Shown here piece after piece: positions 1-64,000 of a DNA stretch of 64,000 bases. The notes beneath the pieces were generated by a model. That model did no database searches and had not been told where the DNA came from. It saw only the letters and a program-made list of their open reading frames with translations. Within the stretch, counting starts at the first letter, position 1. Each line of letters begins with the position of its first letter. Location: assembly GCF_910592395.1 (NCBI RefSeq), contig NC_088325.1:11164109-11228108 (forward strand), given 5' to 3'. The DNA is from Lineus longissimus. Lineage: Eukaryota > Nemertea > Pilidiophora > Heteronemertea > Lineidae. A program made the translations under genes and the position numbers.

Positions 1-50
1 GGAAACAAATACATGTACTTTACAATGGTTAGTCTCGAGGTTTTAGAGAG

Positions 51-76
51 GCGGTATTGGAATTGAGGAATACCGC
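51..76. repeat. small hairpin
   Basis: Positions 51-58 (GCGGTATT) pair perfectly with 69-76 (AATACCGC) across a 10-base loop. It lies just upstream of a dispersed repeat. No function can be assigned. Confidence 0.5.
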
Positions 77-94
77 TTCGGCTCACTTAAAAAG

Positions 95-204
95 TTTCAG
101 CCAATCGATTGCCCTGGCTAAAACCCATCTGCTCGCAATATGTCAGCGACCTCCGTACAGCCAAGCTGTAGCGGCAACCATTTCCGAGCATAAAGGTTGC
201 CGAA
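95..204 (+). repeat. dispersed repeat A, copy 1
   Basis: This stretch matches 27501-27628 in the same orientation. Shared blocks occur in the same order: TTTCAGCCAATC, an ACCCATC block, a CAGC/TAGCGAC block, CCGAGCATAAA and a final GTTGCCGAA. The copies differ by substitutions and by an insertion in copy 2. No open frame, poly-A tail or terminal repeat is visible, so the class is unknown. It looks like a fragment of an old interspersed repeat. Confidence 0.55.
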
Positions 205-2734
205 CTCAGCTGAACATTGCCCTCCTAACGGCACATACAAGGTCGGGTATCGCATTACAACTGGCACCTGCATCCTAAGCCGGGCTTTTACAGCGCTACG
301 AAGACAATGCCGGGGATAGGCTGCCTCCCCGACTCAATCCGTTTGTCTGCCTTCGTCTTTCTCCTCGTGTTTCCGGTTCTTGTTGAGTTGTGTTATCCCA
401 TTCAGTATGCGGTTTTTGAAAGTGGGTATTAGCCCGAGCGAGGCCAAGTGGTCATAAACCGCTTCAACTGCCGGAAGAGGTCACATCACCATAATAGTAT
501 TGGCCTGGTTGGGTGTGATCAGCCTCGGCAATTAGCAGTTTGGGACATAACACGAATTCTTTAATGACAATGTTGGTGATTATCCTGGTGTGCCTTCCTC
601 GGGCGTGTCTGCGTTGACGTCTCTCTGTGGGCAGCACGTCAGCGGGAATGAATGCAGTAGTTAATAGAAAACACATTTTATCATAAAAAATGGCAGTTGG
701 TAAGCTAGGTGTGGCATTTCGTCTGCATCATTCAGGCATCATAAAACTGTTAAACCAAGTTGACAAACCGGGTCTTTCTTGAAACTTTGTATGACGATTT
801 CTCCCATTGCCGTTATCTTCACTGATACATGTGTTATTGTTGTACTCCACCCCTGACATTTGCCATGTCTACCTCGCCGCACAAAATCTATTTTCATTTC
901 TAACAGTCCGCCATGCATGTAAGCGATCAGCGACATTGTGTACCGAATGTCTCAAAGACCTCCCTTTTGTCCGTGGGCTGGTCACAAAGGACCGCGAGAC
1001 AATCGAGTATTTTTTGCATGTGTATTTCTTTTCGCTTCTGCACTAGCAAGGATCGGAATGCAGAAAGATGCTTTTGTGACTGGCAACGAGAATTTGGCGT
1101 GACGAGTATAATCTATTCTACTTGATGACCGTGAACATTATAAACAGATATATATTTTCATCGGCATTTCGCCTGGGAAGACGATTTTTTTACGACAAAG
1201 TAAATGCTGTCCTAATGATAATCACCGAGCTAACCTTGACAAGGATTTCCTTTATGCTCCACAGACATAGCAGAAATGACAGAAAAATACAACATCTAAC
1301 ACGTTTTATTGCCAAGATTTAGTCGGAAGGAAGCGTGCAATAGTTATGTTCAATTTTCGATAGGAATTCCTGATGTCACAAGTATGTCAATTTTTCAAGA
1401 GATCCGATCCTTTTCTACGCGAATCGAACACTACGCAAGTAGATTTCATTATTGAATATTGCTGACCGCGGGGTACTATTGTAGTTCCAGAAAGTTTTTA
1501 TTTCCTGTTCACCAAAAGTGTCCCTCCAAGAGGGGTTAATGAGCGTATGATAATACGTTAAGTAGAATCACATCGCTTATGATATTACATTGAAAAGAAG
1601 TGCAAATAAGAAAACAAAAGGATATCGTATACCTTAGCTGGCAGTTTTCATATATATTCCCCATTGTCATGCCAGCATAGCAGCATTGAATATCACACCC
1701 CGAGATCGCGTGTGAATTTGCCATCGAATCACTGCTTATGATACACTATCCACAATCCAATCTAGGGATCATCTCAGTAGTGTTTATTGTCAAGAGATAT
1801 GAATTTGTCAATCTCTTCCCTCAACTCCCTCCCCGCAAAATCACGATTTGTGTTAGATGTTGTAGTTTGATCGTATTCAGTTGCTTATACCAATGTGCCC
1901 GTACAACCTTTGCAAGGTTCTTGACGAAAACTTTGATTCAGGTAAAACTAAAAGAGCATATTAAGTAAACTAGTATTCTCTATGGACCTTGAAAATAGTG
2001 TACGATGCTAGTATCAAGAAAATGAATAATGATCATAGACAAGAATAATTTAAAATCGTATGAAGATTTTTGAAATTGGTCTTTGTAAGTATAGTCCTCT
2101 GTTGACTAATCTTAAAAAGATATCAAACATCAAAACAGTCAAATAGACGCTAACACCTTGTATATACCAAAGAATGCATAGAACTGCAGAGGCAAGTAAA
2201 ACAAATCCAGCTCCGAAGGGGAATACGATCCATAGAGTTGTGCGCTTGATCTAACGGTTCCTTCGTGCTGCAAGGTGTTGCGATAGATATCTTTTGTACT
2301 ATTTGAAGTCCCTTGGAATGCGCTATCTTGCTCGAGAGCTGTGATTTTGGTGTATGTGATCTATCATTTAGAGGTGTAAAGGTGTGCGCATAGTCAAAGA
2401 AGTGCCGATGGCTAATCAGTACTCTGACACGTTAATTGGGTGACATCTTAGAGTACCATCTCACAGGAAAGCCGCCTTGAACGAATATCAACATTGAAGA
2501 TTAAAAGCGTTTAATGCGTAATTCCCTACCAATGAGATGTGCAGCTGCATGAGGATATTAGCTTTGACGCCTTTGCCTTCTCTTCCTGGACACAACTAGC
2601 CATCGTGCAAACGAACAATTTCTTTTTTTCTCATCGAGAACATTCGTTGTGAAAATCTTGTTATTTGCTGCTCATTGCAGAGCTTCTAATTATTTCTCTA
2701 TCCTCCCCCACTCATTTGCGCCAATCTCTTCCAC
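205..2734. other. intergenic, nothing recognised
   Basis: AT-rich sequence with only short chance reading frames. I see no exon with a recognisable protein motif, no RNA gene and no clear repeat structure. Confidence 0.5.
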
Positions 2735-2885
2735 CGAGTGACTTCGCCGCAAATGATGCAGTACAGCACTTGAGGAATCCCTCCGCCACTAGTCGCAGTC
2801 CTTCGCAGGTTAATCTCAGCGCGCCGCGAGATGACGCTGTCCCGGATTACATCTAGCCTAATCAACTTGGCGCGCGGTGAGGAGA
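2735..2885. promoter_or_regulatory. possible CpG-rich promoter patch
   Basis: This short stretch is much richer in CpG (for example CAGCGCGCCGCGAGATGACG and TTGGCGCGCGG) than the AT-rich surroundings. Downstream at about 2934 is CAG followed by GTGAAC, a weak splice-donor-like site. It could be the promoter and a non-coding first exon of a gene whose coding part lies elsewhere. Nothing else supports this, and a GC-rich repeat fragment is an alternative. Confidence 0.2.
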
Positions 2886-4200
2886 ATCATTGTGTGTGTC
2901 GTGTTGGTGGCAGTAACTAGCAGTGATTACATCAGGTGAACGATTCTGCGGATAACTGAGGTGAAAGCTTCGGATGAGTTAGGAAATTTTCTCAATCTCA
3001 ATTTTTTGTCATTTGAGGAATATTATTAGCTTTGTTTGGAAAGTTTCAAGGTAGATATTCGTTTTATTTTATCAATTTGTCCTGACGGTAACAGGTGGTT
3101 GTGCAGTTTTCGACACCTCGAATTCTATGTCAAATAAAAGCGATTTTCGTTGGAGTAGGGTATATTTCTCAATTATTTGAAAAAATAACCTGGTGTTACT
3201 TGGACATTTTCAATTCTTAAGCATGGTATGGTATTACTTGATGGGTTCAGCTGAACGGTCTGCATTGCTGTCAAAATGTAACATTTGGGGGTGTTTATTC
3301 GGTTCCTACGTAAAAAGTCCCTTGGTAAAAATATTAGTATATGATTTTCGACCTTGGTTGACTTGGTATGCATGTTTTGAACTATCCTTACAAGATGCTT
3401 GTAAGATTTATGGGTTCAAGTTTGGCTAAATGTTACATGAAGGTAATTTTCTCACAATCGTTCATTTGGGGAATACGATCATGATTGGTTTTGCTTGGAG
3501 ATTTCTTGATTTGCAAGATCGGGTTTGTTGTCGATTATGGTAATGATACAGCTATGGTTGAAGCCTTGCTATCAACAAGAGACTGGCCAATTGATATTGA
3601 AACCATTGACCACTGTGACATGCATCAAGGGTGGTGACATTATGATTTCTATCAAATGAGAAGCGTTAAAAGTGCATGTACGTATGAACTATTATTGAAG
3701 TTCGTTATGCTGTGTGTCTGGAGTCAAAATGTGAAACCCTATCGGGTAAATACTTAGACGGTTTGGAGCTAGACAGCGATATGACTGATTTGTCATTAGA
3801 GGGAAATCATTGAATCATTGGCAAGTTCTCAAGTGGGGTTTCACTTATTGATCAGTTTTATAGCTGGTAATAGGTTTTCCAGGATTTCTGATACAGGAGT
3901 GGGGTACTGTAATGACTTTTGACTGAGAGATACGTTTCCAAAAATATTCTGCTTATTACTAATGAAGCATACTTTGACTTGAATGAGCCCGTTAGTTAGC
4001 ATTAAAGCATGACTAGTGATTAGCGACAAAAAATTACGACGTCCATGTGAGCACCATCCATGTGTGGTGGTTTCGGCCGAAATCGAATGTTATTTTTCCC
4101 TTGCCTCCCAAGTGAAAGAATTCAGAGATAGCCCAATACTCAGTCTATTGTCTTAAAACAAGGCCCCACTCGCACATAGGCCAAAAGTTTCATTGTTCTT
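2886..4200. other. intergenic, nothing recognised
   Basis: AT-rich, with only short non-conserved reading frames on either strand. No repeat pairing was noticed. Confidence 0.45.
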
Positions 4201-4298
4201 CTGTCTTATCAAGGGTTATCAGGGTAAATCTTGATAATATCGACCCCTCCGAAACAGCTTCATGGGAGTCTATAGGCCGACACCGGCAAGGGCAAATG
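4201..4298 (+). repeat. dispersed repeat B, copy 1
   Basis: About 98 bp that recurs, by eye at about 85% identity, at 52161-52260 on the opposite strand, and more diverged at 35577-35672. It starts with CTTATCAAGGGTTATCAGGG and ends with CGGCAAGGGCAAATG. No coding capacity, tRNA boxes or terminal repeats are visible. It is probably a short interspersed repeat or a piece of a longer element. Confidence 0.65.
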
Positions 4299-5532
4299 TA
4301 GATAGCATATTTGGGTTTTGCACGGTACAGACGACTGTTGTGCAGGAGTAGCTTCCTCACCGGCTTTCAGTCTCCGGAAATATCAGATGCCATTCACAGC
4401 TTTCGTCAAGTGTGCTCGATTTTCCTTTGTCTCTGTAAGTTCAAGGCATTACACTTTCAATGTAGAGTTCTATGTCGTGTAACAATGCGGAAAAAAAGGG
4501 GAATTTCATGAAGATTTTTCATGAAGTACGCACTATTGGTATTGAAGATCATTGTATTTCGCAACGTTCCGAGACTGGGTTCAATTTGGTTTGAATAGTT
4601 TCCTAGGTGAAATCGAGCGATTGATCGATGTCCTACTAAACATGACCATGTGCAAGTTGCGGTCTGGTTGCCAGGCAAAAGTGAGAAAAAAAACATGCAA
4701 CATGTTCAAGATACATGTTTTACAAATAATACAAATGTCTGAGTCTTTGGATTCTGTTCAAACTTCGTCAGTGCATGATTACACTACTGGATCACACAGT
4801 AATTAGTGAGCTAATTCTACTTTTCCTTAGCAGACAATCTCTGAATACTCGGTTGATGTGAGGTGACCAAGTCACCTGTAATGGCGTATTGCTAGCAAAG
4901 TTTTAAAGAAATTATGTTACACCCCCATATGCTGTTTGCAGCGCTATTTAAAGCCTCTTTTTGCATCGAGAAACATGTCGGAGGAATGTTCTTTAAAGAC
5001 TTTTGTCGTGTTTGTCGTAGCGTGAAGATTGTGGGAGTGATTTTAAAGGTCTTCCTTGCCATTATGTAATGTATTCTTCAGCGAGGATGGCATTTTATCC
5101 CCCGTTCCTGATGCTGCTGCTGACCTTTTCACGCAAACTGAAAACATAGAGCTGACTAATTCAGCCTTCCTTTCTTCACAGCCTTCCTCGCGATAAGAAA
5201 GCGTGGCATCGTTCATCATTTCACCATGCCCTGTCTGAATAGGAGTGAGACAAGATCACGTACTGGGAACCGTTCTTTCCCTTAGCCATGTAAGCTATGC
5301 CGCAGCTTGGCGTCGGAGAGCGACGGATCCAGTCAGCTTCACTGAATAAGGTTGAAAAGATGATATTAAGTTAAAGTTGGTGTATAGCCTGGTATAAACT
5401 ACGGTAGAGATTGTCATCCGACTTACCGCGTATTAATCCAAATCCATCCTGTAACGTTTCAATAGAACACAGATGAGCTGCTCATTCAGAGTTGCAGAAA
5501 TATAAATGCTGACTAGAATAGTAGTTATACAC
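4299..5532. other. intergenic, nothing recognised
   Basis: Unique-looking AT-rich sequence. The short reading frames here lack any family resemblance or splice context that I can support. Confidence 0.45.
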
Positions 5533-5572
5533 CTGAATGGAGTAAGGCAAGATCTTGCCTTACTCCATTCAG
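5533..5572. repeat. perfect 40-bp palindrome
   Basis: The 20 bases 5533-5552 are the exact reverse complement of 5553-5572, with the centre in a GATC (5551-5554) and no spacer. It directly abuts a second inverted repeat (5571-5630), sharing two bases. A spacer-free perfect palindrome of this length is rare in ordinary DNA. It may be cruciform-forming, a fold-back insertion or a template-switch product. Confidence 0.95.
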
Positions 5573-5630
5573 ATACAATAGGCAGATGTCATTTTCTATC
5601 TATAGAAAATGACATCTGCCTATTGTATCT
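5571..5630. repeat. 60-bp inverted repeat, 29-bp arms
   Basis: Bases 5571-5599 pair exactly with 5602-5630 around a two-base centre (CT). It follows the 40-bp palindrome immediately and shares the bases at 5571-5572 with it. Both therefore probably arose together. Confidence 0.95.
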
Positions 5631-8600
5631 CGCCGACTGCATGTGGGGCTCAAACCAAGAGCCGTTTGGCCATCAACCGAGAATCAGAGCCACTGGTCCA
5701 TATAGATGCTCATAAATCTACGCCTGGTTGTAAGAGGTAATCCCTCAAATAGACCAAAAATCGTAAGATGATGCAAATTACCTTGCAACCAATTTGTTAG
5801 GTTGCATTTGCTGTGGCATGTTAGCAAAATATTTTCAGGAAAAACGGGAACTAAAACATACATTGTATTGCTTTTTTATTTTTTACTCAGCGTGCGGTAC
5901 TCGTCGTTCACGAACACGTCCCTTTTCGTGTTCTCTTGCGAAATAAAATAAATTCACTTGAACCAAACCAAGTGAATCAGCCGGATTTTTTTCCTTTGAT
6001 TGGGAGAATAATCCAACTGCTGTTATTCGAACCTTTTCTTTTTGCTTATTTTATAACTGTTCTGACATGCGAATCTTGATTGCAAGGTGCAGCGAAAGTT
6101 GCTGAATTTGGGTTTGAGAAAGATATTTTTCAGTTAGCTTTATTTTTGTTTGTTTTTCTTACCTCGGGACCCAGGTCGAACAAAATCGTATTGTCAAGAT
6201 CATAAGTAAGAACCATGTAAGGACCTGTGCCAGTACCTTCGAACGGAATTGATTGTCAGGAATGGGAAATATCAAAATGGGAATTCGTGCCCATCCGACC
6301 TTGTCAGGGGCAGGGCGAGTAGATTTTTCTACATCTAATGATAGATTTATGAAAATATTGTTATTTTTAGGCATATTCTGTTATCCAAATTTCATGAATC
6401 ACCCTGTGCCATGACTGACGTTTCCAGCAGGCTCAATATGTGTAGAGAACGACTGCTTCATTTAAAAGTGGAAAATATTCGATCTATCTGCCTGACGAGG
6501 ACCATTTCTTCAATGTTTACCCCCAGCAACTTTGAACACAAAGGAAAGTATTGAAAATTGAGATATGCTATTCTTTGATAACGATATAACCACATAACCA
6601 CGCAAAATGGTATGCCGTAAGCTGCATTTCCTTCGTTCGTATTTCTATTTGAAATTGGGCACCAAGTCCCAGGGTCCAATATTGGAATTTGGCTTTGAAT
6701 ATATCGGGATAATTGTCGATGTAGTGTCTTCGACAGAAATTTGTGTCTGCGGTGGCTACCAATGATATTTAGTTGAATATTAGTTCAACCTAAAGCAGTT
6801 TTTGCGAGGCGTTAGATATATATGCAACCCCAATACTAAATAAGAAAAACAATAATCAACTGTTGTTTTGTATCTAAAATAACTTCAAGGTTTGTTTGCT
6901 GGATCAATCTTAAAGTGTGTTTTTTTGTAACCCAAACAAGCCATCTTTAAAACTGTTCGCTCCTCATCGAGCCATGGTACCCAGTATAGATAATGGTTCT
7001 AAGGGAAAAGAGAAAATCCATGTTATTCTATATTATACAATGTTCATATTAAATGCTCCGCAAATTGCAAAATTAATTGTGACTAAAAGTACTCTAATCA
7101 AACCGTTAAGTTTTCACGAGTGCTTTGTTTTCGCGGATATCGCTAATAATCTTGACCCACGAAAAAAGTCGCGAATTTAATTTCACTTCTTTTATTCGAA
7201 AAACGAAAAGAAGTTTTTGAAATCCGCCAAATGAAAACAAATCGTGAAAATGTTTTTTCAGGAATTGTCTAAAAAAATAGGTGTGAAAAAAGTGTGAAAA
7301 ATCTGTCTTTTTCATTGCCAAGGTCGAAAATCCCGATAACGTTATGACAGGATTCTTGTTCGGTTTCGTGTGCACGAACACGTACATTCATTACAAGATC
7401 ATTTAAAACGAAGACTCCTGTAAATAATGTTGATAAACATGGCGTACTAGCTGAATAAGATCTAAACTATAGAATCGAACTGAGATTTTTTATTTGGGTC
7501 GTCATTGCCATATTGTCATTCTTTAGTTTGATGACTATGACATCCCGCAAACGACACCCGTGCAGGAGTTGACAGGAATAATGCAAGACTTCTTCCAACA
7601 TGTAAAGTGTAATGAGTTATTGTGACCTGCATCATTAGTTCCATTCTTTTATCATAATCGACGGATAAAGACTGATGGATTGTATGATATGTATAATCAA
7701 TTAGTTGTGACAATCCAGTAAAAAGCATTATTTTCTTAACAAAAGGGTTATAAATTGGCTGAATATCATACGGGCGACGATTTCGTGGCTGATAAGAACA
7801 TGCCGAGGTGGCATATGGTCATTAAAACAGCAACTGAATTGATGAGCCTATTGTCTTGCTACTGTAAATTGTAAATGACCATATTTTCACAATCATAACT
7901 TAATCTCTTACATGCAGAGAATATACTATGTGATACTTTCTATATTTCTTCCCAGGTACTGTAAGTCCGGACGGGCAGGGAAAGAACACATGATTCGTAC
8001 ATCAGCTATCTGCTCTTACTAACAAAGAAAATGAGAAGAACAAATAATTTATAGGAATTGTTATCAATTGAACGTTTGTACATTTACTTCTGAGGACATA
8101 TACAAGAAAGGAATATGTGAAATTAGACTTAACATTTACACGACATGCTGTGTTGATTGTAAACCATTTGCATTATTTTCTTCTGAAACTGAAATTTTAA
8201 ACCTAGTTATTGTTATTCATGTCTGCCACCAACGTAGTCTACATTTGAGACTAAAATTCAAAGCTGAAATCGAATCACTTTGTGTCGTTTTTCAGTCTAA
8301 TTCCTACTTTATGATATTATGCCTGTTTCAAGTCACATAAACTGTCCCATTTATAAGTAGCAGAGCTTTCTAAAGTCGATTTTCTAAATTGTTTTCTAAA
8401 TGGATTCTATCAGTGATGGATCTATTCGGTGATGGTTACAGCTATATACGTGGATAAAGGGATATTATGAATTGATGGGTACTCTTAAATGACAAATAAA
8501 GAAATATTAAAAGTGATGAATTTCATTGTGATGGATTTAATGGATTGACAATGGCAGTTTCTAATATTTAGTGCAGGTGGGCAAAGGAATGAGGCCTTTT

Positions 8601-9659
8601 TTAAAACCAATTGTAGATTAATACTAGTTCACCACCGTCGTATCTACGAAGCTAATCACTTGATAGAGATTCACGTTTGCAAGTAAGAATAATCAGATGT
8701 CATTTCAAGCTGAGTTATCACTACATGTTTGATATCTGTGAGTTATATGTACCACGCAAGCTAATTGTCGTTCATATCACAGAAACTTTACCGGGCTACA
8801 ATGGTTCCAAGATAAAAAATCTCTATGAGATTCTTACTTATTAAGATATGATTAATTTTTCTACTCATAATCAGTACTATTGTTGTGTAAGATATTCGCT
8901 AGTGGTCACTTGGTTTTCTGGCAGTACATTGCCGTATAAAGGGGACAACAAAGTAATGCTTATATTCACCTGGGAGAGAGAGATAAAATAAGCTATAGTC
9001 ACCAGCACACGCGGCCGGATATTGACCATTCATTGCGCTCATGCGTTCTTTACGGCCTTGCCAGTGAGGCAAAGTTTCTCTCATAACACAATTATTGTTC
9101 CCTTGATATAAAAAAAGAACAAAACGGAGTAATAACTTACTGTGGCGTGTACAGACGGCATTAAACGTAAAAATTGAACCACCTGTTTTGCTTAATCTCA
9201 GTAATAATTAACATACAGTGGTTACGTTATGTACATTGATTTTGCATTAGTTGATTGCAGGGTTTGTTTTCATTGATCCAATAGTGTTATGTAATTTGTC
9301 CCTGAATTGGCCATGAGTCAATTTGTTGAGGGCAATTCCTTTTGGCATGAAACCGCCAATTTGATATCAGTGTTTTCACGTTGACTTATTTTCTGGGGTG
9401 GATAGGCAGTAACTGAGAACATTTGTACAAGTATATTTGCTCTACTACTTTGTATATAGTGTTCCAAAAGAATAATGGTACGTAATCAAACTCAATGATT
9501 CGTCGATTTTACTAAAATAGTTGTTATTTTTCCAATTAGTTGAGTTCTTGATATTCTGATCTGAGCAGGGCAACTTAAAGAAAGATCATTAATACATCAA
9601 TACGTTACTTCAAGGTGAATGGCGACGACAACAACAACCTTTATGTGATGGAGGGAAGA
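5631..9659. other. intergenic, mostly featureless
   Basis: AT-rich with no recognisable exon. One small hairpin is present: ATTCACTTG at 5952-5960 pairs with 5969-5977. Around 7120-7390 the sequence is rich in TTCGCG/CGCGAA words and A/T runs, which looks like old repeat material. No gene is supported. Confidence 0.4.
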
Positions 9660-9797
9660 TTAAAACCAGTCCAATGATTGGTCGGTCAAGTTACCACGTT
9701 CTGCCTTGCAACCGAGGGAGCAATCATTTTTTTTCCACCTGACTCTGTCAAAAGCCGCACTCAAATCTAGGATTACTTCACGGCCTCCATCCCCACT
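9660..9797 (-). pseudogene. LINE reverse-transcriptase fossil
   Basis: Read on the minus strand, this short stretch encodes VILDLSAAFD followed about 30 residues later by LDWF. In non-LTR retrotransposon reverse transcriptases (CR1/Jockey/RTE type), the DLSAAFD block carries the first catalytic aspartate, and a ...LDWF.SYL block follows at a similar distance. Here the sequence between them is degraded, and a stop codon comes directly after LDWF. The YADD catalytic box and the endonuclease are absent. It is therefore a dead, heavily truncated fragment. The clade cannot be decided from so little. Confidence 0.7.
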
Positions 9798-11080
9798 CAC
9801 TGGTTTATTCATCAACATGAAAAATAAAGGTAAAATGTGGTAATAAAAAATGAAATTTGATATTTGATATTTTCGAACTGAATGAATACAGAGTGAATTC
9901 AAATATTTACAGCATTGTTGTATTGTGGACCGATATCATCAACAGTAAACCTCGCACTGGTTGATATTGCTTATTCCCTGGGGGTAAGATATAAACAATT
10001 CTACACGATGAAGCCAAGCTTTTGATAAATTGTCCATCGTGGCGAGACTTTAGCATCAAACAGGCAGACCAAAACAAAAAAGATGGCGGAAATCGTTTTT
10101 TTCAGTGCGAAAAATCGGTCCAAAGTTGGTATTTTTTCCTGCTTTCTGAAGTTTATTTTAGGCAGAATTTCATGACAAGGACTAATAAAAGGGTGCTTTT
10201 TCATTATTTATCATTTGATTTCGGGGAAAATGGGTTTGGGGGGGGGGTGTTTTTGAGAACTTTATTGAGTGAATAACGCGAAAAAACGAAATAATGAAAA
10301 AATCATGTTATATTGGAAAATCGGCGAAAATGACTCCGGGGTCTCCCCTTAAGTAGACAGAAGGATGTTCATTGAATACACCGCTGCCCTAGGTAAAAAG
10401 AACATATAAACGAACAAACTGGCGGCCGAGCTGTTAACTCAGTTCTCCCTTTAGAAAATTAAAGGGATACTCTTGTGTTTGAGCCCAAATGTAGTAACAT
10501 GCAAAAGTGTTCCATAGGTAAGTTTGAATGACACAAAATGGTAATTTTTAACGCCCTATAATTTTGGAAAATTTATTACATCACGATGTTCATGCATACA
10601 ATGAAATGTGTCAAATAAACCATTTGGCTGCAAAGTGTGTCAAATTCTTAAATGTAGTTACGTGCTATAACCAACTCATAATGTATGGCCGCAGACACAC
10701 ATATATCTTTGGATAGTAAACACTGCAAATAGCTATGATTACCCATCGGGAAATAAGTAATGCATGACTTCATAATTTGCCTTGCGGCCGCAGCCTAGTA
10801 TAATGTCATACCACCCCCACCTAAAGTTCTTGAGGGAATGCCATTTGAATGTGTGGGCTAGTGCTGCCCGTGGTATTTTGTTAACCCTTATGTCGGATGG
10901 CCTTTGGTTTAAATATCCTCTTGGTGAGATACAAAGCGCAATCATTAATTCTTTATATTATCATTTTTATCAAGAGTTCATATATATTATTATTCATTAA
11001 ATGTATTTAATCTCAAGTGTTTCCCTCCCCTATATTGCTTCTCACTAAATTTTAGTCAGAAAAAAAGAAGAAAAGTCGAA
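9798..11080. other. intergenic, nothing recognised
   Basis: AT-rich, with a poly-G run near 10238-10247. No gene, RNA or paired repeat was identified. Confidence 0.4.
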
Positions 11081-11169
11081 AAATGCCTTTTTCTTAAAAT
11101 GCCTTTTGCTCAAAAATGCCTTTTTCTCAAAAATGCCTTTTTCTCAAAAATGCCTTTTTCTCAAAAATG
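11081..11169 (+). repeat. 17-bp minisatellite, about five units
   Basis: The unit TGCCTTTTTCTCAAAAA repeats with starts at about 11084, 11100, 11117, 11134 and 11151. The first unit is one base short and the second has a substitution. A poly-C run (about 11222-11234) follows nearby. Confidence 0.9.
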
Positions 11170-13963
11170 AACGATTTAGGCCAGATGCGACTCGATAAAA
11201 TACAATCATACAGGAACACAGACCCCCCCCCCCCTGTTACTGAAACACATAAGTTAAACAAACATACCTTATACGATCTACCACATGCTCTTGCCAACAA
11301 TGTCTGGAATTTTTGTCTGATTGTGACCAATTGAATTCATGTGAAAGCGTTTATTACTAATTGGTAAATGTCCGGATCTGGGAATAAATATTTTACGCCC
11401 GACCTTTTAAGAAAAATGTTTTTCATATATAACGAATTTAGTTTTCCCGACTTTCATTTTTGCTTTGATCAATACAGACATTTATCTTATAAATATTTTT
11501 CCTCAAAATAGCAAATATCAATAACTTTTTACATCGTACTAAATTAGAAAGTAGACATAACGTGGTTGTAATTGTATGAGTTATCGCTCATTAAAGTTCG
11601 GAAGGTTAAGCCCACCCGATATATTGATTTATAGTTCTGTGATAAGGCCTCTTTAGAAAATCGCCTATGCCCAAGCCGAGTCTTGAATTGTGTTGATGAT
11701 GCATTATTTATTAAGAGTTATACAAAGAGAAGTATCGATATTTTCTGATTAACAAATAAGCCAAGAGCGAAGGGTTATCGACAATGAGAGATATAAAAAA
11801 TGATATATAAGCTCGCCTTAAATATTTTGTAGATATCTAATATCTGTCATAACGTCGTGAAAGTCTAATGGAGAGAAATATAATTGCAGACATCGTATCA
11901 CTCACACCTAGGAATAATATTTTTTAGCAAGTTCGTTATATCTTCGCGTTTCACCCAAATCAAAAATGGTGCTATGAAAGCTTTTCAACATAATTTTCAA
12001 AAAAAAAGCATGCAGTGCATTTCCCGACTTGTGTTTCAACTTATAGTAGGAACGAACGATCTAACAAGCCCCGCATTTCCCGACTGAAGTTTCAAAAACA
12101 AGCCGCGCCGTTTATACTCTGTTTCCTCACGTATGTCGTCTTTGGACGCCATATTTAAGAGGCCCGAAGAGATGAATTATACCGCACATACCTAATATAA
12201 AGGTTAGGCTTAGTGGATTGGCCAGATGGCTCAGATCGTGGCGCAGGCCCATGACCAGAGACACCCACTACGTGCAGCCCACTACCATTGGTCGATGGGA
12301 TTTTAAATGAATTGAATGGGTTGTTTTACCAAACAATCGTGTTTGGGGTTTATTCATGGCGTGACCGAGGCGAAGCAAATGGACAATGCCAATTCATCAC
12401 GTGAGAAAAAAACCCGCCCTGCATGGGTCAACCCTATTGCGTACCCCCACCCAATGCATGGACACTACCCGTACACTGTTATTTTGTATTAGCGGTATAG
12501 GAAGACGGTTTACTTGAAGAAACAGAGTATTTCTGTCAGAGCAGGAACAAACGATGTAGCAAGCAATGAATACAATTGGCGTGGGTTTTGAAAACAACGT
12601 GTTAAGAATTGTTTTATCACGGATGACGTAATTTGTTAGCAATTTGTAATTCATTTTCCAACGCACTGGATTGAAGTTCTTTATTCCCGTTCCCTTTTGA
12701 TTCAATGGTTTATGCATAAAGTAAACTATAGCATCATGACTGAAGGCACTTGATATTCATTTATGAAAAGTCTCCCTAATAATAATGTGTGGCAGCTATT
12801 CTGTGCATTGCTTCCGCTTGGAAATCATCGCCTGAGGCAACGCTTCACAATGTCTTCATACACTAATTACGCCAATCGTAGGTTAAAAACGTGGCTGGTT
12901 GCTTTCCGAGCTATGCTCTGTCCAAAGGCAATCCACTCCGCGTTGCTGAAAGCCTTGCTTCGCCACAATAGAGTTGGAAGCTTCAATGCGAATAGTCTGT
13001 TCTCGTTGTTAGTTTTGACTTTTATTTCAATGTGCTATTTATAGAGTGACATTTGATGGTGTAACTTGGGGAAAAATTGTGATACTAAAGGCAACTAACG
13101 GAACCGAATATGGTCAATGGAGACTGTCAACGCGTTGAATGCATTATTATAAGTTTATGCCTTTAAAATACACACGTACAACGGAATACAGGGCATCCTT
13201 TTCCATTTGCGCCTAGGCGGAGACTGTTGTGTTCATTTTCCCAAGGCAACACAACGGCCCATTTTGACCTCAAATCCTCAATTCGTTGAAGGCTTATGCA
13301 CTCTGAGAGGTCTCCCCCTCCGTACACTTCACGCTCTAGGCTAAACTCTCATGAAGTGATATTCAAAAACAGATAGTTTTGCCGTTATTCGGAATCCACG
13401 TGCTTTAATTGCCTACTTCCCAGAATGACTAATGCCTCAAGCCATGCAATGATTATCCATTGGAAGCGTTATAATGGGAATACGAATCCATTGGATGCAT
13501 CAAGGCTATACCCTTCATTCATCAACCAGGGATGTAATCCTTTCTAAGTCAGATTTATTGACAATACCCCTGCTTCATTGATGAGGTATTCTCCTATTAG
13601 AAATGTTAGGACTAACGTATCGAGATTGAACGCATTTCCAGGTCGAAAATTCAGTTGAGTTCTTAGTTAAAATCGTATTCAGTTTCTATGCATGTACATG
13701 TACATGTACACTCCTAATAAGAATCCTGTGTGATTCTCAGTTTAAGAATATTTCCTACATCGAATAATTGTATATGTACACGAAAATAAATAAGACGTTA
13801 GGTAAGATTCTGTAGAATGTGATTTTTGTTGCTTTATTGCTGCTTTGTTGTTTTGCACCAACCCATAGACGGTTACGGATGCCTAACCAAAACCGATGAC
13901 GCCAAAACTAGGCAATGTGTAAGAGCGGTGAATTGTGGCCAAGGTGTTTTAGAATGTAACTTA
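11170..13963. other. intergenic, possible SINE trace
   Basis: Mostly featureless AT-rich DNA. Near 12222-12250 a stretch with TGGCTCAGATCGTGG resembles a tRNA box A, but I find no matching box B, so no SINE is called. ACATGTACATG-type runs occur near 13689-13710. Confidence 0.35.
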
Positions 13964-14341
13964 TGCAAGTATCAATTCGTGTCTTGTACCCCCCCCCCCC
14001 CTCCTCAAGGGTACGACACCTTATCACCCTATAACGACATCTTAAGGCTCAAGCATCACCCTTTTTTCACCAATGCTACTTTTTCTTTCGTCAAGACATC
14101 ACCATCAACAATATATCAGTTATCACCGTCATATAAAGTAACCGGACTAATTTTACTGGGTAAGGCTGAATGTTCGACAAGACATCGACACATTAGCATC
14201 CTTATTCTTTCCAGCTTCGCCAAATTTTCACTAAAGGAAAAATAAATGCTACTCAAGCATCGGCAAAGATTAGTGGTGATAGCTTAACTACCCCTGAGGA
14301 GGGGGGGCGGGGGGGGTACAAGAAACGAATTGATACTTGCA
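13964..14341. mobile_element. fold-back MITE with poly-C arms
   Basis: The left arm (13964-14012) starts TGCAAGTATCAATTCGT, runs through CTTGTA and a 13-C tract, and ends TCCTCAAGGGT. The right arm (14291-14341) is its reverse complement with a few changes: one substitution near the outer end, one G inside the C tract, and AGGGGT at the inner end. The interior has weaker inverted similarity. No open frame of its own is convincing, although a chance 139-codon frame spans it. No target duplication is obvious. This fits a non-autonomous inverted-repeat element. Confidence 0.75.
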
Positions 14342-14744
14342 TCAGACCGTACATCTTTTATGTAGGAATATACAGCACATCAATAACAGCAATAACATTA
14401 GCCCGCGTCCCGATCACAATATACCAAAGCCTGCAGCTGAGGCCAGGCTGACAACACAATACTTCGCCTGTTAACGGGCAGAGCATCGTAATCATGAAAG
14501 GTTCCGATGCTCAGATGATTAGAGTCATGGCTTCTGTTTGAAGAGGCCCTGCCTATAATCAGCTTCATTTCCGTTCTGTAATGCCAATCGCCGGTGCTGT
14601 CAGCTTAGACAAGGTCGGAGTCGCCTCACCTGTTGACTAGCGCTTTGAATGCGATGCTTGTCACGAAAATATATTATGCGTTTCAATATTTGCGGCTTTA
14701 TTTTCCATGTTCTCTTATTGAATATGGCGAAAATATCGCCTTCT
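14342..14744. other. spacer between MITEs
   Basis: No gene or repeat recognised. Confidence 0.4.
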
Positions 14745-14880
14745 GGGCCCGGTTGTTCCAGGCAAGTGTTGTCCCTAACGCTGTCGATAATAATTTTTTA
14801 ACATGGCGTTAAGACTAAGGGATCAACTGAAAGAGATAACGTCAGTGTTAGTGGCAAAATTAGTTTCGAACAACCAGACC
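14745..14880. mobile_element. GGGCCCGGTTGTTC MITE, copy 1
   Basis: It begins GGGCCCGGTTGTTC and ends GAACAACCAGACC, so the termini are inverted repeats of about 13 bp with two mismatches. The interior has TAACG/CGTTA words, as does the second member at 18061-18226. It is about 136 bp, non-coding and non-autonomous. Confidence 0.75.
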
Positions 14881-15182
14881 ATGATGTTAGTTACTGAAAA
14901 AAATAAGTCATTGGTTTCGTAATTCAGAATCACTTTTGGTAAGACACTAACACTATTGCGATTTGACTCACTTTTTTATTGTCATGGTACTATCAGTTTA
15001 TGCTATTTGAATGATGGACTAGACGGTGCTGTTATATAGCAGATTCACGAAGGGTGTGATGTTTTAGCACCGAAACCTTGCCCTCTGGGCAGTTGCAAGA
15101 ACCATCGCTGTCAACATGTAATTTATAAATGAAGTAGAGTTACGCAAACAGGTTTTAACAACAAGGGATGCCACAGATGTAA
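14881..15182. other. spacer, nothing recognised
   Basis: AT-rich spacer with no feature seen. Confidence 0.4.
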
Positions 15183-15261
15183 TGGTTGTTAGTGGGATTT
15201 CACAGAGATACTTTAAATGTTGGTTGTCGGTTGGATTTTACAGAGATGATCCTTTAAATGT
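15183..15261 (+). repeat. 40-bp tandem duplication
   Basis: Two head-to-tail units, 15183-15220 and 15221-15261. They share TGGTTGT, a GGATTT/GGATTTTACAGAGAT block and CTTTAAATGT, with small insertions between. Confidence 0.7.
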
Positions 15262-16190
15262 TGTCACCTAAAAAAGAAATCTCTTCCAATATTTTCAGTT
15301 CTTAACACCGAATGTTAGTCTCCTAGGCTATAACATGTGGCAGATATCTGAATTCAGAGGCGTCGAATACATTATGAAACACATGCATTATCACTATCTT
15401 CCTCCGCTCCGTCCCACTTGCGGACATGTGGCTGGCATTTCCAATGGCAGCGGCACAATAGCGGAGATGCCATGCAATTGATTAGTTCACCATAGTGAAT
15501 CCTGAGTGACCTTGGCTGTTTCATTCTTTTCTTTTAGCTTTATTTAGGTAGGTGCCGTTGGTCTAGTGCTTCTCTTTTTAACAACAGGAGAAAACAGCAT
15601 TTTTGTTCAGCTCCTCTTAAAAACATTAACACTTCTCATCAAACTAGCCTTTCTGTGTGGTGACACTCGGATTCACATCACGTCAGCATCACCATTCTTG
15701 GAGAACTATATATGCTTGAATGCACGCAGGCCATGTACTTATTCATGAAGACATCGGTGTTTTGGCGCAAATTTGATAACATGATGTAAATCATTATTTA
15801 ATCTGTCAAATATCATGCCTACAACTCCAGAAGGAAGGGTTCAAATCCACTTGGAAGGAAATTGTGTTTTTAAAAGGTATTTTTTGCGCCGTCACGTAAC
15901 GTCGAAATCTAGCCTGACATAACTGACTGTCAACTCCTATTCTTTTGATCTTTTTTTAAAACTGACCCGGAGAAATTTCATTTCATTCAGGACCCCTTGC
16001 GCGCAAAACGAAACAATGTTGATGATAATATATTTTACCATACATAGCGCTGTGTACGACGTTTACTGTATTCATATATACGAGTATTGTCAGGCATCGC
16101 AGAATGTTTGGGTCGATCTTTTGATGAGCGATGTTCAATATTGTCGTCTGGTGAATATACCTTTTATCAGAAAACAATAACACCCACTGG
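15262..16190. other. intergenic, nothing recognised
   Basis: No exon, RNA gene or repeat pairing supported. Confidence 0.4.
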
Positions 16191-16640
16191 CTTTTATCGA
16201 TGTACTTATGTTTTATCCTATCAGCCCGGTAATGGTTTATGATGCAAAGGCGTGTCATCAAAAATGGCACTACATTTATCTGTATGCACACTTACGACTT
16301 GGATCGAAACAGATTACCTGGTATAACATGTATATTAGCAATATACTTCTGAGCATTGTATCCTTTTTTTTTCGATAACCTGTATTTTCGGATCTGTCCG
16401 GTAATAGTGTCATCACAAATGGCTCTGGCGTTATCTGCATTCGCACTTACGACTTGGATCGAAACACAGTACATGTATTTGGTCAAAACGCACAGGACTG
16501 GTAAATGGTTTAATGCACGACGTGACATCACCTAAATCCATAATGTGATGTGCTCGCATATTTTACCTGGATGGAAACAGCATATTTTATACGATGCTAT
16601 CAGTTCGTAATAGCATGTTACCTGAGCACGTTGGACCTGT
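16191..16640 (+). repeat. degenerate direct repeats
   Basis: The block CTTACGACTTGGATCGAAAC occurs at about 16291 and again at about 16446, each preceded by TATCTG and a CAC. Related GGTAATGGTTTA...GTCATCA blocks occur near 16228, 16399 and 16500, and again at about 16790 inside the neighbouring fold-back. This suggests an old tandem array of roughly 150-bp units that the MITE next door partly contains. Confidence 0.6.
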
Positions 16641-16665
16641 TGGATCATTTTAGAAAAAAAATGCT

Positions 16666-17083
16666 CAATCTGTCCGCTGCCCAGTCACCTTCCACCGTAC
16701 AGTAGTAGGTTTCAGTTTCCAAATTGCCAAAAAAAGTCTAAAAACTCTAAATCTCACTGAATTATAACGCAATTCCTCAACCTAGCAGACTGGTAATGGT
16801 TTAATGGACAGTGTATTGTCACAAAAGTCTGTTCTGTCGGCCATAATACATGTAGCAGACTGTAAACTTAGATAACATCAAAACACTTTTTGGTGGTACT
16901 ATCAATTACTTAGAATAAGCTCCTGCACAGGGTTTCACATTGTCCTCTCGGGATTGCACTGCAATTGGATCAGGAATTGCGTTGTAATTCAGTGAGATTT
17001 AGAGTTTTTATACTTTTTTTGGCAATTTGGAAACTGAAACCTACTACTGTACGGTGGAAGGTGACTGGGCACCGGACAAATTG
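16666..17083. mobile_element. fold-back MITE, 112-bp arms
   Basis: The left arm 16666-16777 and the right arm 16972-17083 are reverse complements with four mismatches by my count (about 96%). They enclose a 194-bp centre. Both flanks carry GCT (16663-16665 and 17084-17086), which could be a 3-bp target duplication or chance. The interior holds a unit of the degenerate repeat next door. No coding capacity is seen. The near-identical arms imply recent origin or ongoing gene conversion, and a transcript would form a long hairpin. Confidence 0.85.
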
Positions 17084-18060
17084 GCTTTACGGCCTACTAA
17101 TGCCTATAGTCCTTAGTCGGCTGATTCATACATAATACATATGTCAATATTATGTAAGATCATCTTGACCCTCATCAATGTAATGACATTGCTAAGCTTC
17201 CAGAGAACGCACGTTAGTATTGGCGGAGGCTACGGATTGAGGCAATTCCGCTGGAAGTTCAGTATGTGTAAGATGGGCCTTTCTAGTGCCTCTCTCAACC
17301 GGCTAAATAGCTTTCAAACAGTGTATTTGACTCGGAATAAGGAATCAGCCTATATTGACTTCACCATGTAAACAGTATTTTTACAATAACAGTCTCCGCA
17401 AGCGTGCACTGTAGTATATTTGGTATTTATTACCATCGTTTACCCACGGTTATTTGGTTCTTTCAATGTATGTTATTTCAGCTTTGGTTTGATATCATTA
17501 ATGTCCATGAGTCTGTTGGCTAAGCCTTTAATACTATAGATATTAGTAATTTAGTGGCTTTAATTTCTGTGGACAGTAGCTTACACTCCTTTTGTAATCT
17601 TACAATCACAGCTGGAACGACATTGGACTCGTACCATGTGTTTCCCATGCTTGCTTAAGGGGCAGATGCAAAAAAAGATCCATTAATCCATGGATAGTAA
17701 ATAGTATACATCAACCGAATGACGCGATGTTTTGTATATTGTTGATTCTATCAAACCAGTTTGCAGTGTTGCATGCATTGTACGCATGGCTATGGCCTCG
17801 CCTTCGCGCCGCGGTCTCAGTTCTTCGATCGAGATATAATATATGGCGCGATCGAATTGCACGTGCGCGTCCAAGCGCCTCAGTTTCAGACATTAATTTA
17901 AGCTCCGACCGCCCGCACTTGACTTCATTGCAGAGGCCCTTCAGTGTCATGTTCAAATCCTTAATTACAACATGAGCGTCCGATTAGATGTTAAAACACA
18001 GCTTGATGAATGAGAGTTGTGATGTATGCAGGGTTTAAAAAAGCTGGTGTCGAGACTGCA
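17084..18060. other. intergenic, nothing recognised
   Basis: A short CpG-richer stretch at about 17795-17920 has overlapping chance frames on both strands. No gene is supported. Confidence 0.4.
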
Positions 18061-18226
18061 GGGCCGTGTTGTTCAAAACCACGTTAGCTTTAACGGAGAC
18101 GTTAACATGGTTAAGTCTTAACGTGAACATTTCAGTGGGTTTAACTGAAGGAGACAACGTCCTTGAGGACATTTAACGTAACCGTTAGGGATGACGTGAC
18201 TTTTGAGTTTTTGAACAACCGGGCCC
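18061..18226. mobile_element. GGGCC..GTTGTTCAAAA MITE, copy 2
   Basis: It opens GGGCCGTGTTGTTCAAAA and closes TTTTTGAACAACCGGGCCC, giving inverted termini of about 18 bp. The interior is rich in TTAACG/CGTTAA words, as in copy 1 at 14745-14880. A lone left end of the same family is at about 40009. Confidence 0.8.
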
Positions 18227-19713
18227 TTGAGCTTGGTTCAGGGGTAACATCATCTCCCAATTGCCTCATAACCATGTTCTCATTCCCTTAACGTGTTATT
18301 TCCTTTTCTTATTCTAGGTGTTATATACGGAAGATCGTGATAAAGATACAAAAGGTAAACCAAGGCACTTTTATTTCAGTTGTTCAGAAACATCTTAGAC
18401 CAGCAATTACTAACAATGTTTATACCCACAACTTTGCATCAATAAGCAGAATTAAATTTCCTCGGGTTGTCATCTATATTATAAATGTGTAAACATTTTC
18501 AATTGAAATATAAACACTGCCACTTAGTCCCTGGAACAAAGTATCTATGCTTGCTAAATCCGATATCAGGCAGTTTTATGATACCAGTAGAGTAAAATTG
18601 TTGTCGATTTTACTAAAATGGCGAATGGTGTGAAACTGGAGTGTTTTTTTTGATTCCGTGATTGTCACTGTTTTTATCATCGATTTACAAAATTATGCTA
18701 AGTGCTATGCTTTTTCTTATAAGTTTTCCATTTTCACTTAAAGGAGTAGGCGGTTAATTAATGGCAGTATTACCATGCTTTCAGCTGTTTAGTCGTCTTC
18801 CAACCTACAGTATTAATTTCGGGCCGAAATTTCCAAAGAATGTTGAAAAAAACTTATAAAAAGACAGATTTATCAGGTTTGCCAAATGTTTTCGCCGAGT
18901 GAGCCCTCGCGCAGCAGTCCTTTTCGTGCGAAATGATGAGTCTGGAATGCGCTGCACGAGGCCAAGGGGGCAACTTCATAACACGATTGAGTTATTCTAG
19001 ACCACCCCGTTACTAAGACGGTGACACTGGCAATGTCGTTTAGCGTCTGGCGACACGAATGCATGACACACGAATTCATGACACATCAAACTTGACGCTA
19101 GTTGTACTATGTTGCTTGTATCTAGCAAGCAACAACGTAACTTCTGGACCCTGGATCCGCGCATGTAAAAGAAGTACAAAATGACGAGAGCTTATAACAT
19201 CGATACAAACAGATTCATAGAGTTATTTCCGTTGTTATTTTTTTACTTTCGATGCAGAAACCGGAAACTTTAGCATGATGATACAACTTTTCCTCTCGTT
19301 TTCATCGTCATGAGATTTTAACTTCCTTCCCATCTATAGCCAGTTACTTAGCAACGACAAACACTGAAACAATGACAACGTCAGCGTCAGCGTTTGATTA
19401 TAACTGGTGGTTGATGCTCTTTTTTTTAGTTTGCTATTAACAAACTGTTGCTACTGATTTAACAGACATAATATTATGCCTATCAAATTTTCGTACGGAG
19501 ACTGAACGAACGATGCCATAAACACTAAGCATATATGCAACGGTACCACGAGGTTCCAATGAATTTTGTTCATTATTCACGGGTTGCTAATTCGAAACGA
19601 CTGTTAATGGTAGAGTCAATATCGTTAATGAGTTTGTTATTTGAGAAATGTCCTCTTAGGTTTATGTTTGCAAAATGCTAATTGAAATATTGTTAAACCG
19701 AAAAGTCACTCTT
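18227..19713. other. intergenic, nothing recognised
   Basis: AT-rich, without supportable exons or RNAs. Confidence 0.4.
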
Positions 19714-19914
19714 CGTAATGCATGGGGCCAGATTTAGCACACATATACAACGATCAACGTTAGTTCGTGTGAGTATTTCGCGTAATGCATGGGGCCAGAT
19801 TTAGCACACATATACAACGATCAACGTTAGTTCGTGTGAGCATTTCGCGTAATGCATGGGGCCAGATTTAGCACACATATACAACGATCAACGTTAGTTT
19901 GTGTGAGTATTTCG
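19714..19914 (+). repeat. 67-bp tandem triplication
   Basis: Three head-to-tail 67-bp units start at 19714, 19781 and 19848, each beginning CGTAATGCATGGGGCCAGAT. Units 2 and 3 each differ from unit 1 at a single base, so the expansion is recent. There are no spacers, so it is not a CRISPR-like array. Confidence 0.97.
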
Positions 19915-20971
19915 CGAATTTATCGAGATTTCATTTTCAACGTCTGAAGTTAACAAATAATGTTACTGACAGCTCTTTGTTTCCGAAAAATCTGCTTAAT
20001 ACTTGAGAGACTCTCAAAAACCAATGTTCAGCTTGTTACCAAGAGAGAATGACCGTTGTTTATTATAACAGGTTAAAGCATTTAAACGCAACGAACAAGA
20101 ACTGAATGAGTATTAAGTAAATATATACTGAACGTTTCGGGGCAATGCCTTTATACTGAGGTGGTTTTCTTAAGCGCTGAATATTTGGAAGTTCACGTAG
20201 GGGAATGTCGGCTGAAGAACGTTGTTCCATGAATATATTGGCTTTTGCTCATAACGAGAAGGACAAATGAGAGTGGCTTCTGTATTGTGTTATCGTGGTG
20301 ATCTGTTGTATTCAAATGTCAACGCTTTTGAAAAGGCCTCCACTTTTAAAAAGCTACCAACAGCGCTTTACATTTTTTTTATATTTGAGGGTCCACGGTA
20401 TATCAAGCATGGTACTTTCCCGATGCTGATATACGAAATACACTCAATCATGTGAGCATTTTTTTTCCATTGATTATCATTCGAATAAGTTACCTTCGCC
20501 CAACCATAACCTTTCAGACCCAAGTTGTCATCACCAAAGAATAGTTGAGGATGGCACTTGGAGTTGAGGAATGCACCAGATCGAATGAACACGTACCTGT
20601 ACTTATAGCATACAAGAATATGCTATTATGATATATTCTTGCTCCATCTCCATCGCGTTCTATTAAGCAAATGATACCTAATACAGGGTATCATTTTCTT
20701 CTTTCCGAGTTCAGACTCTGGGTTTACTGCTTTGTCTATATACGATTGTTCAAACTCGATGTGCACTTCACTGAAATGTTTGGTCCTTAAAATACAAAGA
20801 GTAGCTTTTCCTCGTAAAATGTCATAGCTGGTATTCTGTAAAAAAAATGAATAGCTTTGATCAAGCAAAAGAATATTGAGAAAAGCAGAACTTTTGATAA
20901 AAAAGGAGTGGGCACAATTGATAATAATGTGGGTTTTTTTCTATTGAGTGTCCTTATGTAGGCTTGAGTAT
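19915..20971. other. left flank of the transposon
   Basis: AT-rich host sequence. A small hairpin, TAGCATA paired with TATGCTA, lies near 20605-20625. The last three bases before the element are TAT. Confidence 0.45.
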
Positions 20972-21025
20972 TAGTCCAGTCAAAATAAGGTTTGACCTCA
21001 CACTAATTGCAAGAGAAACGAAACC
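20972..21025 (+). repeat. left terminal inverted repeat
   Basis: 54 bp. The outer 10 bp and inner 31 bp match the right end. Between them this arm lacks about 10 bp relative to the right arm. Partial similarity resumes at 21058-21097, where a TCAAAAATCCCC...AGTGGAACA block mirrors the right end at 26759-26800. Confidence 0.93.
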
Positions 21026-21028
21026 AGT

Positions 21029-21034
21029 TTTATT
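21029..21034 (-). terminator. possible poly(A) signal of the transposase
   Basis: On the minus strand this reads AATAAA, about 450 bases past the stop codon and just inside the left terminal repeat. If used, the transcript would end within the element. Weak on its own. Confidence 0.35.
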
Positions 21035-21479
21035 CAGTAGTTTAATGCCTATATAAAAACATATCAAAAATCCCCAAAAAAATATTTAGTGGAACAGTGT
21101 TATTTTTAGGTCATCACGTTTTGCATGGTCAGGGGCCAGGCGCCCTATAGAGAACAACCAGATTTGGTATCTTATCAATTTTCTCTAAGCTGAACAGTTG
21201 CATGTGTACCTTTTTATGAAAGTCCTTCCCATTGGAAGTTGTTTTTACATGGTATCCATGCTTCTTGTGGTCAAACTAGGGGGTCCCCTACCCCAGGGCC
21301 ACCAATTTCACGCGGTTTTGGTCTTAAGTGGACGTAGCATGTATTGGCATAGTTGCAGACAGGTTAAGGGTTTCTAGTGTTTGGTAATGAGGCGGCCAAT
21401 TATGGGAAATCATCCTGTAGCATGATTCAATATAACAGTTAAGTAGGATCTTAATTCATTGCACAACATAATGCGTGCA

Positions 21480-24400
21480 TCAAAGGTCATCTTTGCCTGG
21501 TGTGTCTTCACCCATGTTCGCACAGATCCCTCTGCATTGCCCACAGGCTGGATTGCAAGGCAGGTGAAGTTGTCGACATCCACAATGTTTAGTTTCACAA
21601 CCCGATTTGCAGTTGCATCGCACAACCTTTTGTAGTTCTTTGGGGGCATAGTCCAAGTCGGAAGCAACCGGAACCAGAGCACCTCCGTGTGCCTTCCATC
21701 CCCATTCCTCTGCGTTGAGGTCGCAGCCCTTCCAAGCCTGTATTTGATGGTATACTCTCAAGGAATGGTACTTTGCAGCTGCTTGAGTTGGGGGTAGTGA
21801 CTTGGGGTGAATGACTTGTTTCCGTGTTGCCAACAGTTCAATATATTTCAGATGCCGCAGCTTGTCCAGGTTGTCATCTGGCTTTGCCTTGTACACGCAC
21901 AACAGAGCCTTTTCGCCTGCGGCAATGATGTCCTTTTTTGTAGCTCCATCTTTGTTAAACGTTTTGGCTGCCTTGAGAAAATTCTTGTTTTTTGCACACA
22001 AAGACAATGCGGTAGATTTACCATGTCCAAACAGCCTTGATGTTGTATCACAACCTAGAATTGCATGCAAGAACAGAATGTTCTGTGAAACATCATCGCC
22101 AAGGGCCCGCTGTGTCCTTTGAATATCAAGATAGCGGGCGGAAGAACCAGATTTTGGTGGAGCCATTAAGTAGACTTTCTTGTGTGACCCCGTCGTGTAC
22201 TTTATCAACAGCACAAGCAGATCAGTGTCACTGCCAACCAGTACAGTCTCACTCTTTCTGGCCACCTCAAGCGCAGTTTTGACTATCATTAGATCAGCGT
22301 CCCCTCTGGCATGAATGACTTCACAACCAGCCATTTCCATGTGTTTTCCGAGAAGATGGATGAAGCGTTGTTTATTCTCCTTGTTTGCCAAAAAGTCGTC
22401 CTTCTTCATGTTTAGAGGCATGTTCTCATTGAACTGGACATCTACAGTGTGTTTGGAACCTTTGCGTCTTGTGTGCGTCCCATCCTTGGTGGTTGGCCCA
22501 CTTTGGTAACCATCAAACACGACGACTGGTTTCCCGTACTGCTTCACAACATGAGCAATGTAGCTATGGCAGATAGCTTTGTAAGTGTTTCCAATTTCCC
22601 AGGGGACCTTGTGCAGGAGAGCACCTCCATCAAGTACATACTTGACTTTACCTGATTCAATCGTTTTCTGCTGTTCATCACTGATATCTCCGGCAAGGTC
22701 TCGTATGGCATTGGCAAGGCCAGGCTTATTTGCTTCGAGGAGGACATTTCTCTTTTCGAACAGAGCTGGCGGGTAAGCGCATAGTTCATATTGAAATGCC
22801 TCCTGAAGACTTTCCTTCTGTGTACCGACCATCACAAGCCTCTGAAAGAGTAGGAGAGGGTCAATGCTCAAATCTTCACCATCTATGGAAATTTTACACT
22901 TTGAATCCATTGTTACTGCCTGGTCTTTCTTCTTGAAAGTGTACTTCAGAACCTGTTTCCCTACCATTCCCTCAAGAACTTTGCCACCAACATCCTTCGA
23001 TTCCTCCACATTCACGTTTTCAGCTGCTGAAACTCCATTGACAATGTTTACGAGGTTTTGGGATGGTCCAAAGGGTGCCTTGTCCTCAATGAATGCAACT
23101 AGCTTATTGACATCATCTGCATCACGTTTTTTGCGCGCCAACGAGAGGTCTTTATGCTGCTCACTTGTGCTGTATGCAACCGATGTAAGGTTCTGCAGAG
23201 CCTGATTTACTTCAGCACAAACCGGACTTGATAAGGCCCAAACGATCCTCTGTGTTTCGGTCATTCCCCTTCCTCTTGTCAGTCCTCCGGTGGTCTTTAA
23301 ACTTCGCATAAGAACTTGTTCAATCACCAAATCCGGGGAAAGCCCTGCCCAATATCGATCTGATCTTCTGACGGCATGAAGTCCACGTAAGAAATGATCA
23401 TACACAACAGAATTTGTACTTTGCAGATTGCACATCTTTTGCAAATATATATGGACAGATTTGGTGTACAAACTGTGGCCTGCAGCGGCAAGGAATGGGA
23501 GCATGTCATGCATAGCCTCTAAGTGCAGAGGCCAGTTGCTCGTTCTCTCAGAAGTGATGAACTTTCTAACAATGAAAATCATCTTCATGTACATGAACCA
23601 TAACTGGCTTGTCTTTCCGTCTGGGTGGTTCAGCTTATCGTCAATCAGGTCCTTGATGTACGACATAGTTGCAGACGACTCAATGTCTTCGGGAGAAATC
23701 TCACCCGCCACTAACTGGTCGAACATCTCAGCAAGATCCTTCAACACAGGATCAAGGAACTCGGAATCCATTGGGACCGCACTGGATTGCTTTGAGTCAG
23801 ACGGATTATCAATACAGTGAGTTGCACAGTCGTCCTCGTCAGCATCCTCGTAACTCCCATCATCAACATCATCTTCGTGTTCTGCATCAGAGCTCTCTCC
23901 GTCCATGACATCTAATTGTTCACTAGGCTTGGGTGTAATACCAAGCAATTCAAACAACAGTATTTTGCTCAGAGCCGTATCAAGAAGGAAGTGCGCCCTT
24001 AGAGCTCTGGAGACAGCCTTTCCACTCATGATGTGGGTGACAGTGTTGGCCGTATAGACCCTCTCCAGCATTTCTCGCAGACCTGCACCCTGCATTAGGT
24101 GACCAACAGACCCCAGGAAGCTCATCAAAGTATGGAAGCCACCAAGCCGGAGCACAATGGCTTTGAGATGACTGTTATCAGGTTCATTTTCAATGATTGT
24201 GGTTGCTTTGAACCAGAGAGGTTGATCAAATGTTATGACCGGCTCAACACCATATTTGTGACTGTGCTCAAATACAAAGTGTAAGGTTGAGTTTATGCAC
24301 GTCAGATCAGATGGGTTCAAGTCAATCATGGGGAGGAGCATCACTGATGCTGGACCTGGGTGTTCGCCCTTTGTAATCAACTGCATGAAACCAGACCAAT

Positions 24401-25991
24401 TTGGTCTCTGAGGCCTAACAGCAAATGCCAACTCCCAAAGAAGGTCAACATTTGGAGAGTGTTCCCCATAACGTGGTAACTCGAGTCTTTCATAGTTCAG
24501 ATTCTTCATTCCATCCTTCGATGATGAGTAATATCTGAGATTTATCCGACCAATTTTGGATATCTCATCAGCTGATATAGACACGCGTTTTATGACACTT
24601 GCTGAATTCAGCTTCGGCGTGATGTCTGCAACTATGCCCATACCGTGAAAAGTGCCACTGCCATCCAAGGTTCGGACATTGTGGTCAACATTGTCTGCAG
24701 CATATTGCATGAAGTGATCTGGAGTAAACCCCCGTACATCTACATCTACTCCCTGCTGTACAGCTGCACAGCGATTATAACTTGCAACCTCTGAATATGA
24801 AACAGCAAAACCATGCTTATACAATGAATCATTCAGGAACTTTGATGCAAAGTGGGAGTGCATTTGAACTCCAAGACCTAGTTGCAATGGGGCAATCAAA
24901 ACTCTTGGTCGAGTAGCTTGCATGACTGCCTGACCAATGGATGCTACCTTTAGCCCCTTTTCTTTTCCTACAAACAGACGGTCAAGCAATGTTAACAGAG
25001 ACTGAGGCAAGAAAGCAGTGGAATCTTCCACTGTAGACATTTCTAGGGATGTTGGATAAATGCCTCTCAATTGCTCTACACTTTTGATGTCTGTCTTTAT
25101 CAGCTTGGCTGCTGCCTCAATAAGCCTAAGTTTTTCGCCCTCACTATTGGCTGCCTTAGCCTGATGGAAATATTCATCTAGAATGGAGGCAGCCTTTTGT
25201 CTGAATGTAACAACATTTTTCTTCCCATTTATTTCAGTGATAATGATTTTATCGCCAAAATGTTCATGGAGTTTGTCTTTCATATGAGTCAGTCCATAGG
25301 CCTCGCAGTCAGGATCATTCAGAATGTCAGTCATTTCAGTAATGAGATCATACACGGTCGTTTGTTCTTCATCGTGATCCTGTAGATCTTCTACAACCCT
25401 AAGAAAGGCTTCCTGTCTACGAACATCCTTTGGTCGTCCAGCTTTGAATCTCTTTGCCTCGCTACTATCTTCCAAAAAACGAACTGGGATCTGTTTGCCG
25501 GTGCGAAAGTTGCTATCGCAGGAAAGATGATAAACAATATCACCTGCGTGCAAATCACTCAATATAGCTTCTATTCTGGCCCTCACACTGTCAGCCCATG
25601 AATCACGTCGCGACATACACAATTCCAGTATTGTGTCCTTAATACCAAGAGTCCGAATTGGTATGAGGACAAATTCTTTTTTTTTCCCACCATACTTGTC
25701 ACCCGTTCCACAGAAGTAGCATTGTTCCTGGGGAAGAAAACTGTCTTCAGCCGACCGTAAACTTTGTCGCCGTTCTTCTGATGGGGACACATCCCCTTTA
25801 CGTTTTTTCCGCTTTGCATCTCGGAGGAAATCCCTTCTGCAGTCTGTATGGACCCTTTGGCCTGGCTTAACATCAACGGTTATACCTGAGAGCAGACAGG
25901 CTTTCTTGATTCCGTCACAACCCAGCTGTGTTAAAGTTGCGACAGAGTCATTCTCCTTCGGTACCTTTTCGCAGAAGCCACAAGTATCCAT
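21480..25991 (-). CDS. Academ-like transposase with FEN1/XPG nuclease
   Basis: One uninterrupted 1503-residue frame, probably nuclear. Two zinc-knuckle-like modules come first: C4-x2-C7...H48-x2-C51 and C91-x2-C94...H155-x2-C158. The middle, about 430-680, looks RNase-H-like, with candidate acidic residues D433/D436 in ADNVDHN, D589 in ITFDQP and E640/E643 in GAGLREMLE. An acidic linker covers about 697-722. Residues 1116-1330 match the FEN1/XPG PIN family in motif order: D1121 (VLDGG), D1160 (VVFDG, then RR), D1231/D1233 (GDADLMIV), D1255/D1257 (GSDTDLL) and D1315 (GCDTTSRLFGHGK). Residues 1459-1490 hold nine cysteines in a CXC/tesmin-like pattern. The predicted role is cutting and joining the element's ends; the DDE assignment is inferred. 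All expected nuclease acids are present. The start is the first ATG after a good splice acceptor. Confidence 0.9.
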   Translation of the reverse strand: MDTCGFCEKVPKENDSVATLTQLGCDGIKKACLLSGITVDVKPGQRVHTDCRRDFLRDAKRKKRKGDVSPSEERRQSLRSAEDSFLPQEQCYFCGTGDKYGGKKKEFVLIPIRTLGIKDTILELCMSRRDSWADSVRARIEAILSDLHAGDIVYHLSCDSNFRTGKQIPVRFLEDSSEAKRFKAGRPKDVRRQEAFLRVVEDLQDHDEEQTTVYDLITEMTDILNDPDCEAYGLTHMKDKLHEHFGDKIIITEINGKKNVVTFRQKAASILDEYFHQAKAANSEGEKLRLIEAAAKLIKTDIKSVEQLRGIYPTSLEMSTVEDSTAFLPQSLLTLLDRLFVGKEKGLKVASIGQAVMQATRPRVLIAPLQLGLGVQMHSHFASKFLNDSLYKHGFAVSYSEVASYNRCAAVQQGVDVDVRGFTPDHFMQYAADNVDHNVRTLDGSGTFHGMGIVADITPKLNSASVIKRVSISADEISKIGRINLRYYSSSKDGMKNLNYERLELPRYGEHSPNVDLLWELAFAVRPQRPNWSGFMQLITKGEHPGPASVMLLPMIDLNPSDLTCINSTLHFVFEHSHKYGVEPVITFDQPLWFKATTIIENEPDNSHLKAIVLRLGGFHTLMSFLGSVGHLMQGAGLREMLERVYTANTVTHIMSGKAVSRALRAHFLLDTALSKILLFELLGITPKPSEQLDVMDGESSDAEHEDDVDDGSYEDADEDDCATHCIDNPSDSKQSSAVPMDSEFLDPVLKDLAEMFDQLVAGEISPEDIESSATMSYIKDLIDDKLNHPDGKTSQLWFMYMKMIFIVRKFITSERTSNWPLHLEAMHDMLPFLAAAGHSLYTKSVHIYLQKMCNLQSTNSVVYDHFLRGLHAVRRSDRYWAGLSPDLVIEQVLMRSLKTTGGLTRGRGMTETQRIVWALSSPVCAEVNQALQNLTSVAYSTSEQHKDLSLARKKRDADDVNKLVAFIEDKAPFGPSQNLVNIVNGVSAAENVNVEESKDVGGKVLEGMVGKQVLKYTFKKKDQAVTMDSKCKISIDGEDLSIDPLLLFQRLVMVGTQKESLQEAFQYELCAYPPALFEKRNVLLEANKPGLANAIRDLAGDISDEQQKTIESGKVKYVLDGGALLHKVPWEIGNTYKAICHSYIAHVVKQYGKPVVVFDGYQSGPTTKDGTHTRRKGSKHTVDVQFNENMPLNMKKDDFLANKENKQRFIHLLGKHMEMAGCEVIHARGDADLMIVKTALEVARKSETVLVGSDTDLLVLLIKYTTGSHKKVYLMAPPKSGSSARYLDIQRTQRALGDDVSQNILFLHAILGCDTTSRLFGHGKSTALSLCAKNKNFLKAAKTFNKDGATKKDIIAAGEKALLCVYKAKPDDNLDKLRHLKYIELLATRKQVIHPKSLPPTQAAAKYHSLRVYHQIQAWKGCDLNAEEWGWKAHGGALVPVASDLDYAPKELQKVVRCNCKSGCETKHCGCRQLHLPCNPACGQCRGICANMGEDTPGKDDL

Positions 25992-25998
25992 GACTGTT

Positions 25999-26289
25999 GC
26001 TACAAGAAAAGGATAAGTGGGTTCAGAGCCGCAATTAAAATCACTGCATATCAGTCACACTCTGTCTGATTAAACAGGGTTGTGTAATTATTATTTAGGA
26101 AAAACCAAACAATGCCTGGCCATTGAGGACAGCATTTTACATGTGTGTATTAAAATTAATGACCGCTCCCTTTCTCATGAGCAGCTAAAACAAAAAAACA
26201 TGCACCTTACATAACTTTTAAAGACCTCTAGTAGGGCCTACTTTTAAGCATTCAGTTCTGCTTCCATTCACTTAAATCTATGACTTACC
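25999..26289 (-). other. leader intron of the transposase gene
   Basis: On the minus strand AG/GTAAGT places a donor after 26289. CTTTTCTTGTAG/C places the acceptor at 26001-26000, eight bases before the ATG. The intron is 26288-26000, 289 bp, in the 5' untranslated region. The pyrimidine tract and donor are both close to consensus. Transcript data could confirm it. Confidence 0.65.
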
Positions 26290-26326
26290 TAGTTCAATCA
26301 CACACCGTTCATTTCGCAAAAAGTCT

Positions 26327-26344
26327 ATCACCTGGCCAGGTGAT
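26327..26344. promoter_or_regulatory. 18-bp palindrome with paired E-boxes
   Basis: ATCACCTGGCCAGGTGAT is a perfect palindrome. It contains two inverted CACCTG/CAGGTG E-boxes separated by GC, a core bound by Snail/ZEB/E-protein factors in animals. It lies 8-25 bases downstream of the TATA box, where transcription should begin. It is a candidate operator for a host factor or for the transposase itself. Confidence 0.6.
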
Positions 26345-26351
26345 TGTATTG

Positions 26352-26357
26352 TTTATA
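26352..26357 (-). promoter_or_regulatory. TATA box of the transposase gene
   Basis: It reads TATAAA on the minus strand. A start about 30 bases downstream would fall near 26325, giving a short first exon of about 35-40 bases before the donor at 26289. The arrangement TATA, palindrome, exon, intron, ATG is coherent. Confidence 0.55.
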
Positions 26358-26830
26358 CACTGCTGCTGAGAACAAACACAAAAAAACTATTGATTAGATC
26401 AAGTGCTGCCATCTATTGAATTCTCCTGCAGGGAGTATTCATTGTTTTAGCCTGTGGAGTCCTACCAATTTGATTTCAGTGGTGTAGAATAGGTTTTGTT
26501 CTTTCTAATGGACGAGGATGTTAGTCGCGGGGTCCAAAATAAACGATGCGGGGGGGGGGGGTACCCCTAGTTAGGGCAGAAAGATGGGTTCTAGGTAGCT
26601 CCTGATGAGTTTATTTGAAAGATCAGCATAAAAAACATATAGTTGGACACCAAGTTGAATGGTGTAATATAAAATATCAACCTGAAATCTGTCTTTTTTG
26701 ATTTCTCATCTGCAAATTTCAAGTTCTGATAGCCACATATTCACGCTAAGAATTCACCATGTTCCACTACAAGGATTTTTTGGGATTTTTAATATGTGAT
26801 ACAGTAGACCCTAAGGAACAAAATACGGGT

Positions 26831-26894
26831 GGTTTCGTTTCTCTTGCAATTAGTGTGAGGTTCGACCCATATTTGGCTTAGATTGACTGGACTA
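26831..26894 (-). repeat. right terminal inverted repeat
   Basis: 64 bp, ending GACTGGACTA. Its inner 31 bp (26831-26861) are an exact complement of the left arm. It holds about 10 bp more than the left arm in the middle. A poly-G run at about 26551-26561 lies in the subterminal region. Confidence 0.93.
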
Positions 26895-27500
26895 TATGTC
26901 TTACGCTTGTTTTGCTATTGCTCTCGGGCGTACTAGGTTTGTAGGCGTATGGCGTTATTATCCTGATATGCCTTCATCTTAATGCCAAACGCAGCATTCA
27001 AAATAAAAACTTTTCTGTATCTGCGCTTATGTGGTCACGTGAGAATAGCCACGGTGATGATAATAATCTCAAATCAGCCACGTTGCAGAACCTCTTCACC
27101 GTAGCCAGTAGCAAGGAACGGACAGAGCATTCCATAATAGTGCTCCTTAGCACCATAGAAAAACAGTTTGCGCAGCGAATGATATATTTTTTTATCAGAA
27201 AGATAGCTTGCCACAGAGAAAAATAGAAGAAGATGTCACCCAATTACGCGAGAATGGGATCGCCGCTTTTTCCTACCTTGTCTGGTGACCACGTACAATA
27301 CATTGGCGGGTGGGCATAATACTGACATTTCTCAGTAGCACTCAGAGGAAGTGACGGTTTTTCAGATGACAATTTCCTCTACTATCTGCCCAATTACCTA
27401 CTGAAATATGCGGACGTAATAGTCTTGTTATGGGAGGGTTTTGGAGTTTAAAAAGAATTTCAGCGTTTTTCAGAGAAATTAAAATGCACTACGTGAGATA
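26895..27500. other. right flank of the transposon
   Basis: Begins with TAT, matching the left flank. Otherwise featureless. Confidence 0.45.
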
Positions 27501-27628
27501 TTTCAGCCAATCCATTGGTCTGCCAAATACCCATCCACCAGCAACGTGCCAGTTAGCGACATTCGTCCAGCCGATCAGTTGTCCCGAACATATCCGAGCA
27601 TAAAATAAGACACGCTATAGTTGCCGAA
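27501..27628 (+). repeat. dispersed repeat A, copy 2
   Basis: Matches 95-204 in the same orientation, with the shared blocks in the same order. It is longer by an insertion of about 15-20 bp around CCGAGCATAAAATAAGACACG. Class unknown. Confidence 0.55.
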
Positions 27629-30600
27629 TGGCCTGGGATTATCGCAAAAACGCTTTCTTTAAGGAATATTTTATCCTGACCCTGTCACCTAATTGACGTA
27701 ATTGGTTGAACTTCGGTACTATAGACAGTTGCGAAATGGGAACTGAAGTTGAAAGTTCAGCCAATTCTCACAAGTCTGCTTGGGTCGTTCCGGCATGTCG
27801 AGTGAAATGAATTAATAAGAATAAAATACCTCATCCTCATTACCGGATGACTTCTACTTTGTACAGAAGATGAATGGCTAAAGGAAACATGCAGTCGCCC
27901 TAACTAAAAAGTGAAGAGAGTATTGCCGAGGTAATTATTTAAAAAATCCTTTAAACACAATTTTCATCCAGAGGGTTTGTTTCCTTAATGGTATTAGATC
28001 ATCACACATGTGATGGTCGCATGGCATTTCTTTTTCCTCTATTGATACCCCTTTACGTAAAGGGCAATACTCTCAACATTTCGTGCCTAATAAGGGCCTG
28101 GAACGCCCCGACCCGGTCCAAAACGTGGGTTGGTATATCCCAAGTGTGTGAACACTTGATAAAATGTCTTTCATGTTCTCATGAAACCATGATTGCAAAT
28201 TGAGGAATGGCATAATCGACTGTTGGTTAACTGTTGGTGTTGGTGTGGTAAATGCTGTTAGATGATTATTTTTAAACATGATGTTGCGTTCATTATTTAG
28301 TCATTAGAATACAGTTGTGATTGCAAAAAAGTGTGTCATTTATTCTTTCTGGTGAACAATGTGTCACACAGTTTGTTTCACTCTTGAAAGGTCGATCAGT
28401 GAATTTTCCGACAAAAAAGATGTATACACTTTAAGCTGTTATCGAACATTAAAACGTGCCGTTAATTTTACAGGTGACTAACTTTCGATGAATTGCAGTG
28501 AAAACCGCTTTGAAAGTATATGATTACGTTTGTGAACTATGATTTAAAAATCACCAACTTAGCATGCACAGTTTTTTTCCCTGCTGGTAATGAAATCACG
28601 TTCAAAATAATCCATCTAAGTCCACTATTCATCGCCCGTGATTGCAAAAAAATCGGCTTAGAAATAAGGTAAAAATTAAATCACGTACTGAAAAAATAAT
28701 CACAATTTGTTAGGATGGAACAGTAGACATAATAAAACTGACATACATGTAGGCGATCATTTTTTTAAATTAGAAGAGAATCTTCTTACGACTGAAATGC
28801 TTTTTGTTTGCTCATTGACGAAGTGGTGCACGGTGACTGCCATTATTCATGTCATTTGAATATAAACTTTAACTAACTAGCAATTTTAACAAGTTTTAAA
28901 GTTGATATGATGATAATAATAACCATGATTAAAAGCTACATGTACACTCAGTGAAAAACGCAGGAATGACAGTTCATATATGGAGTGTGGTGTCATCAAC
29001 CTCTAATGCTGACGTCATACTTATATTTCCGTTCGAGTGCTATAATTATGTGTCATTCGTTCAGCCCTGACAGATCTTTCTTTGACGAGGAAATTATGAA
29101 TATATCTTCCTTCAATAAAGACTCCCCCCGTTTTCCTTCTTCGTTCGTTTTAAAATGACAATGGCGGAAGAAAACAGGATACAAGGGGGACGTACGTAGT
29201 TGGTGTGAGGTGATAGGGGGCATCCTTGACCAACATGCCATACCAGTCACTACAATAAACAACTCAGAATTTTAGTTCCAGCCTCACCCGAAATCCACCC
29301 CATTTTTCATATTTGTAGCAACTGGTATGGCATGTATAGGAGAAATACTATTGGCGATTTCGTGTAACTTTATCTTGCCTATACAAGTCCTGCCTTTCTT
29401 GGCTGCTGCTTTTAGTCTCCATTTATTGTTCAGCTATTTTTTTCAATAAACCCGTCCGGACTGATTCCAATATGTTTTAATCCGGTGTGGTCAAATACAA
29501 TTTTAGCAACAGTACAAAGTTTTTAGTAAAAAACAATATTTCTTGCAACTAGGAAATACATGGTAACACATTCCTATGCAGATGGCAGGAAAACGCATCT
29601 ATGGGCATCGCCAGCGCAAACCGTCCCTTTTTCACAAAGGTTGCACCCCCTCCTTCCTATTATCCTCGATCCGCGCCTCGAGTGTGAATTTTATGTAATT
29701 TTTATTGTAAAATAGTGATTTCGTCGATGTGTGCCCCTATTTTCGGATAGAGAGATACATGCAGGGATTGAGCAGCTCGCTGTGGACGATTTTCTTGGAC
29801 TTTCGGCGTTACACTTCAGACAGGTCTCTTTGTCGAACTTACCTTACTCCACCCTCTTTACATATGAGTACCGGTCTGAAGAGAACAAGTAGTAACACTG
29901 ATCGAGCAATTTATTTGAGTTCTACCGAATGGTTTTAGGGTAGACCGGGGTTAAAGTCCGGGGATAACATCCAGCTGCGATGGCTGATATCAGTCTTTAA
30001 ATAAACATTTCTGACGTGAGAGAAAAAGTGTGTTATACGACCCTGCTCACTCGGAGCAAGATAACATGTTTCATAACACATTTGCCCATCGTTCTAAAAA
30101 AACCGCTTTGTTGTCACAAAGTCTCAATAGAACCAAGGCCGAGTTGGTAGAAATGGCTGAAACCTGAAACAAGAATTATTTGTAAGATGCTTGTGAGGAA
30201 GAAGAGTATTGGATAAGCATCTAGACTTGGAAAAGAAACTCAGAGCTCCTAACTTATGTAGTGATACCCTTACCCGGTCACTGTACGTCATTCGCAAATG
30301 TCAAAGACTGAAGTCTATAAAAGGGCAAAAGATAAGGTTTTCTGCGTGTCGATTTGATTTGCATTGTCACTGAGCTTCTTGATATGAGTGAATAAATAGC
30401 AGATTAGCTTTCTTAACCATGCCGTGGCACCAGCATCCTCTATCTGATTTAGGTATTGTCTCACGTCTCCGTGAAATAAAAAGTGGAAAAGCTCGTTTTT
30501 GCACAACGGTGTACCGGATGTTTATAACAGGCACGTGAGGGTGTCAGAATCAGGAGATTATCATAGATCGATGATTCCAGTCAACCTACTGTAAACTCGC

Positions 30601-30889
30601 ATAAACTTAGACATAAAAACAGTTATAAGAGTAAGGTTTTTTTAGGCTGAATATCTTAATGATTAATGATGGGTTGATCGATCGTTGTGATCCTGGTATC
30701 TTCATGCAGCTGTGTCTTATTCCACGAATCATGGAGCAGTGGATTCAAAAATGGCAGTATGTGTTGGCAGTCATATCAATGACGTAGTTATACGTGACTG
30801 CCGGGAGTCCAGCTCGTTTTGCGAAATATTAATTGATGCTGCAGCTACAATGTAATGTCAAAATAAATGTATTATTTATTTGCCGTCGC
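27629..30889. other. intergenic, nothing recognised
   Basis: AT-rich host DNA with no supportable exon. A GCTGACGTCATA (CRE-like) word occurs near 29009, but without a nearby gene it has no clear meaning. Confidence 0.4.
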
Positions 30890-31162
30890 TCACATACCGC
30901 TAGGTCGGTATTAATGTATTGAGCAAAAGGAAGGGGACGTGTATGGAGAAGGAAGTAGTTTACATTATTTCACATGAAAATTAAATACAAATTCGTTTTA
31001 AACTTAGAAAATTGCACCGTAATTGACTCATACTGCTTGATCGGTATGAATGTATTGAGCAAAAGGAAGGGAACGTGTATGGAGTATGTAGTAGTTTACA
31101 TTATTTCACATAAAACATTAATACGTTAAAAACTGAGCACATTGCGCCTTAATTATGACTCC
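30890..31162 (+). repeat. 130-bp tandem duplication
   Basis: Copy 1 (about 30890-31030) and copy 2 (about 31031-31162) share TCGGTA, ATGTATTGAGCAAAAGGAAG, ACGTGTATGGAG and GTAGTTTACATTATTTCACA in the same order. Divergence is moderate. No coding sense is seen. Confidence 0.85.
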
Positions 31163-31188
31163 AGCTCCTCCCTCTGGGAGCTGGAGTC
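31157..31188. repeat. 12-bp perfect stem hairpin
   Basis: GACTCCAGCTCC (31157-31168) pairs exactly with 31177-31188 across an 8-base loop. It sits at the end of the tandem duplication. Confidence 0.85.
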
Positions 31189-34100
31189 AGTATTGTTTTC
31201 GCTCAGGTTTCTCGTCCAATCACGTGACCTCTCCAACACTCGATAATGCACTCTTTTCGTCCACGTTTTAGGCCAATCTTCGGCATGAACATGAAATCTA
31301 ATAAGCGCAGGACTTAAATCAGATGTTTCTCTCGCCTTGAAAACATTCCTGGGTAAAATCAATTGAGATTAGCCGAGTTAATCTACTTTTTCCGTGCTTA
31401 AAATCTCTGCCGCTGAATTCTATAAATAGAAACTATTAACATCGTGGCAGTGTGGTTCCCATTGTGCGCCCTCCCACTTCACACCATGTCAGGAAGTTTT
31501 ACGGAGCGGGAGGGCGTGCGGTAAGAAGAATGGCCAAAATGACGTCACGTTTTCCTGGCAATGCCTCTTGCCAGACCAGTAAAGCATTGGGAAAGCATCT
31601 TTAATTCAGACAACGTTAGAACTAGAAAAACGAATAGGTTAATTTGCAAAAGTAAAAGCAGATTTCACCACTAACCAGTCAAATCGGAATACGACGGCGC
31701 AAAATGTTCACGCTTTCCTCCTGCTGAAAAAACCTTGTTCCCGCAGTCCTATTTTAATTTATGCCCAGGAATATGATATGATCTGTTTTCACTTGTTTGT
31801 AATTAAATGGTATTCATATAATGATATCAATAGTAGTGTTCCTTCAACCACCAGCAAGAGTACACGATACAAAGCCACTCAACACTTCTTCTCCATGAAC
31901 AGATCCCATCGTTCAAATAGTCTTCTCTCCCCAGGTGCCTCACGAACCTTCAGATTCCCATACTCAAGACCAACTCTTACGATATCGCCCTAAAAACAAC
32001 CCTGGAGTCATGAATTCACAGGTGCTCCTGTGAAATCTCAGTTCTAGTTGCCTTATAGTGTTGATGATAGTCAAACAGTTGATTACCAATCATTTTTTAA
32101 ATATTTATTTGTGCTTCTAAATTGTTGCCTTCTTGCTTTATTATTCATGTTCCTGTACGTCTCGTTTATTTCAGGTAAGCTATTGATAAAAAGTTCAGTT
32201 TGCTATGAGGCAGGGTGGGTAGTTACATGTACCTTCAATTTTCATTATGGAGACTGAATTTTTTTTTCTTTTGCATCTTTCCTAGCAGGAGAAGGGTTCA
32301 TGCTCGGTTTCAGATGCGTAGGATATAATTGGTTGTATGAAAGTCACGTCCTTATGATTCTTAATGAGGTATTATTTTTCTTTGAAATATAGCTCAGCAT
32401 ACATGTAAGAATGTGGCTGTAATAATTCAAAAGTTGGTATGATCGCACTGATATTTCGATATACATGATCTGAGATATTTGCTTAATTGAGTCGAATGGT
32501 CTGGGATTACTAAATGTATGCATTACATGTATGTTATAGGAAATTCGCTTGATTTTAGTTAGTTATAGAGAATCTGGAAAAGCAGGCTTATGTAAAGAGA
32601 TTCTTATAAAATTCATATTTAAGAACTTATCCAGTTTCGTGTACATGTGCATGTACATTCATTAAACGACAAAGACAAAGAATCTCATACGTTCGAGGGA
32701 GGCTTAACCTGTATTGATATTACTCCGTACAAAGAACCCAAATCGAATCCTACTTATTCCTTCAAATCAAATGCTTCCAATTGATGAACTGAAACGTTGC
32801 AGAGTCAAAGGAAGAGAAAATTCACAGAAAACCAATTAATTTTGCATTCTTTTATTTTTGCTTTGGCTTTCTCCGCCTTGACAGTTTTGATTACCTTTTG
32901 ATGCCGATTTCAAATTACCACCGGTAGAAGCTGCGGTCGTTGTTTTTCTTCTCCATGGGATGTGACGTTCTCACATTCGCTGCAACCTAAGGAGGATACT
33001 GTAACATTTCTGAATGTTATCGTTTCTGAATGTGAATGATTCCTCTTATTGTTTTGAATTTCTGATTGATAGATTTGACACGTTTTTCTCCTAAGATTAT
33101 CATTAACAACATAGATTTCAAGAATCTATACTGTACCAAGGACTCTATCGCAATCGACAAATTAGAATCGCGCCGAAAGAATTTGACATTCTTCTTCTGA
33201 CAAACTACCTTTTGAACTCTGACATTACCTAACTTAACAAGTTATGGCCTCAGATGGTTGCATAATTGCATCCCTTGATATCATATCTTTCAGTAATTGA
33301 TGTAATTGAGCATGGCATGCTCTGCAAACCTTCTCCAGGGCATGCCTTGGGATGCCAAGAATAGACTTTTCGTGTAACCGAGAAAGAATATGACTCATTA
33401 TTTTTTGTCATGTCTTCTGAGTATTACGGAGAAGGGGTTCAGACATTTTATGATTTTCTTGTGATACTATAATTTTTAGATGAGATGGGAATAACTACTT
33501 AGCTTACTGGGTAACTAAGTTTCAATGAATAATTATAATTGTGCCATTTACACCGACGAACCGATGGCGATAATACCGCTGATAATGGAATTTCTACTTT
33601 GTTTCTAAGTATCTCGACATTATACGTAGTGATCGCGCGTACCACCTTGATGCCGACAGATATAGACCAATTAAATTTGGCGGCAAAATCTTGGACAATT
33701 TGCTACAGGTTTGCGATGCACGTACAAAAACTGCTGTATTGCACTGCACTGCCCTCCACAGCACAAAATCACCGTGTCGTGTGAATAGAACATTAGTGTC
33801 GTCACCAATATTTGCCGTGTCTCACATTACGAAGTCAATACAGCTAACGTGATTGCGACTATCACGTACTGTTGACATCGCTCCAGCAAACCATTTTTCA
33901 GGAAGACGAGTTCTCTCTGTGGATTATTACTTTCGCTAATGAGTGACATTTGGTGCCAAGGTTGCATGTTCAATAGCGATCGATTTGTTTTTCTCATACC
34001 TAATTTGTCCATAAGTGGGTGTGTTAGAGTGCCACTAACATGCACCGGTTTCGTGCGCGGGTAGATGACCTTAAGAGCTGAACTGCATGCACAAAACCAG

Positions 34101-34200
34101 AGCACCCCATACGGCAATAGTAAGAAATTCAAACGACCGAAAGGCCCTTCTGAATACGGACTGAAACATGATAGACCTCCACTGCTTCGATGCGCTTGAT
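31189..34200. other. intergenic, nothing recognised
   Basis: Contains a short GC-richer stretch with GCGCCCTCCC near 31466 facing GGGAGGGCGT near 31509, and a TGACGTCA word near 31540. Too little for a promoter call. No gene seen. Confidence 0.4.
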
Positions 34201-34347
34201 TTCACAAACCAGCAAGCCGTGGGACGATGCGGACCTTCGCAGAGAATTCTGGAAGGAAAAACATAAAAAGGTCCTTTCATCGGGACTCGAACTCGAGACC
34301 TCTGGTTTTATTTACCAACACTCTTATCATCAAGGCCACTGGGCTAC
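34201..34347 (-). mobile_element. tRNA-derived SINE, minus copy
   Basis: On the minus strand a tRNA-like head carries a box-A-like AGTGGCCTTGATGATAAG (34323-34340) and a box B, CGAGTTCGAGTCCCG (34281-34295). It is followed by a body ending GCATCGTCCCACGGCTTGCTGGTTTGTGAA. The body matches the copy at 34659-34793 on the other strand. The head can form an anticodon-like stem (TTGGT/ACCAG), but its loop lacks the invariant U33. It is therefore a SINE head or tRNA relic, not a working tRNA. Confidence 0.7.
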
Positions 34348-34658
34348 TTGAAATGCCTGTCGTTTTATACGCCTTTATAGAATGTGCAAACATTTGTGTG
34401 TAATCTTTGTTCAATATATTTGAGCGGCTTCCAGTGGGCAACTGCAGGAAGAAAGTCATTTTTTCTTTGCTGTTCTTTATGTTATTGTATGCGGAGTCTA
34501 CGTTTTCTCTTAGCAATGTTCACATAAAATTGTGTCTTGGTGTCTTCTTCTATTACATGTACTTGACAAAATTTCTGGTTCATCTCTCAAAAATAAAGCA
34601 TAATCACCATTGTCATATAAGATATATTTGCTGGCTGCAGTTCACAAGAAAATCCCCC
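34348..34658. other. spacer between inverted SINE copies
   Basis: About 310 bp of AT-rich sequence between two oppositely oriented SINEs. No gene seen. Confidence 0.4.
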
Positions 34659-34793
34659 TAGCTCATACGATCAGAGCGTTCATATTCTGACCCAGAGTTC
34701 CCGGGTTCGAATCGCTGGCGAAGATTTTTATTTTTTTCTCTTCCATTATTCTCCGGGACTGTCCACATCGTCTTGTGGCTTGCTGGTTGACAA
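34659..34793 (+). mobile_element. tRNA-derived SINE, plus copy
   Basis: Box A-like TAGCTCATACGATCAGAGCG (34659-34678) and box B GGTTCGAATCG (34703-34713) lie at the spacing of an RNA polymerase III promoter. After a T-rich stretch comes a body with CTCCGGGACTGTCCACATCG and CTTGTGGCTTGCTGGTTGACAA, matching the minus copy at 34201-34347. The head cannot be folded into a credible functional tRNA. Confidence 0.7.
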
Positions 34794-35576
34794 CTTCTAA
34801 CTTTCTTTTGATGGATAATTTGACCTGTCGTACGACATGAAACCGTTACCCCAGTATAAAATGCGTGTCATCGATTTTCTGTTTGAGAGCGTTATCGGGT
34901 GAGTGCTGTGATAGTCTGGTCATGAATGTATCAAATTCTGCTAACGACTACAGACGATTTTTAAGTGTTGGTCTGCAGACATTATTTACGTAGTAGTGGG
35001 GTAATGGTGTGTCTTATTACGAATGGTCAATCTTTTTGGTCGTGACGAATGAATTATCTAAGAACTAAAATGCAACACCACTATTAGATATCGTGAATAT
35101 TACTATCGTGAGTATAATGATCCTAGCAACATGTTCCCACTATATACTGTGATTTCTCTAGGTATTTACAATGTAAATATATGGTATTTGCACTTGTCAA
35201 AGACGAGTCTCCTTCTTATGAGTGTTGTCAATTATTTTTTACCACATCATTAGGTTACATTACTGGTACTCAGCATTGCATGCAAACATTTCAAGACGCC
35301 ATTGAGATAACCAATGACGATTTCAGTCCTCGAGAGTATTTATGGAACTTGCTTGTATCGATGATACCAAAATAGTGATGAAAAACAGGTGGTACAAAAC
35401 TGTCATGTAATCGTTATATTTCAGTCCATTTTTTTAACTAAAAACGGTTTTCAATTGATGAAATATGTTGATATGCGAACTGTCTATTTCTCTAAAGCAT
35501 CGCAACAGATGCACCAGCAGAATAGGATACTTTTTCTTTCTTTACCAGATACGAAAAAATCTAAGATAAACTGAAC
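34794..35576. other. intergenic, nothing recognised
   Basis: AT-rich, no feature supported. Confidence 0.4.
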
Positions 35577-35672
35577 GGCTTATCCCAAAGGGTAATCAGG
35601 GAAGCTTGGTAACACCGACCGCATCGAAACATGTTTAAGGGGGCCTTAGGCCTCAACCAGCAAGGGTAAATG
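35577..35672 (+). repeat. dispersed repeat B, copy 2
   Basis: A diverged relative of 4201-4298: CTTATC..AAAGGGTAATCAGGG, then CATCGAAACA, TTAGGCC and CCAGCAAGGGTAAATG in the same order. Confidence 0.55.
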
Positions 35673-38600
35673 TCAGCACTTCCTGCCTATTTATTTCGTC
35701 CAAAAAGGGTTCGTGTCTCACGCATCCTTTCCCTTAAGCACATTATCCTTAACAAGTTACATTACATATTTATAATTTTGCAATTTCAGAGCATTTTGTC
35801 ATATCTCGTTTATGCTGGAAGCTTTCGATGGGTTTGATATCCCGCTGCAAAAACAGGTTAATTATGTGAATAAGGCCAATCTGCATTTACAAATGTATCC
35901 AGATTATATCTTCGTCTTTTGAACTCAAATGGATTTTGATTTGATTGCGTGCAGTGCTTGTATTTCGAGTGAAGGTAACCTTTTATAAGTTCAAAAACTT
36001 TTCCGCAATCTAGAGCACAGTGATAGAGATAATCAGTAAACTGAATAATATTTCAAATATCCCGATGCGGAAATGAAACATACCAATTACATTATGAAGT
36101 ATATTTTCATCTTTAAGATTGTATACTGTCAACTGTACATGTACTCTCCTTTTCACATAAAAAGGCCAGCACAGTTTGGCATGAATACACTATGCCCTAG
36201 CATGCACTTCATTGGTCACACGTTCTGTACTCTGACATTGGTCGTTTCTTCGTCAATAAAGCCTGGAACTGCTAGGACTAGTTAATTGGTATAAGATGAA
36301 TTTGATAGGCATTTAATGTAGATATTAGGGCCACCTGTAAAGGTAGAAATAAAGTAGTAGTATCGTGCTGTCCTTCGTGTTGTGACAGGGTTTAGAGAGG
36401 GACGCTTGTCTACCTAGAGCGAGGAGCGACTGACATCAAGTCCCCTCTCATCGAGATACTGGCCTATACGAGGACCTAACAACCCCACTTTCCAATGCCT
36501 TTTGGATCCCTGCTGACGTCACACAGGATCTCCCGCTTTCCACCGATGACAGACAGAATGCGCCAGGTGCAGTGAATCAATTAACTGCCGCATTTTGTCC
36601 GTTAGCGGCGGATTGTGGGCATTCATCTTTGACATGGACCACGATTGGGGATAAAACTCGCACTTGGCTAGGTTTCGGCGACAATGGTGCGAACCTAATG
36701 TTAGAGAAGATCTTCAAAAGAGAAGAAAAAGTGCTGATATTATATTGGGATTGAACGTGCTGAAGAAAACTGTGGATTCGTCCATAACACGAGCGGCCGT
36801 CAGATCAGAATGGAGTGAAGAAAAATAAAATATATTCTAACCTACTCAGAGAAGGGCTAGACTGAATAAAGAAGAGCAAAAACGGGAGAAAATTATTTTC
36901 TGAAATTCGAGTTGTTCATTAGAAGAGCAAAGTACATTATTCTCATCAGCAGAATTGAATCATTCATTTATACACAGACTACATTGTTCGAAAAGAGAGA
37001 ATATTCTATTTCATGAGCATGGGCCTTTTGTTCAGAATTTGAAATTGCATGTGAGATTCTTTCAATTATGTATAAAATATATGTACACAATGTGTATAAA
37101 TTTCAACAATGTTGTTGTCTAACTAGATGTAGTTTATAGGTAAATTTTCATCACGTTGACACGTCTGGTCGTTAGTGTTAATCTTTATATGACAATTGCT
37201 AATATAAAACAAAAAAACAGTTGAATAAATCGCGTATAAAGGTTTTTCCATGACACTTTCGTCATGGAACACACTTTCATCATACACCTGGTTAAATTAA
37301 GAGACTAAGGAATACATCTCTCGAATAAAAAAGGTGTGTCCGGTATCTCTATGCGAATGCGACTGTTTTAACGTAATATCCATTATAAACATTTTAATAG
37401 AGAAACCTTGTATAAGGTCATTGCATTGTCCGTGTGCCATTTTGACTGAAGTGTATAACCAATTGCAAATGAAGGTAATTTTCATCAGTCTTAGTTAGAT
37501 TGGATCTTCAATAATGCCAAACCACCTGTTTAGACTTTTGATTGAATCTAAGTGTATGCAATGACACGAATTGTCTTCCAATACCTGTATTATTGCAGTA
37601 TTTAAGAATTAAGAATCATATAGGAATCTCATGCCACCAGGAAACTCGACTTGGGAATAGCTCATTCTCATAAGGGGCAGTCAGGCGATTTTGGATGCTC
37701 CGTTCTAGAGGCTTCTGGGATGAAGGGGCGGTCCGAATCTTTCAAAATATTTTCTTTCATGTATCATCCGGATAGGCTTGAAATCGCAAAGATTACATGA
37801 AACCTTGAGGGAGGGTCTGCATGCCCATTAAAAGCGTGACACACCCTCCTGATACACCATCCCTTTCATTCTCTGGATCTGTAGACAGATCACTTCCTGT
37901 CAGACAACTGTTCAACAGTTCAATACTTCGCTGTCATACTGCGATAATACTAGGCTATGCCACTGTCATCAAGTTGACGACCCGTGTGATACGAGTGCCC
38001 CCAAGCTGTTATGGAGGCCGTCACGACGTTATGATTGGTAAGCGCCGTGGGACCTTACATATGACTGTTATATGTGATATATAATGGATGTTTAGCGAGA
38101 AACAGTGGTTATAGCCAATAGATATAGATATAAGATAGATCCATTTGTTACTTTTATGGGACGTATTTCCTGCCTGATGTGTTAGTATTATAGCAGCAAA
38201 TCTCACTTTCCTAAAATTAACAAGATCTAACTCATGTCCTCATACACTTAGAATGTCCAAAGTATTTTTATTTTCAAAACTTCAAGTGTCAACATTTCGT
38301 CTGATATCATAATTTACATGGCCTATGGTTTATTGATGTACTGAGTCGGACACTGTTTATGAAACTTTCTCGGCCTATTGCATGGTGAGTTCGTGAGAGC
38401 TTAAGCCAAAACTTTCGGTCCGATCCAAGCATCGACTTAGCCAGCAGGGGCAAACAAGAAAAATTAAGATTATGTAGGCCCTTATATCATGCGTTTTCAT
38501 AACATATAGGCCTACTTCTCAAATACACACTGAAATATACGAGTTTTTTTTATTGACCTACTTTCAACGTCACAACCTCTCCTTGGGCCTTCTGGTCATC

Positions 38601-40007
38601 AGGCACCAAATCAAACGCTAAAAGAAAGTGGGATGTTTGGCATAGTACCAGAGCATCACAAACGAATGTTTAAAACAGGTTTATCGCATTTCGGAGACGG
38701 AACACGGCTACTGGCTCTTTTTCTGAGAGTTGGAAAGTTCAAGTTAAGCCAAGTATACAGCCAGTCCGCCTCAAGCACAGGATAACAAGCCGCAATTACA
38801 TCAACCGTTCGTATTAAGCTCCTTGTCAAAGACATGACGAACAACAGATAACACCAACACCTTTGCAATGTTGTCGACCTTTTGCAGAAGCAACAGTCAC
38901 TTTGGGCAGTCTGCTCTTCGAATAGTTTCCACACAAAAGATGTTCGTTCTATAACTTGTTTGAAGAAAACTAACATTTAGTCGCCGGGCCAACTTCCCGC
39001 CTTAATGTCACCCCCAGCCTTGTAAAACCACACTTCCCTGCGAGATCTTGTTATATTTTGGTAGTCGTTCGCTCCCGGAGCTACAATCCAACCTTGCGTC
39101 AGGAATTGACGGAGGTGCCCAATGACTGGATACAAGGCTGTTCTCACCTCGGCACTTTAATCGTCCTTACCGGAAGGACGTATCATTTTTGTGCCTGTCA
39201 TTTTCGATTTATATCTCACTAATCTGTCACGGCGTTGACACATTGGTTTCCTTTAAACGATTATCTTAACCCCCCAATGTCGCAAATCCATGCAATATTC
39301 TTATAAGATTCTCAGCCAAGTTTAGTTAACTAGATCATAACTTAGATCTTCACTAAGTATCGCACAAGAATCTTGTAACGACCGCATTTTTTTTTACGTC
39401 ATCAGATAGCCATCTATATAGTAAATTATCTTGCGATTTAGTTCGAGATTGCATATGTCAGTACATTCTGCGTTATCTGTCAAAGTCATCAGCGTCCGTG
39501 GGCTTATATCTTTAATGCGATAGTTTACCACCAGCAGTGAAGATTAGTGTAAATGTATAATTGAATGGCATACGCAAAATGACTATATAGGCTATAACAA
39601 ACGATGTTACCGCAGATTTTGAGTAGAAATTGATTTTACTACTACTGCATATACACGACCTGTTATAGACAACTGGGACTAATCACTGTGCATGAAAACT
39701 ATACGCCTCTCATTTCAAGGCTGAATGAGCAGACCTACGACGCGTAGGCTGATGTTTTATCCATGCTTTATTTTGAGACAGGTTAAGTAAACTATCAGAA
39801 GTAAGTTGTCAGTTGGTGTCTTCTGGTCGGGTGGAAGGTGGGATGGGGAGAGATGGTAAACAGAGAGGCATTTTTTGCAATAAACGTCCTCAAATCTCCA
39901 GAGCAAGTGAGTCCCGGCCTATTTTTCGACATCGTTATCAAGGCGTCAAACAATGGGATGAATCGGGGGCTTTAAAAGCTACATTAAAAGCTAGCCGGAA
40001 TTACCAG
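35673..40007. other. intergenic, nothing recognised
   Basis: One small hairpin, TTCCATGAC (37246-37254) pairing with 37261-37269. No exon or RNA gene could be supported among the short frames. Confidence 0.4.
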
Positions 40008-40040
40008 GGCCGGTTGTTCAAAGGACACAATTCACGTTAT
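40008..40040 (+). repeat. lone end of the GGGCC..GTTGTTC MITE family
   Basis: CAGGGCCGGTTGTTCAAAGG matches the left terminus of the MITEs at 14745 and 18061. No matching right end was found nearby, so it is a fragment. Confidence 0.5.
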
Positions 40041-43000
40041 CCCTGAAGATTGCGTTTGGTATCGCTTTTACTTGCCGGGAATCCGATTACCCGATCAAGA
40101 TATTTCAGGTTAAAATTCAAGGACTCTGCTAAGCCAGCGTGGTTTTAAACATATCTTAAAGGGCACATACATTTCGGAATAGGCATGCGAATCTCGTTTA
40201 CCTTATATGAGGACTCTCCGGAATTTGGAAAGCCTTAAAAAACTTTTTTATATTCGGATAAAACAGTTACAAAACATTGAATAACAATGTTACTGATACT
40301 GCTGTTAGTAAAGGGAATTGCCGACATAATCACATGTCAACTGATAACTCATCCTCTCAAAGCATAGCGAAGGCATAATGAGTATGAATAAAGCTGATTA
40401 AAATCACAGCGACATACCCCTAAGACACATGAGCTAATGACTAACATCGTAAGCGGATATAAGCATTAATAAAATTTACGTTTCAGTTATTATTTATTTG
40501 GTCGACTACACTTTAGTGATTAGATGTATTTTGTTTACTACTCAGAACCCCTGTAGACTCAGACATGCATTTTTTTATTCAGAGTGGTGATACATACAGT
40601 TTTTTTTCGAATCTCCTCTATCAATCTTTTTCACATTCAGTAATAACACAGGATAGGTAGGATAATACGTCTAGCTATTTTGATTCGGCTTCTGATGACT
40701 AAACTAAGCGAGAGTATTTTTAGATTCTGCATTGTCGATGATATGCTATTGTGTACTGGGCCGACTCCTTCTATTCGTCTCGTCGGTCTGTGATACATTC
40801 ATACAGTTATTTTTCAGCCCACTGATCGAATTTGGCGACTTTTCGTACCTCATTTCGTTCTCATGTCGGGAACACGTACGGATAAGTTTCTGCTGGTAAT
40901 ATAGTACTCTCTCCTCTACTGAAAGGGCCAGCCAGACAATGTTTTCTTCATTATCGTTGATAATTTCGCAGCTTTTTTGATTTTCAGAATCCCCATTTTG
41001 CCATTTTTCCGTGATCGACTGGGCACATCTCGACCACAATGGTCATGTGAAAGAAAAACATGATGTTTCATGGCATCTTCACATTCTCCATTCTCTCTCC
41101 AAACTGTAATTGTCCACTTTATATGGACCACCCTTTGAGTATGGTATGCTACTACATGTACATGTACTTCTGTGCAGGCTCCTGGTCGTGAAGAGAATGT
41201 GTGTTTTCCTGATAGAAGCTACCTAATTCCTTTCAAATACTATATACATGTACATGTGTTGATTCGACTACGTCAGTTGACGCGCCTGTCTGCTGCAGCA
41301 GGGTTTTCAAAGGTATCTGCTCGGATCTTTTTTCGTACATTCAATATCAGTTTCACTTTCATCAAACTTCTCGATAAGATTCATATAAAAAGTAAACATA
41401 TACTACATGTATTCGGTTTGTATAACGTCATTTACATGGGTAGTCTTACAAGATTATTGTAAGATTCTTAGCTAAGCTATTAACTGAGAATCCTGATCTG
41501 TATTTGGCATACCATTCGTCTTTGGAGACAAGAGGAAAATATATTGCCTATTCTTAAAGGGGTATACCGTTCGTATACTGCAGGTCCAGGAAAATAGAAA
41601 TTCAGTTCTTCACAACGTTGTACTGCAGTTATTATGCATATGAATTTGATGAAACTGGCCATTTATATTATATTTTTATCCGTCTACACAATGACATTGC
41701 TAAAATTTATATCAAGAACGTTTGTACGTAATTTTAAATTTCCAATACAAATACAAATTCAAAGTTTTCAGCAAACGGCGTAGGCTTCTAATACAGCAAT
41801 TAGATTTTCTTCTGCAAGGTCAACCACATGCATCATTTGGTATAATATCTGTCAGAATACTTCTAATTCCAAAACGACAGAAACTCGTTACTATGAAATG
41901 GGGTATCTTAATAAAAGCTTTCTCTAACATGTTGTTCATGGCATATGGTACATCCAGCACAGACTAATAAAACTCCGATCGCACGCTGTCAAAATTGGAA
42001 TTAAAATTAACTTACATTCCCCGGGCAAACCCGAATGAGATTTATTTAAATCGGAATGCATTAAACATCACCGAGCTTTTAACCATGCAGACATGTAATT
42101 AAATCTTGTTACTCTTATTTTTGTGATAAATTATATTTTGTAGACGTCTGTTCAAAATACTAGACTGGCTTAGTAGGCATGCTGTTGGGTGCATTGCGTG
42201 CGAAATTAAAACACGATCCGTCAATTTTAAATACTTGGTTTTAATCATAACTTTGGGAAATCGTACAGCAGCAAAGAATAATGAAGTAAAATACAATGAT
42301 TTCTGAAGGGTAATTTCCATTTCAATTGTAACGTAACAGAGCGAGATTTCAAGAAGTGGCCAATCGGCAAATTTTTCATTTTGAGAAAACTCAAATATTC
42401 TGTAGTTTGAACCACTCTGGCTTGGACGAACTGTCCTATATTTTATCATGAAAGCTGCTTGAAATGTCAACATGATAATTGGTGTTGAAGTACATGTAGA
42501 CATGGGTAGAAGAACCCAGATGGCGTTATCTGACTTTTAGAAAAATTGCAGATTGGTGACTTCTTGTGAAATCGAGGTGCCCTGTGTTATTTCCTCTGCG
42601 ATTCGACAGGTGATAACGAAATCATGCACACAGTCTTAAATTGTTGACTCGTGCGGTGGGAGTAGCCATGTTTCATGTTGTCGATGTTATTGTTTTTAAT
42701 AATAAATATTACATGTAGTTAAGAACATGTTTAATCGTTGTTGCACCGTTAGACGTAAACATGGTTCATTTTTATAATTTTTGTGATGATTTGCTGTAGT
42801 TCTGAGAAGATTCTATAAAAAGGAAAACTTCCACCTGCGACAACTACATGTACGAAGTGTTAAACCGTTAAACTGCTTTTTTCGACAAAAGTTATAAACA
42901 CATTTTTTACTTTTTTGCACAAACTGGCTTGATTTAGTCTTTATTTCTAGATCATCTATTAATAGAGGCACCGCATTACAAGGGAAAAAACTATTGAACT

Positions 43001-45239
43001 GAGGAGGTTGGTGTCTTAATTAAAGATGTTTCATGTCAGGTTTTACAGCTAAGCTCAAAACTGAACCAATGGGATTTATCCTTTACGGGAGAACATAATA
43101 TTGGTGAAACGAGATTATTTTTTCTTTCTGATGCCTTTACTATCGGTTGGAGAAGATTTCGTTTTCTTTCCAAACGCATTAGACAATAAGGCAAAACTAC
43201 CAAATTTCATGAAATTTTAACTCGCATGCCCTTGATGGTTTTGGCGGAAATATCCACTGAAAAATTCCTCCCTTTGGTTAAATTTTAACAAGACCGCCCT
43301 GATTTAGTTGTTCAGTTTGTGTATACTGGGAATATTTCCGATCCGCAAAGAAATAAAAGGGGCATCATTATGTTGTGATGCTATCGATCTCTATGACAAA
43401 TAGCTCTTTTAAATTTTGTAATTGACTGAAAAATACAGATTTTTGGAAATATTTAGCAAGGCATGTTCTGTTTTTTGACCATGCAATACAATAGAAACAC
43501 GGCCCTCTTATTACTGTTTGGAGGGGTTATGATGCAATATAATAATTAGGGAATGCGCGGTCTTCCCCCCCCCCATGCAATAAAAATATTTCCTGTTGGC
43601 GTCAGTACGTATTTTTAAGGTAAACCAATATATTTCCCCACCGAGGTTTTGTCTCAAAGATAAAAAAATATAAACAAAAAAGGAACAGAGCGAAATATAG
43701 CGCATAACGATCAAAAGCGTCTTACTTGTCATTCGGGATAAGCAGCTTTTTTCAAAGACCATGTTGACATCCGCCAACAAACCTGTCTCTACAAAAATGC
43801 ACTGATCCGCTACTGCACATATACCTTTTCCGTCCCTTTTTTTCTCGATCCACGGTGGCAGGTTTGTGTTAAATGTAGCTAGCGCTGTCTGTGGCTCACC
43901 GCAATATGCTAATAAATGCACTTATCTCAGCGCCAAGCCATCCCCTGAGCAAGTTAGGAAAAATCCCGCGAAATGCTCTTCAATTTACATCAAACAATTA
44001 ATATTCGATTCGTACGGCGGCGGATCGCCTAAGGTACATTTTAATTCGTTACAGGGACGAAATAATTGGAAAACGATCGAAAAGAAATGTGCATGCGACC
44101 TTTGCTATACACTGTTGAAACCTAGTAACATGAACATTCCCTGATGCTGCCTTCTTGTTCCTTGATTGATTTCAATTCTGGGACAGTTTTCTGCAATGTT
44201 CTCATGATATCCGTGACATATCAAAAGCACTAACTGATGGATCGAGGATTTGACGATAAGCCACTTGCATCCATGATTGCTGTTTGCGCTAGTCCATTTC
44301 ACGAGTAATGATATCGATGCATAATCCCCAGGTCGCATATCCCGAGAAGATTCTTACACGATTATTTTAAGATCTTTATTTTCTTTCTGATAAATCCTTG
44401 ACTTGTAATTTCACTAATATCGAAAATATATACAAGAGATGGAGTAAGAGCCTATCAATTGTGTAAGGATCTTAGTATCTATATTTTCGATCTGTGTTTT
44501 GAGTAGACTTGAAGGTGAACTAGTCATACCTGGTGGATCTCGGGAAAACAATCCTACGTTCCATGACCTTTAATGGAGACAACCACTTTGCACTCACAAC
44601 TAGATACTGTTCTATCAAAAATATTCATGTCGAATCGAACGCAGCACGAGACTTATCTTCAAGGAAAGTAAATAAATGGACTGAAATAAAGCTACTCGGC
44701 GCATGCGGTGTGTGATAAAACATGGAATTCGGTTGGAGCATTTTCTGATCACGGATTTATTCTTCTAATAAGATGGCTATTTTTATTGTTACCACCATAA
44801 AGTCAATATGTTCAACTAAAATTGTGTACGTAGCTGGAACTGCTGGAATCGAAAATGAGCTACAAAATAGAAATAAATATAAAAAACAAATGAAATGGTT
44901 TGGAAACTTGCATACAAAAAGCAATTGCAGATGGCTACTTCAAACATTTTACTCTTTTTAGCGAATTTGGTTGAACGCGTATCGGTCGTGATTTAGGAAA
45001 GGATCGACCCTGGCCGTGCCTTTCGTCGGACATTTGGTAAGAACGCAACTCTAATTTTAATTACACTTTCCTAAAAGGTAACGATGATTGATTTTTTCTC
45101 TCACAAGCCTTGAGAATTGAATCTCCGCTACTACATTGATTTATTTTTCCAAACTTAAACATAATCCCATTTTCCCGAGTCCCCTACTAGTGTCTCGAGG
45201 TTTTTTAATCCCTGTTTCTCAACGTGTAAAAAACAAGAA
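40041..45239. other. intergenic, nothing recognised
   Basis: AT-rich. ACATGTACATG-type runs occur near 41154-41168 and 41244-41256. The longest frames here (around 42099-42503 and 43511-43921, minus) show no domain, splice context or composition bias and are treated as chance. Confidence 0.4.
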
Positions 45240-45660
45240 ATTCTACCAAAGATTCCCGCGGCAAAAAATCAAAGGAGATTATCAAGGAACGTTGCTGCGA
45301 TTCTGACGAATATATCACGCCAGACGACCGCATCAACGTCGTGCGGCTAATTAGCTTATTTTTATCACTGCGTCAACAGGCTTCTGGTTCTGGCTGCAAC
45401 AACTAATGAAGACCTTATCTTACAAATCCATCCGCGTATAACGAGTGTGACGTTTGTGAGTCGGTCGCGTGTTATTCCATTTCAGTTGGAATCATAGCTC
45501 GTATTTTTTGTGTGTGTGAACGGCGCGTGGAGATGATTTTTTAAGAGAAGGAGAGAAAATCCCGCGTGTGCCATTCTGAGGCAGATATTTCCTAACCTTG
45601 CCTCCTGCTAGATCGTTGCCGAGACGCGATATCCCGTTTGAAAGTGTTTTGTCTGCATCA
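45240..45660. promoter_or_regulatory. possible CpG-richer promoter region
   Basis: CpG words cluster here (CGCGGC, GACGACCGCATCAACGTCG, GTCGGTCGCGTG, GGCGCGTGG, GAGACGCGAT) against an AT-rich background. It could be the promoter and leader of a downstream gene with a non-coding first exon, but no coding exon can be linked to it. Confidence 0.2.
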
Positions 45661-46786
45661 TTTTTTGCTCCGAAGCCTGAAGTCTTGGTTGGATTTGGAG
45701 TTTGTTTTATATTGATCTTAGCTGAAGGAATTGATACCTATGCTCCACCAAAACCGCAAGGCTGGAGATAAAATGAAGACCAGGCGGAGACGAAGTTTTG
45801 GACAATATTGAAGCTCCACCCGACTTCAAAGAAGACCAATCATGCAGTTTGCGCTCCAGAGCAAAAAAGAACCAAGGCAATACCTTTATGAATGGACTAT
45901 AGTCTCTTTAATGCTCGAACTAGTCGTAAATTTCTTTTACCGTCATTTATTTGCATAAACAACCTTTTACGATCGTCCACGAAGCCTGCCCCATCTCGGA
46001 TAAATAGTTTATGAATATTTACGTTTTTATCATCTTCGAAGAGCAGTGGTGCGATTAACAAATCATCATAATTCTATTTTATTAGACCGATTGTGATCCA
46101 CAAATTAAATTAACGAACAGTCTTGAAAGAAGTGACGGAAGTGTACTAATAGCGGGTTACCATTCGGGAAGAAAACCGCAGTTATCCGGTCTATAATCCA
46201 TTAAATCTGGGGTTTTATGTGTTCTAACGCCGATAGTGATCCCAGAGTCATATAAATGAGCGTGTTTTGCGACTAATGAGGCTCGTCGCGAAGGCAATTT
46301 GACTGATATTCACGCCGTGGTGATTTCCAGTCTGTCCGAGTTGGAAGATAAAAATGCGAATGTTTTTCCTGGAGCTCATACATCACGATTCGTTGGGGAT
46401 TTGCCACGTCATCTCGATTTCCAAATAATAACGGCTTTTTTGGAACGAAACAGTTACTTAGTAATTGCCAGCCCTGATTAGGCTTCGAAACCAATATTCC
46501 TCACCGTCTTAATTATGTACTCAGCCGCCAAGGCCAAGTAAAACTCCATAAAATGAGGAAAGAGGGATAACAGTGAAAATCGGGGCCTATAAAAGCTATT
46601 GGCCTTTCCTGGGCGAGAATTTGAACAAACTTCTTCAGGAATCAAACCAAAATCTTGAAACCGGCAAAAAGCTCAGAAAACTTATTTTCGTCATCTGATA
46701 ATACGATTGATATGGCGATAGCAACCTCTATACCACTATGTCACCCGCTACTGCCCGTCATTGCCTGCCAGTCCTTCCCATGTGAG
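45661..46786. other. intergenic, nothing recognised
   Basis: No supportable exon. Confidence 0.35.
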
Positions 46787-47080
46787 CCAGTATCAAAAGG
46801 CCTGGAAGATGAGTTACGAGAAAATATCTCCTTTTCTTTCATGTTCGTTCAAACCTGTTGCTTCTCGGTAATACATACGCCACTATGCCCCGTGGACACC
46901 CATCACATCACGTCACGCAGTACCCAATAGCCAGTATCAGCCTGTAAAAGGCCTGGAAGATGAGTTACGAGAAAATATCTCCTTTTCTTTAAGGTTTGTT
47001 CAAACCTGTTGCCTCTCGGTAATACGTACGCCACCATGCCCCGCGGACACCCCTCACATCACGTCACGCAGTACCCAATA
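46787..47080 (+). repeat. 150-bp tandem duplication
   Basis: Unit 1 (46787-46930) and unit 2 (46931-47080) both start CCAGTATCA and end CACGCAGTACCCAATA. They share AAAGGCCTGGAAGATGAGTT and ACGAGAAAATATCTCCTTTT, with only scattered substitutions and a 6-bp length difference. A frame through unit 1 does not continue through unit 2. Confidence 0.95.
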
Positions 47081-50000
47081 AAATCAGTATCAGATAGTTG
47101 AGGAATCTCAAGAGTGGTAATGGGATCTCTCCTTTGAACCCTACACCTCCGCTAATTGGCGACCTGATACAAACAAGCTAAGCTACTTTCTCTTAACCAT
47201 CGTAAGTAAGTGCCTCCTCATGTGCTAATATCGGCATTGGTTTACCAGTAAGGGTGTTAGCTTCCTTTGGGTGCGTTGTCGGTCTTTGATATAGTTGCTT
47301 GAGTGATGTTTTGTGCTCAATTCCGTGGTTTCAACGCAATTGGAAACTTTTTATTCTTCATCATGGTGAATTTTGAATTTCACGAATCTAAATGAAGGAA
47401 TGTGCGGCACTAGTTACTTTTCTACATGCTCATTTTTCCAAAAAGTAAATATGAGCGTCGTCGTGATGTATACCACATATTAGATTCCCAGGCCATTGCC
47501 TATACGACCTCGGTAATGCAAGACTGCAGGCAGGAGCCAGAAAGGTCAGGTTAAGTTGCACGAGTTCGCAAAATACTGGGGCTCTCTTCTATACCAACAG
47601 TACAACGATACGAATCATGCTCACATGAGGAATACATTTGCCCCTGAATCAAAACCGACCCACCCCCCTTGGCATGTTTATCAGACACATGAAGACAACC
47701 ACTTTGACTCGAGCTGTTTTCTACAGAGTCCTTTCAGAGGCTGTCAATCCACCGACTGGTGTTGGCCTGTTGCAGGAGAGAGTGACTAACGATTGTAGTA
47801 AATCATAATCACCGATATAAAGATAAATCGCCATGAGAGGTTCCCATAATGGCACTATAATTTGTCTGTTGATAAACGCAATTTTGAACCATATATCTAA
47901 TGAGTGGCATATTGGGAATACAACACCCCTAATCTGATCCTGCAGTCGCTCCTGGCCCTTGACATTTATCTGATGGTTATGACATGAAAAAAAACGTAAA
48001 TAAATCTATTGCATCAGATAAAACCAGTTTCACAATAGTTATTTTCTCTCTTTTTTTCGCCTGAGGTTAGTAACAGACGCCATAGCCAACAACAGCAATG
48101 AGCGACGAAAGGTTAACATCATGGATGGAAAGGCGCAATCAAAATGAACATAAAATTCAACATCATCAATTTTTTCTTGTTTCTATTATAGTGATTTATA
48201 CTTGAGAGGATCCATCCAATGCGGTTGATTGCCAATCTCTTTTCAAGATAACTTATGAATAGTTGATATCATTGTGGAATAACCCGACAATTATATTTGC
48301 TATTTTCCCAACTGGTATTTCTACGTGTGTCACAATGGATATGACACTTTTGATTTCAGATATCACATAATACTTTTTTCAAATCTAGATCTCTTGCTGA
48401 CTACCCCTGCTGACCCTCTTAGTCCCGAGCTTGTTGTAGAATTATAATTTTTCCAACTCTATTTTGCAAAGGTGTACCCAAAAGAGCCTAGCGTCTCCAA
48501 ACCTCAAGCAAAATGTACCAAACTGGCGTCACTCAAAGCAGACTAGTCAAAGTACCATATGAGCTCCAGGGCATCCCATAAAGTCCCCGCAGGTCACATG
48601 GAAAACATCATGTAAAAATGATAACTTCGTGTACATGTTAAGAAGATCTTAACTTCAACACTGTTAACTCGAAAACTCCATGGGCATTGGTATTGATCAG
48701 GCAATTTTCCATAAGGACGCTCGTGACAGGTGTGTCTTCATTTGGCACGTACATGATTGTATACTTCTCGCGTATAGGCCTATTTTACAACGGGTAACAT
48801 GACTGGGTTTTTTGATGAAGTTCGATTTCGCGAGTTTTGCTCTAATTCATTGAGGATATTTGCGAAATCCGCAAAAATGTATAATTTCACAGTATTCACG
48901 TATTAAAGTAATTTGTTTTCTATTTTTTGCAGACATGATTTGAGATACAGTGGAGCCATTCCAATCAATTTTTACACGAGACACGGCAGGTGGGCGCTCC
49001 GTTCGTGTTTGTGCCAGTTGATTACAATTAAGAATTAATGCTCTCTGCTCATCCCTTGTATCGGCCAATTCTTCCTCGAGATTAGTATGTGCATTATTCA
49101 TAACAAATATACCTTTGTTTACATGTTTATCTTAGAATTGGATTGAATTGTTATCTGTACTGGGTGTTGAAAAAAAATGTTTCATGGCTCAATGTGTATA
49201 AATATGTTTGAACTTTGTACTCTTGATGATGCAGCATCAGTTGCAGCATCAGTTTGGATTCGGGTCTTCTATCAATATAATTGGCTCCATATCATCTGTC
49301 ACATTTATGATTCATTCCAAAAAGGGGGAGGCTATTAGGGAGAGGAGGTATTTTGTGAGTGTTGGGGGGGGGGGGGGGGAATAACTTTAAACCATATTTT
49401 CTGATGGATCAGGCCCTTAAGTCCATTCGAGAGATATTTTGATCCGAAATTTTCCGAATGTCGCCTGTCACCTATATTTGAATTAAACCGCGAGCTCAGT
49501 GCGTGCATAATAGTGCAAGCAGAAAAACACTTCATGTCATGTATGCACCCCCATCTTTCGCAATCGGATACACTTCAATCTGAGACTCGTGCAGTTAAAA
49601 AAATTGATTCAGATTTTGGTTACTCATTGGCCACTAATGGCACACGCCGGTTAGTCGTTAAGTTGATCTTCTCCATAAGCTTAACACGGTCACCAAGCTG
49701 TTTCGTGTAATATCAAAACCATTAATTACAATATTTAGTTCACTGGAATGTTACCAATTGGCGGCAGATGGCCAACGTCAGTTTATGACAGCTTGGGACG
49801 ATTTCAAAAGCTTAGCACAGGTCTTACTGAATATGGTCTTTTTGTCCATGTTCCGGACGCAAGCCGTCGCGGAAAAACATATGTTGCAGGCCAGGAAAAC
49901 AACTAATGTGATAACTCCCTGCACACATTATCCGCGCCACTCATTTCGGCTCTGTGCAATTTTGCGTGATCTCGACCGTCAAACTCTTTGCATTTTGTTC

Positions 50001-50664
50001 CTCCCGAATTGAGAAGGCCATACAAAACAAGGTAACTATGAATGATTATACGCATCTGCTCTGCCTTAAAACCTGTTTTATATAGGTCACTGCATAATAT
50101 TTTACATTTTCCTTGGTAATATCAGGAGTCTGGGACAAGCTCTTTTTCTGGATGAGTGATAAATATTCTGGTCGCAGTACTTACTATACACTGTCTGACA
50201 TTGGTTAAAAGAATGACTTTTTCGGCAGCGACCTGATAAAACACTTAACCTACTGTTGAATAAGCCAATTACCGAAACCCCTCTAGAACACGATTTACCT
50301 TTTTACTGAAACACTTTTAGTCCAGTTTTTAATTTATTGATATACAAATTTGGGTCAGAACATATGCAGACTAGTTTACCATATAACTGCTATGCTCGCA
50401 GAATCTCGCTTTTAATGTCAGATGATTCGTGTCGCAGTGCCGAGTCTTGTCACAAGTTGTATAAAAACATTACATGAAATCAAATAGAAAGGGTGATATG
50501 AATAAAGACTAACAAATGCTTTTATCTAAAACTCCATAAACATTTACACTTGGCCTTGCTGTACATCATTGAAGTAAAAGTATTTGCTAGTCTTTATTAT
50601 TTTCGTCCAAAGTAACGTGCTACTGAATATATTACACAAAACATGATGCATTGAATTTTCACAG
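47081..50664. other. intergenic, upstream of the orphan gene
   Basis: Contains a short direct repeat GCAGCATCAGTT near 49230-49250, a poly-G run at about 49364-49379, and TTTCGCGAG/TTTGCGAAAT words near 48825-48870. No promoter elements can be tied to the gene at 50673. Confidence 0.35.
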
Positions 50665-50672
50665 GATTCAAA

Positions 50673-52057
50673 ATGACCAGGAGCATCCCGAAAGTAGTGT
50701 TGTACGTCATCTGCGTTGGATGCATAGCGTATCACATTGCTGCCATGATACACTATTACGCAACCATTGGAAAGGGTGAGTATTTTTTATGGCAAGGTCT
50801 CAAACAGTCTTTAAGTTTAAGGTTGCGCAAGTCACAGAAGAAGAAGATCATGATACACAAGGATCTGTACTTATACCCCAAACGTCATTGAACGTGTTAA
50901 ATGGTTTTGGGGAAGAAAATATACTTGATTTGTAAAGCTCTCACATCGAAATTGTGCTGGGGCACAAACTTTGATTTAAGAAAAATGGCCCAGTAGATAC
51001 CTCTGGAAAAAGGCCAACAGTTTGAAAACGGGCCTTGACAGTTCAGTTATCAGTAGTTTCAAACTCAGCCTTGGTAAGTCAACAAGCTAAGGCAGTTTGG
51101 CTTGCATGATTCAATGGTAATCTGTGAAGGATGTAAAGGTCGAAATATACGGTCGTTTCGTGTTAATGTCTCCGAGACACTTAACTTGAAAAGTTTGTTT
51201 TGTTTACGCAATATGATAAGGAATTTTCCTTTCCAGATAACATGGTAACAGCGCATATCCCGTCTGTCATTCTCAAGACCGGCAATGCCATAATCCCGCT
51301 GAGTATTCGCGCACATCTCGGCGCCAATGCCGCATGCGTCTGGCTTGCCTCCCTGGGACTCTTCGGTTGGGTAGTCTACACGTTTCTCACCATCATCCTG
51401 TGGAAGAGCCCCACGAACGGCTACCCGGTGTACACCCTGGAAGGCATTCAGCACGTAGCTGTCTATGTCTATATATTCCTTGGGGGGATATTCGGAGCAA
51501 CCCACTACATTCTACTGACCACTGGCCACTTCTTCTGGCTCAACCTGACCATGTTAGCACTCTCCGCCTTCTGCTACATGGTCTCTATATTCAAGGCCTC
51601 TCTCGACCATGAGAAGTTCCGGAACGACCTCATCCAAGTTGGTGTAACCAAGCAGTTGGGCCTTGTTAAGATGTTCGTCGTAAACGCCCTTCTTCCCGTA
51701 GCCGCCTGGATGCTGATCGAACTCTTCACGGGTGTCACGGAACTCGTCAAGTATGAATTATTTCAACAACAACAACGTCTGATGACCGCCATGTTGGTTA
51801 CGATCCTCGTTGTATTTATTCTGATCTTCGCCTTGGAATTGTTCTTCAGGGATTACGGATTCTACTTCTTGCTGCACTACGTAGTCATCTTCATGTACGC
51901 AATCGGTGTCATCGTAATGACCAGAGGGGTTCCAAAATCCAGCACCCTCTACATCCTTCCGTTAGTCTTGGTTGTTGTCTCGGTACTGCAGATATTCGTC
52001 AAGCTTACCCTCATCTTTACCGAGGCTCGAAAGACGAGAGATCACGTTCCACTATAA
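50673..52057 (+). CDS. eight-pass membrane protein, family unknown
   Basis: Two coding exons: 50673-50775 and 51237-52057, joined across a 461-bp intron with AAG-G/GTGAGT donor and TTTTCCTTTCCAG/AT acceptor. The split codon restores an aspartate, giving 307 residues. Predicted membrane segments are at about 7-29, 67-90, 105-127, 133-153, 178-199, 217-238, 243-263 and 271-295. A sequon sits at N137 and a short QQQQ run at 211-214. Exon 2 is visibly richer in G+C than its surroundings, as expected for selected coding DNA. A possible acceptor TTTTCACAG at 50656-50664 just before the ATG suggests an upstream non-coding exon. I do not recognise the family. It is not clearly AIG1/ADTRP-like or DRAM-like. 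The splice fit and hydropathy make a real gene very likely. Confidence 0.88.
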
Positions 52058-52160
52058 GGTTCCATATTACCCAGTTGGCTCCTCTGAAGATAGTTTCACG
52101 TTAATCGGATCTACTGACTTTAATCGCAAGAAGATCACATGCAAACTCGAGTTCTACATT

Positions 52161-52260
52161 CATTTGCCCTTGCCGGTGTCGGCCTATCGACTCCCATGAA
52201 GGCTGTTTCGTTGGGGCCAATGTCATCTTGATTTGCCCTGATAACCCTTTGATAAGACAG
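52161..52260 (-). repeat. dispersed repeat B, copy 3
   Basis: Reverse-oriented copy of 4201-4298, about 85% identical by eye, starting about 100 bases after the orphan gene's stop codon. It is probably inside that gene's 3' untranslated region. Confidence 0.7.
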
Positions 52261-53047
52261 TGGAACCATAGGAATATAGGTCGATGTTCGAGCGGGCTAA
52301 TTACCTTGCTCCATTCAGTGATGCTAACTAGGATAGTTCACGAACTAACCCTATTCTTTCAAATAAGCTCATGTGAAAGTATTTTCTTGTTACTAGCGTC
52401 GCTATATCAGGTTCAGGAGCGTCTTTAAAATAATGGGTGATTAGATGATGGGTCATATAAGCCTTTTGAAATTACATGTATGGTATTTTCACGAAACACC
52501 AAAATCAGCGCCATGTAAACCTGCTCTTGTTGAAAAGTACGTTACAATACATAAATTTCAAGAGGAAAATTGTGGTTTTCTTTTTCATCCATCTTGTGAA
52601 ATCATAAACTCGAGGTTATTCACGTCCTGCCTAATTTTTTTTTCAAAACGGATTTTTTTTTAGGTCGGAATATGTTCATGGCCTGTTGCTAATCGAAGAG
52701 AAGAATTAAAACCCAATGCAGTATGAACAGTTTAAATGCTGTTTTTCAGTTATTTACATTATTTACGAGATCTTTGAAGATTCCTAGTTGAGAATTTGAG
52801 AATCGTAAAATTATATGCACTGAACTGAACTACATTTGTAAGGTCATTCCGAGTACAGCCGAGTACAGAGCTATTCTTAATTAGTGTTGCGCATATCTGA
52901 CCGATTCCCCGTAAGATTCAGACACTTGATTCAATCCAAATCGTGTCCATCCAAGTCAAAAATCCTGATCATGTTCTTATAAAGGATTCTTAGTCAGTTT
53001 CGTAAGATTTTTAGTTGTTGACCTAAGAACGTGTGAATGTTAGATAT
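52261..53047. other. downstream of the orphan gene
   Basis: AT-rich. An ATTAAA at about 52705 is a possible but weak poly(A) signal for the gene ending at 52057. Nothing else seen. Confidence 0.35.
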
Positions 53048-53179
53048 TAGGGAGTTTTCGCAAAGACCCCGACACGCCAACGCAAACACCTGTCCCATTG
53101 TTCAACATTGTGATCAGGGTATCGAACACTTAGATTGACGTTCCCTTTGGCGTTTTGAGGGCTTTGCGAAAACTCCCTA
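53048..53179. mobile_element. 132-bp MITE with TA ends
   Basis: It starts TAGGGAGTTTTCGCAAAG and ends CTTTGCGAAAACTCCCTA, so the arms are perfect inverted repeats of 16 bp next to TA. Weaker pairing continues inward (ACGCCAA against TTGGCGTT). If TA is the target duplication, it fits a Tc1/mariner-mobilised non-autonomous element. Confidence 0.8.
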
Positions 53180-54859
53180 TTCACAAAGAATCGCATCTGA
53201 ATTGGGAATACTGGGGATGAATAGAAACATCCCACGCGTGACCGTCTTTTACCAGTTCGACCAAAATGTGGTGTTCTAGTGCTCCAATAATCGGTAGTTT
53301 CTCAGGCGTAGTTGCTCCTACTCGTGTTGTTCGTTTGACTGAGGAGAGTCGTGACCACTACCTCAATAATCAACAGGTGGCTATCCCCATGATCACAGTC
53401 GGTCATGGCGAGACATATTTGTTTGAGGCTTCGTGCTTTCATGACAAAATTTCCAAGAGCATTTCCATTGGCCAAGGCAGATGAAGTATGTCTGTCCAAT
53501 CAAACATTTATATCCAAAATCCTTTGTATCCGTATCCTAATTCAGCAAAGATGTATGTTGAAAAATTTATCTCGATAAGGACATCTTCTGGTGTAGGAGG
53601 ATCTCAGTAGTAAGACTTTTTAGCTCTCTCGTGCAGATTTGCCGTTATGCACACTATCCCATGACATCAAGATGGTGGTAGCCGCACACAGCGTGACCAG
53701 AGTCCATCAGACGTCCATCGTTTTCCACCATCAGATTTGGTCATCAGACAGAGACGAATGGAATCGATCAACATGCCTAATACGTTGCTTTCCAGGCGAT
53801 TAAACGTCTCATTAGGAGCAATCATGCATATTGTTATATCTTATCGAAGAGATCATTAGCATAATTTATGCATTGCACTGCGTAAACCGCCAGCGAGATT
53901 TGTGGAATTGTCTATGTTTCTCCACAGCAAAAACAAGATTTTTGACAATGATGACAAAAGAAAACTGGTATGCGATGTGATGCACGAACATTTCTAAAAA
54001 AGGAGATGTTCGGAGTTTAATTTTGGCGGAATACGAAATTCCATGCGGTTTTTTTGATAAAAGAAATCAACTTTCGATATATAAAAATACGTGTACGCAT
54101 AATCTCCTAATAAAAAATCTATATGATTGTCGGTCTAGCATCTTTTCCAAACAAACAATATTGTAGGCAACGATGAATACATGCGTCATTACCTGTCATC
54201 TGTGAAAATCACTTGTCGTAGAAGTAAGCAGACATATTTGAAGGAAAATCGCAAATGGGTATGTCAACCATTTGTATAGTTCGTCAATATGTGTCAAATG
54301 TATTGGCATGCGATGAAAAGGAAGTGACCGGAGGTACCCTCTAATTTCATGGGCGAACAGGTTTCATCATTTCGGAGAGTCCTCATTCGGCCTGAGCGAC
54401 CATGCCCATCTCGCTGGGTCGTTAACTATTGGGAATTACTAGAGGAACTTAGTGTAATGAATACGATTCCGATGAGGTCACAGATGTGCTTGGTGACACC
54501 GATCTCGTGATACGTAACAAGACAGAGTTTACATACGGTCACGTTGTCACGTTTGAAGATTCATGCATGTGTCGCGGCTCACGCGTGCTAAAGATAAACG
54601 AAAGGATAAAGGAGTTTACGAGAAAACGAACGACTCCAGAATGCGTCAGAGTTGCCCAGATTGAGAACTCAAATAATTCATAAATGTAAGATTTTTATGG
54701 TTTTTAGATAGCATCACCAGCAGGAACCTGTGGACGTATTCTAAGCCGTGAAAGTTGGAATACGAATTCTGGTGCATTATTACCGATTAATCTTTTGGTG
54801 TATTTAGTTTTTATTTAAGTTAACGCTATCCCTAACTAAAAAATGGCCAGGGCCATTGT
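53180..54859. other. intergenic, nothing recognised
   Basis: AT-rich, no supportable gene or repeat. Confidence 0.4.
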
Positions 54860-56364
54860 GCTCACCTCATGTGGAGGAAAGATGGATAAAGATCATGGTA
54901 TTGTGCAATGAAGTGTTAGGTTTGATGTAGGTCCAAGCAATTACAATTTCCCCAAAATGGCCAATTTACAGTACATTCGACCTCTGTGACCTTGAAAAGT
55001 AGGTCAAATCAAAGAAGACCCGGGTGACACATTGAATGGTTGTTAGAATTAGATGTACCTATGATATAAAATTGGTGCCAATCCGGCAAGTAATTACTAA
55101 GAATAATGGAATTTTGAAGAATTTAGGATTTGGCCCCCTCCCTGGAGGCCAAACGGCAAATCAGATCGCACCAAACTTCAGTACCTGAGATCACCTGACC
55201 AAGGGGTACATGTGTACTTAATTTGTGATCAATAGTCATTGCAGTTAAGAAACGTGCCATAGTTACGGCCTGACGGCCAATTTACGCCATTTTACCTCTG
55301 TGACCTTGACAAGAAGGTCAAATTAAAAACCTGTGTGACATATACTGTATGGCGGTTAGATATACCCATGATATCAAATTGGTGGCAATCGGGCAAGAAG
55401 TTAAGGAAAAATCACATTTTTAAGGTTTTTGGATTTTGCCCCCTGGTGGTCAAGTGGTGAATCATATTGGACCAAACTTCGGTCCCTGAGATCACCTGAC
55501 TAAGGGGTAAATGTGTACCAAATTTGGGATCAATAGTCATTGCAGTTTAGAAACGTGCCATCGTTACATCCTAACGACCAATTTACACCATTTGACCTCT
55601 GTGACCTTGAAAAGTAGGTCAAATCAAAAACCCGTATGATATGTGATGTATCCTTGCTAGGAGTACCTACCATAAAAATGTTATGAAAATCAGACCACTA
55701 TTAAACGAGCAATCAAACATTTTAACTTTGGACATTAAATTTGGCCCCCGGGTGGCCAAACTAATAATTTTTCAAGATGCCCGCCTGGCACCCATATTGG
55801 CTATCACATTTGATAAAAAATTAAGGATTTAGTAGAGAGTACATAGATATACATCCAGATCAAATTTGGTTGCAATCCGATCATTAGTTTCGGAGTAATA
55901 GTACTGTGTTTATTTTTCAAGATGGCTGCCTGGCGGCCATATTTGATGTCTGAACGGCCGAAATTTTAGGGGTGGAATAGAGAATCCCCAGATACATGTC
56001 CACACTGGTTTAAAACCTTCTAGCTAAAATAGATAGGAAACATGCTACTGTTCAGTGAATCAGCAAACTTTGACCTCTGTGACCTTGAAAAGGAGGTCAA
56101 ATCAAAAACCCGGAGGATATATGATGCACCTTTGCTAGAAGTACCTACCATATTTTTTTCAAAATTTCCCGACTACTATTAAGGGAGATATTGCATATTT
56201 TCACTTTTAACTTTTGGCCCCCTGGTGGCCAAACCATGAAACGAATCGGACCGAAACTTGGTCTCCAAGGTGTCATTACATAAGGGTACATGTGTACCAA
56301 GTTTCAACTCAATAGCTCAAACAGTTACGAAACGTGCCCTGCTAACGGACGACGGACGACGACG

Positions 56365-56402
<38 letters not shown>

Positions 56403-56452
56403 ACGACGGACGCCACGGTATGGGATAAGCTCACCTCTGCTAAGAGGTGAGC
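54860..56452 (+). mobile_element. 1.6-kb repeat with AGGTCA half-sites
   Basis: The block starts with GCTCACCTC (54860-54868) and ends in a hairpin of GCTCACCTC (56429-56437) and GAGGTGAGC (56444-56452). The core CCTCTGTGACCTTGA(A/C)AAG recurs at 54981, 55295, 55596 and 56074, each followed by AGGTCAAAT. Other repeated phrases are GGCCAAAC and AGATCACCTGAC. The block is therefore an imperfect array of units of about 300-480 bp. It is non-coding. I recall similar repeats being common in marine invertebrate genomes, but cannot name the family. Confidence 0.75.
56347..56412 (+). repeat. (GAC)n microsatellite
   Basis: GAC and GGAC units run almost without interruption, inside the 3' part of the half-site repeat. 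Confidence 0.95.
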
Positions 56453-56983
56453 TAAAAAGCGGCATAATATTTTACGTTGCAATCGGATTGCTACTGAAAA
56501 TAGTGATAATAATAATCCAATAAACCGAGGCTGAATGTTAATTTCCTAAACGGATAATTTATTGAAAGGCTGTCTCAAAAACACTGATAACATAAACAGC
56601 ACGGCAAAATCGTCTTAATTAACTTTAAATTGAATTAAATGATTTGAAAAATGTTGAAGAAAGGCGATGTTTGTCACATGCTTTAATCTGAGAAGATAAT
56701 TTACACGATTTATTTTACAATGATCGATGAGATTTATGTCAAGATGCTAACTGACAATGGTTTTGATTGTTGGTGTCGTTTGATATGCTAATTGGAATAA
56801 GCTGTTTTACCGTCAAAGATAAGAGAAAAAAAACGATGCTGAACCTCGCAGGAGCTGAGAATGATTTTGTCCCGACATTTTTGAAAGGGAACATATAAAA
56901 AATGATGTAACGGTTTCATCTAGTGATCACAAAGGGATTCATTTTGCGAAGAAATGTTAATCTGGTACAGCTGCCAATACGAC
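56453..56983. other. spacer, nothing recognised
   Basis: AT-rich spacer between two repeats. Confidence 0.4.
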
Positions 56984-57345
56984 CTTCGTGATGTAATGGC
57001 TGGCTGATATAAGGGAGAGGGCCACGAGGCTTGGCCTGGGTGGAATTTCCAGACAACAAGCTGTCGGAGTGGCGCAGTGATAACATCGGCGCCTTTCGTG
57101 ATGTAATGGCCGGCTGATATAAGGGAGAGGGCCACGAGGCTTGGCTTCGGGTGGAATTTCCAGACAACAAGCTGTCGGAGTGGCGCATTGGTAACATCAG
57201 CGCATGTCACCTCTGAAGTCCCGGGTTCCATTCCCGGTCGATTCTGGTACGCTCATGCGATGGAGAGGGCGACTCTCTTCGACAGCGAAGGTTTCCTCCG
57301 GGGTCTCTGGTTTCCTCCTGCTTACATAATAATCGCCCAATATTG
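56984..57345 (+). mobile_element. dimeric tRNA-derived SINE
   Basis: Two tandem units of about 110 bp (from 56984 and 57094) share TTCGTGATGTAATGGC, GCTGATATAAGGGAGAGGGC and TTTCCAGACAACAAGCTGTC. The second continues into a tRNA-like head with box A TGGCGCATTGG (57181-57191) and box B GGTTCCATTCC (57224-57234). A GTTTCCTCCGGGG...GGTTTCCTCCTGC tail (to about 57322) resembles a motif seen in many SINE bodies. The first unit has only the box A part. The order suggests a partial tandem duplication of the 5' end. Confidence 0.65.
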
Positions 57346-60300
57346 TTTGTAGAACTATTATTCTCCTTGTTGACGCTCAGCGAGCGACTCATATTTTGTA
57401 ACTACACAACAAAGCGAAGTGGCACTGTTCTGCTTCTTTGATTCAACCATATGTCATAAAAATCATCTATAATTTTCATTGACATTACCATCAGACTTGA
57501 CGGCAGTTACACAAGAGAGATGCTTCAAATCGTTGGCATACTTGATGCCGAACTCTGTAAGCTGCCAACTACTAATACCATAACGCAGTGGGGGTATTAA
57601 ATTCCTGAATGGATGCATTTATTGAAGATTCCAGCAAATATTGCTGTTATCTGAGAGATGTGCAATCAAGATGAAGATTAGCATTTAGCTTTAAGCATAG
57701 TTTTTAACTTGTTCTATCAATGTCACTGCATATTATCCTCCTTATCTTTGCCGTCTTGTAAAATCCTCTCGTCGTTGCTGAATTTGATGTTATCTCAATG
57801 TTTTGCTGATTTCATATTCTTCTTCATTTTTCATTTGAAGCATCTTTACGTCCGACCTAATATTTTCAACTTAGTTGATGTTCTCAATGCAGTTAGATGC
57901 ATTTGTTGATGTTATCAGTTATTGTTTGACCTCTCGTATTGGTTTTATCTGATATGAAGTCAATGTTGGCAGACTTGTTATTCTTCTTAATTTTTCATTT
58001 TGAACACTGACACCGTTCGACCTAATATATTAAAATACATGTAGATGCCTTTATCTCGCAGTTTGTTTTGGATTTTTGGCTAGCGAAAAATATACTTGGG
58101 CAAGTTTCTTTCCGCCATGTTTATTTTACGAGCTATGTGTTAGCTCGAATAATGCTGCACGTGTTCTTTAAAAATCATAATAATGATATTTGTCATGTCT
58201 GTGCTACGTAATTGTAAAATGATGCGCTGGACTTATATCGACCACGGGAGTTTCGCCCAGGGGTACCGAATATTATCAATTACACTTTAAGTATGTTGTT
58301 TCAAAAAAAAACAAAATGGCATCAGAATATTATTACACCGCCATAACATATTTATTTTCTTAAGGACACGTACACTCGTCATATATGCCAGGTATGCGGT
58401 AATTGGTATGATGAGTTGCATGCACAGTGTACAAGTCTATCATTGTAGACATGCAACAAAAACGAATATGACACTGGCTATTTTCGATGCACTAGATATT
58501 GATATATCGTTTACACCATGACTAAAGTACATGCATGTAGTCTTTAACCTTTGTTGGTTGGTTCTGCCTATCAGATTTAAACGGCCGGAGGGGTGATGAT
58601 TGACATTGTTATCAAGGTGTTGGCTGCCCGACGCAGTTAGTAGTTGCAGTCATCAAAATGCACAAAAAACGAAAGAAAATTTAAATATGGTTGATCTATC
58701 ATGATCATGCTATTCCGATTCTAATCCTGACTGGAACCGGGTGAGCCCTCTGTGCGAAGATTAACATTTTGCGGACCAATGGATTGGTAACGTGCGAGCA
58801 GCGTGGAGGCGAAGAATGAAACATGACATCAGTTGGCCGTTGGCGTCAACCACGACACTATGACGACACTGACAATAACATAAGCGTCCTCTTATCGGGT
58901 GATATCCGTCAACGGCCAACCTTTGCGAGGTGCGAACAGTTTGAAGCGCCAGAAGTGTGACGTGCCAGAAATATTGCGTTTTTCTACAGTCTAAAGCATT
59001 GAAAGGAAACTGGAACAACGTTGACACTTTAAGAAGAAGACATACTTGCAGATGAAACATGAGAAGAACAATTATTTTGAAGGGGTGTTCGATATTCTCC
59101 TTTAAGAAGGGGGGGGGAACCGATTGAAAAACGTAGGAGCGAGGAAGTGTGTTCCTCTGTCTTTACTGCTGCGCCGTATATCTCGATAAGTGGATTCGTC
59201 AGTTTTGTTCTATTTGCTACTCAGTGAATACAACCCTGAAGGTTTACTTTGAAGTTGTCGGGCATAAAATATGTATACTCACCCGAAACAAGAAGCACAA
59301 CATGCGCTTTTATCCTTACATGACTACTCGACCAATTTCCCAATGAGATGATAGCTAGCATTTGCTTCGGAGCAAAAATACGTAGTAAACGGTGCTACAT
59401 GTAGTATCACTGACCAACTGTTATCAATTGCGAGGAGAGGAGATTGCTTCTTGACGTAATACTACTCTATATTTGGTCAAAACTAGCCAGTTTTTCTTAA
59501 TTCTAACAGATTGCATTTGTTTAAGTAGGATTTTTTCCCTACATTATCAAAACCACTAACAGCTGAATGACGCACGTAACTAAGAGCAAGGTATCTACAT
59601 GGTGATTATGATTTTTTTCTGGTGGAAGCTTGTGTTGCTTTTTGACGACCGCCCACTTTGGATGTGGTCAGTGAATTACATACCAGGAGGCACATTGACT
59701 CTCCATCTATAATCCATCCGATTGCGTAGGTCGAGCTAAGGAAACACCTTACATCCTCACAACCACATCCACCTGTTCTCACATGCTATTATTGGCGTTT
59801 CTGATAATAGCTTTTCTAAAAGGATGGGGGATTTTTTCACTGGTCCTTGCTCACTTGAGTAGTTCGCTTTCCAGACCTGTATTTGCTCTAGACATGCCGG
59901 AGTATCGTATTGAATATACCGGACTGCCGTAGACTTCCTCGAATTCTTTGGTCAAAAGCGGCTTTCACAAACCCCTATGCGGAATGAAGTAAAAAGAGCC
60001 AATGTTGGTCTCGTCATGACACTTGCCAGCGGTCTACTGTAGGGGTGGTCCATAGCCGATGTTTTCAGTTTGATGAAAACGTCTTGGTTTATATAATATC
60101 ATACATGTAGCTCCCAATCGCTTGAGGCATCAGCTGCTATAAAAATTGTATGCGTAAGTCTTGTTTTGAGTAAACACCAAGCTGACGGGGAGCATCCCTC
60201 ACAAACTTTTGATGAAAATCGAGAAGGTCGGACTGCACCCTTATCAATTCACGACTGATTGCCTTTTTTACTGTAAACTACAAAATTGCAAGAAATACTG

Positions 60301-63094
60301 TGTGTTTACATTCCGATACCAACAACAGCATTTTGTACTCATTTCTTATCTTGTGCAACGTTTAATCTTTGCAGGCACAACGTTTACCGAGGAAGAATGT
60401 AATCGACGTCAGGTGCCGAAATACGTGATGTCGGCAGTAGAAATAAGTGACGTTGTACGCAAACAAGAGTGACGTACATAGTATACACAAACAACGAAGG
60501 GCGTGCTAATACTACAGTTAACGGTAAGACAACTCACTCTGTTCATGGCATTACGTCGCCTGCCTCTCTGTTAGCTTTGAGGCATTCCTACGCAAACACT
60601 AAATTTGCCTATTGTGATTTGGCGGGGGTTAGAGCCGTACACCTGAGGCTTATTATACCCTTCGTTATCTTCAATAATCAATATAAAATGGTATGGGTTT
60701 TTTGTCAGGGCAAACGTAGATATTATGACAGTAAATGGTTAGCCTATTTCGGAGGAGGAATGTCAGTTGTTTGGCTGTTCGTGGTGCACCTACATGCCTA
60801 CCCTTCCTCTTCGTATTAACTACTATTTTAAGGTCATGGCAGTTGTGGGAGTGTGCGCAGGCGCAGGAGGAAGAGAGTTCTTTGTTATAAAGCGATGCAA
60901 TGTCCAATGATAAATTGTAAATTAACTGCGTGTGCTGGAACGGACATGAAAAGGTGCGGTGGGACATCATCGATGGTTTCCTTTCATGTTTCCTCGTAGT
61001 GTGTGCACGTCTCGTGGCCAGCAGATGGTGATTGAACTGGTCCACGGACATGCATACCTCCGGATCGAATTGGAGGGAGTTCCATTCGTGGACATGTCCA
61101 TGTACATGTACAATCTTTAAGAGAGTCTTGTAAAATTCTTCTTGAGAGTTCTGACCTTTAGAAAGAATATTAATCTGGTAAGGATTGTGCTTTGTGCATA
61201 TAAACAAAACGGACCGAATAATTCAAACATATCGTCTAATAAGAATTTTATTATTCGCGACTGTTGTCTGATGTCATGTGGCCTGTTTTGTAATTTCTTT
61301 GGCTAATCGAGCTAAACATGAAGAAGAACAGCGATTATTTGGGGCTGCGGTTCCTTGGCTAGGCCACATTTTGTCGTGAAGGAAGGATCAATAAAATCCA
61401 AACTTCAACGGAATCCGACGTAGTATGTGAAGACCCCCAAACGATGCGAACAAAACATTTACAAATTGACTTTGGTACTGCCTGGTGAATAGAAATCTAT
61501 ATTTTCTATATTTTTACTTGCTCTACCATACTCATGATTTAACTTTTCCTTTACCATTATTCTGCAGGAATACCGAAAATATGCTGGTACTGAAGTAGCC
61601 TACCTACGCTAGGAAACAGTTCGTAGGCTTTGTACACGAGACTTTGGATACAGAACTTTGGCTGCTCTGACGGGAGGATACCGCACCATCTCACCATCTC
61701 GTCATTCATGCTTGAGTTGGCCGAACAGCTCGACCGAAACGAATAAATCGGCCGATTGGGCGCTTTAGCTTCGTGGCATTAATGCTCTAATATGCTTCGG
61801 GCAGAGCATCGATCTTCCCTCTGTGATAATTATTGTATTGTTGGGGTGAGCTGGCCCGGAGAGGTTGCGAGGAGAGTGCGACAACTAAGCACTGTCAGGA
61901 ATTTACCGAGTTGGAATAGTCTGAAATCGGATGGTGTACTTGTAAGATCGGAATGAAATGTTACTCATAATCAATTTCTCTGGATTGTACTCTGCATCTG
62001 ATGCATTTGAAAATCGAAAAAACTAACGTGAATGGTCTCCGTTCGACTGTGGAATTAACGTTGAGAGTTGATTCGGATTGGTAGTTATAAGTCAATTATC
62101 GACAGTTCTTGCAGCTTCACTGTGACAAAATCTGTGGAATACATATTGAAAAAATTGCACTTAATGGTACTGGAATCAATTAAACTGCACTTGTTCGAAT
62201 ATCCAACAAAAGTGTGTCCCTAACTTCCACTCTTATATACCACTTACTAGAAATCAAAGGCGGAACAAAATCATGTGCTTCATAGGCTTCGAAACGGCAG
62301 CTTAATTAACCCAAGCCTCTCTTGATTCATGGAGTAGTAGGGAATCTGTAAAGCGGAATCAAGGATGTTGGATTTAGCTTCGAAGTCTTCGCAGATGAGC
62401 AAAGGTTCTACTCCGGATTTACACTCTGATGATTGGAGCTCCATCGATTTGTCAGTGCATTTTTTGGGCACAATCGTCAACGCGGATTAATCTTTGTTGA
62501 TCCCCTTGGTCTGTATTGACAAAAGGAACAACTTGACCGGGAAATTCGCCCACCACTAATATCCTGTTGGCTTTCCAGTTTCCTTAGGTTTTTAACGAGC
62601 TGAATTGTTATGTGTTCTAGACGGGAAAAAAATTGCTCGATCAAGAGAAGGAACACCCTACTCAAATGGTCATCTCCGGTTTACCTAAAGTCCACTCAAG
62701 CTCTTTAAGACCTAATCGATTGGCTAGCCGCTCTGCAATTATTGCGGGTTATTGGATTACTGAAAACACAGCAAAGTCAGCGTTTTTATATTCATTGCAA
62801 CGCTAAAGGAAATTTGTCAACACGTTCCAATCTCCGTTTCTGCTGAAAATAAAACACTGATTGGTAATCAGCCAATCGGAATTCAACAGACGGATGTTTT
62901 TGATCTCGTGTCCGGCGCCGCTCTGGCTATTTTCAACACATTTGGGTCGTTTCCCTGTGTGACACGTGGTTAGTTTTTAACCAACTAGGGTCGTTCTCAT
63001 GGAAATCACAAGTTCTCCAAATCCTTTCAACAGGTAGAATTTAGCGTCGACGAAATTAATTATGCAAATCGAGTGCGCTTTCATATTATGACGT
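57346..63094. other. intergenic, upstream of the receptor exon
   Basis: AT-rich. A 12-bp palindrome AATCGGCCGATT lies at about 61747-61758 in a slightly GC-richer patch (about 61640-61900) that could belong to the receptor's leader, but no exon boundary can be fixed. A 178-codon minus-strand frame at 60671-61207 has no recognisable domain. Confidence 0.35.
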
Positions 63095-63700
63095 ATGGCT
63101 CCGTATAGGATAGAGACTGGTGTCAATTTGGATCCGGTACCACACGATAAAAATGGCGCCAGATACGAAGTACCCGGATCAAATGATGTAGGGACGTTGG
63201 ACCAGCCGCTGCTACGCATCCAAAACGCGCTTCAGCCGCAGTTACGGATCCGGCGGCCGAGAGCAGATATGGCGATGAATTTCACAAATATTACGGGTGG
63301 CCCTAGAACAAGCACTAGCCCCACCACGGCGGTGCCGGGCTACATTAACGGCCTGATGGTGGACCCGAGTCTGGCCCTAGGCCTTGACACAAATGATACA
63401 ATGACCCCTGGAAATTATAGCATTTATGACAACTTGACTATTTGCGAGTGGAACGACACGTCTTGTCTGAATTCCACAAATACGACAAATACGTCACCGG
63501 AACCGGATATAGAACGCCGATACTGGGCGTTGATACTTTTTATATTTCCAGTGTTCACGATATTCGGGAATGTATTAGTCGTATTAAGTGTATATAGGGA
63601 AAGAACTTTACAAACAGTGACGAATTATTTTATAGTTTCTCTTGCAATTGCCGATATCTTCGTCGCCTCCCTTGTCATGCCGATAGCCATATATTTTGAG
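63095..63700 (+). CDS. D2-like dopamine receptor, first coding exon
   Basis: The exon encodes 202 residues and ends in phase 0 at FE/GTAAGT. Residues 1-142 form a long extracellular N-terminus with nine N-glycosylation sequons (N62, N65, N100, N107, N113, N120, N126, N129, N132). TM1 is about 143-167, with the class-A GN pair at 158-159. The intracellular loop [10 protein letters not shown] (168-177) and TM2 (178-200), with LAIAD ending at the sodium-site aspartate D187, closely match Drosophila Dop2R and vertebrate D2/D3 receptors. Those couple to Gi and lower cAMP when dopamine binds. An in-frame TGA two codons upstream makes M1 the furthest possible start in this exon; M59 or M61 could be used instead. 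TM3-TM7 lie beyond the window. An alpha-2-adrenergic or other amine receptor is less likely, given the [16 protein letters not shown] block. Confidence 0.88.
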
Positions 63701-64000
63701 GTAAGTTATTTTTCCATTATAACTATATGCGTATATATAAATATATTCCATTATATTTTTCCATTATATATTTAATTATCCATTTAGTTATATAAGTATA
63801 AGAAACAGACTGGTAGTGTCAAGTCGGATAATGTAACACTTGATGAATATGGAGCCACATGTACCAAGTATCCTGATCAAATGATGATGTGTTGTTGGAC
63901 TAGCCGCTGCTGTATATTTCATAGGAAATCCGTTAAACACATCGCCAACATCTTCAAACTTGGAAGCTCTGTCCTGTATAGGCGAGGATCCGGTTTACAC
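63701..64000 (+). other. first intron of the receptor, partial
   Basis: Starts with the consensus donor GTAAGT, followed by low-complexity TTCCATTATA repeats to about 63780. It contains the degraded exon copy described at 63807-63914. Confidence 0.8.
63807..63914 (+). repeat. degraded copy of the receptor exon
   Basis: It aligns in the same orientation with 63114-63215 of the exon: AGACTGGT..GTCAA, GGAT, ATGG(A/C)GCCA, AAGTA.CC.GATCAAATGATG, then GTTGGAC(T/C)AGCCGCTGCT. Identity is roughly 70-75% by eye with small indels. The copy lacks an open frame continuous with the exon. It is a tandem duplication remnant, or both derive from one repeat. Confidence 0.75.

Follow-up and report, generated by a model that had tools for sequence, protein, structure and literature searches.

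A probable AcademX-type DNA transposon with both ends, an open gene and two predicted nuclease domains

Introduction

Can two unrelated nuclease active sites, fused in one protein, share a single transposition reaction? A long reading frame framed by inverted repeats in an animal genome raises this question, together with the more basic one of whether the locus is a complete transposon. In this study, the window (the whole 64-kb stretch of DNA analysed) was found to contain what is very probably a complete autonomous AcademX-type DNA transposon, the class being assigned by the lineage's published descriptions. AcademX transposons are already known from sequence, and the element is a clean, intact example of a little-studied kind. 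AcademH and AcademX were reportedly described by Kojima in 2020, and Zhang et al. (2016) reportedly dealt with an Academ transposon that had been recently active and passed on by horizontal transfer. Neither a biochemical experiment on AcademX nor an explanation for its repair-type nuclease was found in our literature search, which covered excerpts of papers other than the lineages' original description. With both ends and an open gene preserved, the element is a reagent for asking whether the two active sites work together, and an intact copy makes the two-nuclease question directly testable.

Results

Ends of the element

The element is enclosed by imperfect terminal inverted repeats (Table 1). 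Its outermost 12 bp, TAGTCCAGTCAA, are identical at both ends, and an exact 32-bp block lies further inside each repeat; the initial annotation had recognized both the shared terminus and the exact block, and had given them as 10 bp and 31 bp, respectively. In a gapped alignment the two ends scored 93. By comparison, 300 random pairings of 500-bp stretches taken from either side of the same window averaged 21 and never exceeded 43. The earlier claim that inverted repeats frame the gene therefore holds, with the similarity running through 138 and 149 bp. The two ends have diverged from each other, and the distance from the end to the block is about 10 bases longer in the right repeat than in the left.

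TAT is found directly outside both ends of this one copy, as had also been annotated. In the same window, a 3-bp flank duplication accompanies 18 of 579 perfect 10-bp inverted pairs spaced 3-8 kb apart; short ends plus TAT alone are therefore weak evidence, and were rejected as proof by themselves. The case, and with it the credibility of the element boundaries, depends on the 32-bp block and on the extension of the repeats to about 140 bp.

The rest of the window yielded no further copy of either the element or its gene (best blastn match 18 bp, E 0.024; no tblastn match at E≤1), and self-comparison of the window gave no other inverted pair (E≤1e-4) spaced near 6 kb. Pieces of the 32-bp block were sought as subterminal repeats inside the element at up to 1 mismatch, and only the two blocks were recovered. 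A tandem array with a 67-bp unit (19714-19916) ends about 1 kb to the left of the element.

Table 1. Features of the element, with positions in the window.
Feature	Position	Strand	Remarks
Whole element	20972..26894	.	5923 bp; inverted repeats at both ends enclosing one full-length gene
TAT, left copy of putative 3-bp target duplication	20969..20971	.	Sequence; weak alone
TAT, right copy of putative 3-bp target duplication	26895..26897	.	Sequence; weak alone
Left terminal inverted repeat, 138 bp	20972..21109	+	Outer 12 bp exact; gapped alignment
Right terminal inverted repeat, 149 bp	26746..26894	-	Outer 12 bp exact; gapped alignment
Exact 32-bp inner block, left	20995..21026	+	Candidate transposase-binding site
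Exact 32-bp inner block, right	26830..26861	-	Candidate transposase-binding site
AATAAA within left inverted repeat	21029..21034	-	Candidate polyadenylation signal
Transposase gene, 1503 aa, single open frame	21480..25991	-	Best relative 72% identical over 100% of protein
Residues 1-165, two CxxC...HxxC motifs (C4 C7 H48 C51; C91 C94 H155 C158)	25497..25991	-	Zinc binding likely
Residues 190-266, winged helix-turn-helix	25194..25424	-	Predicted structure; likely DNA binding
Residues 341-932, predicted RNase H-like DDE transposase core with helical insertion	23196..24971	-	D433, D589, G617xxH620, E891
Residues 1088-1427, FEN1/Exo1/XPG-type nuclease	21711..22730	-	D1121 D1160 D1231 D1233 D1255 D1257 D1315; Foldseek, VIA
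Residues 1457-1492, nine-cysteine CXC (tesmin/TSO1-like) tail	21516..21623	-	

The gene and its relatives

The single frame of 1503 codons reported initially runs uninterrupted from ATG to stop, and in-frame stops lie upstream of the ATG. In a search that admitted only proteins 0.55 to 1.75 times the length of the query, 637 of 7991 scored candidates were relatives of the protein at E≤1e-3. Among the best 120 of these 637, 111 cover at least 89% of the protein, 12 carry a source name, and 4 represent clusters of 51-82 member sequences. The animals given are two corals, Porites lobata and P. evermanni, and three molluscs, Littorina saxatilis, Mytilus edulis and Mercenaria mercenaria. A transposon appears in none of the 12 names; the named members of this family, which comprises at least 637 related proteins, are recorded as hypothetical proteins, exonucleases or CXC proteins, and they are likely transposon-derived.

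Pfam and NCBIfam searches identified no family in the protein (the sole weak match, PCNA_Inhib at E 0.6, was disregarded), and phmmer against the PDB returned only an unrelated protease (E 0.74). A bacterial toxin profile matched 1 of 33 relatives (E 0.0071), which was taken as chance. Protein alignment confirmed no relative in the viral collection (0 of 44 and 0 of 34 pattern matches) or in the prokaryote genome collection (0 of 9 and 0 of 14). The exact 25-bp core of the 32-bp block had no match in the viral collection, and a model of residues 1-1100 retrieved nothing at E≤0.001 from the viral structure library.

DUF6589 (Pfam PF20231) gave no match to the protein of the window and weak matches to 1 of 11 relatives in one set and 5 of 33 in another; relative P0032 reached 26.4 bits over residues 629-925, against the curated cut-off of 27. 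The term was not found in the literature searched, and DUF6589 was rejected as the family's name. The weak profile matches of these few relatives nevertheless suggest that DUF6589, an unnamed family in Pfam, may correspond to the core of the Academ transposase.

A 21-bp inverted match (95%) links the 3' non-coding part of the gene (21341-21361) with the GMGIVAD coding stretch adjoining an invariant motif (24623-24643). It may be filler DNA or a source of antisense, or it may have arisen by chance.

Domains of the protein

The protein is predicted to contain a DDE transposase core, as suggested by an RNase H-like fold in which D433, D589 and E891, as well as G617 and H620, are invariant in all 76 sequences. 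In the predicted structure D433 lies on strand 427-437, D589 directly follows strand 585-588, the GxxH motif directly follows strand 613-616, and E891 falls within helix 886-903. Foldseek alone gave no significant match for this core. The VIA end-points pair residue 932 with residue 569 of the P element and residue 930 with residue 609 of Hermes, which locates the third acid no more than a few residues from 891; the catalytic glutamate of Hermes, which we take to be E572, was used in this placement.

By prediction, the core most resembles P-element transposase, with which it would share the RNase H-like core, the helical insertion before the catalytic glutamate and the order of catalytic residues, given as D230, D303, D339xxH and E531 in the excerpt seen of PMC8230255. 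The two differ in several respects. The P superfamily has [C/D]xxH after beta-5, whereas the element has G617xxH620 there and thus lacks this hallmark of the superfamily. P-element transposase has neither the C-terminal flap nuclease nor the CXC tail, and the target duplication of the P superfamily is 8 bp, against 3 bp (putative, from one copy) in the element.

The second nuclease, of FEN1/Exo1/XPG type, shares with these enzymes the predicted fold and all seven active-site acids, which are kept in 75-76 of the 76 sequences. Its identity to them is approximately 10-18% in the structural alignments listed, its match to the Exo1 profile is weak, and E150 of Exo1 is replaced by an aspartate, D1231. 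Unlike these nucleases, it is fused to a transposase core.

Outside the two nucleases, the residues of the CxxC...HxxC motifs are kept in 66-76 of the 76 sequences, the shortfall consisting of gaps except for two substitutions at C158. The cysteines of the CXC tail are kept in 73-75 of 76, the remainder being gaps, and UniRef names one relative (P0076) after its CXC domain. No helicase was found, either among Pfam families (0) or by room among the assigned domains. The Pfam result is weak alone, since Pfam also misses the nuclease; the longest unassigned stretch, residues 933-1087, is largely helical and not long enough for a two-domain helicase.

Discussion

Classification as AcademX

The initial annotation had placed the element in the XPG branch of Academ, and this class is now supported by the predicted folds, the invariant residues and the fit to AcademX. 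The fit follows from the length of 5923 bp, the nuclease and the lack of room for a helicase. Terminal inverted repeats and animal relatives are further shared features, and the nuclease is of XPG type and lies within the element's protein; the TAT on both sides of the one copy may be a matching short (3-bp) duplication. In the part of PMC10045372 available to us, duplications are 3-4 bp for AcademX and 9-10 bp for AcademH, and these lengths are tied to the encoded nuclease and helicase, respectively. AcademH, placed in the same superfamily by the literature, thus differs from the element in its helicase and, going by the putative 3-bp duplication, in the length of its duplications. The length is close to the mean of 5565 bp for 100 curated consensus Academ elements of bivalves (PMC10294476, in excerpt), and Academ is listed among the superfamilies with a DDD/E transposase in the accessible text of PMC9587614.

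A model of transposition and its alternatives

The element is presumably mobile, and the modelled DDE core supports a cut-and-paste reaction. The protein would bind the ends of about 140 bp on the shared 32-bp block, likely via the winged helix and the Cys/His modules, and would pair the two bound ends. The RNase H-like core (D433, D589, E891) would nick the DNA and join the 3' ends to a new target; if the target were cut with a 3-bp stagger, TAT would appear on both sides. The C-terminal flap-type nuclease would cut a second DNA structure, one that the DDE core leaves; the likeliest candidates are the non-transferred (5') strand at the element's termini and an intermediate with a branch or flap. 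We give such a division of labour between the two domains roughly even odds.

More tentatively, and at somewhat less than an even chance, AcademX might use split cleavage throughout: the P-element-like DDE core would cut and join the 3' strand, and the fused flap-type nuclease would release the 5' strand or flap, thereby setting the 3-bp stagger. This would be new for eukaryotic cut-and-paste transposons, and functionally comparable to Tn7, where the nuclease TnsA acts with the DDE transposase TnsB. In Tn7, too, a second, unrelated nuclease works beside a DDE transposase; however, TnsA has another nuclease fold and the two are separate proteins, so the analogy is functional only and no homology is claimed.

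Alternatively, the DDE core may do all the cutting and joining, with the flap nuclease as an accessory in gap repair, flap removal or post-transposition gain of copy number. In its favour, P-element and hAT transposases process both strands with no additional nuclease. Members of the Kolobok superfamily have acquired accessory nucleases and helicases of various kinds (PMC9587614, in the portion seen). Against it, the nuclease is fused into one protein and its acids are almost always kept, which suggests a constant role; moreover, AcademH, with a helicase instead, has longer duplications (PMC10045372, in the portion seen), a hint that the fused enzyme shapes the cut. The accessory role is plausible at somewhat under even odds, and nearly as likely as a role in processing the non-joined strand or a flap.

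The locus could instead be a domesticated host gene that retains old transposon ends by chance, as the single copy seen in the 64-kb window, the divergence between the two ends and the annotation of the 12 named relatives (among the best 120 of 637) as ordinary proteins might suggest. We consider this very unlikely: domestication usually loses the ends, whereas here both ends and a complete open gene survive together, with the candidate catalytic residues of both nucleases kept. The 4 clusters of 51-82 members among the 120 relatives also look more repeat-like, although they may reflect many samples. Least probable of all is that transposase activity resides in the flap nuclease, with a purely structural role for the RNase H-like region; the nuclease does match far better than the DDE core, but D433, D589 and E891 are invariant at positions expected for catalysis and, to our knowledge, flap-type enzymes do not carry out strand transfer.

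Other features of the window

Elsewhere in the window, an exon-like frame at 63095-63772 (+) encodes part of a rhodopsin-family receptor (7tm_1, E 1.9e-11), which by eye resembles a dopamine D2-type amine receptor and indicates that the host is an animal. A 285-aa frame at 51200-52057 (+) is strongly hydrophobic by eye and matches no Pfam family; no homologue was found at E≤0.001 among 1742 candidates. The 418-bp stretch at 16666-17083 is likely a small non-autonomous DNA transposon: its inverted arms of 112 bp are 96% identical, it is flanked by GCT at either end, and its ends are unlike those of the AcademX-type element. Two other inverted-repeat pairs, at 34207-34788 (arms of about 98 bp, 75%) and 13960-14345 (arms of 55 bp, 89%), are possible small transposons in which no clear flank duplication was seen. 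Local repeats occur at 54959-56338, 56985-57203 and 46785-47093, in addition to the array left of the element; within the last of these three, 46795-47080 is a tandem array with a 151-bp unit. Positions 4165-4298 and 52161-52296 form a dispersed inverted repeat (136 bp at 82% identity), which probably represents an unrelated repeat family.
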